In this document: positions 1-64,000 of the stretch, in pieces | Position numbering within the stretch: position 1 is the first letter of the stretch | How the letters are laid out: each line of letters starts with the position of its first letter | Assembly (NCBI RefSeq): GCF_017301735.1 | Contig: NZ_CP071090.1 | Location: 3,648,001 to 3,712,000, forward strand | Reading direction: 5' to 3' | Length of the DNA stretch: 64,000 nucleotides | Source of the DNA: Pyxidicoccus parkwaysis | Lineage (GTDB): Bacteria; Myxococcota; Myxococcia; Myxococcales; Myxococcaceae | Translations under genes and position numbers: made by a program | The notes under the pieces: model-generated | What the model was told of the DNA's origin: nothing | Databases searched by the model: none | The model's input: only the letters and a program-made list of their open reading frames with translations

Positions 1-142
1 CGTCGGTGATTCCGAGGTCGATGAGCGACGCACGGCGCACCACGCCGAACAGCGTGATGTCGAAGAGGTCGACGAAGTACCCCAGCCCGGCAACGATGAC
101 CGTCAGATTCAGTACCGAGCGGAGATCTCTCAGGAATTTCAT
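1..142 (-). CDS. MFS transporter, N-terminal fragment
   Basis: The minus strand opens with ATG at 142-140 and stays open to the window edge, giving about 47 residues that start MKFLRDLRSVLNL. The following hydrophobic stretch carries GLGYFVDLFD, which resembles the first membrane helix and the loop acidic residue of a major facilitator superfamily family whose members begin with a short basic tail, then a helix ending in YFVD. The gene continues outside the window, so substrate and full length cannot be judged. It is divergent from the lipoprotein gene at 477, across a 334-base gap. The call rests on the N-terminus only; the family is likely, the substrate unknown. Confidence 0.6.
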   Translation of the reverse strand, partial: MKFLRDLRSVLNLTVIVAGLGYFVDLFDITLFGVVRRASLIDLGITD

Positions 143-476
143 AGGCGGATTAAGGGGTGTTGCGGGCCGTGGAGCAAGCGGCATGCACCTTGCCGGGGAG
201 GGTGCCGCCCCTTGTGCGGGCGCGTGAGATATGAATCAGCATTCAGGTCCGGGCAGGCAGGCTATCCGCCCGGGACGCCCTGCACGTCAAGACGCGCCGC
301 GGCGTCAGGGCTTCGTCCCCTCTGGGGGCGCCTTCGCCCCAGGCCCGGGCGGTTTCGTCACATACATACCGGGCGTATGAGCAGGCGCCGGTATCACCGA
401 TGCCGTCCGGGGGCGCCGTCACATGGCCGGCCCTCGGGCGTTCGCGTGCATTCACGCACGAATCCGAGGAGGCATC
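143..476. other. Divergent intergenic region
   Basis: This 334-base gap separates the MFS fragment (minus) from the lipoprotein gene (plus), so it must hold promoters for both. I see no convincing coding potential. A stem can form at 322-342 (CTGGG(G)GCG pairing with CGCCCCAG around a short loop), and CATAC/GTATG forms a 5-bp dyad at 365-379. Neither has a T-tract. A Shine-Dalgarno GAGGAGG at about 466-472 serves the GTG at 477. Confidence 0.5.
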
Positions 477-2336
477 GTGAGAGTCCTGAATCCCATCCGA
501 AACGTCGTATTTGCATCCACGCTCGCCCTGGCGTCCGCGCCGGGCTGCGGGGGTGACGCATTCCCCGGCCCCGGGGCCGAGGCCCTGCCGCGCAGCCAGG
601 AGCAGGCGCTGGCCTGCGAGAACATGGTGCCCGTCATGACGGGGGCCACCACGCCCTCCGGCACCGTCACCCGCTCTGGCGTCTATGACGCGTCGTACGA
701 GGCGTGGCAGGCGTTCGACGGCAGCACGGGGTCCATGTGGATCTCCACGGAGGGCCAGACGCCCGCGTGGATTGGCTACCAGTGGGCCAGCGGAACGAAG
801 CTCATCAACCGCTACGCCATCCACTACGTCAACGGCTCCATCACCACGCGTGCGCCCAAGCAGTGGACGTTCGAGGGGTGGAACGGCAACGCGTGGGTGG
901 TGCTCGACACGCGGACGAACCAGGTCAACTGGACGGGCAACGAGCGGCGCGAGTTCGCGGTGACCTCGCCCGGTGCGTACTCGCGCTACCGCCTGAACAT
1001 CTCGGACGACAACGACACGCGCTCCGGCATCGTCGTGATTTCGATGGGGCGGCTGGAGTTGCTCAACTGCGCCACGTCGACGTATCCGGCGGCCAATGCC
1101 GCATGGACGAAGACGACGGGCTCGGCGGGGGGCTTCACGCGCGTGCATGACCTCGTCGGAGACCCGGTCGGGCGCACGTACATCACGGGCATGACGCAGC
1201 CGGGGCTGGATGGCAGCCCGCTCGTCGGGCTGATGGATGCGTTCCTCCAGGCGCGGGATGCGAATGGGAACAAGCTCTGGTCGGTGCAGATTGGCGCGCC
1301 CGGCGGCCTCGCGCTGGGCTATGGCATCGCTCGCAACCGGACGTGGGAGGACATCTACGTGGGCGGCTTCGTGGATGGCTCCGTCGACGGCACTCCGACG
1401 ACGGGGTACCGCGAGGCCCTGCTGACGAAGTACCGGTACACCGGCGTGCGGCAGTGGACGCGGCAGCTCGGCAACGTGGGCTCCAACACCGAGGGGTTCG
1501 GCGTGGCGGTGGATGGCCTCGACAACGCCTTCATCGCCGGCACGGTGGAGGGCGCGCTGGACGGCAATCCGGCCATCGGCACCTCGGATGCGTTCGTGGC
1601 GAAGTACGACTCCGCGGGCAATCGGCTGTGGACGCGGAAGGTGGGCGCGGCGGGCACGCGGACCGATGGGCGCCGCGTCTCCGCGGACAGCGTGGGGAAT
1701 GTCTACGTCTCCGGCTGGACGGAGGGCGGCCTCGACGGCAACGTGCGCATGGGGCCGCAGGATTTGTTCGTCGTGAAGTACAACGCGGCCGGCGTGAAGC
1801 AGTGGACGCGGCAGCTCGGCTCTTCGACGACGGCGGTGTGGCTGTATGGCTCGGCGGTGGACCCGGCGGGCAGCATCTACGTCTCGGGCTACAGCGGCGG
1901 CGGCCTGGACGGCAATCCGAACCCTACGGGCGGCTCGGATGCCTTCGTGACGAAGTACGACGCGGCCGGCGTGAAGCAGTGGACGCGGGAGATTGGCGGC
2001 GCGGGCGGTGGCTCCTGGTCCATGGGGCTCTTCATCGACGACAGCGGCGTGTACCTGTCGGGCAGCGGCTCCGGTGACGTGGGCAACCCCTCGGGGGCCG
2101 GCACGGGGGCGGCGCACAACTTCGTCGCGCGGTACGACACGGCAGGCAACCGGCAGTGGGTCGTCCAGCAGGACGCGGCGCGGCTCAATGGCGCGGACGT
2201 GGTGACGTACGCCACCGGGGTGTCGGCCGACTGGAGTGGGAACCTGTACGTGGGCGGCTTCACCAGCGGCACGCTCGGCGGCAGCACGGTGATGGGCGAC
2301 CCGCATGGCTTCGTGACGAGGCTTCCGATGCCATAG
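477..2336 (+). CDS. Lipoprotein with discoidin-like domain and SBBP beta-propeller repeats
   Basis: This 619-aa protein is probably exported and surface-attached. The GTG at 477 is chosen because GAGGAGG lies 4 bases upstream and the resulting N-terminus is a lipoprotein signal (basic start, hydrophobic core, APGC at the end). Residues about 50-175 resemble an F5/8 type C (discoidin) domain: a WQAFDGSTGSMW segment followed by a beta-rich region ending in a Cys. The rest is about six repeats of roughly 57 residues with the pattern LDGN...DAFVxKYDxxGxxxWTRxxG, typical of SBBP (seven-bladed beta-propeller repeat) proteins. Discoidin domains usually bind carbohydrate or lipid; the propeller ligand is unknown. 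An in-frame ATG at 423 would add 18 residues without a good ribosome-binding site. Confidence 0.85.
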   Translation: MRVLNPIRNVVFASTLALASAPGCGGDAFPGPGAEALPRSQEQALACENMVPVMTGATTPSGTVTRSGVYDASYEAWQAFDGSTGSMWISTEGQTPAWIGYQWASGTKLINRYAIHYVNGSITTRAPKQWTFEGWNGNAWVVLDTRTNQVNWTGNERREFAVTSPGAYSRYRLNISDDNDTRSGIVVISMGRLELLNCATSTYPAANAAWTKTTGSAGGFTRVHDLVGDPVGRTYITGMTQPGLDGSPLVGLMDAFLQARDANGNKLWSVQIGAPGGLALGYGIARNRTWEDIYVGGFVDGSVDGTPTTGYREALLTKYRYTGVRQWTRQLGNVGSNTEGFGVAVDGLDNAFIAGTVEGALDGNPAIGTSDAFVAKYDSAGNRLWTRKVGAAGTRTDGRRVSADSVGNVYVSGWTEGGLDGNVRMGPQDLFVVKYNAAGVKQWTRQLGSSTTAVWLYGSAVDPAGSIYVSGYSGGGLDGNPNPTGGSDAFVTKYDAAGVKQWTREIGGAGGGSWSMGLFIDDSGVYLSGSGSGDVGNPSGAGTGAAHNFVARYDTAGNRQWVVQQDAARLNGADVVTYATGVSADWSGNLYVGGFTSGTLGGSTVMGDPHGFVTRLPMP

Positions 2337-2344
2337 CGGTGAGG

Positions 2345-2380
2345 GACGGCGCGGCGGTGCCAGGTGACTGCCGCGCCGTC
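2345..2380. terminator. Bidirectional stem-loop terminator
   Basis: A perfect 11-bp inverted repeat (GACGGCGCGGC at 2345-2355 and GCCGCGCCGTC at 2370-2380) lies 8 bases after the lipoprotein stop and overlaps the stop codon of the convergent gene ending at 2379. There is no long T-run, but its position between convergent genes fits a shared terminator. Confidence 0.6.
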
Positions 2381-3725
2381 ATTCCTCGGCGTCGGGGCGG
2401 ATGGCGTTCACGACGGAGCCGATGAGGGTCTGCCGCTCTCCTTCGGGGTCCGCGGCGCGGAACTCGGCGAGGCGCTGGCGGGCTTGGGTGTACCGGCGCA
2501 GGCCGACGAGGGAGGTGATCTCCGCCGCCCAGGCGTCTCGAACGATGGCTTGCTCCGGCGGAGTGTCTCCCGGAGCCCAGGCGTCGACGTAGGCGCGGCA
2601 GCTCACGACGGAGAGGTCATGGAAGTGCTCCTGCGCCGGTTTGAAGCAGCGGATGCGAGCGAGCTCCCGGAGGACCGGGGTGGTGGGCTCGCCGCGGCTT
2701 TCGAGGCGGATGCGCTGTGCCTCCAGCTCTGCCTCCAGCCTCCGCAGCTCGCTCTCCATCTCGCGGCGCGAGTTCTGGTCGGCGACGAGGACTATCGCGG
2801 TGGATCGCACCACCGTTTCGACGGAGGGGGCCAGGCTGCTGTCCGGGAAGCGCCGGAAGAATTCGGCTGCGGCCTCGGGCACCTTCTCCTTGTCGCCCAG
2901 CGTGCTCAGGGCGTTGACCCAGAGCCATCCGGCCTGCTCGGCGGGAAGTCGCCCCAGGTGCCTGGGAAGGTCCATGCGGAACACGCGCTCCGCGTCCCGC
3001 GCGAGGGAGCGCGAGCGGTTACGGAGGATGAGGCCGTCGAGCAGCTCCAGCGCCGCAGCCGAGCGCTCCTCGGCGGGCTGGCTCGTGTCGTCGAGGATGG
3101 CGCGCAGCGCGGCTTCGCGGTTGGCGGAGGCTGGCTGCGCGGCTTCGCGGTTGGCGGTGACTGGCTGCGCGACTTCGCGGTTGGCGGAGGCTGGCTGCGC
3201 GGCTTCGCGGTTGGCGGTGACTGGCTGCGCGGCTTCGCGGTTGGAGGGGACTGGCTGCGCGGCGGGATGCGGGGGCGTGAGGCCGGACTCGACGCGGGCG
3301 AGCCGTGGGCCTGGGGCTGAGTTCGGTGACGCAGTCAGGGTGTCGTGGTCGGGAGCCCGTGTGTCTTCAGCAGGGCGCCCGGTCGTGCCGGTGGGCGCAG
3401 TCGAGTCCGTGGAGCTTGGGTGCGGGATTGCGTTCTGGGTCGGGAGCGAGGCGGGCTGACTCGGCGGCGGGGGATGCGCCGTGGGCTCAGGAGCGACCGG
3501 CGTCGCCGGGCGCAGGAGGAAGGCCGCCACTCCGGGAAGGGCGAGCCCCAGGGCCACCAGCAACGCGGTGAGCACCGTGGAGGCCCGAGGCCCGCGACCC
3601 GTGGGACGCTCATCGGTTGCTTCCTCGTCCTCCACGTACAGCGTACCGCCTCGCATCCGGGGCGAGACGGCGGGTGGGACGGGCGGGTCATCATCGGGCT
3701 CGGAGCCCTGGGGACTCGTGGTCAC
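2379..3725 (-). CDS. Membrane-anchored protein of unknown function with decapeptide repeats
   Basis: This 448-aa protein starts at GTG 3725. Residues 1-48 are acidic and proline-rich and probably cytoplasmic. Residues about 49-71 form one membrane helix, followed by a long Pro/Ala/Thr-rich linker. Residues about 156-205 are five decapeptides of the type REAAQPVTAN / REAAQPASAN, encoded by a 30-bp tandem repeat. The C-terminal 240 residues are alpha-helical with a charged segment rich in Glu/Arg near residues 330-355. They look like a TPR-type or coiled-coil adaptor, but I cannot assign a family. A cytoplasmic head, single helix and outer helical domain resembles FecR-like or anti-sigma architecture, but no adjacent sigma factor is seen. 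Function unknown. Confidence 0.75.
   Translation of the reverse strand: MTTSPQGSEPDDDPPVPPAVSPRMRGGTLYVEDEEATDERPTGRGPRASTVLTALLVALGLALPGVAAFLLRPATPVAPEPTAHPPPPSQPASLPTQNAIPHPSSTDSTAPTGTTGRPAEDTRAPDHDTLTASPNSAPGPRLARVESGLTPPHPAAQPVPSNREAAQPVTANREAAQPASANREVAQPVTANREAAQPASANREAALRAILDDTSQPAEERSAAALELLDGLILRNRSRSLARDAERVFRMDLPRHLGRLPAEQAGWLWVNALSTLGDKEKVPEAAAEFFRRFPDSSLAPSVETVVRSTAIVLVADQNSRREMESELRRLEAELEAQRIRLESRGEPTTPVLRELARIRCFKPAQEHFHDLSVVSCRAYVDAWAPGDTPPEQAIVRDAWAAEITSLVGLRRYTQARQRLAEFRAADPEGERQTLIGSVVNAIRPDAEE
3111..3260 (-). repeat. 30-bp tandem repeat, five units, coding
   Basis: Five consecutive 30-bp units (GGCTTCGCGGTTGGCGGNGR followed by CTGGCTGCGC on the plus strand). The two alternating versions make a 60-bp higher-order period. 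The repeat is in frame with the minus-strand gene and encodes decapeptides REAAQP(V/A)(T/S)AN. The units are nearly identical, which suggests recent expansion by slippage or unequal crossing-over. Confidence 0.9.
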
Positions 3726-3826
3726 GGCGCGGCGGCAGCATAGCGCAGCCGGTTCATGCCACCTGTGGGAACGCCACTGACTGGGGTGTGTCGGCTACGC
3801 TGGAAGCGGAGGGGACGCGTCACGTG

Positions 3827-4981
3827 ATGAGCCAGCGCGGAGCGACAGAGGTCGGGAGTCTCCCAGGGCGCCAGTCACGGTGGCCCATGACGCTGCGCAT
3901 CTGGGCGCTCGGCATGGCGGCGGGGACGCTGGGCGCGCTGCCGCATGCATTGCGCGCGTATGCGCAGGAGCCGCGCGACTTCCTCTTCAAGCTGGCGCTG
4001 GAGCTGGTGCCGTACAGCGCCTGGGCCCTGCTCGGTCCGCTGGTCCTCGCCGTCTTCCGACGCGTGCCTCCGGAGGGCCCACGCCTGGGGCGGAACCTGG
4101 GCATCCTGCTGGTGGCGGGCGCGGGCTTCGCGCAGCTCCACGTGTTCCTCCTCGCGCCCGTGATGGCCGAGCTCCAGCAGTGGAGCTCGCGAGGCGTGTC
4201 CTTCACGACGGGCCTGTGGGAGCTGCTGCTGGGACGCGGCGCGGTGGGCTACTTCGAATACCTGCTCTTCCTCGCCGCCTGGGCCGCGCTCCGCTCCGCG
4301 CGTCGTGCTCGCGAGCGCGAGCTGGCGGAGTCGCGCCTCGCGGTGCAGCTCGCGGAGACCCGGCTGCGGGCCCTGCGCGCGCAGCTCGACCCGCACTTCC
4401 TCTTCAACACGCTCAACGCCGTCACGGGCCTGGTGCGTCAGCATCGCAACCCCGAGGCAGTGGAGGCGCTGGTGGAGCTGGGTCACCTGCTGCGCGCGAG
4501 CCTGGAGGGACGCGGCGACCACGAGGTGCCACTCGAAGACGAGCTGGAGCTGGTTCGTCGTTACCTCGGCATCGAGCAGCTCCGCTTCGGCGGCCGCCTC
4601 GCGGTCCACCTGGAGCCGGAGCCCGGGACGCTGCGCGCCCTCGTGCCGTCGCTCATCCTCCAGCCGCTGGTGGAGAACGCCATCAAGCACGGCACCGCGC
4701 GCCGCGTCGGGCGGGGCCACATCCTCGTGCGCAGCGTGCGCGAGGGAAGGGTGCTGCGCCTGGAGGTGCGCGACGATGGCCCGGGCCTCAGGGCGGGAGG
4801 GGCAGGGGGCACGGGCATCGGCGTGGCCAACACGAGAGACCGCATCCGCGAGCGCTATGGTGCGCCCTACGGCCTGACGCTGGAGGACCTGCCGGAAGGC
4901 GGCGTGCTCGCGCGAGTGGAGTTGCCATACGTGGAAGCACGAGCCGACATGAGGGACGAGGAGGTACGGAGCCGTGCGTGA
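3827..4981 (+). CDS. LytS-type sensor histidine kinase
   Basis: This 384-aa membrane histidine kinase of the His_kinase (PF06580)/LytS type autophosphorylates and should pass phosphate to the LytTR regulator whose GTG lies inside its 3' end. Residues 20-160 hold about four hydrophobic helices, forming an integral-membrane sensor without a large periplasmic domain. A short basic coiled coil leads to the phosphoacceptor motif QLDPHFLFNTLN, with His near residue 189. The ATP-binding region has LVENAIKHG (N-box, near 280) and DDGPGL plus GIGVANTRDR (G-boxes). The ATG at 3827 was chosen over an upstream in-frame extension because it follows a GGAGGGG stretch; ATG 3887 is another option. The stimulus is unknown. 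Confidence 0.9.
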   Translation: MSQRGATEVGSLPGRQSRWPMTLRIWALGMAAGTLGALPHALRAYAQEPRDFLFKLALELVPYSAWALLGPLVLAVFRRVPPEGPRLGRNLGILLVAGAGFAQLHVFLLAPVMAELQQWSSRGVSFTTGLWELLLGRGAVGYFEYLLFLAAWAALRSARRARERELAESRLAVQLAETRLRALRAQLDPHFLFNTLNAVTGLVRQHRNPEAVEALVELGHLLRASLEGRGDHEVPLEDELELVRRYLGIEQLRFGGRLAVHLEPEPGTLRALVPSLILQPLVENAIKHGTARRVGRGHILVRSVREGRVLRLEVRDDGPGLRAGGAGGTGIGVANTRDRIRERYGAPYGLTLEDLPEGGVLARVELPYVEARADMRDEEVRSRA

Positions 4982-5810
4982 GGGGAACGCCGAGCAGTCC
5001 GGCTGGCGTGTGTTGGTGGTGGACGACGAGCCGCTGGCCCGCGACAACGTGAAGCATCTGCTGGCCCGCGCGACGGACGTCACGCACGTGCGCGAGTGCG
5101 AGGGCGGACGCGAGGCCGTGGAGGTCATCCTCCGCGAGCGGCCGGACCTCGTCTTCCTCGACGTGCAGATGCCGGAGGTGGACGGCTTCGACGTGCTGCG
5201 CGAGGTGGGCCCGGAACGGATGCCCCCGGTCATCTTCGTGACGGCGTTCGACCGGTACGCGGTGAAGGCCTTCGAGGCCAACGCGCTCGACTACCTGCTC
5301 AAGCCCTTCGGCGACCGGCGCTTCGAGGAGGCTCTGGAGCGAGCCAGACGCCAGCGAGCCCAGGGAAGGGACCGGGCCCTGCTGGAGCGGCTGTCCGCGC
5401 TGCTCGACCTGCACCGGGGACGCGCGCCGGAGCCCGAGCCCAGGGCGCCCCCTGCCTCACCTCCCGACGGTGGCTACATCGAGCGCATCGCCGTGAAGAC
5501 GAACGGCAAGGTGCTGCTGTTGCCGGTGCAGGAATTGGACTGGTGCGAGGCCGAGGGCAACTACGTGGTGCTGCACGCGGGCAGTCGCAGTCCCATGCTG
5601 CGCGAGACGCTGAATCAGGTGGAGCAGTGGTTGGACCCGCGTCGCTTCGTGCGCGTCCACCGCTCCACGCTGGTCAACGTGGAGCGCATCCGCGAGCTGG
5701 AGCCGGACGTGGACAAGGGCTGGGTGGTGGTGCTGCGTGACGGCACGCGCCTGCGCCTGAGCCCCGGCCGCAAGGCCGCGGTGGAGGCGCTGCTTCGGCA
5801 GTCATTCTGA
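4974..5810 (+). CDS. LytTR-family response regulator
   Basis: This 278-aa DNA-binding regulator is the partner of the LytS-type kinase, whose gene it overlaps by 8 bases. The GTG start at 4974 is supported by GAGGAGG at about 4958-4964. Residues 8-125 form a receiver domain: VVDDEPLA supplies the acidic pocket, FLDVQMPEVDG contains the phosphoacceptor Asp near residue 63, and KPFG supplies the conserved Lys. After a proline-rich linker, residues about 165-278 are a LytTR domain (WCEAEGNYVVLH, then FVRVHRSTLVNV), the beta-fold DNA-binding module of AlgR/AgrA/LytR proteins. It probably controls membrane, exopolysaccharide or transport genes, but no target is visible here. Its 3' end overlaps the convergent hybrid kinase gene by 9 bases. 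Confidence 0.93.
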   Translation: MREGNAEQSGWRVLVVDDEPLARDNVKHLLARATDVTHVRECEGGREAVEVILRERPDLVFLDVQMPEVDGFDVLREVGPERMPPVIFVTAFDRYAVKAFEANALDYLLKPFGDRRFEEALERARRQRAQGRDRALLERLSALLDLHRGRAPEPEPRAPPASPPDGGYIERIAVKTNGKVLLLPVQELDWCEAEGNYVVLHAGSRSPMLRETLNQVEQWLDPRRFVRVHRSTLVNVERIRELEPDVDKGWVVVLRDGTRLRLSPGRKAAVEALLRQSF

Positions 5811-8390
5811 GCGCGAGCCGCGCGCCTGCTCCAGCGCCTGCTCCAGCCGGTTGATGTCGTAGGGCTTCGGCAGCGCCACGGCCCGCGCCAGCGCGTCGCC
5901 GCTCTCCTGCATCACCGTACTGCCCTGGCCGGAGGCGATGATGACGCCCAGCCCGGGCTCGGCGTGGAGGGCCTCGCGCGCCAGCTCCATGCCCGACATG
6001 CCGGGCAGGCTCACGTCGGTGATGAGGACGTCGAAGCGCGCGGAGCGCAGCACGGCTCGCGCCTCCTCCGCGCTCGCGACGCCCCGCACGTCGTGCCCCA
6101 GCGTCTCCAGCAGGTCGCAGGTCGGGAGCCGGATGTCCTCGTCGTCCTCCACCAGCAGGATGCGCAGCGGCCCCGCCTTCGCGATGGGCACGGGGGCCGC
6201 GCGAGCCTCGCGCTCGGTGAGCCGCTGCTGCCGGGCCCGGAGCAACTGGCGCACCTTGCGGGCCAGGTCCTCGCGCCGGTAGGGCTTGCTCAACAGGTGG
6301 ACGCCCGGGTCCAACCGGCCGCCGTGGACGATGGCGTTCTCCGTGTAGCCCGAGGTGAAGAGCACCTCCAGGTCCGGCAGGAGCGCGCGGGCCTGCCGCG
6401 CGAGCTCGGGGCTGCGCACCGGGCCCGGCATCACCACGTCGGTGAAGAGCAGGTCGATGGAGATGCCGCTCTGGAGCACGGCCAGCGCGCTCGCTCCGTC
6501 CGCCGCCTTGAGCACGTGGTAGCCCAGCTCCGTCAGCAGCTCCACCGCCGTGGCGCGCACCTCGGGGTCGTCCTCGACGACGAGCAGCGTCTCCGTGCCG
6601 CCCTCCACCTGCTCCGAGACGACGTCGGCGCGCGTCACCTCCGGTTGGAGCGAGCGCGGCAGGTAGATCTTGATGGTCGTCCCGTGGTCCACCTCGCTGT
6701 AGATCTTGATGTGGCCACCGGTCTGCTTGACGAAGCCATACACCATGCTCAGCCCGAGCCCCGTGCCCCGGCCCTCGGGCTTCGTGGTGAAGAAGGGCTC
6801 GAAGGCGCGCTCCATCACCTGGGGCGACATGCCGCAGCCGGTGTCGGAGATGGCCAGCTGCACGTACTGGCCCGGGACCACGTCCGGGTGGAGTTGGGTG
6901 TAGTGGTCATCCAGCATGGCGTTGCCGGCCTCGAGGGTCAGCTTGCCTTCATCCCCCATGGCGTCGCGCGCGTTGATGGCCAGGTTGAGGATGACGTTCT
7001 CGAGCTGGTTGGGGTCCGCGAAGGTGTTCCAGAGGCCGCCGCCGATGATGGTCTCCAGCTCGATGTCTTCGCCGAGCGCGCGGCGCAGCAGCTCGTCCAT
7101 GCCGCGCACCAACCGGCCAAGGTTGATGACCCTGGGGTCCAGCGGCTGCTGCCGGGCGAAGGCGAGCAGCTGCGCCGCGAGCCGGGCGCCGCGCTCGACC
7201 GCGCCCATGGCGGTGGCCACCCTGCGCCGGGCCGGCCCGTTGGCGCCGAGCTCGCGGTCCAGGAGCTGGAGGTTGCCGCCGATGACCTGGAGCAGGTTGT
7301 TGAAGTCGTGCGCCACGCCTCCGGTGAGCTTGCCCACTGCCTCCATCTTCTGGGCCTGCCGCAGCACGGCCTCCGTCTGCCGGCGCTCGGCCTCGCTGTC
7401 CTGCAGGGCCTTCGTCCGCTCCCGGACCAGCTCCTCCAGGTGGTCGCGGTAGCGGCGCAGCTCGTCCTGGGCGCGCTTCTGCTCGGTGATGTCGTGCCCC
7501 TGAACGAAGATGCCGGAGATGTCGCCGTTCGGATCGACGACGGGCTGGTACATCAGGTCGATGTAGACCTCGTCGAGCGGTGCGCCGGGATGCCGCTGCA
7601 GGAGGACCTTCAGGCCGTGGCCGATGAAGGCCCGGCCCGTGGTGATGACGCCGTCGAGCAGCTCGAAGTAGCCCTGACCCTCCACCTCGGGGAGGGCGTC
7701 CCGCACGGACTTGCCGAGGATGTCCCGGTGCCCGACGAGCTGGGCGTAGGCCTTGTTGGCGAGCTCGAAGACGTGCTGCCTTCCGCGGAGGAAGCACATG
7801 AAGCCGGGGGCCTGCTCGAAGAGCCGGCGAAGGTGACGCCGCTCGGCGTCGAGCGTCTGGTTGGCCTCCTGGACACTCTGTGCGCGCTCCAGGATGCCCG
7901 CCTCGAGCTGCTCGCGGGAGGCTTCGGCGGAGGCCTCGGCCCGGTTCCGCGCGACCTCCGCCTCACTGACGGCCTGCTTCAGCCGCTGCAGCTCGGTGAC
8001 CTCCACGGTGTGCTGGAGGATGAAGGCCACTTCCCGCGCCGAGTCGAAGATGGGGGTGTGCGTGGCGCTCCAGTACCGCTCCTCGATGACGGTGCCCTGG
8101 TCCGTCACCCTGGGGACGCGGTACGGAATCAGCGCGAGGCTGTCCGGCGTCCGGTTCGTCAGCACCCGGAGGAGGGACTCGCGCAGCAGGCGTGCGCTGG
8201 CGTTGTTGGGGTCGTTCGGATCATTCGGGAAGGCGTCGAGGATGTATCGCCCGAGCAGGTCTTCCCGCCGGCTCGTTGTCACCCGCAGGTAGGCGGCGTT
8301 CGCCGCGACGAACCGCAGGTCGCGGTCCAGCAGCATGTAGAGATTCGGCGACGCTTCGAAGAGCGACTGGAAGTCGATGGTGTCGGGCAT
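5802..8390 (-). CDS. Hybrid sensor histidine kinase, PAS-PAS-HisKA-HATPase-REC-REC
   Basis: This 862-aa soluble kinase has no membrane helix. Two PAS domains come first (from about residue 7, SLFEASPNLYMLLD; from about 180, LFEQAPGFMCFLRG). A coiled coil follows, then the HisKA motif GGVAHDFNNLLQ and an HATPase domain (NLAINARDAM, DTGCGM, GTGLGLSMVYGF). Two receiver domains end the protein: LLVVEDDPEVR with FTDVVMPG, and ILLVEDDEDIR with ITDVSLPGMSG. Both keep the acceptor Asp. The start is set at ATG 8390, just before the first PAS domain; upstream in-frame codons to 8543 run through the non-coding repeat island and are unlikely to be translated. Double receivers imply a phosphorelay or competing outputs, and no output domain is attached. 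The 5' flank is the unusual island at 8391-8854. Confidence 0.9.
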   Translation of the reverse strand: MPDTIDFQSLFEASPNLYMLLDRDLRFVAANAAYLRVTTSRREDLLGRYILDAFPNDPNDPNNASARLLRESLLRVLTNRTPDSLALIPYRVPRVTDQGTVIEERYWSATHTPIFDSAREVAFILQHTVEVTELQRLKQAVSEAEVARNRAEASAEASREQLEAGILERAQSVQEANQTLDAERRHLRRLFEQAPGFMCFLRGRQHVFELANKAYAQLVGHRDILGKSVRDALPEVEGQGYFELLDGVITTGRAFIGHGLKVLLQRHPGAPLDEVYIDLMYQPVVDPNGDISGIFVQGHDITEQKRAQDELRRYRDHLEELVRERTKALQDSEAERRQTEAVLRQAQKMEAVGKLTGGVAHDFNNLLQVIGGNLQLLDRELGANGPARRRVATAMGAVERGARLAAQLLAFARQQPLDPRVINLGRLVRGMDELLRRALGEDIELETIIGGGLWNTFADPNQLENVILNLAINARDAMGDEGKLTLEAGNAMLDDHYTQLHPDVVPGQYVQLAISDTGCGMSPQVMERAFEPFFTTKPEGRGTGLGLSMVYGFVKQTGGHIKIYSEVDHGTTIKIYLPRSLQPEVTRADVVSEQVEGGTETLLVVEDDPEVRATAVELLTELGYHVLKAADGASALAVLQSGISIDLLFTDVVMPGPVRSPELARQARALLPDLEVLFTSGYTENAIVHGGRLDPGVHLLSKPYRREDLARKVRQLLRARQQRLTEREARAAPVPIAKAGPLRILLVEDDEDIRLPTCDLLETLGHDVRGVASAEEARAVLRSARFDVLITDVSLPGMSGMELAREALHAEPGLGVIIASGQGSTVMQESGDALARAVALPKPYDINRLEQALEQARGSRSE

Positions 8391-8539
8391 CGGGCGGGCG
8401 GGCGGGGCGGCTGACTCGTAAGAGGTGCCACACGTCGCGACCGGAACGGGCGATTTCGTCGACGGGAAGCGTCCGAGAGGGCCGTTTCCTGTCGCCTCAG
8501 TGACACTCAGCGACAAGACGCGGAGGCCGTGCAGTAAGA

Positions 8540-8712
8540 GCAATGCCTACATGAACACGTCTTCAGCCAGTTTTTCGGAGGCGCGGGAAGGCGCTTCCGA
8601 GGGCTCCCGGAAGGGCAATGCCTACATGAACAGGAATTCAGCTCTTTCGGGGGGACCGACGACGCTTGAAGGGTGTCGTGGAAGGGCAATACCTACATGA
8701 ACCGATTTTCAG
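8540..8712 (+). repeat. Three spaced copies of GCAATRCCTACATGAAC-N5-TTCAG
   Basis: Copies start at 8540, 8615 and 8686. Each has the 17-bp core (one base changed in copy 3) and then TTCAG starting exactly 22 bases after the core start. Inside every copy TGAA-N6-TTCA is a conserved dyad while the N6 varies, the behaviour expected of a dimeric protein-binding site or of an RNA stem whose loop is free. Spacing is 75 and 71 bases, so the copies are neither in one reading frame nor a CRISPR array. A degenerate fourth copy may start at 8751, inside the hairpin. Confidence 0.75.
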
Positions 8713-8747
8713 TCAATTTCGGACCGGTCCACACGACGAAACGACAA

Positions 8748-8799
8748 TAGGCAATCACAGACATGAATTCATGTGTCTGTGATTGTCTATGTTTTTTTT
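8748..8799 (+). terminator. Long hairpin followed by T8, intrinsic terminator on plus strand
   Basis: The arms AGGCAATCACAGACATGAA and TTCATGTGTCTGTGATTGTCT pair almost perfectly over about 19 bp, with a two-base bulge and the EcoRI-like GAATTC at the centre. Eight consecutive T residues follow at 8792-8799. This is a textbook intrinsic terminator for plus-strand transcription, yet no plus-strand gene ends here; the nearest plus-strand coding end is at 5810. That points to an unannotated short plus-strand transcript. On the minus strand the exit side is less T-rich. Confidence 0.65.
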
Positions 8800-8817
8800 G
8801 TTTGTAATTGTGTTTCA

Positions 8818-8836
8818 CGTGTCGACAGTGTCGACA
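8818..8836. promoter_or_regulatory. Perfect palindrome GTGTCGACA-G-TGTCGACAC
   Basis: A 9-bp perfect inverted repeat with a one-base centre lies 19 bases downstream of the oxygenase stop. It contains two SalI-type GTCGAC sequences. As a hairpin it would have almost no loop, so a dimer-binding site is more likely than a terminator. The TGTCG half also occurs in the dyad at 8490-8515. Confidence 0.45.
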
Positions 8837-8854
8837 CATGTATCGCCACGGCGG

Positions 8855-9961
8855 CTACGACTTCGCGCGCTGCTGGTTGAGGCGGTCGTAGTGGCGGTAG
8901 CCGAGCTTGTCGAGCGCGCTCGGGGGCGCGAGGCCGATGTCCACCAGCGTCTTGATGTCATAGGTGCCGGCGAGCACGGGCGGCGCGTAGTTCCGGATGG
9001 CCTCCGGGGTGCGGAACTTCTGCAGCGGGTAGAGCACCGTGCTGGTGTGCACGTGCATGAAGTGCGCGGCGGACTGGCGCTGCCAGCCGGACACGCCCGG
9101 CGCGGTGATGACGTGCGGCGTGGCGAGGAAGGTGCCGCCGGTGAGGATTTCGAGCTGCTGGCCCACCTGGGCGACGATGCAGCCGGCGGGCGCGGTGCCG
9201 CGCACCATCTTCCCCTTGGGGTCCTCCGCCGTCGCGCGGGTGCGCAGGTACAGGCCGCTCTTGTTGTCGGGGCCGGGCGCCGCGCGTCCGGACGGGTCGA
9301 GGAAGCGGCCTCCGGGGAGGAGCGTGAGGAGGTTGAAGTCCGTGTGCTCCTCGCCCCAGACGATGTCGGTGTTCACCTGTGCCTCGGTGAGCGGCAGGTA
9401 CTGGAGGGCGCGGGTGACGTGCGGGGCGCGCTGGCAGAAGTCGGCGAACACCGTCTCGGGCAGGCCCAGCGCGAGGGCCGCGCCGCGCAGGAGCTTCAGG
9501 CCGGCCTCATGGAGGGAGCGGCCGAGCTGCATGATGCCGTCCTGGAAGAAGGCGGGCGGGTTCGCGGGCCAGACGTTCTCCGGGTACAGCTCGGGGAACT
9601 CCATGGCGGCCTGTTCGTCGTTGGGGTAGGGCGCGACGAAGTAGCACTCCTTGAAGTCCGGCTGGCCGTTGCCGGCGACGGCGACCTCGGTGTTCGGCGG
9701 CGTCCAGCCGCGCTGGTACCAGATGTCGGCGCGGCCGAAGGGCTTCTTGGCCTCGGCGGGGCGGGCGATGAACTCGGCGAAGGCGTCGTAGTAGCGGTTG
9801 AGCGCCTGCGTATCGACGCCGTGGTTCTTCAGGTACACGAGGCCGAAGACGCCGAACGCCTCGCGGATCGCCGCGGACGCGCGCTCGATGCCCGCCGGGT
9901 CATTCGACGAGAGGTCGGCGAGGTCGACAGTGGGGATGTTCAGCGAAGAGGTCTCGGCCAT
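8855..9961 (-). CDS. Fe(II)/2-oxoglutarate-dependent oxygenase, isopenicillin-N-synthase-like
   Basis: This 368-aa enzyme has the N-terminal (DIOX_N) and C-terminal double-stranded beta-helix regions of the isopenicillin N synthase / plant 2OG oxygenase family. The N-terminal part reads NIPTVDLADLS and then EAFGVFGLVYLKNHGV. The facial triad is visible: H206-x-D208 in EEHTDFNLLTLL and H283 in ATPHVITAPG. An R-x-S pair at 295-297 binds the 2-oxoglutarate carboxylate. It should hydroxylate, desaturate or cyclise a small molecule; the substrate cannot be read. ATG 9961 is used because it directly precedes the family N-terminus; the frame is open far upstream only because it lies antisense to the symporter. 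It is divergent from the symporter over about 200 bases, which contain no other gene. Confidence 0.88.
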   Translation of the reverse strand: MAETSSLNIPTVDLADLSSNDPAGIERASAAIREAFGVFGLVYLKNHGVDTQALNRYYDAFAEFIARPAEAKKPFGRADIWYQRGWTPPNTEVAVAGNGQPDFKECYFVAPYPNDEQAAMEFPELYPENVWPANPPAFFQDGIMQLGRSLHEAGLKLLRGAALALGLPETVFADFCQRAPHVTRALQYLPLTEAQVNTDIVWGEEHTDFNLLTLLPGGRFLDPSGRAAPGPDNKSGLYLRTRATAEDPKGKMVRGTAPAGCIVAQVGQQLEILTGGTFLATPHVITAPGVSGWQRQSAAHFMHVHTSTVLYPLQKFRTPEAIRNYAPPVLAGTYDIKTLVDIGLAPPSALDKLGYRHYDRLNQQRAKS

Positions 9962-10162
9962 GGTGGCCAAGGTGTATCGCTCCTCGGGGCGGAAGGGGAG
10001 ACCCTGCTGCGAGGTTCCGGTCCACTGGACGGGGAGGCGACCGCCTCCTACCCGCCCTGGGAGGGGCGGGCAGGGGTAATCGGGTCTCAAATCCGCCTGC
10101 GAACCCCTGCGCGCCCCCGGGCCCTCCGTTATCGTCCGCCGTCGCTCACCGAGGTGCTCACC

Positions 10163-11437
10163 GTGAAGACGCTCTTCTCCGCCTGGTTCCGCATTCCCTT
10201 CTGGCAGCGGGTGCTCGGTTCCTTCGTGCTCGGGGCGCTGGTCGGATGGCTCGTGGGGCCTGCGTCGGGCACGTGGTTCCAGCCGCTCGGCACGCTCTAC
10301 GTCAACCTCATCAAGATGATCGCCACGCCGCTGGTGTTCTTCGCGGTCATCAACGCCGTGGCCGCGCTCCATGGGCAGAAGAGCGTGGCCGCGCTCGGCG
10401 GCAAGACGTTCCTCTGGTTCGCCATCACCGCCGCGCTCGCCGTCGCCGTGGGGCTCGGCGCCGGTACCCTCCTGAAGCCCGGCGTCGGCGTGGGCAAGCT
10501 CCAGCTCGCCGAGAACTACACGCCCCGCGAGGTCCCCGGCCCGGTCCAGGTGCTCCTCGACGTGGTGCCCACCAACCCGTTCGCCGCGCTGGCCGGAGGG
10601 AAGATCCTCCAGGTCATCTTCTTCGCCGGCCTCCTCGGCTTCGCCCTCGTCAAGCTCGGAGAGAAGACGGCGCGCCTGCGCGAGCTGGTCCGCGAGGCCA
10701 GCGACGCGATGATTCAAGTCACGCGCTTCGTGCTGGAGCTCACCCCGCTGGGCACCTTCGGCCTCATCGCCGCGCTCGTGGGCACCTATGGCTTCGAGCG
10801 CCTGCTGCCCCTCGGCCGCTTCGTGTTCGCGCTGTACCTCGCGTGCGCGCTGCACGTCATCTTCGTCTACGGCGGCCTGCTGCTCGCGCACGGGCTCAAC
10901 CCGCTGCGCTTCTTCCGAGGCGCCGCGCCCGGCATGCAGGTGGCCTTCGTCAGCTCGTCCAGCTTCGCGTCCATGCCCGTGGCCCTGCGCAGCGTCACGC
11001 AGAACCTGGGCGTCAACAAGGACTACGCCTCCTTCGCGGTGCCGCTCGGGGCCAGCATCAAGATGGACGGCTGCGGCGCCATCTACCCGGCCATCGCCTC
11101 GCTCTTCGTCGCGCAGTACTTCGGCCTGGAGCTGTCCGCCTCGCAGTACTTCGTCATCCTCCTCGCCTCGGTGCTGGGCAGCTTCGGCACCGCGGGCGTG
11201 CCCGGCACCGCCGTGGTCATGGCCACCGTGGTGCTCAGCTCCGCGGGCCTGCCGCTGGAGGGCCTGGGCTACCTCATCGCCATCGACCGCGTGCTCGACA
11301 TGATGCGCACGCTCACCAACGTCACCGGGCAGATGCTCGTGCCGGTGCTGGTGGCCCGCGAGGAGGGACTGCTCGACGAGGCCGTCTACAACCGCGCCGC
11401 CTCCAACGTGGGGCTGGAGAAGGAGGTCGCGGAGTAG
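10163..11437 (+). CDS. Dicarboxylate/amino acid:cation symporter (DAACS)
   Basis: This 424-aa inner-membrane transporter is of the GltP/DctA type (SDF family), which takes up glutamate, aspartate or C4-dicarboxylates with Na+ or H+. The first helices include VLGSFVLGALVGW and FVNLIKMIATPLVF-like segments typical of the family. The serine-rich re-entrant hairpin is SSSSFASMPVAL. The substrate and cation motif appears as IKMDGCGAIYPA, a variant of the usual NMDGTA/NMDPTG type. The C-terminal motif is AIDRVLDMMRTLTNV. GTG 10163 is chosen because GAGGTG lies about 6 bases upstream and the first helix follows directly; the same frame is open further upstream but is antisense to the oxygenase. It may share divergent regulation with the oxygenase. 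Confidence 0.92.
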   Translation: MKTLFSAWFRIPFWQRVLGSFVLGALVGWLVGPASGTWFQPLGTLYVNLIKMIATPLVFFAVINAVAALHGQKSVAALGGKTFLWFAITAALAVAVGLGAGTLLKPGVGVGKLQLAENYTPREVPGPVQVLLDVVPTNPFAALAGGKILQVIFFAGLLGFALVKLGEKTARLRELVREASDAMIQVTRFVLELTPLGTFGLIAALVGTYGFERLLPLGRFVFALYLACALHVIFVYGGLLLAHGLNPLRFFRGAAPGMQVAFVSSSSFASMPVALRSVTQNLGVNKDYASFAVPLGASIKMDGCGAIYPAIASLFVAQYFGLELSASQYFVILLASVLGSFGTAGVPGTAVVMATVVLSSAGLPLEGLGYLIAIDRVLDMMRTLTNVTGQMLVPVLVAREEGLLDEAVYNRAASNVGLEKEVAE

Positions 11438-11484
11438 CCGCGTCACACTGACAACGCTTGGACGCTCGGGGCGTTGCCGGGTGG

Positions 11485-11899
11485 ATGGGGGCCTTGCCGG
11501 AAGGCAGACTCCCTTTCGTGCAATTCCATACGCAAACGCTGTCGCTGGCGGGTGCGCCCGCACTGGCCGTCCACGTGGGCTCGCGGGAGGAGGCGCTGCG
11601 CAAGGGCGCGGTGTTGCTCTTCCATGGGCTCGGCGCGTCGAAGGAGGTGCACACGGCGGAGCTGTCTGCCTTCGCCTCGCGCGGGCTCTATGCCGTGGGC
11701 GTGGATGCCGTGGGCCACGGCGCCCGGCGCTACCCGGACTTCGACACGCGCTTCAGCTTCGAGGACCCGCGCCGCCGCCACGAGGAGTTCCTCACGGTGG
11801 TCCGCGAGAGCGCGCGACATGATGCCGATGCACGACTGGGAGGAAGCCATCCGCGGCGCGGTGGCGTGGATGGACCGCTTCGTGGCCGGGGCGCGGTGA
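11485..11899 (+). pseudogene. Alpha/beta hydrolase remnant with internal deletion and frame change
   Basis: From ATG 11485 the first frame gives about 110 residues of a normal alpha/beta hydrolase N-terminus: a beta strand with PALAVHV, then VLLFHGLGASKEVH (oxyanion HG motif), then GVDAVGHGARRYPD. It then stops resembling the family at about 11815. From there a different plus frame encodes MMPMHDWEEAIRGAVAWMDR, which is the usual last helix of such hydrolases including the catalytic-His neighbourhood, followed by a stop at 11899. The middle of the protein, including the nucleophile elbow GxSxG, is absent. The simplest explanation is an internal deletion of about 400 bases that also changed the frame. 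It lies tail-to-tail against the decarboxylase-like gene. Confidence 0.7.
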
Positions 11900-11900
11900 G

Positions 11901-12590
11901 TCACTTCACCTTCAGCTCGTGCTCGCCGCCCGGGTAGACGAACGAGTCGCGGGGCGCGTACCAGCACCACGCCTCCACCTTCTGCAGCGGATTGGACGGG
12001 CGCAGCGCCCACGTCGGGTGGTCCGGCGCGAGGAACTCCAGGGACATGAGCTCGAAGCCGGAGGCAATCTCGCCGACGTACGGGTAGTTGCCGGCCATCA
12101 GCTTGGGGCCCACCTGCGTCACGTACATGAGCTGGCCGCGCGCCACCGAGGCCACCTGCGAGCCCACGCGCGCCACCGTGCGGACGATGGGGATGCCATC
12201 CACACGCGTCGTCGCCACCAGTCGCCCTTCCTCCAGCTCCAGCGTCGTCGAGCCCGAGGACGCGGGGACGCCGCGCGCGCCCACGTAGTCGCGCACCGTC
12301 TGCGAGGAGTTGAGGTAGTGCGTGAAGAAGCGGCCCGGCGTCACGCCGTCCGGCGCCGTGTGGTCCGCGAGGTCCAGGCCCATGTACGTCAGCGAGTACG
12401 CGCCGAAGCCCGACGTCTGGTCCGCCGAGTCCACCACGTACTGGTTCATGAAGAGGGCGCGGTTGGCCGCGGGCGACAGGCCTTTCGGCAGCAGCGCGGC
12501 GGCGGCCTTCGGGTCGGCGGGAATCCAGCTCGAATACAGCATGCGGCTGTTGATGACGAGCTGTGGCGCTGCGAGGGTGCTGGCAGTCAT
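11901..12590 (-). CDS. Acetoacetate-decarboxylase-like protein
   Basis: This 229-aa protein has the overall layout of the acetoacetate decarboxylase (ADC) superfamily: SRMLYSSWIPADPKAAAALLP near the start, a central beta-cone region, LMYVTQVGPKLMAGNYPYVGE and a C-terminal EAWCWYAPRDSF segment. Classical ADC forms a Schiff base through a Lys next to a second Lys (EEKK region). I do not see a clear KK pair here, so decarboxylase activity should not be assumed. ATG 12590 is chosen because AGGAG lies 5-9 bases upstream; ATG 12608 and a longer frame to 12722 lack such a site. It converges with the hydrolase remnant one base away and is downstream of, and parallel to, no other clear operon gene. 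Confidence 0.7.
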   Translation of the reverse strand: MTASTLAAPQLVINSRMLYSSWIPADPKAAAALLPKGLSPAANRALFMNQYVVDSADQTSGFGAYSLTYMGLDLADHTAPDGVTPGRFFTHYLNSSQTVRDYVGARGVPASSGSTTLELEEGRLVATTRVDGIPIVRTVARVGSQVASVARGQLMYVTQVGPKLMAGNYPYVGEIASGFELMSLEFLAPDHPTWALRPSNPLQKVEAWCWYAPRDSFVYPGGEHELKVK

Positions 12591-12736
12591 GAGCGGCTCC
12601 TGTGACATGGCGCCGCCAGCGGCCCCTACCGGGCCCCAGCGGCCGGGTGAATTCCCCTTCACATCATTCGGAGCGAGCCACACGGACGGGTTGCCGTAAA
12701 TCGCCCCCACGGGTCGTTTCACCCTGGCGCGGAGCG

Positions 12737-15634
12737 TTACAGCGCGCGGGTGAGGGTGACGGGGTACGTGCGTCCCTCGCGGTGGATGACGAGCGTGGCC
12801 GGGCTGCCCGGTGTGCCCAGCTCGCGCCGGCGGGCCTCGCCCGCGTCGAGCACCGTGACGCCGTCGATGGCCTTCACCACGTCGCCCACGCGCAGCGAGG
12901 CCGCCGGTCCCGCCTCCGCAATCCAGCTCACCGTGACGTCGTCACCGCTCATGCCGAAGTAGAGCCCCAGGCGTCCGGGCTCCACGCGCGCGGGCCCCAT
13001 GCGCCAGTCGCCGAGGTCCACTGCCTTGCCGGACACCAGCGTCACCTGCCGGTCCGCGAGCTGACCCGCCCGGCCCCAGGCGATGACCCGGTGCGCGCCC
13101 GCTGCGACGTCCTCCACGCGGAAGCGTCCGTCCGCTCCGGCCGTGGGGGAGAAGACTCCGTCCACGTCCACGAACCCGCCCGCGATGGGCGCACCCGACG
13201 CATCCACGAGGCGCCCCGAGAGACTGCCTCCCGCCTCCACGACGACGTCCACCCGCGTGACGGCGTCGGCGGTGACGGTGGCCTCCGCCTTGCCGGCGCG
13301 GCCATCCGGGAGCGTGGCGGTGAGGGCAACCCTTCCCGCCACCATGTCGTCGACGACGAAGCGGTCTCCGGCGAAGTCGAGCTCCTGGCGCGTGAGGAAG
13401 TCGTCGTCGGTGCGCAGGGCCGTCACCACCAGCCGGAAGCCCTGCACCGCGCGGCCTCCCGCCGAGCGCACCGTGCCCGTCAGCCGTCCGCCCGCCGTGA
13501 GCTGGAGCGTGACGGCCGTGCGCGACGACGGCACCGAGGGCAGGTCTCCCCGGCGTCCGCCATTCGTGGCCCAGAGGTGGACCGAGGCACTGCCCACGCT
13601 GTCCGTCACCAGCGTCACCTGTCCCGAGGCGTCGGTGATTTCCTCCATCAGGATTTCGTTCTTCCCCGGCTCGCCGCCCATCACCGTCGCGAGCACGCTG
13701 GGCGCGCCATTGGGCTCGAGCACGGTGACGGTGATGGGACGGCTCGCCTCGCGCACCTCCAGTTCCACTCGCTTCGTGCCTCCGGCCTCCAGCTCTACGA
13801 ACTTCTCCTGGTCGCCACTCTGATTGCCGGTGTCCGTCATCCACGCGATGAGCCGGTATCGGCCCGCGCGCACTCGCATGGACCACGCACCGTCGGCACT
13901 GGCGGCGACCCTCACGGACTCGGAGTGGGACGCGCCGACCTTCAGCGCGGAGACGGTGACGGGCCTGGGCGGCACACCGCCTCCACGAAGGCGGACCGTT
14001 CCCTCGAGCTGGCCCTCTTCGTGGAGTTGGATGCGCACGCGGCTCGTCTCGCCCGGGGAGACCTTCACCATCTCGCGGCCGTTGGGCTCGCTGCCGGGAC
14101 GGCGGGCGGAGACGTACACCTCTCCCGGTGGCAGCCCTTCGAGCGTGAAGTTGCCCTGCGCGTCCGTCACCGTGACGAGCGCGCCTTCCATCGGCGCCAT
14201 GCGCCAGCGCGTCTCGGGCGTGACGTGGACTCCGGCCACCGGCTTCTCGGACTCGTCCACCACCGTGCCCTCGATGCGTCCGTGTGCTTCCAGCTCGGCG
14301 ACGAGGTCGAAGCGCTGGCCGTCGAGGATGCTGACTCCGCCTCGCGTCCATTTCTTGAAGCCGCGTGCGCGCACCGTCACCGCGTACATTCCCGGCGCGA
14401 GCGCGCCCGCCTCGAAGCGGCCGTTCTCTCCGGAGATGGCACCGGCGACCTCGGTCGGGTCCGCGTCGGGGCTGACGGTGAGGGAGCCTGGTGTGACGGA
14501 GACCGTGGCGCCCGCGATGGGCTCGCCCGAGCCCTTGCGCCGGACGACTCCCGCGAGCGAGGCCGAGGCGCCCAGGCGGATGCGCACGTCCCGCACCGTC
14601 ATCCCCGCGCCCACCGTGACACGCGACGGAGCCGCGCCCGTCCGGGCTCCCTGGCGCGCGGCCACCTGGTACACGCCGGGAGGCACGTCGAGCGAGAAGC
14701 CTCCGCCCTCGCTCGTGTCGGTCTCCACCGCGTCACCTGTCCCCGAGGCGATGACGCGTGCGCCCGCCGCGGGCTTGCCGTCGGGCAACTCGACGAAGCC
14801 CTCGATGAAGGCCGAGCCCTCCAGCTCGACGGTGAGCCCGGAGGAGGGCACGTGGACGCGCCCGATTCGCTTGGGGGCATGTCCCGGTGCGCGGGCGTCC
14901 AGCTGGTATTCGCCGGCCGCGAGCCCCTCGAAGCGGAAGGTGCCGCTTCCGTCGCTGGTGGTGGCGTGGCGCTCCTCGTCGGGCATCGACGCGCGCATGG
15001 AGAGCGCGGTGGGCAGCACGAGGTCATTGCTGGACGCGCGGGGCGTCAGCGTGAGCTCCACGAGAGGCACGGGAGCACGCGAGTCCCGCTCCACGGTGAC
15101 ACCTTCGAGCGTGCCACCCGTGTCGAGCGTGAGCCGTACCGACGTCATGGTTTCGCCGCGAGGGCGCGTGACGTGGGCGCGCGCCGTGGCGGAGCCGTCC
15201 GCTCGTGCGGTGACGAGGTAGTTCCCCGGGCGCGCGGGCAGCACGAGGACGCCCGCTTCGTCGGTGACGCCATTGCCCGCGATGAACCAGCCGGGCTTCC
15301 CCGCGCGGGAGGTGCCTTGCAGATAGAGCGTCACGTGCGCGTCCTTCGTCGGCCCCGTGGCGCTGTGCACCTCCGTTCGCAGGGTGCCTTCCTCCTCGCG
15401 CATCGGTTCATCGACTCGGGGCGTTCCGCTCTCGGTGGCGGAGGCGTTCACGGCCGTGGGTGGGGCCACACTGCTTGGGACACCCTGGCGGGGGCGCTCG
15501 ACAGGGCCAGGCGCGGAGGCGGTGGCAGCCTCGGAGGTGGTGGCGCTGTTCGTGCCGGACCTGGCGGCCCACCAGAGCCCGGCCCCGATGAAGGCCGCGA
15601 CCATGGCCACGAAGATGAGTGCGTTCCGTTTCAT
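12737..15634 (-). CDS. Secreted or anchored multi-repeat protein (carboxypeptidase-regulatory-like domains) with C-terminal PDZ
   Basis: This 965-aa protein starts at ATG 15634 after GAGAGGG. A single hydrophobic signal anchor lies at residues 5-24. After a Ser/Thr/Pro/Ala linker come about nine to ten beta-sandwich repeats of the carboxypeptidase regulatory-like / CarboxypepD_reg type. Each has the cadence G-x-V-x(3)-G-x-P-x2-GA-x-V followed by GxFxLxGLxPGxYxVxAR. The last 90 residues look like a PDZ domain (LGLYFGMSG, then VGDVVKAIDGVTVLDAGEAR). Such repeats are stalks or adhesion modules in the envelope, and PDZ domains bind C-terminal peptides or substrates. No enzyme domain is visible. 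The gene is divergent from the ArsR gene at 15816 and ends 147 bases before the decarboxylase-like gene's start, on the same strand. Confidence 0.85.
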   Translation of the reverse strand: MKRNALIFVAMVAAFIGAGLWWAARSGTNSATTSEAATASAPGPVERPRQGVPSSVAPPTAVNASATESGTPRVDEPMREEEGTLRTEVHSATGPTKDAHVTLYLQGTSRAGKPGWFIAGNGVTDEAGVLVLPARPGNYLVTARADGSATARAHVTRPRGETMTSVRLTLDTGGTLEGVTVERDSRAPVPLVELTLTPRASSNDLVLPTALSMRASMPDEERHATTSDGSGTFRFEGLAAGEYQLDARAPGHAPKRIGRVHVPSSGLTVELEGSAFIEGFVELPDGKPAAGARVIASGTGDAVETDTSEGGGFSLDVPPGVYQVAARQGARTGAAPSRVTVGAGMTVRDVRIRLGASASLAGVVRRKGSGEPIAGATVSVTPGSLTVSPDADPTEVAGAISGENGRFEAGALAPGMYAVTVRARGFKKWTRGGVSILDGQRFDLVAELEAHGRIEGTVVDESEKPVAGVHVTPETRWRMAPMEGALVTVTDAQGNFTLEGLPPGEVYVSARRPGSEPNGREMVKVSPGETSRVRIQLHEEGQLEGTVRLRGGGVPPRPVTVSALKVGASHSESVRVAASADGAWSMRVRAGRYRLIAWMTDTGNQSGDQEKFVELEAGGTKRVELEVREASRPITVTVLEPNGAPSVLATVMGGEPGKNEILMEEITDASGQVTLVTDSVGSASVHLWATNGGRRGDLPSVPSSRTAVTLQLTAGGRLTGTVRSAGGRAVQGFRLVVTALRTDDDFLTRQELDFAGDRFVVDDMVAGRVALTATLPDGRAGKAEATVTADAVTRVDVVVEAGGSLSGRLVDASGAPIAGGFVDVDGVFSPTAGADGRFRVEDVAAGAHRVIAWGRAGQLADRQVTLVSGKAVDLGDWRMGPARVEPGRLGLYFGMSGDDVTVSWIAEAGPAASLRVGDVVKAIDGVTVLDAGEARRRELGTPGSPATLVIHREGRTYPVTLTRAL

Positions 15635-15760
15635 TTCCCTCTCCAGAAGCCAGCCTCGCGAGGAACGGCCAGATGACAGCGGCGTCCATTTCAGGTTCCC
15701 AGCTTTCGCTGCCCGATTGCACGAAGCCTCCAGCCCTGAGGCGGAGAAGGAGCCGCGCCG

Positions 15761-15807
15761 CCGACAAACTTTCTTTGTCTTGACTGATAAAGTTTGTCGG
15801 AGTTACA
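15761..15807 (+). promoter_or_regulatory. Promoter and operator of the ArsR-AHSA1 pair
   Basis: A perfect 12-bp inverted repeat, CCGACAAACTTT at 15761-15772 and AAAGTTTGTCGG at 15789-15800, surrounds a likely sigma-70 promoter: TTGACT at 15780-15785, 16-bp spacer, GTTACA at 15802-15807. The right arm sits between the -35 and -10 elements, so a dimer bound here would block transcription. It is immediately upstream of the ArsR-type gene, which suggests autoregulation. The transcript would begin only a few bases before the ATG at 15816. Confidence 0.7.
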
Positions 15808-15815
15808 AGGCGGGC

Positions 15816-16394
15816 ATGTCGAAGGAAGGCAGCGCGGCGAAAGCCCGGCCCATGCGGGCGCGAATCCTGGAGCGGCTGGCGACGCCCACCACGGCGGCGG
15901 CGCTCGCGCGCGAGCTGGAGACGTCGCGGCAGAAGGTGGGCTACCACCTGAAGGAGCTGGAGCAGCAGGGGCTGGTGGAGCTGGTCGAGGAGCGCCGCAA
16001 GGGCAACGTGGTGGAGCGGCTGGTCAAGGCCAGCTCCCGCGCATACCTCGTGTCCGCCGAGGCGCTGGCTTCGCTCGGCCCGGACCCGGCCGCCGCGGTG
16101 GACCGCTTCTCGTCCGCGTACCTCATTGCCGTCGCCGCCCGCAGCGTGCGGGAGGTAGCCACCCTGCGCGAGCGCGCGCAGAAGGCAGGCAAGACGCTGC
16201 CGACATTCAGCCTTCAAGCCGACGTGCGTTTCGCCAACGCGAAGGCACGGCATGCCTTCGCCGAGGAACTGGCGGACGCCGTGGCCCGCCTGGTCGCGCG
16301 CCACCATGACGAGAGAGCCGAGGGAGGGCGTCACTACCGTCTGTTCCTCGGTGTGCACCCCGCAGCCGCCCCCGAGAAGGAGAGCCCCGAGTGA
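15816..16394 (+). CDS. ArsR-type winged-helix transcriptional regulator
   Basis: This 192-aa protein has an N-terminal winged-helix domain of the ArsR/HTH_20 class: RARILERLATPTTAAALARE, then TSRQKVGYHLKELEQQGLVEL as recognition helix and wing. The C-terminal 110 residues are a helical domain often found in regulators paired with AHSA1 proteins, with no obvious metal-binding Cys cluster, so metal sensing is unlikely. The gene overlaps the AHSA1-type gene by 4 bases (GTGA), a common pairing in actinobacteria and myxobacteria. The perfect palindrome just upstream is a natural operator. ATG 15816 has no strong Shine-Dalgarno but fits the predicted transcript start. Confidence 0.88.
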   Translation: MSKEGSAAKARPMRARILERLATPTTAAALARELETSRQKVGYHLKELEQQGLVELVEERRKGNVVERLVKASSRAYLVSAEALASLGPDPAAAVDRFSSAYLIAVAARSVREVATLRERAQKAGKTLPTFSLQADVRFANAKARHAFAEELADAVARLVARHHDERAEGGRHYRLFLGVHPAAAPEKESPE

Positions 16395-17167
16395 GCCAGG
16401 AGAACACGCGCAGTGTCGTGAAGCAGGTCCGCATCAAGGCGTCGCACGATGCCGTCTGGCGCGCGATTACCGAGGCAGATCAGATTGTCCGCTGGTTCGC
16501 GCTCGACGCGAAGGTGAAGCCGGGCGTGGGCGGCTACGTGTGGTTGAGCTGGCCGGGCATGGCCGGCGAGGAGCGCATCGACGTCTGGGAGCCGGGGAAG
16601 CACTTCCAGACGCGCGGCCCCGACCGGCCTCGAATCGCCACGGACTGGTACGTCGAGGGGGAGGGCGGCGAGACGACCTTGCGGCTCGTCCACTCCGGTT
16701 TTGGCGAGGGCGCGGACTGGGATGCCGAGTACGACGCGTTCGACCGCGGCTGGACGGTGTTCCTCCAGAACCTGAAGCACATGCTGGAGCGGCACCCGGG
16801 CGCCTCCGGGCAGCAGCTGATGGTGCCCGTGCCGGTGGGCAATCTCAGCATGGAGCAGGCCTGGCAGCGGCTGCTGGGCCCGGGCCTGCTCGGGCTGGAG
16901 CGCGCTGGCGAGCGGAGCTTCCGGGCTCGCGCCGTCACGGGCGAGGCGCTGACGGGAGAGGTGGACCTGTGGCTGCCGCCGCGCGTGCTCGGCATCACCG
17001 TGAAGGAATGGAACGACGCGCGCGTCACCGTGGACATCAGCGGCTGCGACGGCGAGGTGCGCGCCTGGGTGTGCATCCTCACCTGGGGGCTGGACGCGCC
17101 CGCCGTCGAGGCGCTCCGGGCCCGGTGGCAGCCCACGTTCGAGGGCATGTTCCGTCAGGCGGCGTGA
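16391..17167 (+). CDS. SRPBCC / AHSA1-type START-fold protein
   Basis: This 258-aa protein is translationally coupled to the ArsR gene by a 4-base overlap. Residues 1-140 form one activator-of-Hsp90 ATPase homologue 1-like (SRPBCC) domain: VKQVRIKASHDAVWRAITEADQ at the start, a central WPGMAGEERIDVWEPGKHF, and FDRGWTVFLQNLKHMLER as the long C-terminal helix. The second half is a weaker, probably degenerate repeat of the same fold. These domains have a hydrophobic cavity and bind lipids or small hydrophobic molecules. Together with its regulator it may form a small-molecule stress response. The next gene, a Rieske oxygenase, starts 66 bases later and could be cotranscribed. Confidence 0.85.
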   Translation: MSQENTRSVVKQVRIKASHDAVWRAITEADQIVRWFALDAKVKPGVGGYVWLSWPGMAGEERIDVWEPGKHFQTRGPDRPRIATDWYVEGEGGETTLRLVHSGFGEGADWDAEYDAFDRGWTVFLQNLKHMLERHPGASGQQLMVPVPVGNLSMEQAWQRLLGPGLLGLERAGERSFRARAVTGEALTGEVDLWLPPRVLGITVKEWNDARVTVDISGCDGEVRAWVCILTWGLDAPAVEALRARWQPTFEGMFRQAA

Positions 17168-17233
17168 GCACGCGGTGACAGACGGAGCTGATGCGGGTGG
17201 CGGCCCGCTGGCGCCGTCCGCTAGCCTCGCGCC

Positions 17234-18205
17234 ATGGCGGTGAATGTCGTGGCGTGGGCCGACCCGGTCCGTCAACCCGAGCCGGGCCGTCTTCGGGCAT
17301 GGCACCTCGTGTGTCCTTCGGACTCACTCCGGCGTGGGCAGGTGATGGGCTTCAACCTGGGCGGGAGGGAGCTGGTTCTCTTCCGGGGACAGGGCGGTGG
17401 CGTGTTTGCGCTGTCCGCGCACTGCGCGCACATGGGCACGCACCTCGCGGGCGGCGACGTCGTCGGCGACTGCCTCCGCTGTCCGCTGCACCACTGGCGC
17501 TTCGACGGAAGCGGCGCCTGTCAGGCGGACGTGGGTGGTCGTCCCGGGCAGAGGCCATTCCCCGTGGTGGAGCGCTTCGGCGCCATCCTCGTCTTCAACG
17601 GGCCCGTGGTCCTCTGTCCTCCACCGGAGGTCGGTGCCGCGGACCTGTCGTGGCGCATCGGCTCCGAAGTCACCGTGAGCTGTGACTGGCTTCCGCTGGT
17701 GGCCAACTCCTTTGACATCGAGCACCTGCGCACCGTGCACCACCGCGAGCTCTGGGACACGCCCGTGCTGGAGCGGTTGGACCCGTTCACCTTGCGCCTG
17801 CGCTACACGTCGCGCGTCACCGGTTCCGGGGCGAGTGACTGGCTGATGAAGACGCTGTCCGGCAATCGCATCCGCGTCACCATCACCGCGCATGGAGGGA
17901 CGCTCCTCTCCGTGGAGAGCGACCTCGGCCGGACGCGGAGTGCCCTGGTTGCGGGCTTCCGCAAGACACCCGAGGGCATGGCCGTGCGGCTGGCCTTCGC
18001 CGCGCGCCGGGGGCGAATCCCGGGCATGGACCGGCTGTCGCTCGCGGTGTCGCGGTGGCTGTTCACGTCGTTCCTGCGCAGGGACTTGTCCGTGCTCCAC
18101 GGCATGCGCTTCAACCTGTCCGGCGCGGCGGAGGACCCCATCCTTCGCCAGTTGATGGACTACACCGCCAGCCTCCCCGAGGACCGCGATGACGAGCGAG
18201 GGTAG
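17234..18205 (+). CDS. Rieske non-haem iron oxygenase
   Basis: This 323-aa oxygenase component has an N-terminal Rieske [2Fe-2S] domain with ligands C64-x-H66 and C83-x2-H86 (CAHMGTH and CLRCPLHHW). The C-terminal catalytic domain holds the mononuclear iron motif D161-I-E-H164-x4-H169. The layout matches single-component members such as VanA, cholesterol 7-desaturase (DAF-36/Neverland) or KshA, which act on sterols, aromatic rings or chlorophyll derivatives. It needs an electron-transfer partner that is not encoded nearby. The gene overlaps the desaturase gene by 17 bases and is the first of three tightly linked genes ending in a PAP2/prenyl-synthase fusion, so a lipid or isoprenoid substrate is a reasonable inference. 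Confidence 0.9.
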   Translation: MAVNVVAWADPVRQPEPGRLRAWHLVCPSDSLRRGQVMGFNLGGRELVLFRGQGGGVFALSAHCAHMGTHLAGGDVVGDCLRCPLHHWRFDGSGACQADVGGRPGQRPFPVVERFGAILVFNGPVVLCPPPEVGAADLSWRIGSEVTVSCDWLPLVANSFDIEHLRTVHHRELWDTPVLERLDPFTLRLRYTSRVTGSGASDWLMKTLSGNRIRVTITAHGGTLLSVESDLGRTRSALVAGFRKTPEGMAVRLAFAARRGRIPGMDRLSLAVSRWLFTSFLRRDLSVLHGMRFNLSGAAEDPILRQLMDYTASLPEDRDDERG

Positions 18206-19154
18206 GGGCACGCCCGTTCCGGCCCGGCTCAACCTCGTGCTGCTGGTCTCGGCGATGACCGCGTGCGCGGGCTGTCTCTGGCTGGCATCTCACGGTGAGA
18301 CGTGGGCTGTGCGACTGGTGGCGGCGGTGGTGTTCTCGTTCGTGAACAACACCGTGTTCTCGCTGCTCCACGAGGCGACGCACGGCGTGCTGCATCCATC
18401 GCGCAGGGTGAATGATGGGTTGGGGCGCGTGGCGGCGACGCTGTTCCCCACGTCGTTCACCATGCAGCGGGCCTTCCACCTCAACCACCACCGGCACAAC
18501 CGGACGCGGCTGGAGCAGTTCGACTACTTCCGGCCCGGCGACAATCGCCTCCTCAAGTGCGCGCAGTGGTACTCCATCCTCAGCGGGCTCTACTGGGTGT
18601 TCGTGCCGGTGGGGGCAGTGGCGTTCGCGCTCGTCCCCGGGCTGCTGCACCGGCTGCGTGGCACGGGGACTCGGTATGGGGAACAGACGGGCGCGGATGC
18701 GTATCTGGGGCGACTGGAGGATGCGCCGGGGTCCGTCATCCGGTGGGAGGTGCTGCTGGCGGCGGGAGTGCAGGGCGGGCTCGCGGTGGCGCTGGACCTG
18801 TCCGTGATGGGATGGGCGCTGTGCTACGCCGCGTTCGCCGTCAACTGGAGTGGGCTCCAGTACGCGGACCATGCGTGGTCTCCGCTGCACGTGCGCGACG
18901 GTGCGTGGGACTTGCGCGTGGCCGCGCCCGTGCGGTGGATGTTCCTCAACTACCACTACCACCGAGCGCACCATCGGCACCCGCATGTGCCGTGGCTCTA
19001 TCTGGGCCGCTACGTGGACCCGAATGTCCCTCGGCCGTCGTTCCTGCGTGTGTGGCTGTCGATGTGGCTCGGGCCCAGGCCGCTGCCCGAGACAGTGGAG
19101 TCTCGTGTGCTTCCGCACGAGGCGCCGTTGACCGTTGCCATGGAGGAGCGATGA
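18189..19154 (+). CDS. Membrane fatty acid desaturase-family protein
   Basis: This 321-aa integral membrane di-iron enzyme has all three histidine boxes: HEATH (61-65), HLNHH (97-101) and HYHRAHH (256-262). Four or so membrane helices lie between them, the arrangement of the FA_desaturase family. That family also contains carotenoid ketolases and hydroxylases and sphingolipid desaturases. The ATG lies inside the end of the Rieske gene, so translation is coupled. The product ends in AMEER, and its last codons carry the Shine-Dalgarno-like GGAGGAG sequence that is repeated before the next gene. With the neighbouring prenyl-synthase-like domain, an isoprenoid substrate is as plausible as a fatty acid. 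Confidence 0.9.
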   Translation: MTSEGRGTPVPARLNLVLLVSAMTACAGCLWLASHGETWAVRLVAAVVFSFVNNTVFSLLHEATHGVLHPSRRVNDGLGRVAATLFPTSFTMQRAFHLNHHRHNRTRLEQFDYFRPGDNRLLKCAQWYSILSGLYWVFVPVGAVAFALVPGLLHRLRGTGTRYGEQTGADAYLGRLEDAPGSVIRWEVLLAAGVQGGLAVALDLSVMGWALCYAAFAVNWSGLQYADHAWSPLHVRDGAWDLRVAAPVRWMFLNYHYHRAHHRHPHVPWLYLGRYVDPNVPRPSFLRVWLSMWLGPRPLPETVESRVLPHEAPLTVAMEER

Positions 19155-19210
19155 GCGGCTGTCCCATGCGAGCTGCTTCGTTGCCCGCGGCGATGGAGGA
19201 GCGATGAGCG
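19140..19210 (+). repeat. 18-bp direct duplication at the desaturase/PAP2 junction
   Basis: ATGGAGGAGCGATGAGCG occurs at 19140-19157 and again at 19193-19210, 53 bases apart. The first copy ends the desaturase gene, the second supplies the ribosome-binding site and start of the next gene. The segment between them is what a short tandem duplication of a stop/start junction would leave. Confidence 0.85.
19151..19207 (+). CDS. Possible 18-codon minicistron between desaturase and PAP2 fusion
   Basis: The ATG at 19151 overlaps the desaturase TGA, and the frame ends at TGA 19205, which overlaps the ATG of the PAP2 fusion gene. The predicted peptide is MSGCPMRAASLPAAMEER. Both of its ends coincide with the duplicated 18-bp junction, so it is probably an accidental product of that duplication. 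It has a good ribosome-binding site and ATGA couplings on both sides, so ribosomes may pass through it to reach the third gene. I would not assign the peptide a function. Confidence 0.25.
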   Translation: MSGCPMRAASLPAAMEER

Positions 19211-20793
19211 AGCGCCCCAGGCTGTTCGGTGTGCCTCGCCGCGATGAGTTGCTGCTCACCGGCTCGCTCGCGCTCGGCTTCGCGTTCTTCTTCCTCGCCG
19301 TGTACGGCGGCGCGAGCTGGGTGACGGGCTTCTATTCCGGTGGCCTCCGCGTGGACCTGCCCTTCGAGCGGCACATCCCATTCATCCCCGCCTGGGCCGC
19401 CGTCTACGTGAGCATGGACGTGCTCCTGCTCCTGTCGCTCTTCGTGTTCCGCACGTGGAAGGACATGGTGCCCTTCGCGCTCGCGCTCTGTGCGGAGACG
19501 GTGGTGGGTGCGGTTGTCTTCGTGTTGCTGCCGGTGGAGGTCGCCTGGCCCGCGCGCGTCGTGCACGATGGCTGGGCCGGCATCTTCTTCGTGGCCGACA
19601 CGATGAACCTGGAGCGCAACTACCTGCCGTCGCTCCATGTGGCCTTCGCCTGCACGGCCGCGCTGGCGTATGCGGAGCGCTCGGGCTGGCTCGCGCGAGT
19701 CCTCTTCGGCCTATGGGCTGCGGCCATTGCCGCGTCCACGTTGTTCATCCACGAGCACCACCTGGTGGACGTGGTGGCGGGCGCGCTGCTCGCCTGGGGG
19801 ATGTGGCGCTTCATTGCGCCCCGGGCCCGTGGTGAGGATTTCCTGGCCGCGCTTCGGGTGGAAGCCTTCTGTGCCCGTGAGCTGTATCGCTTCTCTCGAC
19901 GGCATCTGCGCTACGCGCTGATTGCGCTCGCGCTCTATCGCTATTCGCTGGGCCGGTGGTGGCGCGCGGCCCGTGTAGCCCGGGTGGGGTTCTGCTTCCT
20001 GCAGCTCGTGGACGACGTGCTGGATGGAGACCGCCCCGTGGACGGCGAGCCGCTCGATTGGGTGGACGCATTGCTCACGGAGCTCGAGCCGGGGCGGGGG
20101 CAGGGCATCGGCACTGAAGCCATGCCGGGCCAGATGCGGGCCACAGCGTCGGAGATGGCACGCGAGCAGGCCACCGACATTGCGGCAACGCTGGGACGGG
20201 TGCTGCTCGACAGCCTGGAGTCTCCGGAGGCACGGGCGAATGTCTTCGCCCTCATGCGCACCATGCGGAGGGACCGAGAGCGGGTGCGAGAGCAACGGTG
20301 GCTTTCCGCCGAGCAGCTCATCGCGCAGCACCGCGACACCTTCCGACTGTCCGTGGACCTGATGCTCCACGTGGCCGGAGCCGACGTGCGCGCCTCGGAT
20401 GTGCCGGCGCTCATCGACGCCTTCGGCTGGTGTTCCAGCCTGCGCGACCTGCGCGAGGACCTGGAGGCGGGGCTCTACAACGTGCCAGCCGAAGTGGCGG
20501 AAGAGGTGAGGGCCGAGGGCGCGAACCCGGCCGACTGCGACGCCCTGCTGGCATCCACCACCGGGCGCGCGTGGGTGGTGGCGGAGTACGCCCGCGCCCG
20601 CGTCCTGCTGGACCGCTCCGCCGAGGACCTCGCCACACTCGAAGGACGCACCGGCGTGCCCCTGCTGCGGTTGTTCCACCGCTCCATCGAGAGCTTCCGG
20701 GCAAGGCGGCTGCCCCGCCGCCTGCCGTTCCTGCGCGAGCCTGCGAGCGTCAAGCCGTGGCCTTCTGGCGCCGCGTCATCCGGCCCACGATGA
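19204..20793 (+). CDS. PAP2-type phosphatase fused to squalene/phytoene-synthase-like domain
   Basis: This 529-aa two-domain protein starts at ATG 19204 with GGAGGAG just upstream. Residues 1-220 are a polytopic membrane PAP2 domain of the Aur1/inositolphosphotransferase-like type. LPSLHVAF has the catalytic His at 145, and the last motif is S178-T-x5-H185-x3-D189, with the usual Arg replaced by Thr. Residues 225-510 look like a trans-isoprenyl diphosphate synthase of the squalene/phytoene synthase class. The first Asp-rich motif is D270-D-x2-D274 (VDDVLD) and the second is D415-x2-ED419 in LRDLREDLEAGLYNVP, which parallels the RDIGEDxxxGRxYLP signature. A head-to-head prenyl synthase joined to a diphosphate-removing membrane domain would make and dephosphorylate, or membrane-anchor, a C30-C40 product. 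Which substrates it accepts is not known. Confidence 0.82.
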   Translation: MSERPRLFGVPRRDELLLTGSLALGFAFFFLAVYGGASWVTGFYSGGLRVDLPFERHIPFIPAWAAVYVSMDVLLLLSLFVFRTWKDMVPFALALCAETVVGAVVFVLLPVEVAWPARVVHDGWAGIFFVADTMNLERNYLPSLHVAFACTAALAYAERSGWLARVLFGLWAAAIAASTLFIHEHHLVDVVAGALLAWGMWRFIAPRARGEDFLAALRVEAFCARELYRFSRRHLRYALIALALYRYSLGRWWRAARVARVGFCFLQLVDDVLDGDRPVDGEPLDWVDALLTELEPGRGQGIGTEAMPGQMRATASEMAREQATDIAATLGRVLLDSLESPEARANVFALMRTMRRDRERVREQRWLSAEQLIAQHRDTFRLSVDLMLHVAGADVRASDVPALIDAFGWCSSLRDLREDLEAGLYNVPAEVAEEVRAEGANPADCDALLASTTGRAWVVAEYARARVLLDRSAEDLATLEGRTGVPLLRLFHRSIESFRARRLPRRLPFLREPASVKPWPSGAASSGPR

Positions 20794-21373
20794 AGCCCGC
20801 GAGGAGCGCGCCCAGCGTCGCGACGGCGATGAAGATGCCGCCGTAGTACTTCAGCTTCTCGAGGAGCGGGTTGTCGAAGACGTTGGTGGAGTAGTGGAAG
20901 GCGGCAATCAGCCACTTGTCGCCCTCGCGCACGAGCGTGCACGTCCACCGGCCGTCGATGACGATGTCCGTGCCGTCCGTGAGCACGTAGTGGTCCTTCG
21001 ACGAGCCCCAGGCAAGGCCCGTGTTGCCATAGAGGTGCGTCAGGTCATCCACCTCGAACTTCGCGGTGATCTTGTCCACCACGCGGTTCGGCCCGCGCAT
21101 CATCTCGTCGTAGTACGCGCGGATGGCGTCCTTGCCCACGCGCACGTCGTTGTTCATGGTGGTGAAGACGACGTCCGGGGTCAGGTGGGACAGCAGCCGG
21201 TCCACGTCCTGCTTGTTGAGCGCGTCCTCCATGTCCTGCTTGAGGGCGCGCAGCGCGTTGTGCGTGGCCTCCACGTCCGCGGGCGCGCCGCCGGCCGCGG
21301 CATCCTGGGCCTGGCCGGGTGCCGCGACGAGCAAGAGCAGCAATGCCACCACACCGCCGAGGGTCCGCGTCAT
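20750..21373 (-). CDS. NTF2-like (SnoaL/DUF4440-type) secreted protein with C-terminal membrane anchor
   Basis: This 207-aa protein starts at ATG 21373 after CAGGAGA. Residues 1-22 are a signal peptide ending AQA. Residues about 35-165 form an NTF2-like cone fold: ALKQDMEDALNKQDVDRLLSHLTPDVVFTT, then KDAIRAYYDEMM, then DGRWTCTLVREGDKWLIAAFHYS. A C-terminal hydrophobic helix (YYGGIFIAVATLGALLAGF) and basic tail RMTRRQK would anchor it with the domain in the periplasm. Such proteins bind small molecules or serve as isomerases; no catalytic residues can be named. It overlaps the end of the PAP2 fusion gene by 44 bases in the convergent direction. Confidence 0.8.
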   Translation of the reverse strand: MTRTLGGVVALLLLLVAAPGQAQDAAAGGAPADVEATHNALRALKQDMEDALNKQDVDRLLSHLTPDVVFTTMNNDVRVGKDAIRAYYDEMMRGPNRVVDKITAKFEVDDLTHLYGNTGLAWGSSKDHYVLTDGTDIVIDGRWTCTLVREGDKWLIAAFHYSTNVFDNPLLEKLKYYGGIFIAVATLGALLAGFIVGRMTRRQKATA

Positions 21374-21560
21374 GAGGTCTCCTGCCTGCGAGTTGCAGGA
21401 GCATCCTCGAAGCCGCGCGACGGAGGAAGACTTCTGACGTCGCGACCACCTCGCCACGGCGCCCGGCGTGTCCGGAGTCACCTCGGCCCGCGCTTGCCCT
21501 ATGCTGCGCTCCGGAAGGTCGCGAGGCCTTGTCGGAACCCGCCTCCCGGAGCGCCCCCGC

Positions 21561-24524
<2,964 letters not shown>

Positions 24525-24611
24525 GGAGGGCGGGCATGAGCCGGGGGGGGATGGCCCCCCGGGGCAGGCCAGGGTACACCCGTGGAAGGTGTTCCTGCCC
24601 TGGGGGGGTGG

Positions 24612-26279
24612 ATGAGCCACTTCGCACAGATGTCGAAGGCCGAGCTGGTCCGCGCGCTGGAGCAACTGGAGCCCGTCCTGGTGGCCCGGGACGCGCTGTC
24701 CGCCACGGTGCAGGACCTGCAACGCCACCAGATAGAGCTGGAGATGCAGAACCGCGCGCTGCGCGAGGCGCAGCAGGCACTGGAGCAGTCCCACCACCGC
24801 TACGTGGACCTCTATGACTTCGCTCCGGTGGCGTACCTCACGCTGGACGCGCGCGCCTGCATCCAGGAGCTGAACCTCACGGCGGCGGAGCTGTTGCGCC
24901 AGGAGCGCTCGCGGCTCGTCGGCCGGCCCTTCGTGTCCTTCCTCGAGGGCGCGGACGTGGGCCGCCTCCTCCAGCACGTGCGCCGCTGTCTGGCGGAGGG
25001 AGGGGCGGGGAGCCTGGAGCTGAAGCTGCGCATCGCGGGGACGCGGGCGGACGTCCGGCTCCACACCGCGCCCTTTCCGAGCGGAGCGCCGCAGGGAGGG
25101 CAGGTGTGCCGGGTGGCGATGGTCGACATCACCGAGCTGCGGGAGGCGCAGGCGAAGCTGGCGCTCTCCGAGCGGCTGGCCTCGCTGGGCACGCTGGCGG
25201 CGGGGGTGGCGCACGAGCTGAACAATCCGCTGGCCTTCATCGCCCAGTGCCTGGAGCTGGCCCGGCTCCGGGTGGGGGAGGGCGCGGTGGGGGGCGCGCG
25301 GGGCGAGGTGCAGGACCTGCTCGTGGACGCGGCGGTGGGCACCGAGCAGCTGCGCACCATCGTGCGCGACCTGCACACCTTCGCCCGCGCGGAGGAGGAC
25401 CACCGGGAACGGCTGGACGTGCGCGAGGTGCTGGGGCGCTCCGTGCGGATGGCGCAGGGGGAGATCCGCCACCGCGCGAGGCTCGTGCGGGACGAGGCGG
25501 AGGTGTCCCCGGTGCTGGCCAACGAGGGGCGGCTGGGACAGGTGTTCCTCAACCTGCTCGTGAATGCGGCGCGTGCGATTCAAGAGGGGCGCGCGGACCA
25601 GAATGAAATCCGCGTCACCACGCGGAACGAGGGCGAGTCCGTGGTGGTGGAGGTGCGCGATACCGGCCAGGGAATCCCCCCCGAGCGGATGGCCCGCATC
25701 TTCGACCCGTTCTTCACCACCCGGTCGGAAGGTCAGGGTCTGGGGTTGGGGCTCAGCATCAGCCAGAGCCTGGTGTCGCGCATGGGCGGCGAGCTCACGG
25801 TGGAGAGCGAGCTGGGACGGGGCAGCCTCTTCCGCGTCCGGCTGCCGGCGGCGCCTGCCGAGCACGCCTCGCCCACCCCGCTTCCGCCGCGCCAGCCCCT
25901 GCGCAGGCCCACCCGGAGGGGGCGCATCCTCATCGTGGATGACGAGCCGAAGCTGGCGTTGACGCTGGGGATGCTGCTCGAGGATGCGCACGAGGTGACG
26001 CGCTGCCTGAAGGCCCGGGACGCGCTGGAGCTCATCCGCGCCGGGCCCCTCTTCGATGCCATCCTCTGCGATTTGATGATGCCGGAGATGACCGGGGAGC
26101 AGCTCTTCGAGGCGGTGAGCGCCACGCAGCCGGAGCAGGCGCGCAGGATGATCTTCATGACGGGTGGGGCCTTCACCGCGGGCGGCCAGGACTTCCTGGC
26201 GCACGTGAAGAACCCGCGGCTCATCAAGCCCTTCCGGGTGGACGAACTGGAGGCGATGCTCGCGCTGATTGTGGGCTGA
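24612..26279 (+). CDS. PAS-histidine kinase-receiver hybrid
   Basis: This 555-aa soluble kinase lies 87 bases after the CheB-CheR-PAS gene on the same strand. An N-terminal coiled coil (VQDLQRHQIELEMQNRALRE) leads into a PAS domain (YDFAPVAYLTLDARACIQEL). The dimerisation and phosphoacceptor helix contains AAGVAHELNNPLAF, and the ATPase domain has NLLVNAARAIQ, DTGQGI and GLGLGLSISQSL. The C-terminal 125 residues are a receiver (ILIVDDEPKLA, with acceptor Asp in CDLMMPEMTG). ATG 24612 is preferred to GTG 24582 because GGGGGGGTGG precedes it. The upstream neighbour shares a coiled-coil plus PAS design, and the two may work as one signalling unit. Confidence 0.9.
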   Translation: MSHFAQMSKAELVRALEQLEPVLVARDALSATVQDLQRHQIELEMQNRALREAQQALEQSHHRYVDLYDFAPVAYLTLDARACIQELNLTAAELLRQERSRLVGRPFVSFLEGADVGRLLQHVRRCLAEGGAGSLELKLRIAGTRADVRLHTAPFPSGAPQGGQVCRVAMVDITELREAQAKLALSERLASLGTLAAGVAHELNNPLAFIAQCLELARLRVGEGAVGGARGEVQDLLVDAAVGTEQLRTIVRDLHTFARAEEDHRERLDVREVLGRSVRMAQGEIRHRARLVRDEAEVSPVLANEGRLGQVFLNLLVNAARAIQEGRADQNEIRVTTRNEGESVVVEVRDTGQGIPPERMARIFDPFFTTRSEGQGLGLGLSISQSLVSRMGGELTVESELGRGSLFRVRLPAAPAEHASPTPLPPRQPLRRPTRRGRILIVDDEPKLALTLGMLLEDAHEVTRCLKARDALELIRAGPLFDAILCDLMMPEMTGEQLFEAVSATQPEQARRMIFMTGGAFTAGGQDFLAHVKNPRLIKPFRVDELEAMLALIVG

Positions 26280-26422
26280 GTCCGCCGTCGCCGCCGGCCC
26301 GCGGCAGGTCGGCGAGTCGCCCGGGGCCCGGGTGTTGATTCAGGCCGGACACGGCGCCGCGCCCGGGGGCAATTACCCCGTCGGGGGCGCGCGCCTATCC
26401 CTCTGCAACTCGGAGGTGTGAC

Positions 26423-27373
26423 ATGGCCATGACGGACCGTCCCGCGACGCTCGTGCTCTCGGGTGGTGGCGCGAAGGGGGCCTTCCAGGTGGGGGCCGAG
26501 CGCGTCCTGCGCGAGGTGCACGGGTTCCAATGGGAGCGCGTCTTCGGCGTCTCCGTGGGCGCGCTCAACGCCGCGATGGTGGCGCAGCAGGCCTACAAGG
26601 AACTGAACGACATCTGGCTCAACATCCGCGAGTCGGACGTGTACCGGAAGTTCCCCTGGCCCGTCATCGCCCTCCGCATCGGTCTGCTGCGCAAGCTCGG
26701 CCTCTATGACGGCTCGCCGCTGCGCGACCTCGTCTACAAGCACGCCGCTGGCCGTCCCTTCGTGGTGCCCGCGCACGTGGGCCGCGTGTCGCTGGTGTCC
26801 GGCCTGTACGAGCAGGTCTCCAGTGACTCGAAGGAGTTCCTGGACGCCGTGTGGCACAGCGCCACCATGCCCGTCATCTGGGAGCCCATCGGCGCCAACG
26901 CCATCGTCGACGGTGGCCTGCGCAACGTCACGCCGCTCGGAGATGCGCTGGAGTTCGGCCCGACGGAAATCGTCGTCCTCAGTTGCTCCTCGCCGAGAAT
27001 CGAACCGGCGAAGGCTCCGTCCAACATCCTCGACGTGGCCAAGCGCGCGCTCACCGACATCACCGTCAACGAAATCCTCCTCAACGACGTGGACGAGTTC
27101 ATCCGCATCAACGACCTCGTCCGCCAGGCGTACGACGAGGGCGTGACGCTGCGCCGTCCCGACGGCACGCCGTACCGCTATTGCCGCATCACCGTCATCG
27201 AGCCCGCGAAGCCGCTGGGCGACACGCTCGACTTCTCGCCGGAGATGATTCGCATGCGCATGCGTCACGGCGAGGAGATGGCCCGGTCCGCCATGCAGCC
27301 CCCTGGCGTGGCGCCGAGCGAGCGCAGGCCGCCGCAGGTGGGGCCCTACACGGTGCCCCCCCTGCACGCGTAA
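26423..27373 (+). CDS. Patatin-like phospholipase
   Basis: This 316-aa lipid acyl hydrolase has the full patatin signature. The oxyanion glycine-rich loop is SGGGAKGAFQVG (13-24), the nucleophile elbow is G-V-S44-V-G and the catalytic Asp is D163 in the DGGLRN motif, giving a Ser-Asp dyad. There is no signal peptide and no membrane helix, so it is either cytoplasmic or exported by another route. GGAGGTG lies 7 bases before the ATG at 26423. The C-terminal 30 residues are proline-rich. It converges with the propeller lipoprotein gene (8-base gap). Family members release fatty acids from phospholipids or stored lipids; myxobacteria carry many. Confidence 0.92.
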   Translation: MAMTDRPATLVLSGGGAKGAFQVGAERVLREVHGFQWERVFGVSVGALNAAMVAQQAYKELNDIWLNIRESDVYRKFPWPVIALRIGLLRKLGLYDGSPLRDLVYKHAAGRPFVVPAHVGRVSLVSGLYEQVSSDSKEFLDAVWHSATMPVIWEPIGANAIVDGGLRNVTPLGDALEFGPTEIVVLSCSSPRIEPAKAPSNILDVAKRALTDITVNEILLNDVDEFIRINDLVRQAYDEGVTLRRPDGTPYRYCRITVIEPAKPLGDTLDFSPEMIRMRMRHGEEMARSAMQPPGVAPSERRPPQVGPYTVPPLHA

Positions 27374-27381
27374 CCATCCCG

Positions 27382-28392
27382 CTACTGCTTGGGCAGGGAA
27401 ACGCGGCGGACGTGGAAGGGCAGCGTCAACGGCGGCGCGTTGCTCCCGCCGGTGACGTGTGAGAGCTGGCTCTCGGACACCCAGGCGCTGCCCTCCGCCA
27501 GCTCCACGGAGGTCGGGTCCGCGAGCCCTTCCACGAGCTTCGTCACCGTGCCGCTTCCGTCCGAGTTCAGGGCGATGCGCGACACCGCGGAGGCGTACTG
27601 CTCGGACACCACGAGGCCCACCGAAGAAGAGAACTTCAGTCCATCCGGTCCCACGAGCGGGCGGTCGAGCACCACCTCCTGCACCGTGCCCGCCGCGCCG
27701 TTCGCGCCGATGGGGATTCGGAACAGCTTCCCATCCGCGGTCTTCACCGCGTAGAGCGTAGAGGCTCCGTTGTACGCGAGCCCATTGAGGCCGAACTGCC
27801 CCTGCGGGCCCAGGAAGGCATCGTCGCGCACCCAGACCTCCGCCGAGTTGTCCGTTTCCAGCCGGCTCGCGGGCACGCGGATGATGCGCCCGAGGAAGCT
27901 GTCCGTGGCGTAGAGGTTGCCCGCGGTGTCCTGCGCAATCTCGTTGCAGAAGCCGGAGCCGGCACCTTCCTGCGCGGGGAATACGTGCCGGTGGACGGCC
28001 TGGCCCGTGGACAGGCTCACGGCGATGAGCTCCGGCGCGTTGGACGTGCCGAAGACGTTGCTGCACAGCCACAGGTACTGCTTGTCCTCCTGCACGTACA
28101 GGCCCACGGTGCCGGTGACGATGGTGCGCGGGGCGACGAACTCCTCCGCCTCGCTCTTGCCGGGCCGCACGCGGACAATCTGCCCCGTCATCAGGCTGCC
28201 GACGTAGAGGGTGTTGTCCGCGCTGGCCGCGATGCCCTCCGGGTAGAAGTCATTGCCCGGCAGCACGAGCTCCGTCACTCCGTCGCGCGACGGAGTGGGC
28301 CGCGGGTCTTCCTTGTCGGAGCACCCGAGGACTCCGCCACACGTGAGGATGCACAGCGCACTGCCCAGGATGCCTGCTCTCGTTGCCTTCAT
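27382..28392 (-). CDS. Beta-propeller lipoprotein (SMP-30/gluconolactonase-like)
   Basis: This 336-aa exported lipoprotein has a signal ending in the lipobox LGC at about residue 24. The mature protein is a six-bladed propeller of the SMP-30/NHL type. Successive blades show the pattern PEGIAASADNTLYVGS, FCNEIAQDTAGNLYATDS, FGLNGLAYNGASTLYAV and GPDGLKFSSSVGLVVSE. These propellers often bind Ca2+ or sugars. No complete lactonase metal triad can be assigned with confidence, so a binding role is as likely as an enzymatic one. Two Cys residues in the central blades may form a disulfide. It follows the AraC-type gene on the same strand by 94 bases. Confidence 0.82.
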   Translation of the reverse strand: MKATRAGILGSALCILTCGGVLGCSDKEDPRPTPSRDGVTELVLPGNDFYPEGIAASADNTLYVGSLMTGQIVRVRPGKSEAEEFVAPRTIVTGTVGLYVQEDKQYLWLCSNVFGTSNAPELIAVSLSTGQAVHRHVFPAQEGAGSGFCNEIAQDTAGNLYATDSFLGRIIRVPASRLETDNSAEVWVRDDAFLGPQGQFGLNGLAYNGASTLYAVKTADGKLFRIPIGANGAAGTVQEVVLDRPLVGPDGLKFSSSVGLVVSEQYASAVSRIALNSDGSGTVTKLVEGLADPTSVELAEGSAWVSESQLSHVTGGSNAPPLTLPFHVRRVSLPKQ

Positions 28393-28486
28393 GGTCTGCC
28401 TCCGCGTTCATGAGCGAACGGGAGGCAAGGTGTCAGCGGGCGCGCGGGCGTTATTGAAGAATCTTGCTGTGTCGTTTCCGGAGGGC

Positions 28487-29320
28487 TCAGGCGCCTCGCG
28501 CATAGGCCCGGGGCGTCAGGCCGTACGAGTCCTTGAAGGTGCGCGCGAAGTGGGCCTGGTCGGCGAAGCCCAGCGCGTACGCCACCTCGCCCGCCGGAGC
28601 ACCCTGGCGCAGTTGGGGCAGGGCGCGCGCGAGCCGCAGCCGCTGCACGTACGTGTGCGGAGGCAGGCCCGTCTCTCGCGCGAAGACGCGCGCCAGGTGG
28701 TACTTGCTCAGCCCCACGGCCTGGGCCAGGTCCTCCAGCGACACGCGCTCGGTGGCGTGGGCGTGCAGGTACTCGCGGGCGCGGCGCACGGCGCGGGCCT
28801 CCAGACCCACGGGGTAGAGCACGGCGTCTTCGTCACGCAGGACGAAGAGGTCCACCAGGGCTTCCACCAACCACGTCTCCCATTCGAGCTGGGAGGCGCC
28901 TTCGCCCAGGCGCTGGTGGAAGCGCAGGAAGCTGTGCGCGGCACGAGCGCCCTCCAGCGCCGTCACCTCGGTGGGCAACCGCACCGGACGGCGGGAGATG
29001 CCCTCCAGCGCCCGGGTGACGACGTGGGGCTCCAGGTGGAGGCTGCGCAGCATGGGCAGGTGGCGCGGGTCCGCGGAGGCCGCGTGCGGTGCGCCCGGTG
29101 GGACGAAGAAGAGGGCCCCGTGTGAGCCGGCGCCCTGCGTGTACAAGCGCGAGTCCGTCTCCGTGGTGACGACGCCGGCCTCCAGGAGGCCAATCTCCCA
29201 GACGGGGTGGTGGTGCATCTCCCCGGCGAAGCGGCGGCCGTGGATGAAGTACCGCTCGATGCCGGGCGGCCGGGCGTGGGGACTGTCGGGAGTCTCGTAG
29301 GCGCAGAAGGGCTGGGACAT
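28487..29320 (-). CDS. AraC-family transcriptional regulator
   Basis: This 277-aa regulator starts at ATG 29320, directly before a small-molecule-binding cupin-like domain with the EMHHHPVWEIG beta-strand of AraC_binding. The C-terminal 100 residues carry both helix-turn-helix motifs: SLEDLAQAVGLSKYHLARVFARE and GEVAYALGFADQAHFARTFK, followed by the class signature GLTPRAYA. The frame is open to 29515, but that portion lies across the start of the EEP gene's 3' region and lacks family similarity. It is upstream of the propeller lipoprotein and downstream of the EEP gene on the same strand, so it may regulate either. Confidence 0.9.
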   Translation of the reverse strand: MSQPFCAYETPDSPHARPPGIERYFIHGRRFAGEMHHHPVWEIGLLEAGVVTTETDSRLYTQGAGSHGALFFVPPGAPHAASADPRHLPMLRSLHLEPHVVTRALEGISRRPVRLPTEVTALEGARAAHSFLRFHQRLGEGASQLEWETWLVEALVDLFVLRDEDAVLYPVGLEARAVRRAREYLHAHATERVSLEDLAQAVGLSKYHLARVFARETGLPPHTYVQRLRLARALPQLRQGAPAGEVAYALGFADQAHFARTFKDSYGLTPRAYARGA

Positions 29321-29384
29321 GGCGGTCGCGCCTGGGATGATCTCCGGCCCGGCGCGTTTCCACCAGGGGGCCCGTGCGGGTGCA

Positions 29385-30170
29385 TCAAGGGGCGAAGTCG
29401 AAGCGTGCCTCGACGGGGTAGTGGTCCGAGCCTCCCACTTGCAGGACCTGCGCTCCGGACAGCGTGAGCCCTCGCGCGAGGACGTGGTCGATTTCCGTGA
29501 AGGCCAGGAGGCCACCCGGTGTCACGGGCCAGGTCGGACCGCAGTCCGCGTCCGGTCCATCACAGGCATGCGTGAAGCCAGCGGCGGCGAAGGCCTTCAT
29601 CGCGTCGCCTCCGCGTGTCTCGTTCATGTCGCCGAGCAGCAGCAGCGGTAGCTTCACCTTCGCGTAGCGATCCATGAGTGCCCGGCCCTGCTTGTCGCGC
29701 AGGGCCGCGTTCTTCGGCAGGGACTCCAGCAGGCCCTCGTCCTTCTTGTGCCGTGCGCCCGGCGCCATCAGGTGGACGCAGACCACCTTGAGCCGGTGTC
29801 CATCCACCAGCACGTCCGCTTCCATCGCCGGCAGCCGGTGGGGCCGCTCGGGAAAGACCTCCGTGCGCAGCAGCTTGTGCCGGGTGGCGATGCCCACGCC
29901 CCATGTTCCCTGTCGAGACTCGAGTCTCCGCTGCGAGTACTCCTTGCCCAGTCTCCGCTCGAAGGCCGATGCAAAGCGAGGTGTCAGCTCCCGCAGGCAG
30001 AGGACATCCGGCTTCGCCGCCTCGATGGCGTCCACGGACTTCTCCACGTCCTCGAACGAGGCGGAGTAGAGGACGTTGAACGTCATGGCCTTGTAGCGAG
30101 CTGGAGCGGGCGCGGGTCCGCTACCGCAGGCCGCCAGGAGCAGGAGCGCCGCGAGACGTGGGATTCGCAT
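29385..30170 (-). CDS. Endonuclease/exonuclease/phosphatase-family lipoprotein
   Basis: This 261-aa protein starts at ATG 30170. Its short signal ends in the lipobox LAAC, so it is probably a lipoprotein. The rest is an EEP (DNase I-like) domain: YKAMTFNVLYSA, then DVLCLRELTPRF with the metal-binding Glu, VCVHLMAPGARHK, LLLGDMNETRGG and the final GGSDHYPVEA. All key metal and His residues of the family appear present. Exported members include sphingomyelinases, inositol-phosphate phosphatases and secreted nucleases, so a scavenging or lipid-degrading role is plausible. Upstream in-frame codons to 30731 run through a non-coding gap. Confidence 0.85.
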   Translation of the reverse strand: MRIPRLAALLLLAACGSGPAPAPARYKAMTFNVLYSASFEDVEKSVDAIEAAKPDVLCLRELTPRFASAFERRLGKEYSQRRLESRQGTWGVGIATRHKLLRTEVFPERPHRLPAMEADVLVDGHRLKVVCVHLMAPGARHKKDEGLLESLPKNAALRDKQGRALMDRYAKVKLPLLLLGDMNETRGGDAMKAFAAAGFTHACDGPDADCGPTWPVTPGGLLAFTEIDHVLARGLTLSGAQVLQVGGSDHYPVEARFDFAP

Positions 30171-30532
30171 GCGGCGTGCCGCATCTGCAAGGCCGGGACC
30201 TGGAGCCGCCGGTGACTCGCGCGGCACGCTCGGCCCTGGAACCGTCACCGACCTACGCGGCAGGACGGCAGCGGTTCGTGGCTCCCGGTCCGCAACGTGC
30301 GGCTGGGAGAACGCAGGGGGAGGGGAGGTTGCATGGCCGTGGTGACCGCTCTGTAGGGTGCGCCGTGTCGCTCCCGGCACGAGAGGTCTGCTCACGTCAT
30401 GCGTTCCCCGGCCGAGGTCGAAGCGTCCCACGGCGACTTGATGGACTCCACGCCTGTCGGGGTGGGCGCCTTCGTCTCCGCCGCGGGAGCGCTGGCGGCG
30501 GGGCGGATGTTGCGCTCTCCGGGAGCGTGCCG
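30171..30532. other. Intergenic region, possible gene remnant
   Basis: This 362-base gap has the EEP gene reading away on its left and the end of the VOC gene on its right. A plus-strand frame from ATG 30399 (GAGAGG about 12 bases upstream) encodes MRSPAEVEASHGDLMDST and then a hydrophobic VGVGAFVSAAGALAAG stretch before running into the antisense of the VOC gene (stop 30605). It could be the N-terminal remnant of a membrane-protein gene or chance. I would not call it a gene. Confidence 0.3.
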
Positions 30533-31120
30533 TCACGGACGCCGCGAGGTGTTCCACACCAGTCCGGTCAATACCGGTGGGCGGATGGGGATGGGCTGGC
30601 TGTAGCCGTGGCAGACCACCTCCAGGTGGTTGCCGGACGGGTCGTTGAAGTATAGCGACGCCTGCCCCGGGAAGCCGAGCTGCAGCGGGCCCTCCGTCGG
30701 CACCCCGTGTGACTCCAGGCGCTGCTTCCACTTCAGCATGTCGCCCGGAGGCACGCGGAACGCGAGGTGCGGATGTCCCTGCGTCACCCCGGGCTGCCCG
30801 TTGCGCTGGAGGAACAGGTCCACGCGCGTGGTGCCTCCCATGTACAGCGACACGTGGTAGGTGCCCTCGCCGTCGTTCTCCGCGGTCGGGCGTCCGAACC
30901 GCTTCAGCGCCGCCGCGTCAATCGTCATCAGGTGTGCCGCGCCCAGCACGTCGCAGTAGAAGCGCCGCGCCTCGTCCAGGTCCGTCACCGGAATCGTGAT
31001 GTGGTCCAGGTCCCGAAGCCGCAGCCGCCCGAGTCCCGCCACGGCCCGCCGCGTCCGCAGCGACCACGTCCGAGCTCCAAAGCCGAGGGCGATCATCCGA
31101 TTGCGCATTGCCACCAACAT
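30533..31120 (-). CDS. VOC-family (glyoxalase/bleomycin resistance-like) protein
   Basis: This 195-aa protein starts at ATG 31120, with AGGAGG at 31125-31130 fixing the start. After a basic N-terminal tail the vicinal-oxygen-chelate domain has two beta-alpha-beta-beta-beta modules. The first begins LDHITIPVTDLDEARRFYCD and the second is HPHLAFRVPPGDMLKWKQ, ending in YFNDPSGNHLEVVCHG. Metal-ligand candidates are the first-strand His, the His in HLAF and the Glu in LEVV, as in glyoxalase I and extradiol dioxygenases. It is divergent from a TetR regulator and shares its palindromic operator, so it is probably induced by a small toxic compound. Confidence 0.87.
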   Translation of the reverse strand: MLVAMRNRMIALGFGARTWSLRTRRAVAGLGRLRLRDLDHITIPVTDLDEARRFYCDVLGAAHLMTIDAAALKRFGRPTAENDGEGTYHVSLYMGGTTRVDLFLQRNGQPGVTQGHPHLAFRVPPGDMLKWKQRLESHGVPTEGPLQLGFPGQASLYFNDPSGNHLEVVCHGYSQPIPIRPPVLTGLVWNTSRRP

Positions 31121-31133
31121 GGTGCCTCCTGGG

Positions 31134-31155
31134 TTCAATCAATTGATTGATTGAA
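31134..31155. promoter_or_regulatory. Palindromic operator between VOC gene and TetR gene
   Basis: TTCAATCA-ATTGAT-TGATTGAA is a perfect 8-bp inverted repeat in a very AT-rich patch. It begins 14 bases upstream of the VOC start codon and lies about 83 bases before the TetR ATG. The position in a divergent TetR/target pair and the symmetry are typical of a TetR dimer site. Confidence 0.75.
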
Positions 31156-31237
31156 GGTAGAGGCAATGCCGGGATTCCGTCAAGTGGGGTGCGCGGCCCG
31201 CTCGATTCTCCGCAGGCGCGCTGGTAGATCGCCGAGG

Positions 31238-31882
31238 ATGAAGCGAGCGACTCCACGCAGGCCCTTGAAGCGCGAGCCGGCGACCGAGCCCGGTGACCAG
31301 CGGCGCGTCGAGCTGCTCGAAGCGGCCTACGTCCTCATCGCCGAGAAGGGGTTGGAGGGCCTGCGCACGCGCGACATCGCGGCGCGCGCCGGGGTCAACA
31401 TCTCCACGCTGCACTACTACTTCGGCACGAAGGAGGCGCTCATCGTCGCCGTCGTGGACCACGTCAACGACAAGTTCACCGCGCCTCCACCGGGACGCCG
31501 AGGCGAGGCGCCCTCATGGGATGCCAGCCCCACGCTGCTCTCGCATCTGGAGTCCGCGTGGCGCAGCTTCCAGAACGACGCGCACCTGTCCACGGTGCTC
31601 CAGGAGTTGGTGGTCCGGGCCAGCCGGGACGCCGCCGCCCGCGCGGCCTTCAAGGCGCTGCACCTGTCGTGGAACAGGATTGTCGAGGACCTGCTCCGCG
31701 CAGAGGTGGAGCAGGGCCGCCTGCGCGCGGACCTGGATGCACAGGCGGGGGCGCGCATCGTCACGTCCTTCATCATGGGCGCGATGATGCAGCTCGGCGT
31801 GAATCCGAAGGCGTTCGACTACGCCACCCTCGCGAAGGAGCTGGAGCGCTGGGCCGGAAGCTCCGGCGCTCCCCGCCGCTGA
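31238..31882 (+). CDS. TetR-family transcriptional regulator
   Basis: This 214-aa repressor starts at ATG 31238 (GAGG immediately upstream). Residues 1-25 are basic. The N-terminal DNA-binding domain contains LLEAAYVLIAEKGLEGLRT and the helix-turn-helix RDIAARAGVNISTLHYYFGTKEALI. The C-terminal domain is all-helical, as in ligand-binding TetR proteins. It is divergent from the VOC gene over a perfect palindrome, so it probably represses both genes and releases DNA on binding a ligand. The frame extends upstream to 31151, but that would place the operator at the start codon. Confidence 0.9.
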   Translation: MKRATPRRPLKREPATEPGDQRRVELLEAAYVLIAEKGLEGLRTRDIAARAGVNISTLHYYFGTKEALIVAVVDHVNDKFTAPPPGRRGEAPSWDASPTLLSHLESAWRSFQNDAHLSTVLQELVVRASRDAAARAAFKALHLSWNRIVEDLLRAEVEQGRLRADLDAQAGARIVTSFIMGAMMQLGVNPKAFDYATLAKELERWAGSSGAPRR

Positions 31883-31890
31883 AGCCCGCT

Positions 31891-32541
31891 TCAGGCCCGC
31901 ACAATCTGCAGGTTGAAGTCGGCGGTGCCGAGCGCCCCGTAGAGCCGGAGCCACAGGAACATGTGCCCTTCCGTGGCGCGCGCGCCGGAGATGTCCCCCA
32001 GGTCGACGACGCGCTTCCAGCCGAAGCCCTCGGTGAGCAATTGCGTCACCTGCTTCTTCGCGCCCGCGTCATTGCCCGCGACGAAGATGTCCGTGGGCGA
32101 GGACAGCTTCGCCGGATTCACCATGACGCCCGCGGTGACGGTGTTGAGGCTCTTCACCACCTTCACGTCCGGGAAGGCTCGCTGGAGCTGCTCGCCCGTC
32201 GAGTCCGTGTTGCAGACGGAGAGGGTGGGCGGGAAGCCCTTGGAGAAGTCCAGCGGGTTGGACACGTCCACCAGCACCTTGCCCTTCAGGTTCTCTGCCC
32301 CCGCGAGCTTCAGCGCTTCGAGCGAGACCGTGCCGGAGGTGCAGTTGAACACCAGCTCCCCGAAGGCCGCCGCGTCCGCGAAGGTCCCCTGCGACGCGCG
32401 CGCGCCGGCCTTCTTCGTCCACGCCACCGCCTTCTCGTGGTTCGCCGTGCGCGAGCCCATGCGCACCTCGTGGCCCAGCTCCACCAGCTTGCTGCCCAGC
32501 GTCTCGCCGACGATGCCCGTGCCCAGAATCGCGATCTTCAT
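31891..32541 (-). CDS. NADP-binding oxidoreductase (F420-dependent NADP reductase-like)
   Basis: This 216-aa protein starts at ATG 32541 with GAGGAC 3-8 bases upstream. It begins MKIAILGTGIVGETLGSKL, a Rossmann dinucleotide-binding motif, followed by VRMGSRTANHEKA where Ser-Arg favours NADPH. NCTSGTVSLEAL and VDVSNPLDF are typical of the NADP_oxidoreductase, F420-dependent family (COG2085). Members without F420 use often act as general NADPH-dependent reductases. Myxobacteria are not established F420 users, so the electron acceptor is open. It is divergent from a LysR regulator with a 108-base gap and very likely its target. Confidence 0.88.
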   Translation of the reverse strand: MKIAILGTGIVGETLGSKLVELGHEVRMGSRTANHEKAVAWTKKAGARASQGTFADAAAFGELVFNCTSGTVSLEALKLAGAENLKGKVLVDVSNPLDFSKGFPPTLSVCNTDSTGEQLQRAFPDVKVVKSLNTVTAGVMVNPAKLSSPTDIFVAGNDAGAKKQVTQLLTEGFGWKRVVDLGDISGARATEGHMFLWLRLYGALGTADFNLQIVRA

Positions 32542-32649
32542 GTCGTCCTCTTTCACTTCCGTGGTGGACCCAACCTAACCGTCAACCGCGCGCGCTTCGA
32601 GCACCCGGAAGTTGAACCATCGTCAACTCTGAGTTGACAATCAGTACCC

Positions 32650-33552
32650 ATGGACCTGTTCGCGGGCGTCGTCCCATTCGTGCATGTGGCTGAAGAGGCC
32701 AGCTTCCGCAAGGCGGCCGCGCGGCTCGGCGTCACCACGGCGGCGGTGAGCAAGGCGGTGCGCAAGCTGGAGGAGGACGTGGGCGTCAGGCTCCTGGAGC
32801 GCACGTCCCGGCAGGTGGCCCTCACCCCCGAGGGCATCGAGTTCCTCGAGCGCGCCCGCGAGGCGGTGGCGCAGGTGCGGGCCGCGCGCGAGACGGTGGC
32901 CCGGGCCCAGCGCGCGCCCCGGGGGCCGCTCACGGTGTCGCTGACGCACATCCTCGCGCCGGTGGTGCTGCCCCGGCTCGCGCGGCTCCAGGCGCGCTAT
33001 CCGCAGCTCACGCTCCACATCCGCATGGACGACCGCTTCAGCCGCATGGTGGACGAGCACATCGACGTGGCGCTGCGCGTGGGGGAATTGGAGGACTCCA
33101 GCCTCGTGGCGCGGCGGCTGTTGTCCACGCGCTGGGTGACGCTGGCCTCGCCCGCGTACCTCGCGCGCCATGGCACGCCCGCGCACCCGGACGAGCTCGC
33201 ACGCCACCCGTGCCTCAAGTTCGTGGACCCGCGCGGCATGGCGCGCGAGTGGCTCTTCCGCCGCGAGCCCGGCGGCCGGCCGGAGACGGTGCGCACGCGC
33301 ACGGGCATGGACGTGAATCACGGCCCCGCGCTGCTGGACCTCGCCGAGGCCGGCGCCGGCCCCTGCCAGGTGCTGGACTTCATGCTGGACGCGCGCGCCC
33401 GTGACGGGCGGCTGGTGGAGGTGCTCGCGGCGCATTCCGCGGAAGGGCCTCCCGTCCATGCCCTGTGCCTTCCCGGGTGGCAGTCCGTACCCCGGGTGCA
33501 GGCACTGCTGAAGCTCCTGTCGGAAGAGCTGCGACCCGGGGGCCGCGAGTAG
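32650..33552 (+). CDS. LysR-family transcriptional regulator
   Basis: This 300-aa regulator has an N-terminal winged helix-turn-helix (FVHVAEEASFRKAAARLGVTTAAVSKAVRKLEED) and a coiled-coil linker helix. The C-terminal periplasmic-binding-protein-like effector domain has RPxGPLTVSLTHILAPVVLPRLARL and DVALRVGELEDSSLVARRL. It is divergent from the NADP-binding oxidoreductase gene, the usual LysR arrangement. The shared gap contains AACCATCGTCAACTCTGAGTT, in which a T-N11-A type LysR box could be placed. Confidence 0.92.
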   Translation: MDLFAGVVPFVHVAEEASFRKAAARLGVTTAAVSKAVRKLEEDVGVRLLERTSRQVALTPEGIEFLERAREAVAQVRAARETVARAQRAPRGPLTVSLTHILAPVVLPRLARLQARYPQLTLHIRMDDRFSRMVDEHIDVALRVGELEDSSLVARRLLSTRWVTLASPAYLARHGTPAHPDELARHPCLKFVDPRGMAREWLFRREPGGRPETVRTRTGMDVNHGPALLDLAEAGAGPCQVLDFMLDARARDGRLVEVLAAHSAEGPPVHALCLPGWQSVPRVQALLKLLSEELRPGGRE

Positions 33553-33600
33553 TCGGGAACCTTTCAGAGCCCTCGCGCGTCCAAGGACTGGAGCCGGGGC

Positions 33601-34377
33601 CTACCAGGTGGCGGGCACGCCATCCTGCTTCGCATGCCCCGGCCGCACCGGTGCCTCCGGCTGGACGTCGGGGGACACGCTCGACGCGGCATGGGCCGGC
33701 GCGTCCGGGCGCTCCGCCGGTGCGCCATTGATTTCCTTGTAGAAGCGCCTGCCGATGAAGACGCCCAGCACCAGCGACACCACGAGCCCCACCGCGGACA
33801 CGAGCGTCATCACCGTGCGCCCCTGGGCCAGCCCGCTGCCGAACTGCGCGGTGAGGAAGGTGCCCGGAATGGTGCCCAGCATGACGCCCGCGAGCAGCGG
33901 CCACATCCGCGCGCCGCTGGCCGCCGCAGCCGCCAGCATGACGTCGGTGGGACACAGCGGGTTGATGCAGGCCAGCAGCGCGAAGAGGAAGTCGTGCCGC
34001 CGCGCGGCCCGCACCAGCGCGGGGTACTTGCCGCCGGCCAGGCGCTTCATCGGCCGGGTGCCCAGCTTGCGCGCCACCCCGAAGAGCAACATGGCAGACA
34101 GGAAGCTGCCCGTTAGTGAATAGAGGGTTGCTGCGAGCGTCCCGAACATCATCCCGCCCACCGCGGTCAGGAGCTGACCGGGCAGCAGCGTCACCGGGCG
34201 GATTGCGAGAAAGCCGACGTAGGCGAGGGGAGCTGCGTCGCCGAACGGCTCCAGGACGGACGTGATGCGCTTCTGGTCGATGAAGTCCGGCCCCAGGAGC
34301 CGCAGCATGACCAGGCCTCCCACCGAGACGAGCATCGGTGCCAGGACCCGGAGCCAACTCTTCGCCGACTGCGCCAC
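33601..34377 (-). CDS. VTT/DedA-family (TVP38/TMEM64-like) membrane protein
   Basis: This 258-aa protein has about five to six membrane segments. The family signature is present: RPVTLLPGQLLTAVGGMMFG, then a second small-residue-rich helix GSFLSAMLLFGVARKLG, and a later re-entrant pair INPLCPTDVMLAAAA and GVMLGTIPGTFLTAQFG. VTT-domain proteins include lipid scramblases and undecaprenyl-phosphate or phospholipid flippases. GTG 34377 is chosen because GGGGGAGG lies 6 bases upstream; the frame runs to 34509 but that part is not hydrophobic. The C-terminal tail is proline/alanine-rich. Confidence 0.85.
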   Translation of the reverse strand: MAQSAKSWLRVLAPMLVSVGGLVMLRLLGPDFIDQKRITSVLEPFGDAAPLAYVGFLAIRPVTLLPGQLLTAVGGMMFGTLAATLYSLTGSFLSAMLLFGVARKLGTRPMKRLAGGKYPALVRAARRHDFLFALLACINPLCPTDVMLAAAAASGARMWPLLAGVMLGTIPGTFLTAQFGSGLAQGRTVMTLVSAVGLVVSLVLGVFIGRRFYKEINGAPAERPDAPAHAASSVSPDVQPEAPVRPGHAKQDGVPATW

Positions 34378-34687
34378 GCCGTGCCTCCCCCGCGGCCGAT
34401 CGCCGGACGCGCCGTTGGCAGAAGGTGGGAGGTGAAGCGGGAATCGGCAATGTGCATCGGAATGTTTTGAACAATGAAGCGTCCTGGCGGACGGGCCACT
34501 GCCCGGCACGGATGCTCGGCAGGCGCATCCAAGCTACCGGAATTACTCGGGTTTTGGTGTGGCGTGTCAGGCGAGAACGGCTGGCGGTGTACGGAGCTTG
34601 CTTGCATCGGGGCGCTTCCGTCCCAAGGTTTCAGGCAAGGGGCACCGAGGCGAGGGACGGGTGGCAGTCACGAGAGGAGATGGCGAC
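34378..34687. other. Intergenic region before the KGG-repeat gene
   Basis: This 310-base divergent gap must contain promoters for the VTT gene (minus) and the KGG-repeat gene (plus). A short AT-rich patch around 34455-34485 and another around 34540-34560 stand out from the surrounding GC. I see no open frame with coding character, no strong inverted repeat and no clear sigma-70 boxes. Confidence 0.4.
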
Positions 34688-35134
34688 ATGTCGGACAAGG
34701 ACAACAAGGGCAGCATGACGGTGGCCGAGGCAGGCCGTAAGGGCGGCGAGACTGTCCGCAACGAGCGCGGCCGTGAGTTCTACGAGACCATCGGCCGCAA
34801 GGGCGGCGCGACGGTGAAGGCCGAGCGGGGCCGCTCGTTCTACGAGGAGATCGGCCGCAAGGGCGGCGAGACGGTGAAGGCCGAGCGCGGCGCCAAGTTC
34901 TACGAGGAGATCGGCAAGAAGGGTGGTGACCGCGTCAAGGCCACCCGCGGGCCGAACTTCTACGAGGAAATCGGCCGCAAGGGCGGGCAGAAGGTGAAGA
35001 AGCTCATCGAGGAGGGCAAGCGCGCGGCTCGCGCGGCGATGCAGCCCCCCGCTGGTGAGGGCCCGCAGGAAGGCGCCGCGCCCACCCCGCCTCCGGCCTC
35101 CGAGCCGGCTGGCCAGGGCCAGGGCAACGAGTAG
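34688..35134 (+). CDS. KGG-repeat stress-type protein
   Basis: This 148-aa basic, hydrophilic protein is built from four 20-residue repeats plus one partial copy, each beginning G(R/K)KGG and ending with FYEEIG. These are the KGG motifs (general stress protein YciG/GsiB type, 'stress-induced bacterial acidophilic repeat'). GsiB-like proteins are disordered, abundant under starvation or desiccation and thought to protect macromolecules. The last 45 residues are a Lys/Arg/Ala helix and a Pro/Ala/Gly tail. At DNA level the unit is about 60 bp. AGAGGAG lies about 12 bases before ATG 34688. It is a single gene flanked by unrelated functions. Confidence 0.88.
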   Translation: MSDKDNKGSMTVAEAGRKGGETVRNERGREFYETIGRKGGATVKAERGRSFYEEIGRKGGETVKAERGAKFYEEIGKKGGDRVKATRGPNFYEEIGRKGGQKVKKLIEEGKRAARAAMQPPAGEGPQEGAAPTPPPASEPAGQGQGNE

Positions 35135-35171
35135 CGTGGCGCCAGGCGCGCGGACCCTGTAAGACGGCCGC

Positions 35172-35510
35172 GTGTACCTGGTCATCACGTTCCTCGAACA
35201 GTTGGAGGGGACCGAGCGGGCCATCCGCCGGCTCCGGGAGTTTGGCATTCCGGAGCCGTTGGTGGTGCGCGCCCGGAGCGCAGCGGCTGCGCTGTCCGCC
35301 GAGGTGCCCGTCTTCGCGGGACTTCGCAGCCTCGCGCTCGGCGCGGACGAGGACCGTGTCCTCCTGGTGAGCCTGCTGCCCGTCGCCGCCGCCGAAGAGG
35401 TGGAGCGGCTGGTGCAGCGCGTACAACTGGAGATGGATGCGGACGACCCGCCCATGGGCCGCCTGGTCGCCCTTCCGGTGATCTCGGCGCCCACGCACCG
35501 CCGCTCGTGA
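35172..35510 (+). CDS. Small P-II-like alpha/beta protein upstream of CPA2 antiporters
   Basis: This 112-aa protein (GTG 35172) starts MYLVITFLEQLEGTERAIRR and has the beta-alpha-beta spacing of a P-II/CutA-like ferredoxin fold: first strand, helix with charged face, LVVRARSAAAAL, then DRVLLVSLLP and AAEEVERLVQRVQLEM. I do not see the T-loop nucleotide signature of GlnB/GlnK. It is 31 bases ahead of the first antiporter gene on the same strand, and small P-II-like proteins are known to be placed with transporters they regulate. The regulatory role is inferred from fold and position only. Confidence 0.55.
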   Translation: MYLVITFLEQLEGTERAIRRLREFGIPEPLVVRARSAAAALSAEVPVFAGLRSLALGADEDRVLLVSLLPVAAAEEVERLVQRVQLEMDADDPPMGRLVALPVISAPTHRRS

Positions 35511-35541
35511 CGTCAGCCACGGGGCGGTGTAAGCACGTCCC

Positions 35542-36762
35542 GTGCAAGCGCTGCTCGTCCTCCTCTCCATCGCGGCGCTGTCGCTGCTCGCCTCCAGCCG
35601 CGTGCTGGACCCCGGGCGTTTCCCGGCACTGGCGAGGCTGGCGGCCAGCGGCTTCCTGTTCCTGCTCCTGGGCATCCTCCTGGGGCCGTCCGTGGTGGGG
35701 CTGCTCACTCCGGGCAACCTGGAGGGCCTGCGCCCGCTGGTGGCGCTCGGCCTGGGCACCGCGGGCGTCATTCTCGGGCTCAACCTGGAGCCCCGGCTGC
35801 TGAGGCTGTTGCCGCGGCCGGTGTACTCGGCGGCGCTCGCGCACGCGGGCTCGGCGTTCCTGTTCGTGGCGCTGCCGCTGGTGGCGCCGCTGCTCCTGGC
35901 CTTCAAGCTGCCTCCGCAGTCGGCGGTGGGCGCGGCGGCGCTGTTGGGCGCGGCGGCGAGCCTGTCCTCGGGCCACTTCGCGGTGCTGGCGTACCGGGCC
36001 GGGCGCATGGACCGGGCGCGCGGGCTGGGCGTGGCGCTGCTCACCATGCTGGACGACGCGGTGGGCCTGGGCGTGCTGGCGCTGGCGCTGGTGCTGAGCG
36101 CGGCGAGCCACGTGGGTGAGGGGCTGGGGCTGGTGTGCCTCGCGGTGCTGCTGGGCGTCATGTGCGGGGCGCTGCTGGCCTTCCTGACGCACTCGCTGAA
36201 GGACCTGGCGGAGCTGACCACGGTGACGCTGGGCGGGGTGGCGCTGGTGGCGGGCGCGGCGGCATACCTGCGCGTGTCCGCGCTGCTGGCGGGCGTGGCC
36301 TGTGGCGCCACGCTGGCGCTGGTGGGCGGGCGCACGGCGGAGCGCGTGTCGCGCGCGCTGGGGCGGGTGGAGCGGCCGTCGTTCCTGGTGCTGGTGTTCC
36401 TGGTGGGCTGCGGCGTGCACGCGCGGGACTGGGGCGCGTGGGCGCTGGTGCCGGGCTTCGTGGGGCTGCGCTTCCTGGGCAAGGTGCTGGGCGGGAAGCT
36501 GGCGCAGAAGCTCGCGGGGAGCGCGCTGGAGCTGCCGCCGAGGCTGGGCTACGCGCTGATTGCGCAGGGCGGCCTCGCGCTGTGCCTCGTCGCCGAGTAC
36601 GGGATGCTGGTGCCCGGCGGGCTGTCGCAGCGCGTGCTGGACGTGGTGGTGGTGGGCGCGGTGGCGAACGAGCTGCTCGCCGGCCAGGCCTTCCGCCAGG
36701 TGCTGACTCCCACGCCAGCTACTGCCCGGGCACCGAGGCCGGACGTGGAGGTGGCGACATGA
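35542..36762 (+). CDS. CPA2-type cation:proton antiporter subunit 1
   Basis: This 406-aa integral membrane protein with about 12 hydrophobic helices is of the Na_H_Exchanger (CPA2/KefB-like) fold. Recognisable pieces are FLLLGILLGPSVVGLL near the start, GTAGVILGLNLEP, AAASLSSGHFAVLAY in the unwound-helix region and LLTMLDDAVGLGVLAL, with an Asp-Asp pair at the likely ion site. There is no C-terminal TrkA-N (RCK) nucleotide-binding domain. GTG 35542 is used. It shares an ATGA overlap with the next antiporter gene, so the two are translated together and may form a heteromer. Confidence 0.82.
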   Translation: MQALLVLLSIAALSLLASSRVLDPGRFPALARLAASGFLFLLLGILLGPSVVGLLTPGNLEGLRPLVALGLGTAGVILGLNLEPRLLRLLPRPVYSAALAHAGSAFLFVALPLVAPLLLAFKLPPQSAVGAAALLGAAASLSSGHFAVLAYRAGRMDRARGLGVALLTMLDDAVGLGVLALALVLSAASHVGEGLGLVCLAVLLGVMCGALLAFLTHSLKDLAELTTVTLGGVALVAGAAAYLRVSALLAGVACGATLALVGGRTAERVSRALGRVERPSFLVLVFLVGCGVHARDWGAWALVPGFVGLRFLGKVLGGKLAQKLAGSALELPPRLGYALIAQGGLALCLVAEYGMLVPGGLSQRVLDVVVVGAVANELLAGQAFRQVLTPTPATARAPRPDVEVAT

Positions 36763-38057
36763 AGGGCGCCGTCATCCGCCTCGTGCTGGTGATGGGGCTG
36801 CTGGCCATCATCAGCCGTGCGCAGATGCTGCGCGTGGACTCGGGCACGCCGGTGACGCTGGCGGCGGGCGCGCTGCTGCTGTGCGGCCTGTTCGCGGGGA
36901 AGGTGGCCAAGGGTTTCGGCCTGCCCCGGCTCACGGGCTACCTGTTGGTGGGCGTGGCGGTGGGGCCGTACGCGCTGGGCTTCATCCCCAACGCGGGCGT
37001 GAAGGGGCTGGAGCTGGTGAAGGGGCTCGCAGTGAGCCTCATCGCGCTGGTGGCGGGCACGGAGCTGCGGCTGGGGCTCATCCGCCAGGTGGGCACGCGG
37101 GTGGCGCTCCTGTGCGCGGGCGTCTGCGGGCTGACCTTCGTGGTGTGCTTCGGGGCGCTGTTCGCCTTCAAGCCGCTGCTGCCCTTCATGGCGTCCATGA
37201 CGGTGGCGCAGGGCCTGGCGGTCAGCGCGCTGGTGTCCACGGTGGTGGTGTCGTTCTCGCCCACCGTCACCATCGCCATCGTCCAGGAGACGAGCGCGCG
37301 CGGCTCCTTCACCGAGTTCCTCATGGCGCTGGTCATCATCGGCGACCTGTTCGTCATGGTGGCCTTCGCGCTGGCGGCGGGCATCACGAAGGCGAGCTTC
37401 GGCGGCGGCCTGGACGTGGCGGGGCTGCTGGGCGGGGTGGGGTGGGAGCTGTTCGGCTCGGTGGGGGTGGGCTGCGTGCTGGCGGTGGCGGTGCTCGTCT
37501 ACATGCGCGGCGTGAAGCAGGAGCTGCCCCTGTTCCTGGTGGGCCTGTCCTTCACGGCGGCCGAGGGCGGCGCGCGGCTGCACCTGTCACCGCTGCTGGT
37601 GTCGCTGGCGGCCGGGGCGCTCGTCGCCAACCTGGACGAGCGCTCGGGCGAGCGCATCCACCATGCGATTCAGCAGGCGGGCCTGCCGGTGTTCGCGCTC
37701 TTCTTCGCGGCGGCTGGCGCGGGGCTGAAGCTGGATGCGCTGGTGACGGTGGGGCCGGTGGCGCTGGTGTTGGTGGCGTTGCGCGGCGTGGCCATCTGGT
37801 TCTCCTGCCGCAAGCTCGCGCCCGCGGACGACCCGCGCCTGAGGCGCTACCTGTGGATGGGGCTCATCTCCCAGGCGGGCGTCACCTTCGGGCTCGCGGC
37901 GCTGGTGTCGCGGACCTTCCCCAGCTTCGGCCCGAACGTGGAGGTGTTGATTGTCGCGATGATTACCGCGCACGAACTGGTGGGCCCCGTGCTCACGCGG
38001 CGTGCGCTGTCCGCCAGCGGGGAGATCCGCGCGGACGAGGCGGCCGGAACGGCGTAG
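36759..38057 (+). CDS. CPA2-type cation:proton antiporter subunit 2
   Basis: This 432-aa integral membrane protein of the Na_H_Exchanger family starts inside the stop of the preceding antiporter gene (ATGA). Helices include LRLTGYLLVGVAVGPYAL-like FGLPRLTGYLLVGV, IALVAGTELRLGLIRQ, VSFSPTVTIAIVQETSARG and MALVIIGDLFVMVAF. The TVxIAIVQE and IIGD pieces mark the ion-binding crossing region. It differs clearly in sequence from the first subunit, so this is not a recent duplication. No RCK domain is attached. The pair plus the small P-II-like protein form a compact three-gene unit for Na+/H+ or K+/H+ exchange. Confidence 0.85.
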   Translation: MKGAVIRLVLVMGLLAIISRAQMLRVDSGTPVTLAAGALLLCGLFAGKVAKGFGLPRLTGYLLVGVAVGPYALGFIPNAGVKGLELVKGLAVSLIALVAGTELRLGLIRQVGTRVALLCAGVCGLTFVVCFGALFAFKPLLPFMASMTVAQGLAVSALVSTVVVSFSPTVTIAIVQETSARGSFTEFLMALVIIGDLFVMVAFALAAGITKASFGGGLDVAGLLGGVGWELFGSVGVGCVLAVAVLVYMRGVKQELPLFLVGLSFTAAEGGARLHLSPLLVSLAAGALVANLDERSGERIHHAIQQAGLPVFALFFAAAGAGLKLDALVTVGPVALVLVALRGVAIWFSCRKLAPADDPRLRRYLWMGLISQAGVTFGLAALVSRTFPSFGPNVEVLIVAMITAHELVGPVLTRRALSASGEIRADEAAGTA

Positions 38058-38104
38058 GCTGATTTGCATCTGAGTCGGCAGCACCCGGAGACACGGAGAC
38101 ACGC

Positions 38105-38716
38105 ATGGCCGCACCCATCCTCGAGGTGGATTTGGAGCACCCGTCGCCGCGCCACGTGCAGCGCGCGGTGGAGGTGCTCGAGCGCGGCGGGCTGCTGGCC
38201 TACCCGACGGACACGTACTACGGCCTGGGCTGCGACTTGAGCTCCAAGAAGGGCATCGAGCGGCTGTACCAGCTCAAGGGACGCGACAAGAAGAAGCCGC
38301 TGTCCTTCCTGTGCCCGGACCTGTCGGACGTGGCGCGCTACGCGCACGTGAGCAACTTCGCGTACCGGACCATGAAGGGACTCACTCCGGGTGCGTTCAC
38401 CTTCATCATGGAGGCGACGCGGCTGGTGCCGGACTTGATGATGACCCGACAGAAGCAGGTCGGCATCCGCGTGCCGGACGCTCCGTTGGTGCGCGAAATC
38501 GCGCGGACGCTGGGCCGCCCTCTGGTGACCACGTCGGCGACCAACACGGAGGGTGTGCCGCTGACCGACGCGAAGGACATCAAGGCCGAGCTCGGACATG
38601 GCCTGGACCTCATCCTCGACGGGGGCGTGACACTCAACGAGCCCTCCACGGTGATTTCACTCATCGGCGATACGCTTGAAATCCTCCGGCAGGGCAAGGG
38701 TAGGCTAGGGGACTGA
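38105..38716 (+). CDS. YciO/YrdC/Sua5-family protein
   Basis: This 203-aa protein has the YrdC fold that binds L-threonine, bicarbonate and ATP in threonylcarbamoyl-AMP synthesis for tRNA t6A. Key segments are LAYPTDTYYGLGCD, KGRDKKKPLSFLCPDLS, LTPGAFTFIM and LVTTSATNTEG. The wording of the FLCPDLSDVARYAHVSNFAYR segment is closer to the YciO branch than to TsaC, and there is no C-terminal Sua5 domain. Direct t6A activity is therefore uncertain. ATG 38105 is used. It follows the antiporter gene by 47 bases on the same strand and precedes a membrane-protein gene by 21 bases. Confidence 0.85.
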   Translation: MAAPILEVDLEHPSPRHVQRAVEVLERGGLLAYPTDTYYGLGCDLSSKKGIERLYQLKGRDKKKPLSFLCPDLSDVARYAHVSNFAYRTMKGLTPGAFTFIMEATRLVPDLMMTRQKQVGIRVPDAPLVREIARTLGRPLVTTSATNTEGVPLTDAKDIKAELGHGLDLILDGGVTLNEPSTVISLIGDTLEILRQGKGRLGD

Positions 38717-38737
38717 AACCCGACGAAGGGGGGGACC

Positions 38738-39718
38738 TTGGCTCAGGGGGGAACGGCATCCGGACCCGTGGATGTTCCGGAGCAGGTGCCAGACCTGCTG
38801 ACGTTGTTACTGTTGCTACTGTTCCGCCCGGTGGACCTGCACTACCGGCTGCGGGCCGCGGGCATTCGCGCGCCCGGTGGCCGCATCGGTCAGCTCTGGC
38901 GTGAGCAGGCGGAGGGCGGCCGGGCCGCGGGCCTCTACGTGAAGCGCCTGTTGATGGTGCTCGTGGTGGGCTCGCCGCTGATGACGGCGGTGCTGGGGCT
39001 GGTGCTCTTCATCGCGGGGATTCCGCTCCAGCGGGGCTGGGGTTTATCGGCGGTCATCTGCTCGGCGGTGGGGCTGATGGTGGCGCTGGTGTCGGGGCTG
39101 GCCGCGGGCGTGCTGCTGGGCTCGCTGGCGAGCCTGGCCATGCTGGTGGGGCTGCACGCCACGGCGGGTGGCGCCTTCGGGCCGCTGCTGGGCGGCGCGG
39201 CCGGAGTGGCGGTGGGCGCGTGCCTGGGCGTGGTGGCGGGGCTGGCGTCGGGGAGCATCGCGAGCATCTCCGGAGGGCGGGGCCCTTCCGTGGTGCGCGT
39301 GCAGGTGGCGGCCATTTTCACGAGCGTGATTCCGATGGTGGTGTGGAGCACCTCGTCCACCGTGTCCTTCGCGGGCGCGGTGGCGGCGAGCGCGCTGGTG
39401 GCCTTCCTGGTGAGCGCCTTCCGGCTGCCGCTGTACGCGCTGGAGGTGTTGGCCTCGGCGGTGGCGTACGCGGTGGAGCGGTGGACGGGGCGGCCCACGC
39501 TGCAGTGGGTGCCGGTGCGGCATCACAACCTGAGCTACCTCCCGCACCCGTTCCTGGGGAGGCACCTGGCGCTGGCGGTGCGCTCGCGGCCGGCGGAGGT
39601 GCTGGCCGTGGCGGACGCGTGCCTGCGCTCGCCGGGCAACATCCTGGTGGGGTGGCCGTGGGTGGTGCAGGCGCTGGAGGCCGCCTCGGGGACGGGGGCC
39701 GCCGAGCCGAGGAGCTGA
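38738..39718 (+). CDS. Uncharacterised polytopic membrane protein
   Basis: This 326-aa protein probably starts at TTG 38738, preceded by AGGGGGGG. After a short cytoplasmic region and an amphipathic LLTLLLLLLFRPVDLHYRL segment, residues about 65-230 form five or six helices that are extremely rich in Gly, Ala, Ser and Val. One short connecting stretch is GGRGPSVVRV. The last 80 residues are soluble (LQWVPVRHHNLSYLPHPFLG, then a helix ending WPWVVQALEAA). I do not recognise a family. It follows the YciO-like gene closely and may share its transcript. Confidence 0.6.
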   Translation: MAQGGTASGPVDVPEQVPDLLTLLLLLLFRPVDLHYRLRAAGIRAPGGRIGQLWREQAEGGRAAGLYVKRLLMVLVVGSPLMTAVLGLVLFIAGIPLQRGWGLSAVICSAVGLMVALVSGLAAGVLLGSLASLAMLVGLHATAGGAFGPLLGGAAGVAVGACLGVVAGLASGSIASISGGRGPSVVRVQVAAIFTSVIPMVVWSTSSTVSFAGAVAASALVAFLVSAFRLPLYALEVLASAVAYAVERWTGRPTLQWVPVRHHNLSYLPHPFLGRHLALAVRSRPAEVLAVADACLRSPGNILVGWPWVVQALEAASGTGAAEPRS

Positions 39719-39727
39719 GCCGCGATG

Positions 39728-39829
39728 GGCCTCGCGTGACGAGGCTCGAGCGTGGCGTGGTGCCGGGCCGCTCCGGTGGGGCCGCCGCGACGAGGAACGG
39801 ACTCCCGCATTGGCCTCGCGTGACGAGGC
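39728..39829. repeat. Two copies of an 18-bp hairpin motif GGCCTCGCGTGACGAGGC
   Basis: Identical copies at 39728-39745 and 39812-39829 lie in the gap after the membrane-protein gene. Each has an internal 6-bp inverted repeat (GCCTCG/CGAGGC) with a 5-base loop. They might be terminator-like or REP-type elements. No T-tract follows. Confidence 0.55.
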
Positions 39830-39982
39830 CCTTGGGGACGCTGGGGCTGGGCTGCTTCGCTGGGCCCGCCGTGTCGCAGGGCGATGCAGGGCGCGTCACG
39901 CCGATGCCGCGCCGAGCCATCAGGCGGACAGCCCGTTGTCTGCTGAGTTGCCTCCGCGCGTGCGTCCGGTACCTTGGCGCGC

Positions 39983-40912
39983 ATGGAAGGGTTGCTCGAC
40001 GCGTTCATCGCCTTCATCCGCGCGGAGCGGGGGCTGTCCGGCAAGACGGTGGACGCCTATGCCGCGGACCTCACCGCGTACTTCGAGGACCTACGGGCGC
40101 GCGGCCTCGATGACGTGACGCGGGCGAAGCAGGAGGACGTCTCCGCGCACCTGTCCGCGCTGGGCAAGCGTGGCGTGGGCAAGCGGAGCCAGGCGCGCCA
40201 CCTCGCCGCGCTGCGCGGCTTCCACCGCTTCCTCGTCGCCGAGCGCATGGCGGACAAGGACCCGACCGAGGACCTCGACACGCCGCGCTCGGCGAAGAAG
40301 CTGCCCTCGTTCCTCACGCTGGAGGAGGTGGAGCAGCTCCTCGCCGCCCCCGACGAGCGCACGTCCACGGGCCTGCGCGACAAGGCGATGCTGGAGGTGC
40401 TGTACGCCACGGGCCTGCGCGTGAGCGAGCTGTGCGGCCTGGGGCTCAATGACATCCAGCTCACCGCGGGCTACCTCGTGGCGAAGGGCAAGGGCGCCAA
40501 GGAGCGCCTCGTTCCGCTGGGCCGCGTCGCCATCGAGAAGGTGCAGGCGTACCTGTCGGTGTCCCGGCCCGCGCTCATTGGCAAGCGGCAGTCGAAGGCG
40601 CTGTTCGTCACGCCTCGCGGCGCGGGCTTCACGCGGCAGGGCTTCTGGAAGCTGCTCAAGCGGTACGCGCTGAAGGCGGGCATCCGCAAGCCGCTGTCAC
40701 CGCACAAGCTGCGCCACTCGTTCGCCACGCACCTGGTCGAGCGGGGGGCCGACCTGCGCGCCGTGCAGCAGATGCTCGGCCATGCGGACCTGGCCACCAC
40801 GCAGATCTACACGCACGTGAACAGCGCGCGCCTGCGCTCCGTGTACGACGAGTTCCACCCGCGCAGCGACGTGTTCGTCCCCAAGCCGAAGAAGCGGAAG
40901 ACGGGCACGTAG
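39983..40912 (+). CDS. xerD: Tyrosine recombinase XerC/XerD
   Basis: This 309-aa integrase-family recombinase has the normal length of chromosomal Xer proteins. The N-terminal SAM-like domain has AERGLSGKTVDAYAADL. The catalytic domain shows the Arg in TGLRVSELCGL, the Lys in KGKGAKERLVPL, the H-x2-R box in SPHKLRHSFATHL, then LGHADLATTQIYTHV with the second His and the nucleophilic Tyr. These residues resolve chromosome dimers at dif with FtsK. ATG 39983 is the family start. There is no phage gene, attachment site or integron nearby, so this is most likely a housekeeping Xer protein; XerC and XerD cannot be separated safely by eye. Confidence 0.9.
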   Translation: MEGLLDAFIAFIRAERGLSGKTVDAYAADLTAYFEDLRARGLDDVTRAKQEDVSAHLSALGKRGVGKRSQARHLAALRGFHRFLVAERMADKDPTEDLDTPRSAKKLPSFLTLEEVEQLLAAPDERTSTGLRDKAMLEVLYATGLRVSELCGLGLNDIQLTAGYLVAKGKGAKERLVPLGRVAIEKVQAYLSVSRPALIGKRQSKALFVTPRGAGFTRQGFWKLLKRYALKAGIRKPLSPHKLRHSFATHLVERGADLRAVQQMLGHADLATTQIYTHVNSARLRSVYDEFHPRSDVFVPKPKKRKTGT

Positions 40913-40983
40913 GCGCTGAAGCTCAAGGATTCCGGTGGGTTGGGGCGAGGGAAAATGGGCCGGAAAAGAATCGTCAAAAGCCA

Positions 40984-41012
40984 TGTAGAGAGCCCGCGCC
41001 CGGCTTCGACAT
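40984..41012 (+). promoter_or_regulatory. Possible ECF-type promoter before the DGPF gene
   Basis: TGTAGA at 40984-40989, a 17-base spacer and CGACAT at 41007-41012 resemble the TGTCGA / CGWC pattern reported for ECF42 promoters. It lies 55 bases upstream of the DGPF gene, the expected target of the sigma factor encoded next to it. One mismatch in the -35 element makes it tentative. Confidence 0.35.
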
Positions 41013-41066
41013 ACCGCATGACAGCGCGCTCAATGACGGGGTGCTGGAACTGAGAGGGAGTCGACC

Positions 41067-41462
41067 ATGAAGTACATGCTGATGATGAATCACCCGGGCC
41101 AGGGGCAGTACCAGATCTCGAGCTGGCCGCAGAAGGACATCAAGGCGCACATCCAGTTCATGATCAGCTTCGCCAAGAAGCTCAGCGCGTCGGGTGAGCT
41201 GGTGGCCGGGGAGGGACTGGCCGGGCCCGACCAGGCGAAGCTCATCCGTGCCGGGAATGACGGCAAGCCCATCACCGACGGCGTCTTCGCGGAGTCGAAG
41301 GAGTTCCTCGTCGGCTACTGGATCATCGACGTCGAGAGCCCCGAGCGCGCCTATGCCATCGCCGCCGAGGCGTCCGCCGCGCCCGGGCCCGGGGGCAAGC
41401 CGCTCAACATGGGCATCGAGGTGCGTCAGGTGATGAGCGGGCCTCCTCCCGAGTTCATGTGA
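41067..41462 (+). CDS. DGPF/YCII-domain protein
   Basis: This 131-aa protein has the YCII-related (DGPF) dimeric alpha/beta-barrel fold. It starts MKYMLMMNHPG and has HIQFMISFAKKLSASGELVAGEGL, a GKPITDGVFAESKEFLVGYWIID core that carries the DGxF motif, and a last strand ending IEVRQVM. Its stop codon overlaps the start of the sigma-factor gene (ATGTGA). DGPF proteins are the standard partners and targets of ECF42 sigma factors. Their own activity is not settled; the fold resembles muconolactone isomerase and related small enzymes. Confidence 0.9.
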   Translation: MKYMLMMNHPGQGQYQISSWPQKDIKAHIQFMISFAKKLSASGELVAGEGLAGPDQAKLIRAGNDGKPITDGVFAESKEFLVGYWIIDVESPERAYAIAAEASAAPGPGGKPLNMGIEVRQVMSGPPPEFM

Positions 41463-42721
41463 GGCCTTCGTCGCCCCATACCCGCATCGAGCACCTGCTG
41501 CGCGAGCTCGCGCCGCAGGTGCTCGGCGCGGTCATCCGGCGGTTCCACGACTTCGCGGCGTCGGAGGACGCGGTGCAGGAGGCGCTGCTCGCGGCGGCTT
41601 CGCAGTGGCCTCGCGATGGCGTGCCGGATGATCCACGCGCATGGCTCATCCAGGTCGCGGCGCGGCGCACCACCGACCAGGTCCGGGCGGAGGCGGCGCG
41701 CCGTCGGCGCGAGGAGCTGGTGGTCAGCCTCGTGCCGCCGGAGCTGCAGCTCGTGCTCGGGGCCGACAGCGACGAGGCCCTGGGGCGGGACGATGCGCTC
41801 GTGCTGCTGTTCATGTGCTGCCACCCCGCGCTCACGCCGGCCTCGGCCATCGCGCTCACGTTGCGTGCGGTGGGCGGCCTGACGACGGCGGAGATTGCCA
41901 AGGCGTTCCTCGTGCCCGAGGCGACGATGGCGCAACGGATCAGCCGGGCGAAGCAGAGCATCAAGTCGTCCGGCGTGCCGTTCCAGATGCCCACGCCGGA
42001 GGAGACGGCGCAGCGGCTCGGCGCGGTGCTGCACGTGCTCTACCTCATCTTCAACGAGGGCTACACGACGAGCTCCGGCTCCGAGCTGAACCGCACGGAC
42101 CTGTCCGGCGAGGCCATCCGCATCACTCGCATGCTGCATGAGCGCCTGCCGGAGGATGCGGACGTCGCCGGCCTGCTCGCGTTGATGCTCCTGACGGATG
42201 CACGGCGCGCGGCGCGGACCGCGCCGGATGGAATGCCCATTCCACTTCCCGAGCAGGACCGGAGCCTGTGGGACCGGGCGTCCATCGCCGAGGGCATCGC
42301 GCTCGTCACCGCGGCGCTGTCGAAGGGCGCGGTGGGGGAGTACCAGCTCCAGGCCGCGATTGCGGCCGTGCACGACGAGGCGGCTCGGGCCGAGGACACG
42401 GACTGGCCGCAGATATTGGCGCTGTACGAAGTGCTGATGAAGCTGTCCGACAACCCGATGGTGACGCTCAACCACGCGGTCGCCGTGGCGATGGTGCACG
42501 GGCCAAAGGCGGGCCTGGAGTTGCTGAAGGCGCTCGACGCCGACGCGCGAGTGGCGGGGCATCACCGGCTCGACGCCGTCCGGGCGCACCTGCTGGAGCG
42601 GGCAGGGGAGCGGGACGCGGCCATCGAGCACTTCCGCAAGGCGGCGGGCCGCACGACCAACCTCCCGGAGCGGAACTACCTGCTGATGCAGGCGGCGAGG
42701 CTGCGCGACACGGGCGCGTGA
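41459..42721 (+). CDS. ECF42-type RNA polymerase sigma factor with C-terminal extension
   Basis: This 420-aa protein begins with GTG 41459, overlapping the DGPF gene by 4 bases. Region 2 is in residues 10-85 (FHDFAASEDAVQEALLAAASQWP, then PRAWLIQVAARRTTDQVR). Region 4 is near 130-185 (TLRAVGGLTTAEIAKAFLVPEATMAQRISRAKQ). The 230-residue C-terminal extension begins with LGAVLHVLYLIFNEGYT and is helical, TPR-like, the hallmark of ECF42 (DUF6596). No anti-sigma factor is encoded nearby. In this group activity is controlled through the extension, not by a membrane anti-sigma. It probably transcribes the DGPF gene and itself. Confidence 0.92.
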   Translation: MRPSSPHTRIEHLLRELAPQVLGAVIRRFHDFAASEDAVQEALLAAASQWPRDGVPDDPRAWLIQVAARRTTDQVRAEAARRRREELVVSLVPPELQLVLGADSDEALGRDDALVLLFMCCHPALTPASAIALTLRAVGGLTTAEIAKAFLVPEATMAQRISRAKQSIKSSGVPFQMPTPEETAQRLGAVLHVLYLIFNEGYTTSSGSELNRTDLSGEAIRITRMLHERLPEDADVAGLLALMLLTDARRAARTAPDGMPIPLPEQDRSLWDRASIAEGIALVTAALSKGAVGEYQLQAAIAAVHDEAARAEDTDWPQILALYEVLMKLSDNPMVTLNHAVAVAMVHGPKAGLELLKALDADARVAGHHRLDAVRAHLLERAGERDAAIEHFRKAAGRTTNLPERNYLLMQAARLRDTGA

Positions 42722-42903
42722 CGAAGCGCCTGTTGCCGCCGAGGCAACGTTGAGCCGTGGGCTGTAACTCGCGGGGCTACATGCCGCCGTGCGTTGCGCC
42801 GTGTTTCCGCGCGGATCCGCGCGGCCGTGCGTTTGCACGCCTGGTGACACTTCACCCGCCTCACGCTCGGCAGGGACAAGAGCGCACCCACGGAGCGCAG
42901 CGC

Positions 42904-45900
42904 ATGAGACTCACGAGACTCATCCCATCTTCACTCTACCCACGACGGAGGCCGGGACTGGGCGCATTGCTCGTCGCGTCCTCACTGTTCGCTGTAACCG
43001 CCGAAGCCGCCGACCTCAAGGTCGTCACCATGGGGCTCGGCGCGGGCTCTGTCACTGGAACAGGAATCACGTGCAGCAATACCGGCGGCGACTGCGATGA
43101 GAGCTTCGGGACGGCCGTCACCGTGACGCTCACCGCGACACCCGCCGCGGGCTCCACCTTCGCCGGTTGGAACATCGACGCCGACGCGGACCCGGGCTCC
43201 ACGCCGGACTGCTCGGGAGTGTCGACGACCTGCAACGTGACGATGTCCGCGGCGCGGTCGGCGCGAGCGGTTTTCAATCTCAATGCCGGCACCATCAATC
43301 CCATCGTCGCGGCCGACCCGAGCAACATCACGCCCGATGAGATTGCGACGTACCTCTCCAACCCCGCCAACGCCGCCACGAACACGGTGGCCCGCTTCGT
43401 CGCCGCGCTGCCCGTCCAGTACCGGCAGAGCGCCATCCTGATGACGCGCTCGGAGAGCCTCCAGACGGGAACCGCGGAGCACCCGCGCCTCCTGCTCTCC
43501 AGCATCAATGCGAAGTCCGTCTTCTCCATCGGACCGATGCAGCACGCGTCGTACCCGGGCTCGCATCCAGACGTCATCGAGTACATGCAGTGGGATCCGG
43601 CCACGAAGAACTTCCGGTTCCACGAAATCATCCTGACGTCCATCCCCGCGATGGGCTCCATCCCTCCGCGCACCCGGCACATCGAGAAGGACGACACGAA
43701 GTGCTCGAGCTGCCACTCGACGCGGAACGTGCTCAACCTGTCCGACCTCCCGGGCACGACGGGCCTGCCCATTGGCGTCATCAAGACGAAGAACAAGCCC
43801 AACTGGGACCCGTATGACAGCTGGGGCGGCATGCTCCCGTTCAACCGGGACCGGCTGTATCAGGGCTCGCTGGACACGGCCGCGTTCCGCAAGCTCTTCA
43901 ATCCGTGGACGTGGCGCACCAGCCACGCCATTCGCTCGCTGGTCGAGCAGCTGAGCCTGCAGCCTCCAGGGGTGGTCGCCGGCCAGAGGATTTACCGCTT
44001 CCAGGGTGGCGCAAACGACGGCACGCCCCGGCTCCCGTTCGACACGTCGCCTCCGGTGACGACCGAGCCGGCCCCGGTGGGGTCCGTCGCCTCGATTTCC
44101 ACCGCGTACCAGTTCAACAACACCGTCTCTGGCGCGGCCACGTCCGTCGTTCGCGGAGGCTCCTTCGTCACGCTGTTCCACCTCTCGGCGCCCACCGGTA
44201 TCGAGGGGCGAGGCGTCCAGTTGTTCGACCTCCTCGGAGGCCTCGACGGCAATCTCAATCAGACGCGCATCGCGGATGAAATCGCGAGCCACCGCTGGGC
44301 GACCGGCAGTGTGTTCATCGATCCGCGTCCCATTGCCCTGGCCATCAACAAGAACTGCCTCTCCATCAACACGGGCATGAACACGGTCCAGAGCTCGCCG
44401 GCGGGCCTGGCCATCGACCAGTCGTTCTTCACGTCGCGCACCGGCATGACCATCAACGACCTTCGCGCCGACACCGACGCGCGCTCGAAGAGCGTTCCGC
44501 GCCGGAAGGCCGACATCCAGAAGTTCAACCTCGACCGGACGGGAGACATCTATGTGATGACGTCGGGCGGGGCAGTGAACGGGCAGATTCAGCAGTATGG
44601 CGCCGCGACCAGCTCGGGGACGTCCACCGCGATCTCCCGCATCCGGAGCGAGGTGTTCCGCCGGCCCATCGAGTCCGGGCTCGGCGTGGGCGACTCGACG
44701 GTCATGGGCGGCATCTATGTCGACCGCGAGGACTACACCTTCAACACGAACCTCGTCACCCTGTACCGCTACTTCCTCGAGCCCCTCGGCATCTCGGTCG
44801 ACAAGTGGTCCCTGGGAGTGCGCGGCCGGTCGCGCGCCTATGGCTTCGCCGACGTGTTCAACACGTATGTGACTCCCATCCGGACCGCGCTCGAGGCCAG
44901 CCTGACCGCGGAGCCGGTGCCCGGGCTCGTGGCGCCCTACACGTGTACGAACCTGATTCCGGCGGTGAATGCCACGCTGGCGTCACTGCCCGCGGCGAAC
45001 GCGGTGCCGACGTACACGGACGTGCAGCGCATCTTCAACAAGAGCTGCGTCGAGTGCCATGGTGGGCTCGACTACCCGCCGTACAAGAACTACGGAACGT
45101 ACCTGAAGCTGCAGGAGAACCAGGTCGGCCCCGGCGTGTCCCCGCTCGCGCAGTCGTATTCCATCGCGGCGCCCATGGCCACCAGCCTCTCGGGGCTGCT
45201 GTTCGACCGAATCACCCGCACGGCCGAGACCTGCCCTGGCGGCATGATGCCGTGTGGCGGACCGCCGCTGAGCAAGACGGACGTCGAGACGATTCGCCGG
45301 TGGATCAACGGTGGCACCCCCTCGACGTGGGGTGACCCGCATCTCACGACGATTGATGGCGTGCGCTACGACTTCCAGAGCGCCGGTGAGTTCGTGCTCC
45401 TCCGCGACCCGGGGCTGGAGATTCAAGCGCGGCACACGCCCATCCAGACGGAAGGGCCCGTGGGGCCGGACGAGCACACCGGGCTGACCTCGTGCGTGAG
45501 CCTCATCACGGCGGTGGCGGTGCGCGCCGGGCCTCACCGCATCACCTACCAGATGAGCTCCGAGAAGCGGGAGTACCTGGAGCTGCGCGTGGATGGAAAG
45601 CCCGTGCAGCTCGGCACGGAGCTCGTGCTCCCTGGTGGGGGACGCATCATCCGGACGCCGTCGCAGGGTGGCATCCAGATCGAAGCGGCTGGTGGGACGC
45701 GCGTCATCATCACCGTCGATTGGTGGGCGCACTACTCGGTCTGGTACATGAACGTCAGCGTGCAGAAGGCCCGTGCCACGGAAGGCATCCTCGGCCCCAT
45801 CGCTCCGGGGAACTGGCTGCCGGCGCTGCCGGACGGGTCGCAGTTGGGCGCGCGCCCGACGGACCTCTACGACCGCTACGTCACGCTGTACGAGAAGTTC

Positions 45901-46503
45901 GAGGACGCCTGGCGGGTGACGGACACGTCGTCGCTGTTCGACTACGCGGCCGGGTACTCCACCGATTCGTACACCCTCAAGGAGTGGCCGGAGTTCAAGG
46001 CGGAGTCGTGCAAGGTCATCAAGGCGCCTCCCGGGATTCCCATCGCCGAGGCGCTGCCGTCCATCGAGTTCGGCAAGGCCCTGGAGATCTGCCGGGCCGT
46101 CACGGACGACGTGCGCCGCAACAACTGCGCGCAGGACGTGGCCGGGACGGGCGATCCCATCTTCGCCAAGACGTTCGTTGAGGCCGAGAAGGCCGAAGCC
46201 AACTTCCAGCCCGGCGTTCCGGTGCTGGGGGCCCCGAAGGACTTCGAGATTGCCTCCGGGACGGTGACCTTCAAGTGGGAGGGCACCAGCGACAAGGACC
46301 AGGACCCCATCGTGTACCGGCACTGCGTCTGGCCCGTCGATGACCTCTTCACCTGGAATGCGTGCGACTCGAAGGGGACGCCGGAGCTGTCGAAGACGGT
46401 GACGCTGGAGGGTGGCAGGGACTACTTCTGGAAGGTCATCGCCGAGGACGGCCGCGGCGGCAGCAACGAGAGCAACACGTGGCGCGTGACGGCGAAGAAG
46501 TAG
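42904..46503 (+). CDS. Secreted protein with two c-type haem motifs and a VWD domain
   Basis: This 1199-aa protein starts at ATG 42904 (GGAG 8-11 bases upstream) with a signal peptide ending AEAA at about residue 36. Residues about 38-130 are a beta-rich bacterial repeat (GAGSVTGTGITCSN, TPAAGSTFAGWN) with four Cys. A long unrecognised region contains the haem-binding motif C267-S-S-C-H. A second motif, C715-V-E-C-H, lies in a short cytochrome-c-like segment (VQRIFNKSCVECHGG, then an RWINGG close). Residues about 805-960 form a von Willebrand factor type D domain beginning WGDPHLTTIDGVRYDF. The last 90 residues resemble an Fn3-like sandwich. Covalent haem means periplasmic or extracellular maturation; the VWD portion suggests assembly or adhesion. 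It is monocistronic with its own terminator. Confidence 0.82.
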   Translation: MRLTRLIPSSLYPRRRPGLGALLVASSLFAVTAEAADLKVVTMGLGAGSVTGTGITCSNTGGDCDESFGTAVTVTLTATPAAGSTFAGWNIDADADPGSTPDCSGVSTTCNVTMSAARSARAVFNLNAGTINPIVAADPSNITPDEIATYLSNPANAATNTVARFVAALPVQYRQSAILMTRSESLQTGTAEHPRLLLSSINAKSVFSIGPMQHASYPGSHPDVIEYMQWDPATKNFRFHEIILTSIPAMGSIPPRTRHIEKDDTKCSSCHSTRNVLNLSDLPGTTGLPIGVIKTKNKPNWDPYDSWGGMLPFNRDRLYQGSLDTAAFRKLFNPWTWRTSHAIRSLVEQLSLQPPGVVAGQRIYRFQGGANDGTPRLPFDTSPPVTTEPAPVGSVASISTAYQFNNTVSGAATSVVRGGSFVTLFHLSAPTGIEGRGVQLFDLLGGLDGNLNQTRIADEIASHRWATGSVFIDPRPIALAINKNCLSINTGMNTVQSSPAGLAIDQSFFTSRTGMTINDLRADTDARSKSVPRRKADIQKFNLDRTGDIYVMTSGGAVNGQIQQYGAATSSGTSTAISRIRSEVFRRPIESGLGVGDSTVMGGIYVDREDYTFNTNLVTLYRYFLEPLGISVDKWSLGVRGRSRAYGFADVFNTYVTPIRTALEASLTAEPVPGLVAPYTCTNLIPAVNATLASLPAANAVPTYTDVQRIFNKSCVECHGGLDYPPYKNYGTYLKLQENQVGPGVSPLAQSYSIAAPMATSLSGLLFDRITRTAETCPGGMMPCGGPPLSKTDVETIRRWINGGTPSTWGDPHLTTIDGVRYDFQSAGEFVLLRDPGLEIQARHTPIQTEGPVGPDEHTGLTSCVSLITAVAVRAGPHRITYQMSSEKREYLELRVDGKPVQLGTELVLPGGGRIIRTPSQGGIQIEAAGGTRVIITVDWWAHYSVWYMNVSVQKARATEGILGPIAPGNWLPALPDGSQLGARPTDLYDRYVTLYEKFEDAWRVTDTSSLFDYAAGYSTDSYTLKEWPEFKAESCKVIKAPPGIPIAEALPSIEFGKALEICRAVTDDVRRNNCAQDVAGTGDPIFAKTFVEAEKAEANFQPGVPVLGAPKDFEIASGTVTFKWEGTSDKDQDPIVYRHCVWPVDDLFTWNACDSKGTPELSKTVTLEGGRDYFWKVIAEDGRGGSNESNTWRVTAKK

Positions 46504-46525
46504 TCGTCACGTCCTGAATGGAGAC

Positions 46526-46560
46526 AGGGCCACCTCCGCGCACGACGGGGGTGGCCCTTT
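46526..46560 (+). terminator. Intrinsic terminator of the haem/VWD gene
   Basis: AGGGCCACC (46526-46534) pairs perfectly with GGTGGCCCT (46550-46558) around a 15-base loop and runs into TTTCC, 22 bases after the stop codon. It also separates the gene from the convergent DUF4388 gene ending at 46590. Confidence 0.8.
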
Positions 46561-46589
46561 CCATGTCCCATGTCCGGAACTCGGCGCGG

Positions 46590-47774
46590 TCAGGTCCCCA
46601 CGCTCGCGACGGGGACGCCGAACGGGTCCGTGCTCGTGCGGCGGTGGGCGGCGGTCTGCTCGCTGCCGGGCAGGGGGGCCACGTGGATGAGCCCGCTCGC
46701 CATCAGCCGGTGCACCGAGCGCGATGCCGCCAGCTCACCCATGGCCGCCGTGCGCAGCGCCTGCCGGATGCTCCGGCTGCCGCGCAGCTTCGAGTACAGG
46801 TACAGGTCATCCGCCGTCAGGTCCGGCGGGGTGGGGCGCGGAATCGGCTCGAAGACGAGCCTCCCGTCCAAGGCGAAGAGCTCGTCGCTCAGCGCCAGCG
46901 TCAGCCGCACCTCCGCCTCGCGGTAGAGCGCGTGTGCTTCCGGCACCGGGCCTCGCTCCAGCACCTGCGCCGCCAGCGCCACCGCGTGGTCGTACTTCCC
47001 CGTCTCCAGGAAGCGCTTCACCAGGTTGAGCAATTCCGCCAGCTCCGCCGCCTCGCCCAGCTTCGGGCCCCGGGGCCGCTGCGGCGCCAGCGCTCCGCGC
47101 CGGTACAGGTGCAGCACCCAGCGCGCGGCGAACAACGGTGCCTCCTTCGCGGTCGCCAGCATCTCGCCCAGCGTGGCCCCGCTCGCCGCGAGCTCCAGCA
47201 GCACGTCCTCCTCCTCGGAGAACGTCTCCACGGCGAACTCGCGGAACACGCGGAACGTGATGTCCGTCCTCGGGAAGATGTCCCGGAACACGCTCCACTC
47301 ACGCAGGCGCGACACCGCGTCCCGGTGCAGCGTGGCCAGCGGCAGCTTCAGCCCTACCGCGCGCCCCGAGGCCGGCAGCCCCGGTGTGAATTCCACCTCG
47401 CCCGACTCCCAGGCGTAGCAGTCGAAAATCGCCTCGCGCGCCTTGTGCTCCATGGCCTCGATGAGCCGGGGCAACTCCACGAAGCAGCGCTGTACCAGGA
47501 AGGTGCCGTAGGGGACGCCGGCCCCTTCGGCCGCCTCGAAGGCCGCGGCCGCCCGGGGCGCGTCCAGGATGCGCAGGTTCACCAGCACCTGCGCCAGGTG
47601 CTCGCGCGGATCATTCGAGCTCTCGCCCACCAGGTGGCCGTCCTTCACCTGGAAGCACCGGCGGACGGCGCCTCGCTCCACGCGCAGCGTCCCTTCTACT
47701 CCCTGCGCCGTGAAGAGCGGTGGCATCACCATCTGCAGCCGATAGCTGGCGAGACTCCCGTTGAATGACTCCAT
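46590..47774 (-). CDS. DUF4388-domain protein
   Basis: This 394-aa soluble protein starts at ATG 47774, with GGAGGA about 10 bases upstream. Residues 1-140 are a DUF4388 domain: MESFNGSLASYRLQMVMPPLF, then GTLRVERGAVRRCFQVKDGHLV and a helical second half. This domain is frequent in delta-proteobacteria, often in gliding or signalling proteins. The remaining 250 residues are helical, with a segment near residue 250 that resembles a TPR hairpin (LLNLVKRFLETGKYDHAVALAAQVLE). No catalytic motif is visible. A role as a scaffold or regulator is likely, but its partners are unknown. It is divergent from trpS. Confidence 0.75.
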   Translation of the reverse strand: MESFNGSLASYRLQMVMPPLFTAQGVEGTLRVERGAVRRCFQVKDGHLVGESSNDPREHLAQVLVNLRILDAPRAAAAFEAAEGAGVPYGTFLVQRCFVELPRLIEAMEHKAREAIFDCYAWESGEVEFTPGLPASGRAVGLKLPLATLHRDAVSRLREWSVFRDIFPRTDITFRVFREFAVETFSEEEDVLLELAASGATLGEMLATAKEAPLFAARWVLHLYRRGALAPQRPRGPKLGEAAELAELLNLVKRFLETGKYDHAVALAAQVLERGPVPEAHALYREAEVRLTLALSDELFALDGRLVFEPIPRPTPPDLTADDLYLYSKLRGSRSIRQALRTAAMGELAASRSVHRLMASGLIHVAPLPGSEQTAAHRRTSTDPFGVPVASVGT

Positions 47775-48042
47775 GCCGGTGCATCCTCCCGAGGTGAGAC
47801 TCCTGAAGTGCCCGCGCGTGCTCGCAGGTTGTGCTGTCAGGGTAGCGTCCCACCCACCGTCCCCGCATTGCAAGTGCCCGGAATCCCTGGGAATTTCCTG
47901 GCACGTCGCAAAATTTCAAGGAAGGGCGGCGCGGATTTCCAGAAGGTGACGGAAGCGCCGCAGCATCAACGGAAGGTTGCAGGGGCGCGGCGGGTATGCG
48001 AACCAGCCGCGTCCACCACCCGTCACTCGAGTCGGAACCGAC

Positions 48043-49125
48043 ATGCGGATTCTCTCAGGCGTGCAGTCGTCCGGAAAGCTGCACATCGGCAACTATTACG
48101 GCGCCATTCGCCAGTTCGTGCAGTTCCAGGACACGGCGGACGCGTACTACTTCATCGCGAACTACCACTCGCTCAATGAGGTGCGGGAGCCGAAGCGGGC
48201 CCTGGAGCTCACGCGCGAGGCCGCGATGGCGTACCTGGCGCTCGGGTTGGATCCGAAGAAGGCGGTGCTCTTCCGCCAGAGCGACGTGAAGGAAGTCCTC
48301 GAGCTGAACTGGCTGCTCGGCGTCGTCGCGCCGGTGGCGCACCTGGAGCGGGCGCACAGCTACAAGGACAAGGTGGCGCAGGGGAAGAGCCCGGACTTCG
48401 GCCTCTTCGCGTACCCGGTGCTGATGGCCGCCGACATCCTGCTCTACAGCGCGGACGCGGTGCCGGTGGGCAAGGACCAGATTCAGCACATCGAGTTCGC
48501 CCGCGACTGGGCGGTGAAGTTCAACATGCAGTACGTGCCGGGCTACGACCCGGCGGACCCGGACGGCAAGGAGAAGGGCCACGCGCCCGGCATCCTCAAG
48601 CTGCCCTCGGCGTACATCCAGAGCTCCACCCAGACGGTGCCCGGCATCGACGGACGGAAGATGTCCAAGTCGTACGGGAACACCATCGACCTCTTCGGCG
48701 ACGAGAAGGAGCTGAAGAAGCGCATCATGTCCATCAAGACGGACTCCACCCCGGTGGAGGCGCCCAAGCCGGTGCCCGGTGCCGAGGCGAAGGAGACGTC
48801 CGAAGCCCCCGAGGGCACGCAGCCGGGCGAGGGCGCCCTCGTCTCCAAGGTGCCCCTCTACGACCTCCTGAAGGTGATGCTCCCCGAGGCCGACTTCCGC
48901 GACGTGGACGCGTCCTGGAGGGCGGGTGGCAAGGGCTACGGGGACTACAAGAAGCGGCTGCTGGAGGCCTTCCATGCGACCTTCGGCCCGGCGCGCCAGC
49001 GGTACGCCGAGCTGTCGGCCGACCCGGGCGAGCTGGAGCGCATCCTCCATGACGGCGCCAACCGGGCCCGTGAGGAAGCGAGCAGGCTGATGGAGAAGGT
49101 CCGTCGCGCGGTGGGCATCCCCTGA
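48043..49125 (+). CDS. trpS: Tryptophanyl-tRNA synthetase
   Basis: This 360-aa class I aminoacyl-tRNA synthetase charges tRNA-Trp. It opens with MRILSGVQSSGKLHIGNYYGAI, which includes the HIGH-box variant HIGN, and carries the second signature GRKMSKSYGN. The usual YPVLMAADILLY and VPVGKDQIQHIE segments are present. A Pro/Glu-rich insertion near residues 245-270 (VEAPKPVPGAEAKETSEAP) interrupts the normal chain after the KMSKS loop, a lineage-specific insert. ATG 48043 is the conserved start; upstream codons to 47977 are open but not conserved in character. It precedes scpA by 164 bases. Confidence 0.97.
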   Translation: MRILSGVQSSGKLHIGNYYGAIRQFVQFQDTADAYYFIANYHSLNEVREPKRALELTREAAMAYLALGLDPKKAVLFRQSDVKEVLELNWLLGVVAPVAHLERAHSYKDKVAQGKSPDFGLFAYPVLMAADILLYSADAVPVGKDQIQHIEFARDWAVKFNMQYVPGYDPADPDGKEKGHAPGILKLPSAYIQSSTQTVPGIDGRKMSKSYGNTIDLFGDEKELKKRIMSIKTDSTPVEAPKPVPGAEAKETSEAPEGTQPGEGALVSKVPLYDLLKVMLPEADFRDVDASWRAGGKGYGDYKKRLLEAFHATFGPARQRYAELSADPGELERILHDGANRAREEASRLMEKVRRAVGIP

Positions 49126-49200
49126 GGTGGAGTGACTGAACGGGCTTTCACTGCCGATTGTTTGACCCACCTGGGAGGCACTGCTAAGGAGGTGTGTCCC

Positions 49201-49238
49201 CCCGACTTGCGCCCAAGGCCAAGGAAAGTCGGGCCTTT
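49201..49238 (+). terminator. Weak stem-loop after trpS
   Basis: CCCGACTT (49201-49208) pairs with AAGTCGGG (49226-49233) and is followed by CCTTTGC. It lies 75 bases downstream of the trpS stop and 57 bases before scpA. It may be an attenuating terminator between the two genes; the T-tract is poor. Confidence 0.35.
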
Positions 49239-49289
49239 GCGCGATGAGCCGCTCCCCCCACACCCTCGCAGGCAGTCCAAGGACCTCCG

Positions 49290-50159
49290 GTGAGTGAGGG
49301 TCGCCGCTCTCCGGCCGAGGAGGCCACCCCCGAGGGGGAGTTGCCCCGCAGCCCGGGCGACGCCTTCCGCGTCGCGCTACCCAACTTCGAGGGTCCTCTC
49401 GACCTGCTGCTCCACCTCATCAAGGAGCACCGGGTCGACATCTTCGACATCCCCCTGGCGCTCATCACCGAGAAGTACCTCGAGCACCTGGAGCGGATGC
49501 GGGAGATCAACCTGGACATCGCCGGCGAGTTCCTGGTGATGGCCTCCACGCTGGCACACCTCAAGTCCCGCATGCTGCTGCCCCGCCAGGACGCGGCGGC
49601 GGTGCAGGAGGGCGCGGAGGTGCTGGCGGCCGTCGAGGAGGCGGGCGACCCGCGCGCGGAATTGGTGCGCAGGCTGTTGGAGTACCAGAAGTACAAGGAC
49701 TCGGCCGAGCACCTCGCGACGCAGGACATCCTCGGCCGTGACGTCTTCACCCGCAACGTGCCGGTGGAGGCGGTGCCCATCCCCGAGGAGGAGGTGGGCC
49801 TGCAGGAGTTCAGCGTCCTCAAGCTGATTGAGGCGCTGGACCGGGTGCTGGAGCGGCTGACACCCAAGCTGCAGCACGAGGTGGTGCGCGAGAAGGTGAC
49901 GCTGTCCGAGGCCATGCTCCGCATCGCCGAGCGCCTGCGGCCCGACGGACAGGTCCTCTTCGAGAGCCTGTTCTCCGAGCAGGAGACGCCGACGCGCCAG
50001 GAAATCGTCATCACCTTCCTGGCCATCCTGGAGATGACGAAGCGGCGGCTCATCCGGGTGGTACAGGACGAGCCGCTCGGCCCCATCCTGCTCCTTCCCA
50101 ACGGGGACGCGCTGCAGAAGCTGCTTCCCACGGAGGTCGACGAAAGTGACTACCGGTAG
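49290..50159 (+). CDS. scpA: Segregation and condensation protein A
   Basis: This 289-aa kleisin subunit of the SMC-ScpAB condensin bridges SMC heads and helps to compact and segregate the chromosome. The family start VALPNFEGPLDLLLHLIKEHRVDIFDIPLALITEKYLEHL is plain, followed by FLVMASTLAHLKSRMLLP. The winged-helix C-terminus reads RQEIVITFLAILEMTKRRLIRVVQ. GTG 49290 is used; it adds a 25-residue acidic tail before the conserved region. It overlaps scpB by 14 bases. Confidence 0.96.
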   Translation: MSEGRRSPAEEATPEGELPRSPGDAFRVALPNFEGPLDLLLHLIKEHRVDIFDIPLALITEKYLEHLERMREINLDIAGEFLVMASTLAHLKSRMLLPRQDAAAVQEGAEVLAAVEEAGDPRAELVRRLLEYQKYKDSAEHLATQDILGRDVFTRNVPVEAVPIPEEEVGLQEFSVLKLIEALDRVLERLTPKLQHEVVREKVTLSEAMLRIAERLRPDGQVLFESLFSEQETPTRQEIVITFLAILEMTKRRLIRVVQDEPLGPILLLPNGDALQKLLPTEVDESDYR

Positions 50160-51129
50160 CAACGGCCCCGAGGACGAGACTCCCGCCCCTGGCACTCCCG
50201 GCGGCCCCGGCCCGTTCTCCGAGGATGAAATCGCCGCCGTCACCGGCCCCGGCCCGGCGGATGACCTGGACGGCGTCGAGGCGGTCGCCATCGAAGAGGA
50301 CTCGGACGAGGCGCCTCCGGATTTGGAGACGTCGTTCGAGAAGCTCGTCTCCAAGAGCAAGAAGCTGTCGCCGGACCGCGTCCGCACCGTCATCGAGAGC
50401 GTGCTCTTCGTGGCGGAGCGGCCGCTGTCGGTGGACGAGCTGTTCATGGCGACGGGCATCGACCGGGAGCTCATCGCCGAGGCGCTGAACCAGCTGTCCG
50501 GCATCCATCGGGACGGCATCAGCGGGATTGTCCTGTACGAGGTGGCGGGCGGGTGGCAGTTCCGGACGGACCCGCACTCGGGCGAGTACGTGCGGCGCTA
50601 CCTGCGGGTGAAGCCGCAACGTCTGACGCGCGCGGCGGTGGAGACGCTGGCCATCATCGCGTATAGGCAGCCCGTGACTCGGCCGGAGATTGAAGACATC
50701 CGCGGTGTGGACTGCGGCGCGGTCATCAAGGCCCTGATGGACCGCAAGCTGGTGAAGATTCTGGGCAAGCGCGAGGAGGTGGGGCGTCCCATCCTCTACG
50801 GGACCTCGAGAGAGTTCCTGGAGTTCTTCGCCCTGAAGGACCTCTCGGCCCTGCCCACGCTGCGTGAGTTCCACGAGCTGACGCAGGAACACCGGGAAAT
50901 CGTGGAGAAGGAGACGCAGCCGGCGCCGGCTGCGGCGGGGACCGTGGACACGCTGGCGGACCCCGGGTTTACGAAGCGGATGGAGAAGAGCGCGGCGGCG
51001 AGTGAGGCCGCGCTGGAGGAGCTGGAGGAGGCCATGGAGGCCGCGGACCGGACACAGAAGGTCAGCTCCAGCGTCCTGGACACGCCCCCTACGCCCGCGA
51101 CGGGCGAAGCGGGGCCCAAGCCCGAGTGA
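50146..51129 (+). CDS. scpB: Segregation and condensation protein B
   Basis: This 327-aa accessory subunit has two winged-helix domains. The core runs from about residue 75: RVRTVIESVLFVAERPLSVDELF, then RFRTDPHSGEYVRRYLRVKPQRLTRAAVETLAIIAYRQPVTRPEIEDIRG and GRPILYGTSREFLEFFALKDLSALP. It has an acidic, proline-rich N-terminal tail (residues 1-70) and an equally disordered C-terminal tail, so it is longer than typical ScpB proteins of about 200 aa. The GTG at 50146 lies within the end of scpA, showing translational coupling. It precedes the pseudouridine synthase gene by 25 bases, the usual order. Confidence 0.95.
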   Translation: MTTGSNGPEDETPAPGTPGGPGPFSEDEIAAVTGPGPADDLDGVEAVAIEEDSDEAPPDLETSFEKLVSKSKKLSPDRVRTVIESVLFVAERPLSVDELFMATGIDRELIAEALNQLSGIHRDGISGIVLYEVAGGWQFRTDPHSGEYVRRYLRVKPQRLTRAAVETLAIIAYRQPVTRPEIEDIRGVDCGAVIKALMDRKLVKILGKREEVGRPILYGTSREFLEFFALKDLSALPTLREFHELTQEHREIVEKETQPAPAAAGTVDTLADPGFTKRMEKSAAASEAALEELEEAMEAADRTQKVSSSVLDTPPTPATGEAGPKPE

Positions 51130-51154
51130 CGGGCAACGACGGAAGAAGGCAAGG

Positions 51155-53623
51155 ATGGCTGCCGAAAGATTGCAGAAGTACCTGGCTCGCGCGGGAGTGG
51201 CTTCGCGCCGGCACGCAGAAGAGCTCATCACCGCGGGCCGAGTGACGGTGAACAACGAGACGGTGACGGAGCTGGGCAGCCGGGTGGAACCGGGCACGGA
51301 CCTGGTCGCGGTGGACGGGACGCTGGTGACTCCGCCGGACGAGTCCTCGTACTACCTGCTGTACAAGCCGATTGGCGTCGTGACGACGCTGTCGGATCCG
51401 CAGGGCCGGCCCACGGTGGCCAACTACGTGGAGGAGACGGGCAAGCGGCTGTTCCCGGTGGGACGGCTGGACTACGACGCCGAGGGCGCGCTGCTGTTCA
51501 CGGACGACGGGGCGCTGGCGCACAAGCTCACGCACCCGAGCTTCCAGGTACCGCGCATGTACCTGGCGAAGGTGAAGGGCTCGCCGGACACGGCCACGCT
51601 GGACAAGCTGCGCGGCGGCGTGCGGCTGGAGGACGGCATGGCCACGCCGCTGTCCGTCGACGTGTTCGAGGCGGCGGAGCGGAACACGTGGCTGAAGATT
51701 GTCGTGGCGGAAGGGCGGCCGCACCTCATCAAGCGCCTGTGCGCGGCGGTGGGCCACCCGGTGGTGCGCCTGTTCCGCCCGGCGTACGCGGGCATTGGCG
51801 TGGAGGGCATGCGGCCCGGCGAATTGCGCTCGCTGAAGAAGGGCGAGGTGGAGCAGCTCAACGCCGTGTCCGAGGGACGCGCGCAGCCGGCGGCGGTGGA
51901 GCTGAAGCTGCCTCCGCGCCGGCACGGGCGCGCGGCTCCGGGCTTCGACGGGGACGACGACACGGAGCTGTCGATGGATGACGAGGCGCCCGCGCCTCGC
52001 TCGGGGATGGAGCGCACGGCGGCGCGGGCCGCGCGTGCGATGGAGGAGCGCCCCGGGAAGCCTGCGCGGAAGCCGGCGGCCGGTGGTGGCGCGGGCCTGG
52101 CCCGGTTCGGTCGTGGCAAGGAGGGCGCGGGTGGTGAGGGCCGCGCTCGTGGCTTCGGTGCGGAGCGCGGTGCCGGTGGCGCGCGTGGCTTCGGTGCGAA
52201 GCGCGGTGCTGGCGGTGAAGGCAGTTCGCGTGGCTTCGGTGCGAAGCGTAGCGAGGGTGGTGAAGGCCGTTCGCGTGGGTTCGGTGGCGCTGCTCGCGGT
52301 GCGGGTGGTGAGGACCGTCCGCGTGGCCGCAGCTTTGGTAGCGCGGGTGGCGAGGGCCGTTCGCGCGGCTTCGGTGGCGAAGGCCGTCCCGAGCGTCGTG
52401 AGGGAGCCGCGGGTCGTCCGGCGCGGAAGGAGTGGGGCGCAGGTGGCGGCGAGGGCGGTGCGCCTCGTGGCGAGGGCCGTCCCGCTCGCAAGGCCTGGGG
52501 TGGTGGTGAGGAGGGCGGTCGTCCTGCTCGCAAGTCCTTTGGCGGCGACGAGGGTGGTCGTCCCGCTCGTAAGTCCTTCGGCGGCGACGAAGGCGGTCGT
52601 CCTGCTCGCAAGTCCTTCGGCGGTGACGAAGGCGGTCGTCCCGCTCGTAGGTCCTTCGGCGGTGACGAAGGTGGGCGTCCTGCCCGCAAGTCCTTCGGCG
52701 CTGACGAAGGCGGTCGTCCCGCTCGTAGGTCCTTCGGTGGTGACGAGGGTGGCCGTCCTGCTCGTAAGTCCTTCGGTGGTGACGAAGGCGGGCGTCCTGC
52801 TCGTAGGTCCTTCGGTGGTGACGAAGGCGGTCGTCCCGCTCGCAAGTCCTTTGGCGGCGACGAAGGCGGTTCGGCTCGTCCTGCTCGCAAGGCCTGGGGC
52901 GGCGCCGAGGGTGGCTCGTCTCGCAGTGAGGGCCGTCCTGAGCGCAAGGAGTGGGGCGCGGGTGGCGACGAGGGCGCACCTCGGAGCCGTGGCGCGGGCC
53001 GTCCCGAGCGTCGCGAGTGGTCCGGCGGTGGTGACGAAGGCCGCGCGCCCCGGACCTCCGGTGGCGAGGGCCGTTCGCGTGCCTTCGGTGGTGCTGCTCG
53101 CGGTGAAGGCCGTTCGCGCGGCTTCGGCGGTGCCGGTCGCTCCGAGGGCGGCGCGGCGCGTCCCGCTCGCAAGGCCTGGGGGGGAAGCGACGAGGGCCGT
53201 GCTCCTCGGAGCCCCCGTCCCGAGCGCCGCGAAGGCTTCGGCGGCGCCGAGGGCCGTGGCGCGGGGCGTCGCGAGTCCGGTGGTCCGCGCGGAGCGGGCC
53301 GCCCCGAGCGCCGCGAGTGGTCGCCTCGAGGCGCCGAGGGTGGCGCACCCCGGGGGCGTGGCGGAGCGGGTGCTCGGGGGGCAGGCGGCCGTCCTGAGCG
53401 CAAGGAGTGGAGCCCGACCGACTCCCGAGGCAACCCCAACGAGCGCGTCGTCCGAGCGGGCGCCCGTCGCGGCCCTCCCGAGGAGCGGGGCGGCGGCGAG
53501 AAGGGTGGCTTCCAGGACTGGAGCAAGAAGAAGGAGCGCGCCACGACGCCCCGCTGGAGCAACGAAGGCCCCCGAGGGGGAGCGGGCCGACCCCCTCCGC
53601 GGGGTCCTCGCCGTCCCCGCTGA
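51155..53623 (+). CDS. rluB: RsuA/RluB-family 23S/16S rRNA pseudouridine synthase with long R/G-rich repeat tail
   Basis: This 822-aa protein starts at ATG 51155. Residues 1-60 are an S4 RNA-binding domain ([21 protein letters not shown]). Residues 65-240 are the synthase with the catalytic Asp in [10 protein letters not shown], then [16 protein letters not shown]. This is a complete enzyme of the normal size, about 250 aa. The remaining 570 residues are low-complexity, Arg/Gly/Ser/Glu-rich and positively charged. They contain nine tandem copies of GGRPAR(K/R)SFG(G/A)DE and many looser FGG and RPERKEW segments. It is like an RGG-type disordered RNA-binding region. It sits behind scpB, as in many bacteria where rluB follows scpAB. 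The tail length is unusual. Confidence 0.9.
52514..52864 (+). repeat. 39-bp tandem repeat, nine units, coding
   Basis: Nine contiguous 39-bp units encode the 13-residue peptide GGRPAR(K/R)SFG(G/A)DE inside the pseudouridine synthase tail. The unit length is a multiple of three, so all frames on both strands stay open across it, which creates long false ORFs. Copies differ at few codons, and Lys/Arg alternates at position 7. Confidence 0.92.
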
Positions 53624-53709
53624 GGCCATACGCGGTGGATGGGGCGCGACGAGGGGCCCATTGATATAACCGGCGCCGAAACTTCCTCTGATTCTCTCAG
53701 CGGAGACCG

Positions 53710-55833
53710 ATGCGAACCGGCGCGCGCCCCTTCCTCCTCATCCTGGCACTGGTCCTCGGCTGCAACGGCAGCCGGGACCAGCTTCTCGCCGACCTTCAGA
53801 GTCCCCGCCCGGAGGTCCGCGCCCTCGCAGTGAAGAAGCTGGCCGGACAGGGCAACGCGGACGACCTCGTCCTGTTCACCCGCGCGGCCAAGGACCTCGC
53901 CGCCATCGTCCGGGCCGAGGCCGCCGTGGCGCTCGGTGAGAGCCAGGACCCCCGCGTGGTGGACCTGCTCGGCGAGCTCCTCGAGGACTCCGACGAGGAA
54001 GTCCAGGGGCGCGCCGCCATGGCGCTCTCCAAGGTCAAGAACGACAAGGCCAAGGCCTACCTCACGCTCCAGTACGGCCGCCGCGGTCGCTCCACGCGCC
54101 AGGTCATCGTCCAGGCCCTCAAGAGCGCCAACGTCCATGACGCCATGGCGGAAGTCGTCGCCGCCGAGGCCAAGGCCCAGTGGGACCGCAACCTCCTCGC
54201 CTTCACCGAGGGCGCGCTCCCCGAGCGCGTGGGCGCCGCCGAGGAGCTGGGCAAGAGCGGACGTCCCGAGGCCGTGAGCCGCCTGCTGCCGCTCGTGCGC
54301 GACAGCCAGGTCATCCTCGCCGCCGCCGCCGTGCGCGGCCTGGGCGACGCCGGGGACAAGCAGGCGGTGGGGCAGATTGCCCTGCTGCTCGACGAGAGCT
54401 TCCCCGAGCTGCGCGAGTCCGCCATCACCGCGCTGATGAAGCTGCAGGACCCGGCCGTCGCGTTGAAGCTCCAGGCGGTGGCGGTGGAGAAGAGCGCGGT
54501 GAGCCCGCTCGCGCTCGACGCCATCCTCGCCTTCCCGCGCTCGCCGGAGACGGACAGCGCCCTGTGCGCCATCGCCCTGGACGGCGCTCCCTCCGAGGCG
54601 ATGGACGCTGGCCGGAGCATGCGCGCTCGCGGCGGTTGCCCGGTGGAGCCCATCGCTGAGCGGCTCGCGCGTCCGGCCACGGCCTCCAGCGGCCTTCAGG
54701 CGGTGGCGAGCCTGGGCCCCGCAGCGCAGCCGCTGCTGGCCAAGGTGACGCCGTGGCTCAACCAGCCGGATGCCTCGCTGCGGATGCTCGCGGTGGAGGC
54801 CGTGGCGGCGGTGGGCGACGCCGCCTCCGTCCCCGTGCTGCAGAAGCTGTACGAGCAGGAGGTGAAGGGCCTGGAGGCGATGCGCGCCGACTGGGTGACG
54901 CAGAAGCTGCCGGAGAAGTACGGCCCGGGCTTCGACCCGGCCACGGCGCCGAAGGACGTGCATTCTCACGTCCCGGGCGACGCGGAGCGCGCGGCGAAGC
55001 ACGCCACGCTCTTCGAGCGCGTGAAGGCGCTCAACGCGGCCCGCGCGCGCGAGGCCGGTCAGCCGGTGGTGCAGCACCGCGTGCCCACCGAGCTGTACGA
55101 CGACGTGGAAGCCGAGCGCCTGGCGCCGCTGGCCACGCTGCTGCGCGCGCTGGGCACGCTGAAGGCCCCGGGCGCGCTGGACCTGCTCAAGGGCTACAGC
55201 CAGGACGCGAGCTCGACGCTGCGCATGGCCGCGCTGGTGGGGCTGACGCGGCTGGGGCAGGAGGGCGTCGAGGTGGCGAAGGCGGGGCTGCTCGAGCCCG
55301 AGCGAGATCTGCAGAAGGCGCTGGCCCAGGCACTCTCGGAGGCGGGTGAGCCGGGTCAGGCCGCGCTGGTGGAATTGATGCCGAAGATGGGCAGCGAGAA
55401 GCTGCTGGCGCTGGACGCGCTCACGCACGGCTCCGGCGTGCCGGCCTCGGCGTCGGCGGCGCTGCAGGCAGTGGTTCGCGAGGGCGGGGCGGAGGCGGCG
55501 CTCGCGGCGCAGTTGCTCGGGCGGATGCAGGCGAAGGACGCGGTGCCCACGCTTCTCAAGGCGTTGGACGAGCCGAACAGCGTGGCGCGGCGGGACGTGC
55601 TGCTGGCGCTCGGGGCGATTGGCGAAACGCAGGCGGCCGAGGTGGTGGCGCGTGATTTGTTCCACGACCTGCCGGAGATTCGCGCCGCCGCCGCGACGGC
55701 CCTGAAGAAGATTGGCACCCCCGCGCAGGCCGAGTCGCTGGCCGCGCTGAAGGGGGACTACTTCCGCTCCGTCCGGGAGTCGGCCGGCGCGGCGTTGACG
55801 AAGGACGGCACAGCCGCCGGGGGGGCGCGTTAA
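53710..55833 (+). CDS. HEAT-repeat lipoprotein
   Basis: This 707-aa protein is probably a lipoprotein: the N-terminus [18 protein letters not shown] ends in a lipobox. The mature chain is an array of about 18-20 HEAT-type helical hairpins, each about 31 residues with [49 protein letters not shown] and similar cores. Near residues 395-465 a charged insert breaks the pattern. HEAT solenoids act as protein scaffolds; here one in the envelope would bind other proteins, not catalyse. The stop TAA overlaps the ATG of the next gene by one base, so the two are coupled and probably act together. Confidence 0.87.
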
Positions 55834-58157
55834 TGGAGCTGCGAAAGCTCAAGGACAAGGCAACGGAAGCCTTCACCAAGGGCCGCTTCTCCAAAGCCGC
55901 GGAGCTGTACGAGGAATACTGTCGGGCCGACCCGAAGGACCACCAGTCGCGCCTGCGCACGGGGGACGCCTGGGCCAAGGCCGGTCAGCGCGACCGGGCC
56001 ATCGCCGCGTATCAGTCCGCCGCCGAGGGCTTCGCCAAGGAGGGCTTCCTCCCGCGCGCCATCGCCGCGAGCAAGTTGATTCTCGAGCTGGACCCCGCGC
56101 ACCAGGGCGTGCAGCAGATGCTCGCGGACCTGTACGCGCGCCGGGGGACGCCGGCCGGAGCACGGGCCCGTGGGCCGATGGGCAGCATGCTGTCCGAGGC
56201 GCCCGCACCCGCGCCAGCCACCACGTCGCGGCTGCCCCCGGAGGTGCGGGCGGCGGTGGCGGAGATCAACCTGGACGTGGACGTCGAGAGCGACGGGCTG
56301 GCGGCCGGCGGGACTCCGGTGGACCTGTCGTCCGAGCTGCCCGCGGAGCTGTCTCTCTCCGTGGAGGCGTCTGCGGAGAAGGGCGCACAGGCTGGCGCGG
56401 AGGAGGTGGTCGTCCACTCCGTGAGCGTCGGGCTGTCGGATGACGCGGCGCCGGGCGCCGACGAAATCCTGGTGGGCGAGGTGGTGGAGGAAGCGTCGGA
56501 CGAGCCGCTTCCGGTGGTGAACGGCGTCGCGGCGGAGGTTCGCGCGGCTGAAGAGGCACCTGCGCCGTCGGAGTCCGTGGCCGTCGAGGGGTTCGATATC
56601 GAGACCGACGTGAGCGAGGCTCCGGCCTCCGCGCTCCCGACGGGTGCCCCTGTCGCGGTGAACGTGGCCAGCCAGACGAACGCCGCGGTGCCTCCGAAGG
56701 ACAGCGCGCCTGCTGCGACGACGGTTGCTGCTCGCCCTCAGGACGGTGCCCCTGCCTCGGCGCCCGCCCAGACTCCGGTCGCCGCGCGTCCCTCCGCGAC
56801 GTCGCTGCCCCCGGGCCTCGCGCCTCGTGCGACGCAGCGGGTGAACCAGACGGTTGCGCAGCCTCAGCAATCGTCCGAGTCCGCCGCGAACCAGGTTCCC
56901 ATCGAATCGGCGGGGCGGACTCCGAGCGGCAAGTGGAAGGCCCTCTCATCTCCCATCGGGGACGCGAGCGCGACGGCGCCCGTCACCCCGGCTTCGGAGC
57001 CCGCTCCCGCGAGCACTTCCTCCGCGCCTCCCGGACTCCGCCCGCGCCGCGCCGAACCCCAGGCTCCCGCTGGTGCCACCGCGCTTCCGATGCGCGAGCT
57101 GTCCCCAGATCTGGGCGTCTCGCTCCATGCCGCGGCCAGCTCGTCCTTCACGGAGCTGGAGCTGGAAGCCGACTCACTGCTGCACGCGGTGGAGCTCGCC
57201 GCGCAGGCGGGCCTCAGTCAGCGCACCGCCCTGTCCGTGCCCTCGGCCTCGGACGAGGAGGAGGTCTACAGCCTCACCGAGGAGGTCACCTCCGACGGGC
57301 GCGCGGTGAGCGAGCTGCCCTCCGTGCCGCTGTTCTCCGACCTCCCGCGCGACGCCTTCATCGAGCTCTTCGAGCGGTGCCCGCTGCGCCGCTTCGGCCC
57401 GGGTGAGCGCATCATCGAGCAGGGCACTCACGGCGACGCCTTCTACGTCATCTGCGAGGGCGCCGTGCGCGTCTTCCGCACGGAGAACGGCGAGCGCCAG
57501 GACCTCGCCACGCTGGAGGGCGGCGCCTGCTTCGGTGAGATGGCGCTCCTGTCCGGCGCGGCCCGCACCGCCTCCGTCGAGGGCGCGTCCGACGACACGC
57601 AGCTCCTCGAAATCTCCGCCCCCGTGCTGGCCGAGCTGTCCCGCCGCTACCCGCTGGTCGCCAAGGCGCTGAAGAAGTTCTGCCGCCAGCGCCTCCTCAC
57701 CAACGTGATGAACAGCTCCGCGCTCTTCCGGCCCTTCAACCGGAAGGACCGGCGCACGCTGGTGGAGCGCTTCCGTGCGCGCGACGTCGAGCGCGAAGAC
57801 ATCATCATCCGCGACGGCGACCAGACGGACGGCCTCTACGTGGTGCTCTCCGGCGAGGTCGACGTCAGCAAGGACGGCCACCTCCTCACGAAGCTGAAGG
57901 AGGGCGACCTCTTCGGAGAAATCTCCCTCCTGCAGAAGACGCCGGCCACCGCGACCGTGACGGCCGCGCGTCACACCACGCTGCTGCGGCTGCCGCGCGA
58001 GGACTTCGACGCGCTCATCTCCAGCCACCCGCAGATTCTCGTGCTCATCTCCGAGCTGAGCGACGAGCGCCTCCAGCGCACCCGGCGCGTGCTGGGCCAG
58101 GCCACTCCCTCCGGTGTGACTCCGGCGGAGGGTGACGAGGAGCTCATCCTGGTGTGA
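55833..58157 (+). CDS. TPR protein with two cyclic-nucleotide-binding domains
   Basis: This 774-aa cytoplasmic protein is translationally coupled to the HEAT lipoprotein. Residues 1-105 are three TPR-like hairpins ([19 protein letters not shown], then [18 protein letters not shown]). A disordered Ala/Pro/Ser/Glu linker of nearly 350 residues follows. Residues about 495-615 and 625-745 are two cNMP-binding folds. The first keeps a phosphate-binding cassette with Arg ([15 protein letters not shown]). The second ([16 protein letters not shown]) has lost the Arg that contacts the cyclic phosphate, so it probably does not bind ligand. There is no DNA-binding helix after the domains, so it is not a Crp-type regulator. 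A scaffold sensing cAMP or cGMP is a fair guess. Confidence 0.85.
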
Positions 58158-58164
58158 GGCGCGC

Positions 58165-58929
58165 TCAGCGCACCTTCGCGAGGTAGTCGTCGCGAGTCAC
58201 CAGCCCCCGCGTCTCCAGCAGCTCCAGCATCGCCCGCAGCGAGCGGGCCTGCTGGGCCACCATGCGCTCCAGGCTGGACACCTGCTGGGACAGCTCCTCC
58301 ACGCGCTGGACCAGCTCGCTCTCGCGAGGGCTCGGGTGTCCCGACGCGCGCGACGTCGACGTCGTCGGGGCGGACTCAGTCTCGGAGGGCGGGGCCAGCT
58401 CGAAGGTGGGCTCGTCGATGCCGAACGTCAGCGGCGTCGCCGTGGGAGAGGTGACCTCGCCGTGGTAGTTGCGGCGGATGGCGCGCTCGATGGACGACGC
58501 GGCCGCCACGACGACCTGGATGCGCTGGCCGGTGTGGAAGGCCAATTCCTGGAGCGACTCCACGTTGGTGGGGTCCGCCGTGGCCACGGTGAGCAGCTTG
58601 TTGGCCGGGTCCGCGGCCGTGGGAAACACGGTGTAGCGCTCGGCGATGTCCGCCCGGAGCGCCTGGATGGCCACCGGCGACGGAGAGAAGGTCTCCAGGT
58701 CCACCGTGGGAATGGCCAGCTGCCGCGACAGGGCATGGACCATGGAGCTCTCGTCCACGAAGCCCATCTGCACCAGCGTGAGGCCCAGCCTGCCGCCCCA
58801 CTTGCGCTGCTCGGCGAGCGCGGAGCGCAATTGCGTCTCCGTGAGCAGTCCGGCGTCCATGAGGATTTCCCCGAGCCGGCGCTTGCGACCAGGGAAGGAA
58901 ACAGGGGGCGGGGTAGGCGAGGAACTCAC
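58165..58929 (-). CDS. MshEN-domain protein, predicted c-di-GMP binder
   Basis: This 254-aa protein (GTG 58929) has the GspE/MshE N-terminal domain without the ATPase. Near the start it carries two successive 24-residue motifs beginning RLGEILMDAG and RLGLTLVQMG, each ending in Q, joined by a five-residue RKWGG spacer. This is the MshEN c-di-GMP pattern, RLGxxL..G..(x4)L..AL..Q, twice. A beta-alpha region follows (TADPTNVESLQELAFHTGQ), then a linker and a C-terminal coiled coil (LVQRVEELSQQVSSLERMV). It is convergent, 7 bases away, with the cNMP-domain gene. Without the pilus or secretion ATPase domain it is probably an adaptor that responds to c-di-GMP. Confidence 0.85.
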   Translation of the reverse strand: MSSSPTPPPVSFPGRKRRLGEILMDAGLLTETQLRSALAEQRKWGGRLGLTLVQMGFVDESSMVHALSRQLAIPTVDLETFSPSPVAIQALRADIAERYTVFPTAADPANKLLTVATADPTNVESLQELAFHTGQRIQVVVAAASSIERAIRRNYHGEVTSPTATPLTFGIDEPTFELAPPSETESAPTTSTSRASGHPSPRESELVQRVEELSQQVSSLERMVAQQARSLRAMLELLETRGLVTRDDYLAKVR

Positions 58930-59030
58930 GGCCGGGCAGCATACCAGCCAGCCGTGCACAGAGCCCCCAAACCCGGGGGTATGGCCGGGTAGGAGCATGA
59001 AGGCGCGAGTTGGGATACAACTGCGGGTGA

Positions 59031-59864
59031 ATGACTCGGAGCATCCTTCCCTTCCTCGTGTTGGCGCTCACCGCCGGCTGTGCGTCACAGCGGCTGGCGG
59101 GTGCGGACCTGGACCGCGTCAAGCGGCCCGCCTTCATCTCCCGCATCGAAGAGGGTGCCGGGCCCAAGAGCGTCGTGTTCCGTGAGGACTCGGCGTACGA
59201 GGCCAAGCTGAAGAAGCTGGAGCCGGTGGAGGCGGACCGCCGCCTCACGGTGAAGCTGCAGCAGGCCGTGACGCGCTTCGAGATTTCCGAGCGCCTGCGC
59301 GTCAACACGCTGTCGCAGCTCCCGCGCGAGTACCCGTGGACGCGCGTGGTGGACCCGGCGCGCGTGGCCTCGGTGCTGGAGAGCTTCCTCGTGGAGGAGG
59401 TGCCCGCCAACGCGCCGGACTACGACCTGGTGACGCCGCTCGGCGCGGACACCGTCGTGGAGTTCGTCATCCAGGAGTACGGCATGCGCAGCACCAAGGG
59501 CCACGCGGGCGCATACGTGCGTGGCTACGGGCGCATGTTCACCCTCGACGGGCGCTCGGAGGTATGGCGCCGGCCCTTCGAGGTGGACCAGGTCGCCACG
59601 GGCGAGGCGCACCTGGACCCGTTCAAGGTGGGGAAGAACCCGGACCTGTTCCGCCAGGCGCTCACGTCCATGCTGGACAAGGTGGCCGTCACCTTCGTGA
59701 AGGACCTGACGCCGAAGGACCGTCGTGGCGGTCCACCGGTGGCGGGCCCGCCGGGCTCGGCCGCGCCGGACACCATCCCGGGCGCCGCCGGTCAGCGCAT
59801 GCAGGCGAAGCCTCCCGAGAAGGAATTGCCCGCGGGCGAGCTGCCGGACCCCGACCCGTCATAG
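59031..59864 (+). CDS. Uncharacterised lipoprotein
   Basis: This 277-aa protein has a signal peptide and a lipobox at LTAGC near residue 17. The mature region is mixed alpha/beta: a helical segment with DRRLTVKLQQAVTRFEISERLR, a strand-rich stretch (ADTVVEFVIQEYGMRSTKG, then GAYVRGYGRMFTLDGRSEVWR), and a C-terminal disordered Pro/Gly tail. The middle part resembles proteins that carry a curli-assembly CsgG-like or outer-membrane-assembly fold, but not enough to name it. It is divergent from the MshEN gene (101-base gap). Confidence 0.65.
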   Translation: MTRSILPFLVLALTAGCASQRLAGADLDRVKRPAFISRIEEGAGPKSVVFREDSAYEAKLKKLEPVEADRRLTVKLQQAVTRFEISERLRVNTLSQLPREYPWTRVVDPARVASVLESFLVEEVPANAPDYDLVTPLGADTVVEFVIQEYGMRSTKGHAGAYVRGYGRMFTLDGRSEVWRRPFEVDQVATGEAHLDPFKVGKNPDLFRQALTSMLDKVAVTFVKDLTPKDRRGGPPVAGPPGSAAPDTIPGAAGQRMQAKPPEKELPAGELPDPDPS

Positions 59865-59873
59865 CGGCGGGCC

Positions 59874-61124
59874 TCAGAACAGCGCGTGCTCAGCGAGGAG
59901 CACCGCCAGCCCCACGACGAAGCTGACGAGCGTGACGGGCAGGCCGATGCGGAGATAGCCGAGGAAGGTCATGTTCACCTTCCCGCGCGCGGCTTCGAAG
60001 ACGATGAGGTTGGCCACGCTGCCGACGAGGGTGAGGTTGCCCGCGAGCGTGGAGCCCAGCGCGAGCACGTGCCAGCCCAGCTCCACGTTCTGCAGCGTGG
60101 GCACCCACGAGCGCGCGAGCATGACGAAGGGCACGTTGCTGAAGAGGTTGGACGCCACCAGCGTCAACCCCGCGAAGCCGAGCGTCTCGCGCCAGGGCGG
60201 GCCGACCATGAGCGGTGAGAAGAGCTCGCGGATGCCCTCGGCCCAGCCGTGCTTGTTCACGCCGTAGACGACGACGAAGAGGCTGGCGAAGAAGAGCAGC
60301 AGCACCCAGTCCACGCCGCGCTCCAGCGACTCGCGCGGCTCGCGGCCGGACAGGGCCATGACCAGCGTGGCGCCGGCCAGGGCGCTCCAGCTCATGGGCA
60401 GGCCGGCGAAGAAGGCCGCCACGACTCCGGTGAGCACGACGAGCGTGAGCCACAGCAGCCCCCGGTCCACGGGCGGCGGAGGCGGCTGCACGTCGAAGCG
60501 CTTCGTGGGCAGGTCGTACCGGAAGAGGTACACGAGCGCGGCGGTGACGATGGCCGTGGAGAGCAGGGCGGGCAGGGCCATGTACGCGGCGAAGCTGGCG
60601 TAGGACAGGCCGGAGGCGCCCTGGATGAGCATGTTCTGCGGGTTGCCGGTGAAGGTCGCCACCGAGCCGCTGTTGCTGCCCATGCACACCGCGAGCAGGT
60701 ACGGCGCGGGCGGCAGCTTCGCGTCCTCCACCGTGACGAGCACCAGCGGCGTGAGCATCAGGCACACCGTGTCGTTGACGAGGAACGCGGACAGCACCGC
60801 GGAGATGAACGTCACGGCCACCAATAGCAGCCGGGGCGTGTGCGCTCTGCGGACGGCCCAGGCACCGGCGGTGCGGAAGAACTGTGCCTGGGACAGGTAG
60901 GCCGCGAGCAGCATCATCCCGAGCAACAGGATGATGGTATCCGCGTCGATGGCGTGCCGCCCGGGGTCGTCGCTGTGGCCGAAGACCTCGGCGGGCGTGA
61001 CGACACCGAGCACCACCATGAGCACGGCGCCCACCAGCGCGCCGCCGGGCCGGTCCAGCTTCAGGAACGGGAGGCGCGCACCGGCGATGAAGACGTAGGT
61101 GAACAGGAAGATGGCGAGGGCCAC
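59874..61124 (-). CDS. ArsB/NhaD-type ion transporter (SLC13-like permease)
   Basis: This 416-aa integral membrane protein has about 11 helices of the ArsB/NhaD (CitMHS/IT) superfamily. Features are the DADTIILLLGMMLLAAYLS helix, FISAVLSAFLVNDTVCLMLTPLV with the NDT motif and MGSNSGSVATFTGNPQNMLI, in which the TGNPQN re-entrant hairpin is diagnostic. The second half repeats this: SNLFSNVPFVMLARSW and TLAGNLTLVGSVANLIV. Family members export arsenite, exchange Na+/H+, or carry dicarboxylates. No arsenate reductase or ArsR gene adjoins it, so anion or Na+/H+ transport is more likely than arsenite efflux. It ends 9 bases after the convergent lipoprotein gene. Confidence 0.88.
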   Translation of the reverse strand: MALAIFLFTYVFIAGARLPFLKLDRPGGALVGAVLMVVLGVVTPAEVFGHSDDPGRHAIDADTIILLLGMMLLAAYLSQAQFFRTAGAWAVRRAHTPRLLLVAVTFISAVLSAFLVNDTVCLMLTPLVLVTVEDAKLPPAPYLLAVCMGSNSGSVATFTGNPQNMLIQGASGLSYASFAAYMALPALLSTAIVTAALVYLFRYDLPTKRFDVQPPPPPVDRGLLWLTLVVLTGVVAAFFAGLPMSWSALAGATLVMALSGREPRESLERGVDWVLLLFFASLFVVVYGVNKHGWAEGIRELFSPLMVGPPWRETLGFAGLTLVASNLFSNVPFVMLARSWVPTLQNVELGWHVLALGSTLAGNLTLVGSVANLIVFEAARGKVNMTFLGYLRIGLPVTLVSFVVGLAVLLAEHALF

Positions 61125-61208
61125 GGGCGCGGCACCCTAGCCGAGAGTGGACGGGCGCGCTGCAAGCGCGTTGTCCGTCCGGGTGCACACCTGTACAGTG
61201 CCCGACCC

Positions 61209-63626
<2,418 letters not shown>

Positions 63627-63641
63627 GCGGAGGACCGGCCC

Positions 63642-64000
63642 GTGGACCTCAAGAGCAAGCTGGCTCGGTTGAATGGGGTGGGGCTCGGGGGCAAGGCTCC
63701 GGCGAAGCCCGCCGTGGCCGTGGTTGCCGAGGGACAGGGTGGGGGTGCGACAGCACAGCCGCGCACGGATGCGGGGGCGGTGACTGTCGCTGAGCGGGCC
63801 GAGGTGCGCGTCGAAGCGGAGGCTCCTGTTGATGCTCCGGGCGCACCGCGACTGAGCACGAGTGTGTCCCGCCTCGAGGCGGGGACTGACGCTGAGAGAG
63901 CTTCGGGTGCACCACTGCTGAACGTGAGTGTTCCTCGATGGAACGCGGGCTCGGCTCTTTCCACGCCGGTCGTTCCATCCGCGACGGTCGTCACCGGTTC
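63642..64000 (+). CDS. Probable ribonuclease H-like exonuclease (MrfB/YprB type), N-terminal fragment
   Basis: GTG 63642 follows GGCGGAGG in the gap after the helicase gene and opens a frame that runs off the window. The visible 119 residues begin VDLKSKLARLNGVGLG and continue as an Ala/Pro/Val-rich disordered segment (VVAEGQGGGATAQPRTDAG). In myxobacteria and many other bacteria the gene after MrfA-like helicases encodes an RNase H-like (DnaQ/YprB-type) exonuclease with such an N-terminal tail. The catalytic domain lies outside the window, so the call rests on the N-terminus and the pairing. Confidence 0.5.
   Translation, partial: MDLKSKLARLNGVGLGGKAPAKPAVAVVAEGQGGGATAQPRTDAGAVTVAERAEVRVEAEAPVDAPGAPRLSTSVSRLEAGTDAERASGAPLLNVSVPRWNAGSALSTPVVPSATVVTG

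Follow-up and report, generated by a model that had tools for sequence, protein, structure and literature searches.

Several described enzymes resemble parts of the protein considered here. They include the head-to-head enzymes HpnC (PDB 4hd1), CrtM and CrtM-like proteins (2zco, 8is6-8isa) and CrtB, as well as CqsB4 (7vwt) and LvqB4 (7vws), which are carbazole/indole prenyltransferases. The latter two are phytoene-synthase-like prenyltransferases, a family described with NozPT (PMC10156859). The canonical SQS_PSY profile was found to match CqsB4 and LvqB4 mainly around the second aspartate motif. To our knowledge, prenyltransferases of the CqsB4/LvqB4 type have no PAP2 fusion. A human enzyme of the PAP2 family, presqualene diphosphate phosphatase, dephosphorylates presqualene diphosphate. 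OlsH is a lyso-ornithine lipid synthetase of the GH3 type.

The locus described here lies in a window of 64,000 nucleotides, the whole stretch of DNA that was analysed. It appears to be a myxobacterial unit that builds and oxidises a membrane lipid, of which no earlier description was found. The preliminary description knew of no described pathway with exactly its three main genes, and none was found in the open literature, M. xanthus locus tags included (subscription journals lay outside the search); nor was any experiment on a member of the unit found there. The features are as follows.

17234..18205, + strand: Rieske non-haem iron oxygenase, 323 aa (PF00355, E 2.9e-20)
18189..19154, + strand: membrane protein of the FA_desaturase family, 321 aa, with three His boxes (PF00487, E 5.2e-27)
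19204..20793, + strand: fusion protein, 529 aa from ATG 19204, PAP2 plus prenyl-synthase-like domain
19204..19830, + strand: PAP2 domain of the fusion, about residues 1-209 (PF14378, E 1.4e-9)
19840..20733, + strand: predicted head-to-head prenyl-synthase-like domain of the fusion, about residues 213-510 (AF2, Foldseek, VIA)
20011..20025, + strand: Asp-rich motif I, DDVLD, residues 270-274 of the fusion (alignment of 21 relatives)
20446..20460, + strand: Asp-rich motif II, DLRED, residues 415-419, within RDLREDLxxGLYNVP (alignment of 21 relatives)
20750..21373, - strand: SnoaL/DUF4440-like protein, 207 aa, fourth member (PF14534, 3.9e-11; TIGR02246, 1.2e-12)

The Rieske, desaturase and fusion genes are present at 17234-20793, where they had been placed. 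They had also been called overlapping, which holds for the Rieske and desaturase genes (17 bases) but not for the desaturase and fusion genes, separated by 49 bases when the latter is read from ATG 19204. This ATG is preceded by GGAGG; an alternative TTG lies at 19135, and the ATG is the start consistent with the residue numbering used earlier. The two genes overlap as ATGA in relatives such as L002. The order of the trio is kept in every related locus compared, a natural deletion in one genome (G074) being the exception, so the arrangement is not due to chance. The SnoaL gene is convergent, and 44 bases at its 3' end are shared with the fusion gene; it had been missed in the preliminary description. 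In Corallococcus, a further membrane-protein gene stands between the SnoaL and fusion genes.

The Rieske oxygenase had been credited with intact ligands. The cluster ligands C64-x-H66 and C83-x2-H86 and the iron ligands D161-x2-H164-x4-H169 were confirmed; the position of the third iron carboxylate was not pinpointed. The cluster pattern (CxH-x16/18-CxxH) and D-x2-H-x4-H are kept in ten relatives. The closest solved relatives of this protein are 3-ketosteroid 9alpha-hydroxylase and dicamba O-demethylase, and its score against the sterol demethylase SdmA (NF052579) is 42 bits, far from the equivalog cut-off of 600. Rieske relatives outside the unit (L125-L128) have unlike gene contexts. In the desaturase all three His boxes are in place, as claimed: HEATH at 61, HLNHH at 97 and HRAHH within 256-262. 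This protein exceeds the PF00487 cut-off (95.7 against 29.7 bits) but stays well under those of CrtW (30 against 350 bits) and CrtR (23 against 475 bits) in NCBIfam.

The PAP2 residues named earlier (H145, S178-T-x5-H185-x3-D189) are correct and invariant in 21 relatives. The PF14378 match spans residues 87-224 of the longer ORF with 38.4 bits against a cut-off of 27; a second PAP2 superfamily score (PF14378/PF01569) is 27.7 bits against 27.2. AF2 places helices at 13-41, 62-81, 85-108, 141-159, 162-182 and 187-208, with low confidence in this half, and hydropathy recovers five of these six segments. The C2 motif PSxH occurs as PSLH with H145 and C3 contains H185 and D189, all being kept in paralogues. 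However, T179 follows S178 where classical lipid phosphatases have Arg, and the C1 motif KxxxxxxRP of those enzymes is not visible in the translation of the fusion ORF; the PAP2 half is therefore not a textbook lipid phosphatase.

The C-terminal half had been read as isoprenoid-synthase-like, and the predicted structure bears this out; a structure prediction lacking such a fold, named beforehand as a refuting outcome, did not arise. The AF2 model of the domain alone has a pLDDT of 83.9 and a pTM of 0.79. Foldseek ranked HpnC first (E 1.6e-3, prob 1.00), and VIA gave Z 17.5-18.0 to CrtM-like protein, LvqB4, HpnC and CqsB4; the alignment backing the head-to-head fold has Z 17.5 over 253 residues at 3.9 A. 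On these models the half is an isoprenoid-synthase fold whose nearest neighbours are head-to-head enzymes, with squalene-type synthases ranking level with prenyltransferases that alkylate other acceptors. Both aspartate motifs align with those of CrtB and squalene synthases, motif II standing opposite RDVREDLERGRVYLP of CrtB. Their positions had been given correctly, and D270-D271-x2-D274 and D415-x2-E418-D419 are invariant in the 21 relatives, an alignment reaching down to about 70% identity.

The surroundings of the motifs are altered. The motif-I Arg of CrtB and squalene synthases is Gln267 and the Tyr is Phe263, both positions being invariant in the 21-sequence alignment. The YCYxVAGxVG helix is replaced by TFRLSVxLML, and the Asn before motif II is Ser; the replaced head-to-head residues are seen in the fusion and in its aligned relatives. 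PF00494 (SQS_PSY) does not match this copy of the fusion and matches 3 of 11 relatives, with a best E of 4.7e-4. PDB sequence searches with the domain returned no match, CqsB4 and LvqB4 included; a carotenoid or squalene synthase assigned by simple homology was rejected for that reason.

As residues common to the aligned CrtB and squalene synthases are replaced, a C30 or C40 product cannot be assumed. The earlier proposal of a C30-C40 isoprenoid is not supported, since beyond its Asp motifs the domain has lost the head-to-head residues, and the structural ranking is tied. In its fullest form that proposal would make the domain a true C30/C40 head-to-head synthase of the squalene, dehydrosqualene, presqualene or phytoene type, with PAP2 stripping the diphosphate from an intermediate that might be of presqualene type, as the human phosphatase does, and with the desaturase and the Rieske protein modifying the terpene. 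It draws on the intact Asp motifs, the head-to-head-like signature of motif II, HpnC as top Foldseek match and the weak NCBIfam likeness that links the desaturase with CrtW/CrtR and the Rieske protein with SdmA, yet it has to accommodate the loss of the motif-I Arg and Tyr, of YCYxVAGxVG and of the motif-II Asn. We regard it as rather unlikely.

The genome distribution bears on the same question. Among 193-195 Myxococcota genomes, one and the same set of 36 contains the Rieske gene, the fusion gene and the SnoaL gene (Fisher test applied for the SnoaL gene). The desaturase, with 35 orthologues at 70% identity or more in Myxococcota, is present in all 36 except G074. When 195 Myxococcota genomes were scanned with a profile of the C-terminal domain, 36 yielded the fusion, and one further, marginal match was at chance level. 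The expectation that the Rieske and desaturase genes accompany the two-domain fusion is borne out across Myxococcota genomes: four genes of assigned domain identity are inherited together as one unit in conserved order. A search of genome contigs found only two close relatives of the fusion, both in Myxococcus-type genomes, and only its PAP2 part was matched in plasmid records. It could be supposed that the four genes encode unrelated enzymes in a neighbourhood that is conserved but neutral, the SnoaL gene lying on the opposite strand and being separated from the fusion gene in Corallococcus. This view is largely refuted and highly improbable, given that within three genera the genes are present or absent together almost without exception, and given the translational-type overlaps within the trio and the joint occurrence of the desaturase, PAP2 and SnoaL families on a gammaproteobacterial plasmid.

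A second, unlinked operon encodes a GH3 ligase, another Rieske oxygenase and a 257-aa partner. GH3 is present in 36 of 36 trio-positive Myxococcaceae; in the genus of the source genome it occurs in 14 of 14 trio-positive and 1 of 13 trio-negative genomes. The unit is nested within the distribution of the operon, and the 257-aa partner behaves like GH3 in this respect. Against a joint pathway, the two loci are unlinked in myxobacteria, the GH3 operon occurs in six genomes that lack the trio, and the co-occurrence covers few independent lineages: three genera vary (g1, g3, g7), and the pattern within g1 may be one clade event. A plain terpene would not be expected to come with such a co-inherited operon. 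The sole canonical SQS_PSY protein of most trio-positive Myxococcus genomes, including the source genome, is CrtB; the lack of another squalene-type synthase there would favour C30/C40 synthesis by the fusion, but no full-length SHC/OSC (SQHop cyclase) was found in the source genome. Sterol or hopanoid tailoring as the default was rejected on these two observations and the low SdmA score. Carotenoid tailoring was rejected as well, the CrtW/CrtR scores being low and crtB lying 5.5 Mb from the unit in the source genome.

A core of desaturase and PAP2 recurs without the prenyl-synthase-like domain, both as adjacent genes and as a direct PAP2-desaturase fusion beside HlyIII/PAQR-type proteins. Citrobacter plasmid NZ_CP134684 carries relatives of both halves of the system within about 12 kb: desaturase (40%), PAP2 (37%), SnoaL (30%), GH3 and the 257-aa partner. 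Burkholderia arboris pla_1 has a desaturase (34%), GH3 and a Rieske protein that shares 40-45% identity with its counterpart in the GH3 operon. Profile searches of the Citrobacter and Burkholderia loci found no convincing prenyl-synthase-like domain. The recurrence of the core without this domain speaks against the order formerly suggested from the gene arrangement (synthesis, PAP2 step, desaturation, oxygenation), and the Citrobacter desaturase-PAP2-SnoaL core also weighs against C30/C40 synthesis.

The same core permits another explanation, in which the C-terminal domain no longer carries out prenyl synthesis and serves just to bind a prenyl-phosphate or lipid, while the unit dephosphorylates, desaturates and hydroxylates an acyl or sphingoid-type lipid. 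The divergent active site, the working of the core without the domain and the GH3 link agree with this. It is nevertheless unlikely: every Asp of both motifs is invariant in 21 sequences even at about 70% identity, and G074, in which the desaturase and PAP2 are gone, still has the prenyl-synthase-like domain and the Rieske gene open.

Our tentative preference is for a unit of four genes that tailors a membrane lipid in concert with the unlinked GH3/Rieske operon. The fourth gene and the co-inherited operon suggest an amide-type lipid, and such a membrane-lipid pathway appears to be the best reading of chemistry that we infer. The GH3 ligase and the 257-aa partner would couple an acyl chain to an amino compound, after which the desaturase and two Rieske oxygenases would introduce double bonds or oxygen. 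On the cytosolic side, the C-terminal domain may use its two Asp motifs, together with metal, to hold a prenyl diphosphate, a role suggested by fold and motifs. It would either condense two prenyl units or pass a single prenyl chain on to an acceptor that is not an isoprenoid; transfer, as in CqsB4/LvqB4, seems the more probable given the lost head-to-head residues, and structural similarity points to it. At the periplasmic face, the PAP2 domain would use H185 and D189, with H145, to act on the lipid phosphate. The SnoaL-like protein has an N-terminal hydrophobic signal and a C-terminal membrane segment, and its anchored domain might isomerise, dehydrate or bind the product at that face. The head-to-head-like domain and the Rieske type of the unit would be myxobacterial additions to a desaturase-PAP2-SnoaL core. 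A bolder version remains doubtful: a new bacterial class of hybrid lipids, in which a membrane-tethered PAP2/prenyl-transferase fusion prenylates a GH3-made amide lipid before its desaturation and oxygenation, the pathway being split over two unlinked Myxococcaceae operons with variants on enterobacterial and Burkholderia plasmids.

In Myxococcus, genes are easily deleted and lipid signals matter for development. As the unit occurs in this genus, lipidomics offers a direct way to look for its product. The domain represents a membrane-tied branch of the head-to-head fold with intact Asp motifs in a changed active site, and it bears on how squalene-type enzymes became prenyltransferases. That a plasmid from another phylum shares the desaturase-PAP2-SnoaL-GH3 set suggests that a broader, as yet unnamed pathway exists.

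Compared with HpnC, CrtM and CrtB, the fusion shares the whole-domain fold (VIA Z 16-18), DDxxD, DxxED and the RDxREDxxxG signature. It differs in its 9-21% identity, in the missing PF00494 match and conserved Arg, Tyr, YCYxVAGxVG and Asn, and in the attached PAP2 membrane domain. CqsB4 and LvqB4 have the same fold, with Z of 17.5 and 17.7, tied with HpnC, at about 15-16% identity by structure alignment. The fusion resembles PAP2_3 lipid phosphatases and phosphotransferases (PF14378) in having PSLH and H185-x3-D189 and in scoring above the threshold of the Pfam model. OlsH (NF052613) is only weakly similar to the GH3 proteins encoded in the partner operon and the Citrobacter cluster, which score 42 or 36 bits where the family cut-off is 620 and so fall outside that family; the amide-lipid reading therefore draws on GH3 chemistry in general. 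The cluster of Citrobacter portucalensis (NZ_CP134684, 50.5-63.5 kb) has a homologous desaturase, PAP2, membrane-anchored SnoaL, GH3 and 257-aa partner, but its PAP2 is unfused, and five radical SAM proteins and a GNAT protein take the place of the Rieske oxygenase.

The Rieske, desaturase and fusion genes claimed in the preliminary description were all found as stated in the window, which is taken from a complete genome of 13.2 Mb (G000:C1:3648001-3712000). Among named organisms, the nearest relative is Pyxidicoccus caerfyrddinensis, which makes this a myxobacterium of the Myxococcus/Pyxidicoccus type. A fourth gene of the unit lies beside them.

17234-18205, plus strand: Rieske oxygenase
18189-19154, plus strand: desaturase
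19204-20793, plus strand: fusion of a PAP2 domain and a prenyl-synthase-like domain
20750-21373, minus strand, convergent: SnoaL/DUF4440-like gene, its product having a hydrophobic signal at the N terminus and a membrane segment at the C terminus

The Rieske protein carries the cluster ligands C64-x-H66 and C83-x2-H86 together with the iron-site motif D161-x2-H164-x4-H169, and three His boxes are present in the desaturase. The genes had been called overlapping, which holds for the first two (17 bases) but not for the desaturase and fusion genes, separated in the window by a 49-base gap; relatives, e.g., locus L002, have an ATGA overlap there. The fusion gene most plausibly begins at ATG 19204 with GGAGG upstream, and this start reproduces the residue numbers of the preliminary description. 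Positions 20113-20178 encode a 22-residue insertion found, among the aligned copies, only in this genome; it is single-copy there and therefore no dispersed repeat.

The search covered Myxococcota genomes, one scan of genome contigs and a plasmid collection. Among Myxococcota, the Rieske gene (at least 62% identity) was found in 36 of 193 genomes, the prenyl-synthase domain in 36 of 195 and the desaturase (at least 70% identity) in 35. These genomes coincide, with the sole exception of G074, which has lost the desaturase and PAP2 parts through a deletion (L057:8655-10545); its Rieske gene and prenyl-synthase-like domain remain open. Gene order is constant in the remaining loci compared. The SnoaL-like gene is present in the same 36 genomes, near the unit in all neighbourhoods examined, with one weak match elsewhere in the Myxococcota sample. 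The starts of neighbouring genes are approximate, as these genes were predicted in the fetched loci by a simple codon-usage script. The trio is variably present within three genera (g1, g3 and g7); judging from these sequences, it is therefore gained or lost jointly, in few independent events.

In Corallococcus (L054:5863-7173), a membrane-protein gene, DUF418-like by eye, stands between the fusion and SnoaL genes. Contig BNCN01000004.1 (L003), titled Comamonas sp. KCTC 72670, has 70% GC and shares 3.8 kb at 100% identity with the Myxococcus-genus genome G107 (L044); it is very probably a mislabelled Myxococcus.

The N-terminal half of the fusion is a PAP2_3 domain above the Pfam cut-off. Across 21 relatives diverging by up to 30%, its catalytic pattern of His and Asp residues does not vary, and neither do the two Asp-rich motifs of the protein. 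PSLH and H185-x3-D189 are retained, while Thr replaces the C3 Arg of classical phosphatases. The AlphaFold model has six helices in this half, at low confidence, and hydropathy supports five; basic residues precede the first helix and follow the last. This suggests a topology in which both termini and the prenyl-synthase domain are cytosolic and the catalytic His residues lie on the outer side.

In the window copy, the C-terminal half gave no Pfam match; three of 11 relatives matched SQS_PSY (best E 4.7e-4). When its profile was compared with those of squalene synthases and CrtB from myxobacteria, RDLREDLxxGLYNVP aligned with RDVREDLERGRVYLP. Modelled alone by AlphaFold, the domain reached pLDDT 83.9 and pTM 0.79. 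Foldseek placed HpnC on top (E 1.6e-3), followed by CrtM-like proteins; VIA-align gave Z 17.5-18.0 for CrtM-like proteins, LvqB4, HpnC and CqsB4, against 16 for human squalene synthase and 14-15.5 for terpene cyclases. On these rankings, the domain is predicted to share its fold with head-to-head enzymes and the prenyltransferases derived from them, which bears out the squalene/phytoene-synthase-like assignment of the preliminary description. Both Asp motifs (DDVLD, DLRED) are preserved in the joint alignment and suggest that the domain continues to use a prenyl diphosphate together with metal. However, compared with the CrtB and squalene synthases aligned there, it has Gln267 for the motif-I Arg, Phe263 for Tyr, TFRLSVxLML for the YCYxVAGxVG helix, and Ser for the Asn before motif II. 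C30/C40 head-to-head condensation is thus not guaranteed by the sequence, and prenyl transfer to another acceptor, by analogy with CqsB4 and LvqB4, would be at least as likely. The pure C30-C40 terpene route proposed initially is rather improbable.

Desaturase and PAP2 also occur together in other settings. Desaturase paralogues (40-42% identical) adjoin separate PAP2 genes in several trio-carrying genomes, and two genomes of another genus encode direct PAP2-desaturase fusions (L119:9594-11144, L120:10015-11589), each followed by an HlyIII/PAQR-type gene. The plasmid collection yielded two desaturase matches, the best in Citrobacter portucalensis plasmid NZ_CP134684.1 (L129, 50643-75497). Its cluster shares desaturase (40%), PAP2 (37%) and SnoaL (30%) with the unit, the SnoaL protein having the same signal and anchor arrangement, and further encodes a GH3 ligase, a 238-aa protein, a GNAT protein and five radical SAM proteins, with B12-binding domains in all four whose Pfam matches were read. 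No convincing prenyl-synthase-like gene was found in this cluster, and a megablast-level comparison with the plasmid and E. coli collections brought up no second copy of the cluster. On a Burkholderia arboris plasmid/chromid, a desaturase (34%) adjoins GH3 and Rieske genes.

A GH3 gene is likewise present in all 36 trio-positive Myxococcaceae, unlinked to the unit. Within the genus of the window, all 14 trio-positive genomes have it; of the 13 trio-negative ones a single genome does, G108, which carries a paralogous PAP2-desaturase pair. The operon of the window's genome is as follows.

L131:2968-11353 (G000:C1 about 11326968-11335353): FA_desaturase, 209-aa protein, NqrB/RnfD plus FG-GAP/UnbV giant, 257-aa protein, GH3, second Rieske

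Conserved content comprises the 930-955-aa protein (NqrB/RnfD-like and FG-GAP/UnbV in the one copy scanned), the 257-aa protein, GH3 and the second Rieske; in several loci a divergent FA_desaturase gene lies beside them. The 257-aa protein has orthologues (at least 67% identity) in 42 genomes, including all 36 trio-positive ones, and its homologue in the Citrobacter cluster is the 238-aa protein (about 33% identity, E to 1e-32). The Rieske and FA_desaturase proteins of the operon are 40-45% and 37-43% identical to their Burkholderia arboris relatives.

Domains, motifs, gene order, co-inheritance and co-clustering elsewhere are established by the analysis. In the proposed mechanism, GH3 and its partner would form an amide-type lipid, and the desaturases and Rieske proteins would introduce unsaturation and oxygen. 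The inner domain of the fusion would consume a prenyl diphosphate, the PAP2 domain may handle a lipid phosphate outside, and the SnoaL protein may bind or act on the product there. GH3 enzymes make acyl amides; although the score of this GH3 is far under the OlsH cut-off, OlsH, a lyso-ornithine-lipid synthetase, is its nearest named model.

Follow-up and report, generated by a model that had tools for sequence, protein, structure and literature searches.

A fused PAP2_3 and divergent squalene/phytoene-synthase-type protein in an operon with a Rieske oxygenase and a desaturase in Myxococcaceae

The window, a 64,000-nucleotide stretch of DNA from Pyxidicoccus parkwaysis, encodes a fusion protein that consists of a membrane PAP2_3 domain and a very divergent squalene/phytoene-synthase-type C-terminal half (Table 1). 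Ahead of its gene lie those for a Rieske oxygenase and a desaturase, the latter overlapping the end of the Rieske gene and stopping 49 bases short of the fusion. We found this order, Rieske-desaturase-fusion, in 15 of the 16 loci whose context was compared. The desaturase is weakly CrtW/CrtR-like, scoring 30.1 bits with CrtW, for which the cut-off is 350. On the other side, the convergent SnoaL/DUF4440 gene has a counterpart within a gene cluster from Citrobacter that is discussed below; by eye, its product begins with a signal-like sequence and ends in a hydrophobic tail. In one genome (G134) the desaturase and the PAP2 half are lost together. We considered this joint loss as a sign of coupling and dropped it, because by eye it looks like one in-frame deletion.

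Table 1. Genes, domains and motifs at the fusion locus (coordinates count from the first nucleotide of the window)
Feature	Coordinates	Strand	Evidence or remarks
Rieske [2Fe-2S] oxygenase	17234..18205	+	PF00355, 72.4 bits; same operon; upstream in 16/16 context loci
FA_desaturase	18189..19154	+	PF00487, 95.7 bits; 15/16 context loci
PAP2_3 / squalene-synthase-like fusion CDS	19204..20793	+	529 aa
PAP2_3 domain, residues 64-201	19393..19806	+	Pfam PF14378, PF01569
C2-type motif PSLH, residues 142-145	19627..19638	+	14/14 own-genus rows, 19/19 further fusions
C3-type motif S-T-LFIHE-H-HLV-D, residues 178-189	19735..19770	+	Thr179 is the Arg site
Squalene/phytoene-synthase-like domain, residues 212-512	19837..20739	+	Profile, alignment and model comparisons
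First Asp motif DDVLD, residues 270-274	20011..20025	+	14/14 own-genus rows, 20/20 further rows
22-residue insert, residues 305-326	20116..20181	+	Window protein only; gap in 13 other own-genus rows
Second Asp motif RDLREDL, residues 414-420	20443..20463	+	R414-L420 invariant in 14/14 own-genus rows
SnoaL/DUF4440 protein, convergent	20750..21409	-	PF14534, 45 bits; 16/16 context loci

The fusion has 13 orthologues in its own genus, at 71-87% identity. Across Myxococcota, the C-terminal half was found in 36 of 195 genomes, all within one family; 33 of these carriers were read as fusions, one has the C-terminal half alone and two were not read. At locus L067 (one genome) the synthase half is kept alone, after the Rieske gene. 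Among the matches listed from open-licence PMC papers, we found no description of a PAP2-synthase fusion or of a PAP2-desaturase module. The insert that, among the 14 own-genus rows, only the window protein has was considered as a repeat or mobile piece, which we rejected because it is present in a single copy in the genome.

We assign the C-terminal half to its family on indirect evidence. Searches of Pfam, NCBIfam and the PDB with the window's C-terminal half gave no relevant match, and neither the window protein nor L067 matched the NCBIfam HpnC/HpnD models. The sequence-only reading, which had proposed an isoprenoid synthase fold, is nonetheless supported indirectly, by way of orthologues and profiles. 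In a search of 67 genomes, the SQS_PSY family (PF00494) recovered 7 of 13 carriers, all of one genus (g31), at 7e-5 to 5e-4 and 22-24 bits, below the gathering cut-off of 26; it missed the other six, including the window. One orthologue matched HpnC at 9e-5 and HpnD at 2e-4 (22.1 and 20.4 bits versus cut-offs of 250 and 279). An hhalign comparison of the half with 29 phytoene synthase rows, obtained from 30 loci, reached probability 90 and a score of 50, whereas none of 50 column shuffles scored above 20; the score for the PF00348 profile was 28.7. By alignment, DDVLD pairs with DDMVD and RDLREDL with RDVREDL of phytoene synthase, and the RD..ED core of the second motif is retained in 20 of 20 further rows. 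By eye, the aligned stretch does not preserve phytoene synthase's YCYRVAGxVG helix motif. Foldseek, run on a low-confidence model of the half (pLDDT 51.7, pTM 0.47), ranked HpnC (4hd1) first, with E 0.054 and probability 0.97. In the VIA comparison of the same low-confidence model, proteins named as isoprenoid synthases or prenyltransferases make up 49 of 50 rows (Z 7.7-9.4). The half differs from HpnC/HpnD and the phytoene synthases in being fused to a membrane PAP2 domain and in falling below every curated cut-off.

Alternatively, the C-terminal half might not be an isoprenoid synthase, and its likeness to one might be no more than would be expected between helical bundles that carry Asp motifs. 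This could explain why nothing rises above a curated cut-off; moreover confidence in the model is low, Foldseek ranks an unrelated helical protein fourth, and middling Z scores are common for helical bundles. Nevertheless, SQS_PSY, HpnC/HpnD, hhalign against shuffles, Foldseek and VIA, the last two of which share one model, all agree on one superfamily, and we regard this alternative as very improbable.

The N-terminal half scores above the Pfam gathering cut-off for PAP2_3 (PF14378, 37.1 bits versus 27) and for PAP2 (PF01569, 27.6 bits versus 27.2). A whole-protein structure predicted from two rows reached a pLDDT of 39, too low to be of use for this half. The last PAP2 motif reads S178-T179-LFIHE-H185-HLV-D189, which bears out the earlier observation that its His and Asp are kept and that Ser-Thr replaces Ser-Arg. 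None of these four residues (S178, T179, H185, D189) varies among the 14 own-genus rows, and the other 19 fusions that were read all retain the Ser-Thr pair, the His and the Asp; in every one of the 33 fusions, Ser-Thr thus stands in place of the canonical C3 motif with Arg (SRx5Hx3D). The canonical C2 His and C3 His and Asp are present as H145, H185 and D189, invariant in 14/14 own-genus and 13/13 wider rows. Two features count against reading this half as a phosphatase. First, the canonical C1 motif KxxxxxxRP occurs in none of the 33 fusions, although Arg118 is offset by a single residue from the C1 Arg in the alignment. Second, PSLH has Leu at the position where PgpB needs Gly. In PgpB, the C1 mutant R104A is reported to be down to 2% and G162A to 0.8% (PMC7413402). 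No relative turned up when viral contigs were scanned for additional PAP2 rows.

Does the Arg-to-Thr change distinguish this domain? We examined 37 PAP2 relatives, the 30 best-scoring PF14378 loci and 7 others. In the 35 that were readable, many of them orthologous to one another, the Arg site holds Ala (21), Thr (10), Cys (3) or Ile (1) and never Arg. Canonical PF01569 loci, examined as a control, have Arg in seven of eight readable cases (21 examined, 13 unreadable by pattern). The change is therefore not distinguishing, but normal among the PAP2_3 relatives of this domain. The only mutant data found on the C3 Arg concern PgpB R201A, which is reported to keep 25% activity on C55-PP and 0.3% on PGP (PMC7413402). 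On these data the C3 Arg is largely dispensable for prenyl-diphosphate hydrolysis. We accordingly reject Arg-to-Thr as a diagnostic of transfer.

The change had originally been taken to raise the option of head-group transfer, since Aur1-like transferases share it, and the solved AUR1 sequence does have Ser-Thr at this site (WWSTMYLTHHYFVD). The PAP2 half would then be a transferase of the AUR1/sphingomyelin-synthase type, acting on the membrane's outer face, where a lipid or isoprenoid alcohol would receive a phospho-head group such as phosphoinositol. The PSLH, Ser-Thr and HxxxD motifs of AUR1 inositol phosphorylceramide synthase all align with the window domain, and rough charge counts place the PAP2 motifs outside, with the synthase half inside. 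A Citrobacter relative weakly matches phosphoinositol dihydroceramide synthase (1.6e-5, 24.5 bits, cut-off 480), and ceramide phosphoinositol is reported from M. xanthus (PMC9246714). However, the top solved-structure match of a 13-row profile of the window's PAP2 group is LpxE (0.00075), ahead of AUR1 at 0.0057, whereas the same genome has its own, separate AUR1 homologue that matches the AUR1 structure at 6e-22 (single sequence). A phylogenetic tree, in which long branches were flagged, separates the window's domain from the AUR1-like clade with support of 100/99, and no head-group gene is found among the mapped neighbours.

Escherichia coli K-12 YnbD bears on the same question. It also has Ser-Thr at the Arg site, and its PAP2 part is 29% identical to the window's, with STLTTWQHHFID. 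Its C-terminal half, however, is a dual-specificity phosphatase, and YnbD and other PAP2/dual-specificity phosphatase proteins have CDP-alcohol phosphatidyltransferase and cytidylyltransferase neighbours; the YnbD operon has genes for a CDP-alcohol phosphatidyltransferase and a CDP-diglyceride synthase. Plasmid-encoded relatives with this architecture (28-33% identical) have Val at the Arg site and belong to the same larger group in the tree. YnbD failed to complement C55-PP or PGP phosphatase strains, and the available part of the same study ascribes no function to it (PMC7413402). Because YnbD shares the Ser-Thr yet fails in phosphatase complementation, it favors transfer and weakens the case for hydrolysis. 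Considering the tree, the separate AUR1 homologue, the relatives without Arg and the residual activity of PgpB R201A together, we find transfer rather unlikely, and concluding head-group transfer from the Arg-to-Thr change is not supported. The broader suggestion of a lipid-modifying fusion fares better, as both halves have intact motifs and the operon includes a Rieske oxygenase and a desaturase.

The PAP2 group of the window recurs beside one desaturase family: it adjoins 12 of 15 second-type desaturase loci, the other three being without PAP2. In two myxobacteria (L165 and L170) a PAP2 domain is fused to the desaturase itself, and a plasmid cluster of Citrobacter portucalensis encodes a PAP2_3 protein and a desaturase of the same family. 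The tree places these PAP2_3 proteins, from Myxococcaceae and Citrobacter, together with the window's in one larger PAP2 group, and their partner desaturases are 34-42% identical to the window's; unlike the window protein they have no synthase half, the fused partner in L165 and L170 being the desaturase. We rejected a Burkholderia PAP2-desaturase ORF as the same fusion and consider it a looser counterpart: its desaturase shares only 27% identity with that of the window (2.6e-6 in a comparison with six proteins) and its PAP2 25%. GH3 genes are present in the Citrobacter and Burkholderia clusters.

Where a pair lacks the synthase half, its lipid may be a non-isoprenoid one; this and the three second-type desaturases that have no PAP2 count against the explanation preferred below. 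The PAP2 half could serve the desaturase on an acyl, sphingoid or glycerolipid substrate, with the synthase-like half a binding domain or one that has lost its function. That pairing and fusion occur without any synthase half, that GH3 genes lie in both clusters and that Pfam fails to recognize so diverged a synthase half are all consistent with this. On the other hand, DDVLD and the RD..ED core are conserved in all 34 rows read, and L067 retains the synthase half alone after its Rieske gene. We hold a non-isoprenoid role to be unlikely.

The best explanation of these data, to which we give slightly less than an even chance, is a bifunctional membrane enzyme that combines a prenyl- or lipid-diphosphate phosphatase with an isoprenoid synthase and is served by Rieske and desaturase tailoring. 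The C-terminal half, probably cytoplasmic, would be a divergent head-to-head class I isoprenoid synthase (squalene/phytoene/HpnC-type) that binds a prenyl diphosphate through Mg2+ at DDVLD and RDLREDL. In the PAP2_3 half, a putative lipid diphosphate phosphatase working without the canonical C3 Arg, Asp189 would activate His185, and the reaction of His185 with a diphosphate, prenyl or of another lipid, would give a phospho-histidine from which water would free the phosphate. Oxidation of the lipid would follow, carried out by the Rieske oxygenase and by the desaturase, which is this PAP2 group's usual companion. We infer hydrolysis rather than transfer, the prenyl substrate and the order of steps. 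The rough charge counts, which place the PAP2 motifs and the synthase half on opposite sides of the membrane, speak against this explanation, since an intermediate would need to get from one side to the other. PDP1 is a PAP2 enzyme. It hydrolyses isoprenyl diphosphates (PMC8641950), which speaks for the explanation. By gene content, the locus resembles the gromomycin cluster of Streptomyces, which makes a triterpene and brings together Rieske oxygenases, a PAP2 protein and a prenyltransferase-like protein; there, however, these are separate genes, with a cytochrome P450 and no desaturase in the gene table (PMC12105684).

More broadly, and more tentatively, the PAP2_3-desaturase pair could be an undescribed lipid-modifying module that makes an oxidized isoprenoid lipid in Myxococcaceae. 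Such a module would occur both in Myxococcaceae and on a plasmid of an enterobacterium, Burkholderia having a looser counterpart, and its PAP2 part would have been fused at least twice, to a desaturase and to a squalene-synthase-like enzyme. In Myxococcaceae it would form a line of synthase, phosphatase, desaturase and Rieske oxygenase, the first two in one polypeptide across the membrane.

These results warn against taking the absence of the Arg as a sign of head-group transfer. If the bifunctional enzyme is real, a PAP2 lineage without the classical Arg, which includes E. coli YnbD, would gain a predicted partner and a testable substrate class, and Myxococcaceae would make a so far unreported lipid of isoprenoid type, from genes that four genera have retained.

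The 529-residue fusion protein matches two Pfam PAP2 families at residues 64-201, one of the PF14378 (PAP2_3) type (37.1 bits, cut-off 27) and PAP2 itself at 27.6 bits versus a cut-off of 27.2. The sequence-only reading had noted that the last PAP2 motif keeps its His and Asp with Ser-Thr at the Ser-Arg position, and we found this borne out in 14 own-genus rows and 19 further fusions. The motif residues of both halves are invariant in the own-genus rows, with the exceptions of Phe181 and Leu187. Among 20 further loci, 19 encode full fusions with PSLH and Ser-Thr, the remaining one (L067, from genome G134) encoding the C-terminal half alone, and the DDVLD and RD..ED core is present in all 20; the motifs were thus read in every C-half genome but G107 and G120. 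The window protein also carries a 22-residue insert in its synthase half (window 20116-20181), which is missing from the 13 other rows of the own-genus alignment and occurs as a single copy in the genome.

Coordinates of the features discussed (residue numbers for motifs, nucleotide positions otherwise)
Feature	Location	Strand	Remark
PAP2/synthase-like fusion ORF	window 19204 (ATG) to 20793	+	529 aa
PSLH motif	residues 142-145		PAP2 half
Last PAP2 motif	S178-T179-LFIHE-H185-HLV-D189		PAP2 half
DDVLD	residues 270-274		C-terminal half
RDLREDL	residues 414-420		C-terminal half
Natural PAP2-desaturase fusion	L165:8595-10142		genus g5 of the window's family, first of two genomes
Natural PAP2-desaturase fusion	L170:9519-11117		genus g5, second genome
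Citrobacter portucalensis plasmid cluster	L158 (NZ_CP134684.1 42000-75000), 10127-21513
Burkholderia arboris plasmid stretch	L159 (NZ_CP101525.1), 2720-11627		collection lists no features there
E. coli K-12 ynbD	L204:7910-9202		function unascribed

Because the same change occurs in Aur1-like transferases, the option of head-group transfer rather than phosphate hydrolysis had been raised for the PAP2 half. The solved AUR1 sequence does have Ser-Thr at the Arg site and the parallel itself stands, but it is not exclusive, since E. coli K-12 YnbD, a PAP2-type/dual-specificity phosphatase protein with a PAP2_3 score below the cut-off and 29% identity to the window PAP2 domain, has Ser-Thr there too (STLTTWQHHFID). 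We examined 37 PAP2 relatives (the 30 best-scoring PF14378 loci and 7 further loci); in the 35 that were readable the site held Ala in 21, Thr in 10, Cys in 3, Ile in 1 and Arg in none, although these represent few independent cases because many are orthologues. In a canonical PF01569 control, 8 of 21 loci were readable by motif pattern; seven of these had Arg, and all eight had the KxxxxxxRP C1 motif.

A tree of 43 PAP2 domains split the AUR1-like group from the group of the window domain with support of 100/99; some of its long branches were flagged, and the placement of the Burkholderia and L022 rows is uncertain. When a 13-row profile of the window's PAP2 group was compared with solved structures, LpxE (0.00075) came ahead of AUR1 (0.0057). 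AUR1 has its own homologue elsewhere in the window's genome (L110, in the region G000:C1:9832511-9833050; 6e-22 to the solved AUR1, 9vj3). Ceramide phosphoinositol has been reported from M. xanthus (PMC9246714), and L110 is a better candidate for its synthesis than the window PAP2 half. Loci with the L110-like motif also occur in other genomes of the window's family.

Mutant data for PgpB (PMC7413402) bear on the phosphatase reading. The activities left on C55-PP and PGP were 25% and 0.3% for R201A, 27% and 0.09% for H163A, and 118% and 298% for K97A; R104A, S161A, G162A and D211A had at most 2% on C55-PP and H207A had none. The window domain keeps equivalents of S161, H163, H207 and D211, lacks equivalents of R201 and K97, and has Leu at the place of G162; its Arg118 sits one residue off the aligned position of the PgpB C1 Arg. 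By this analogy, the residue pattern points more towards a prenyl-diphosphate phosphatase than towards a phosphomonoesterase, without proving it. Counting against a phosphatase, YnbD failed to complement C55-PP or PGP phosphatase strains (PMC7413402).

We next consider the C-terminal half, for which an isoprenoid synthase fold had been proposed. The window C-half sequence alone gave no relevant match in Pfam, NCBIfam or PDB, and a PF00494 search of its own genome did not find it even at E <= 10. In a 67-genome search, PF00494 detected the C-half in 7 of 13 carriers (7 of 8 in genus g31, 0 of 5 in g1), with per-genome E-values of 7e-5 to 5e-4 and 22-24 bits, below the cut-off of 26. The L066 orthologue matched HpnC (9.1e-5) and HpnD (2.1e-4), far below equivalog cut-offs, and neither L067 nor the window protein matched either. 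Profile-profile comparison of 34 C-halves with 29 phytoene-synthase-type rows gave an hhalign probability of 90 and a score of 50.4, compared with 20.0 for the best of 50 column shuffles, 14.6 for the reversed profile and 28.7 against PF00348 (phytoene synthase against PF00348 itself scored 24.2). Both Asp motifs of the C-half align onto those of phytoene synthase; on visual inspection, the family's YCYRVAGxVG motif is not retained in the C-half alignment. An AlphaFold model built from the Pyxidicoccus caerfyrddinensis (L004) C-half and the window row had a pLDDT of 51.7 and a pTM of 0.47. Foldseek with this low-confidence model ranked HpnC (4hd1) first (E 0.054, probability 0.97), with no match below 0.001 and the unrelated helical protein talin at rank 4. 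Of the 50 VIA matches listed, 49 named isoprenoid synthases or prenyltransferases (the other, PbSS, has a title that does not explain its name) at Z of 7.7-9.4, where values under about 13 may arise by chance for helical bundles; HpnC ranked seventh, with the longest aligned length (192). Taken together, the comparisons make it very likely that the C-half, a putative synthase, belongs to the squalene/phytoene-synthase-type family.

In the favoured reading, the synthase half would bind or build an isoprenoid diphosphate, the PAP2 half would dephosphorylate a lipid diphosphate belonging to that pathway, and the product would be oxidised by the desaturase and Rieske enzymes. As precedents, PDP1 hydrolyses isoprenyl diphosphates, and a title cited in PMC8641950 names it presqualene diphosphate phosphatase; the gromomycin cluster has Rieske, PAP2 and prenyltransferase-like genes, with no PAP2 role given in section 9 of PMC12105684. 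A hydropathy scan of the PAP2 half showed five clear peaks; a sixth segment, which the family would lead one to expect at about 146-157, stayed under the threshold. When six segments were placed by eye, the K+R counts came to 4, 2, 2 and 4 for the inner segments (17, 7, 8 and 21 residues) and 2, 2 and 0 for the outer loops (24, 40 and 6 residues). On these charge counts PSLH and HxxxD would lie outside, and the predicted topology would put the PAP2 site in the periplasm and the synthase half in the cytoplasm, which makes direct channelling unlikely. A simple two-step scheme is weakened most by this opposite-side placement.

The C-half profile matched 36 of 195 Myxococcota genomes (E <= 0.001), and carriers were confined to 4 of 90 genera, all within the window's own family, Myxococcaceae. 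A single genome-contig scan, which detects close relatives only, matched solely a Pyxidicoccus relative. An orthologue query of the plasmid collection matched 31 records; in all 25 of those listed, the match is confined to the PAP2 side (query residues 16-233). All 16 context loci, one of them from the window's own genome, have the Rieske gene upstream of the fusion and, downstream of it, a SnoaL/DUF4440 gene in convergent orientation; in 15 of them the desaturase gene lies between the Rieske and fusion genes. At L067:8634-9542 the start of the lone synthase-like half overlaps the Rieske stop, apparently through in-frame loss of the desaturase and PAP2 half. The fusion-SnoaL gap is 1.4-1.5 kb in the four g31 loci, with a gene inside it in L066, the sole g31 locus inspected; this extra ORF (L066:6589-7899) has 436 codons.

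The desaturase search gave 50 matching positions, spread over 44 of the 195 genomes. By coordinates, 35 are near a C-half match; the other 15 are of a second type, 34-42% identical to the window's desaturase, and a PAP2 gene lies next to 12 of these (in 10 of the 13 loci fetched, and by coordinates in G020 and G026), with none at L164, L166 or L171. Five of the ten fetched neighbours supplied rows to one search profile, but tblastn found all ten; in the 43-domain tree they group with the window's larger PAP2 clade. In genus g5, PAP2 and desaturase are naturally fused in single polypeptides of 516 (L165) and 533 aa (L170), both above cut-off for PF14378 and PF00487; their desaturase parts share 34% and 33% identity with that of the window. 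A second locus in the window's own genome (L160, G000:C1:11346500-11366499), at 9354-10996, has a single-domain PAP2 that belongs to the window's larger group, and after it a desaturase with about 40% identity to that of the window; the pair adjoins a divergent ORF of 368 aa that has no Pfam match.

Searched against 72,556 plasmid records, the desaturase matched two at E <= 1e-15, and the SnoaL protein matched the Citrobacter plasmid alone at E <= 1e-5. Within 3.5 kb, the Citrobacter cluster encodes PAP2, a SnoaL-like protein and a desaturase, with identities of 37%, 30% and 40%, respectively. Around them lie genes for GH3, an N-acetyltransferase and five radical SAM proteins; the three of the latter that were scanned all had a B12-binding match, one above cut-off. 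A near-identity search did not find the cluster in other plasmids or in E. coli genomes. The B. arboris plasmid has a 500 aa ORF in which a weak PAP2 match, at 21.3 bits against a cut-off of 27.2, is joined to a PF00487 domain scoring 99.4 bits; this fused desaturase is just 27% identical to the window's, and a separate nearby desaturase is 34% identical, alongside GH3, Rieske and PF10118 metal hydrolase genes.

Among the open-licence PMC papers listed by our searches, none described a PAP2-squalene-synthase fusion or PAP2-desaturase module. Each single part is of a known kind; their combination, and the recurring partnership between PAP2 and desaturase, appear to be new.
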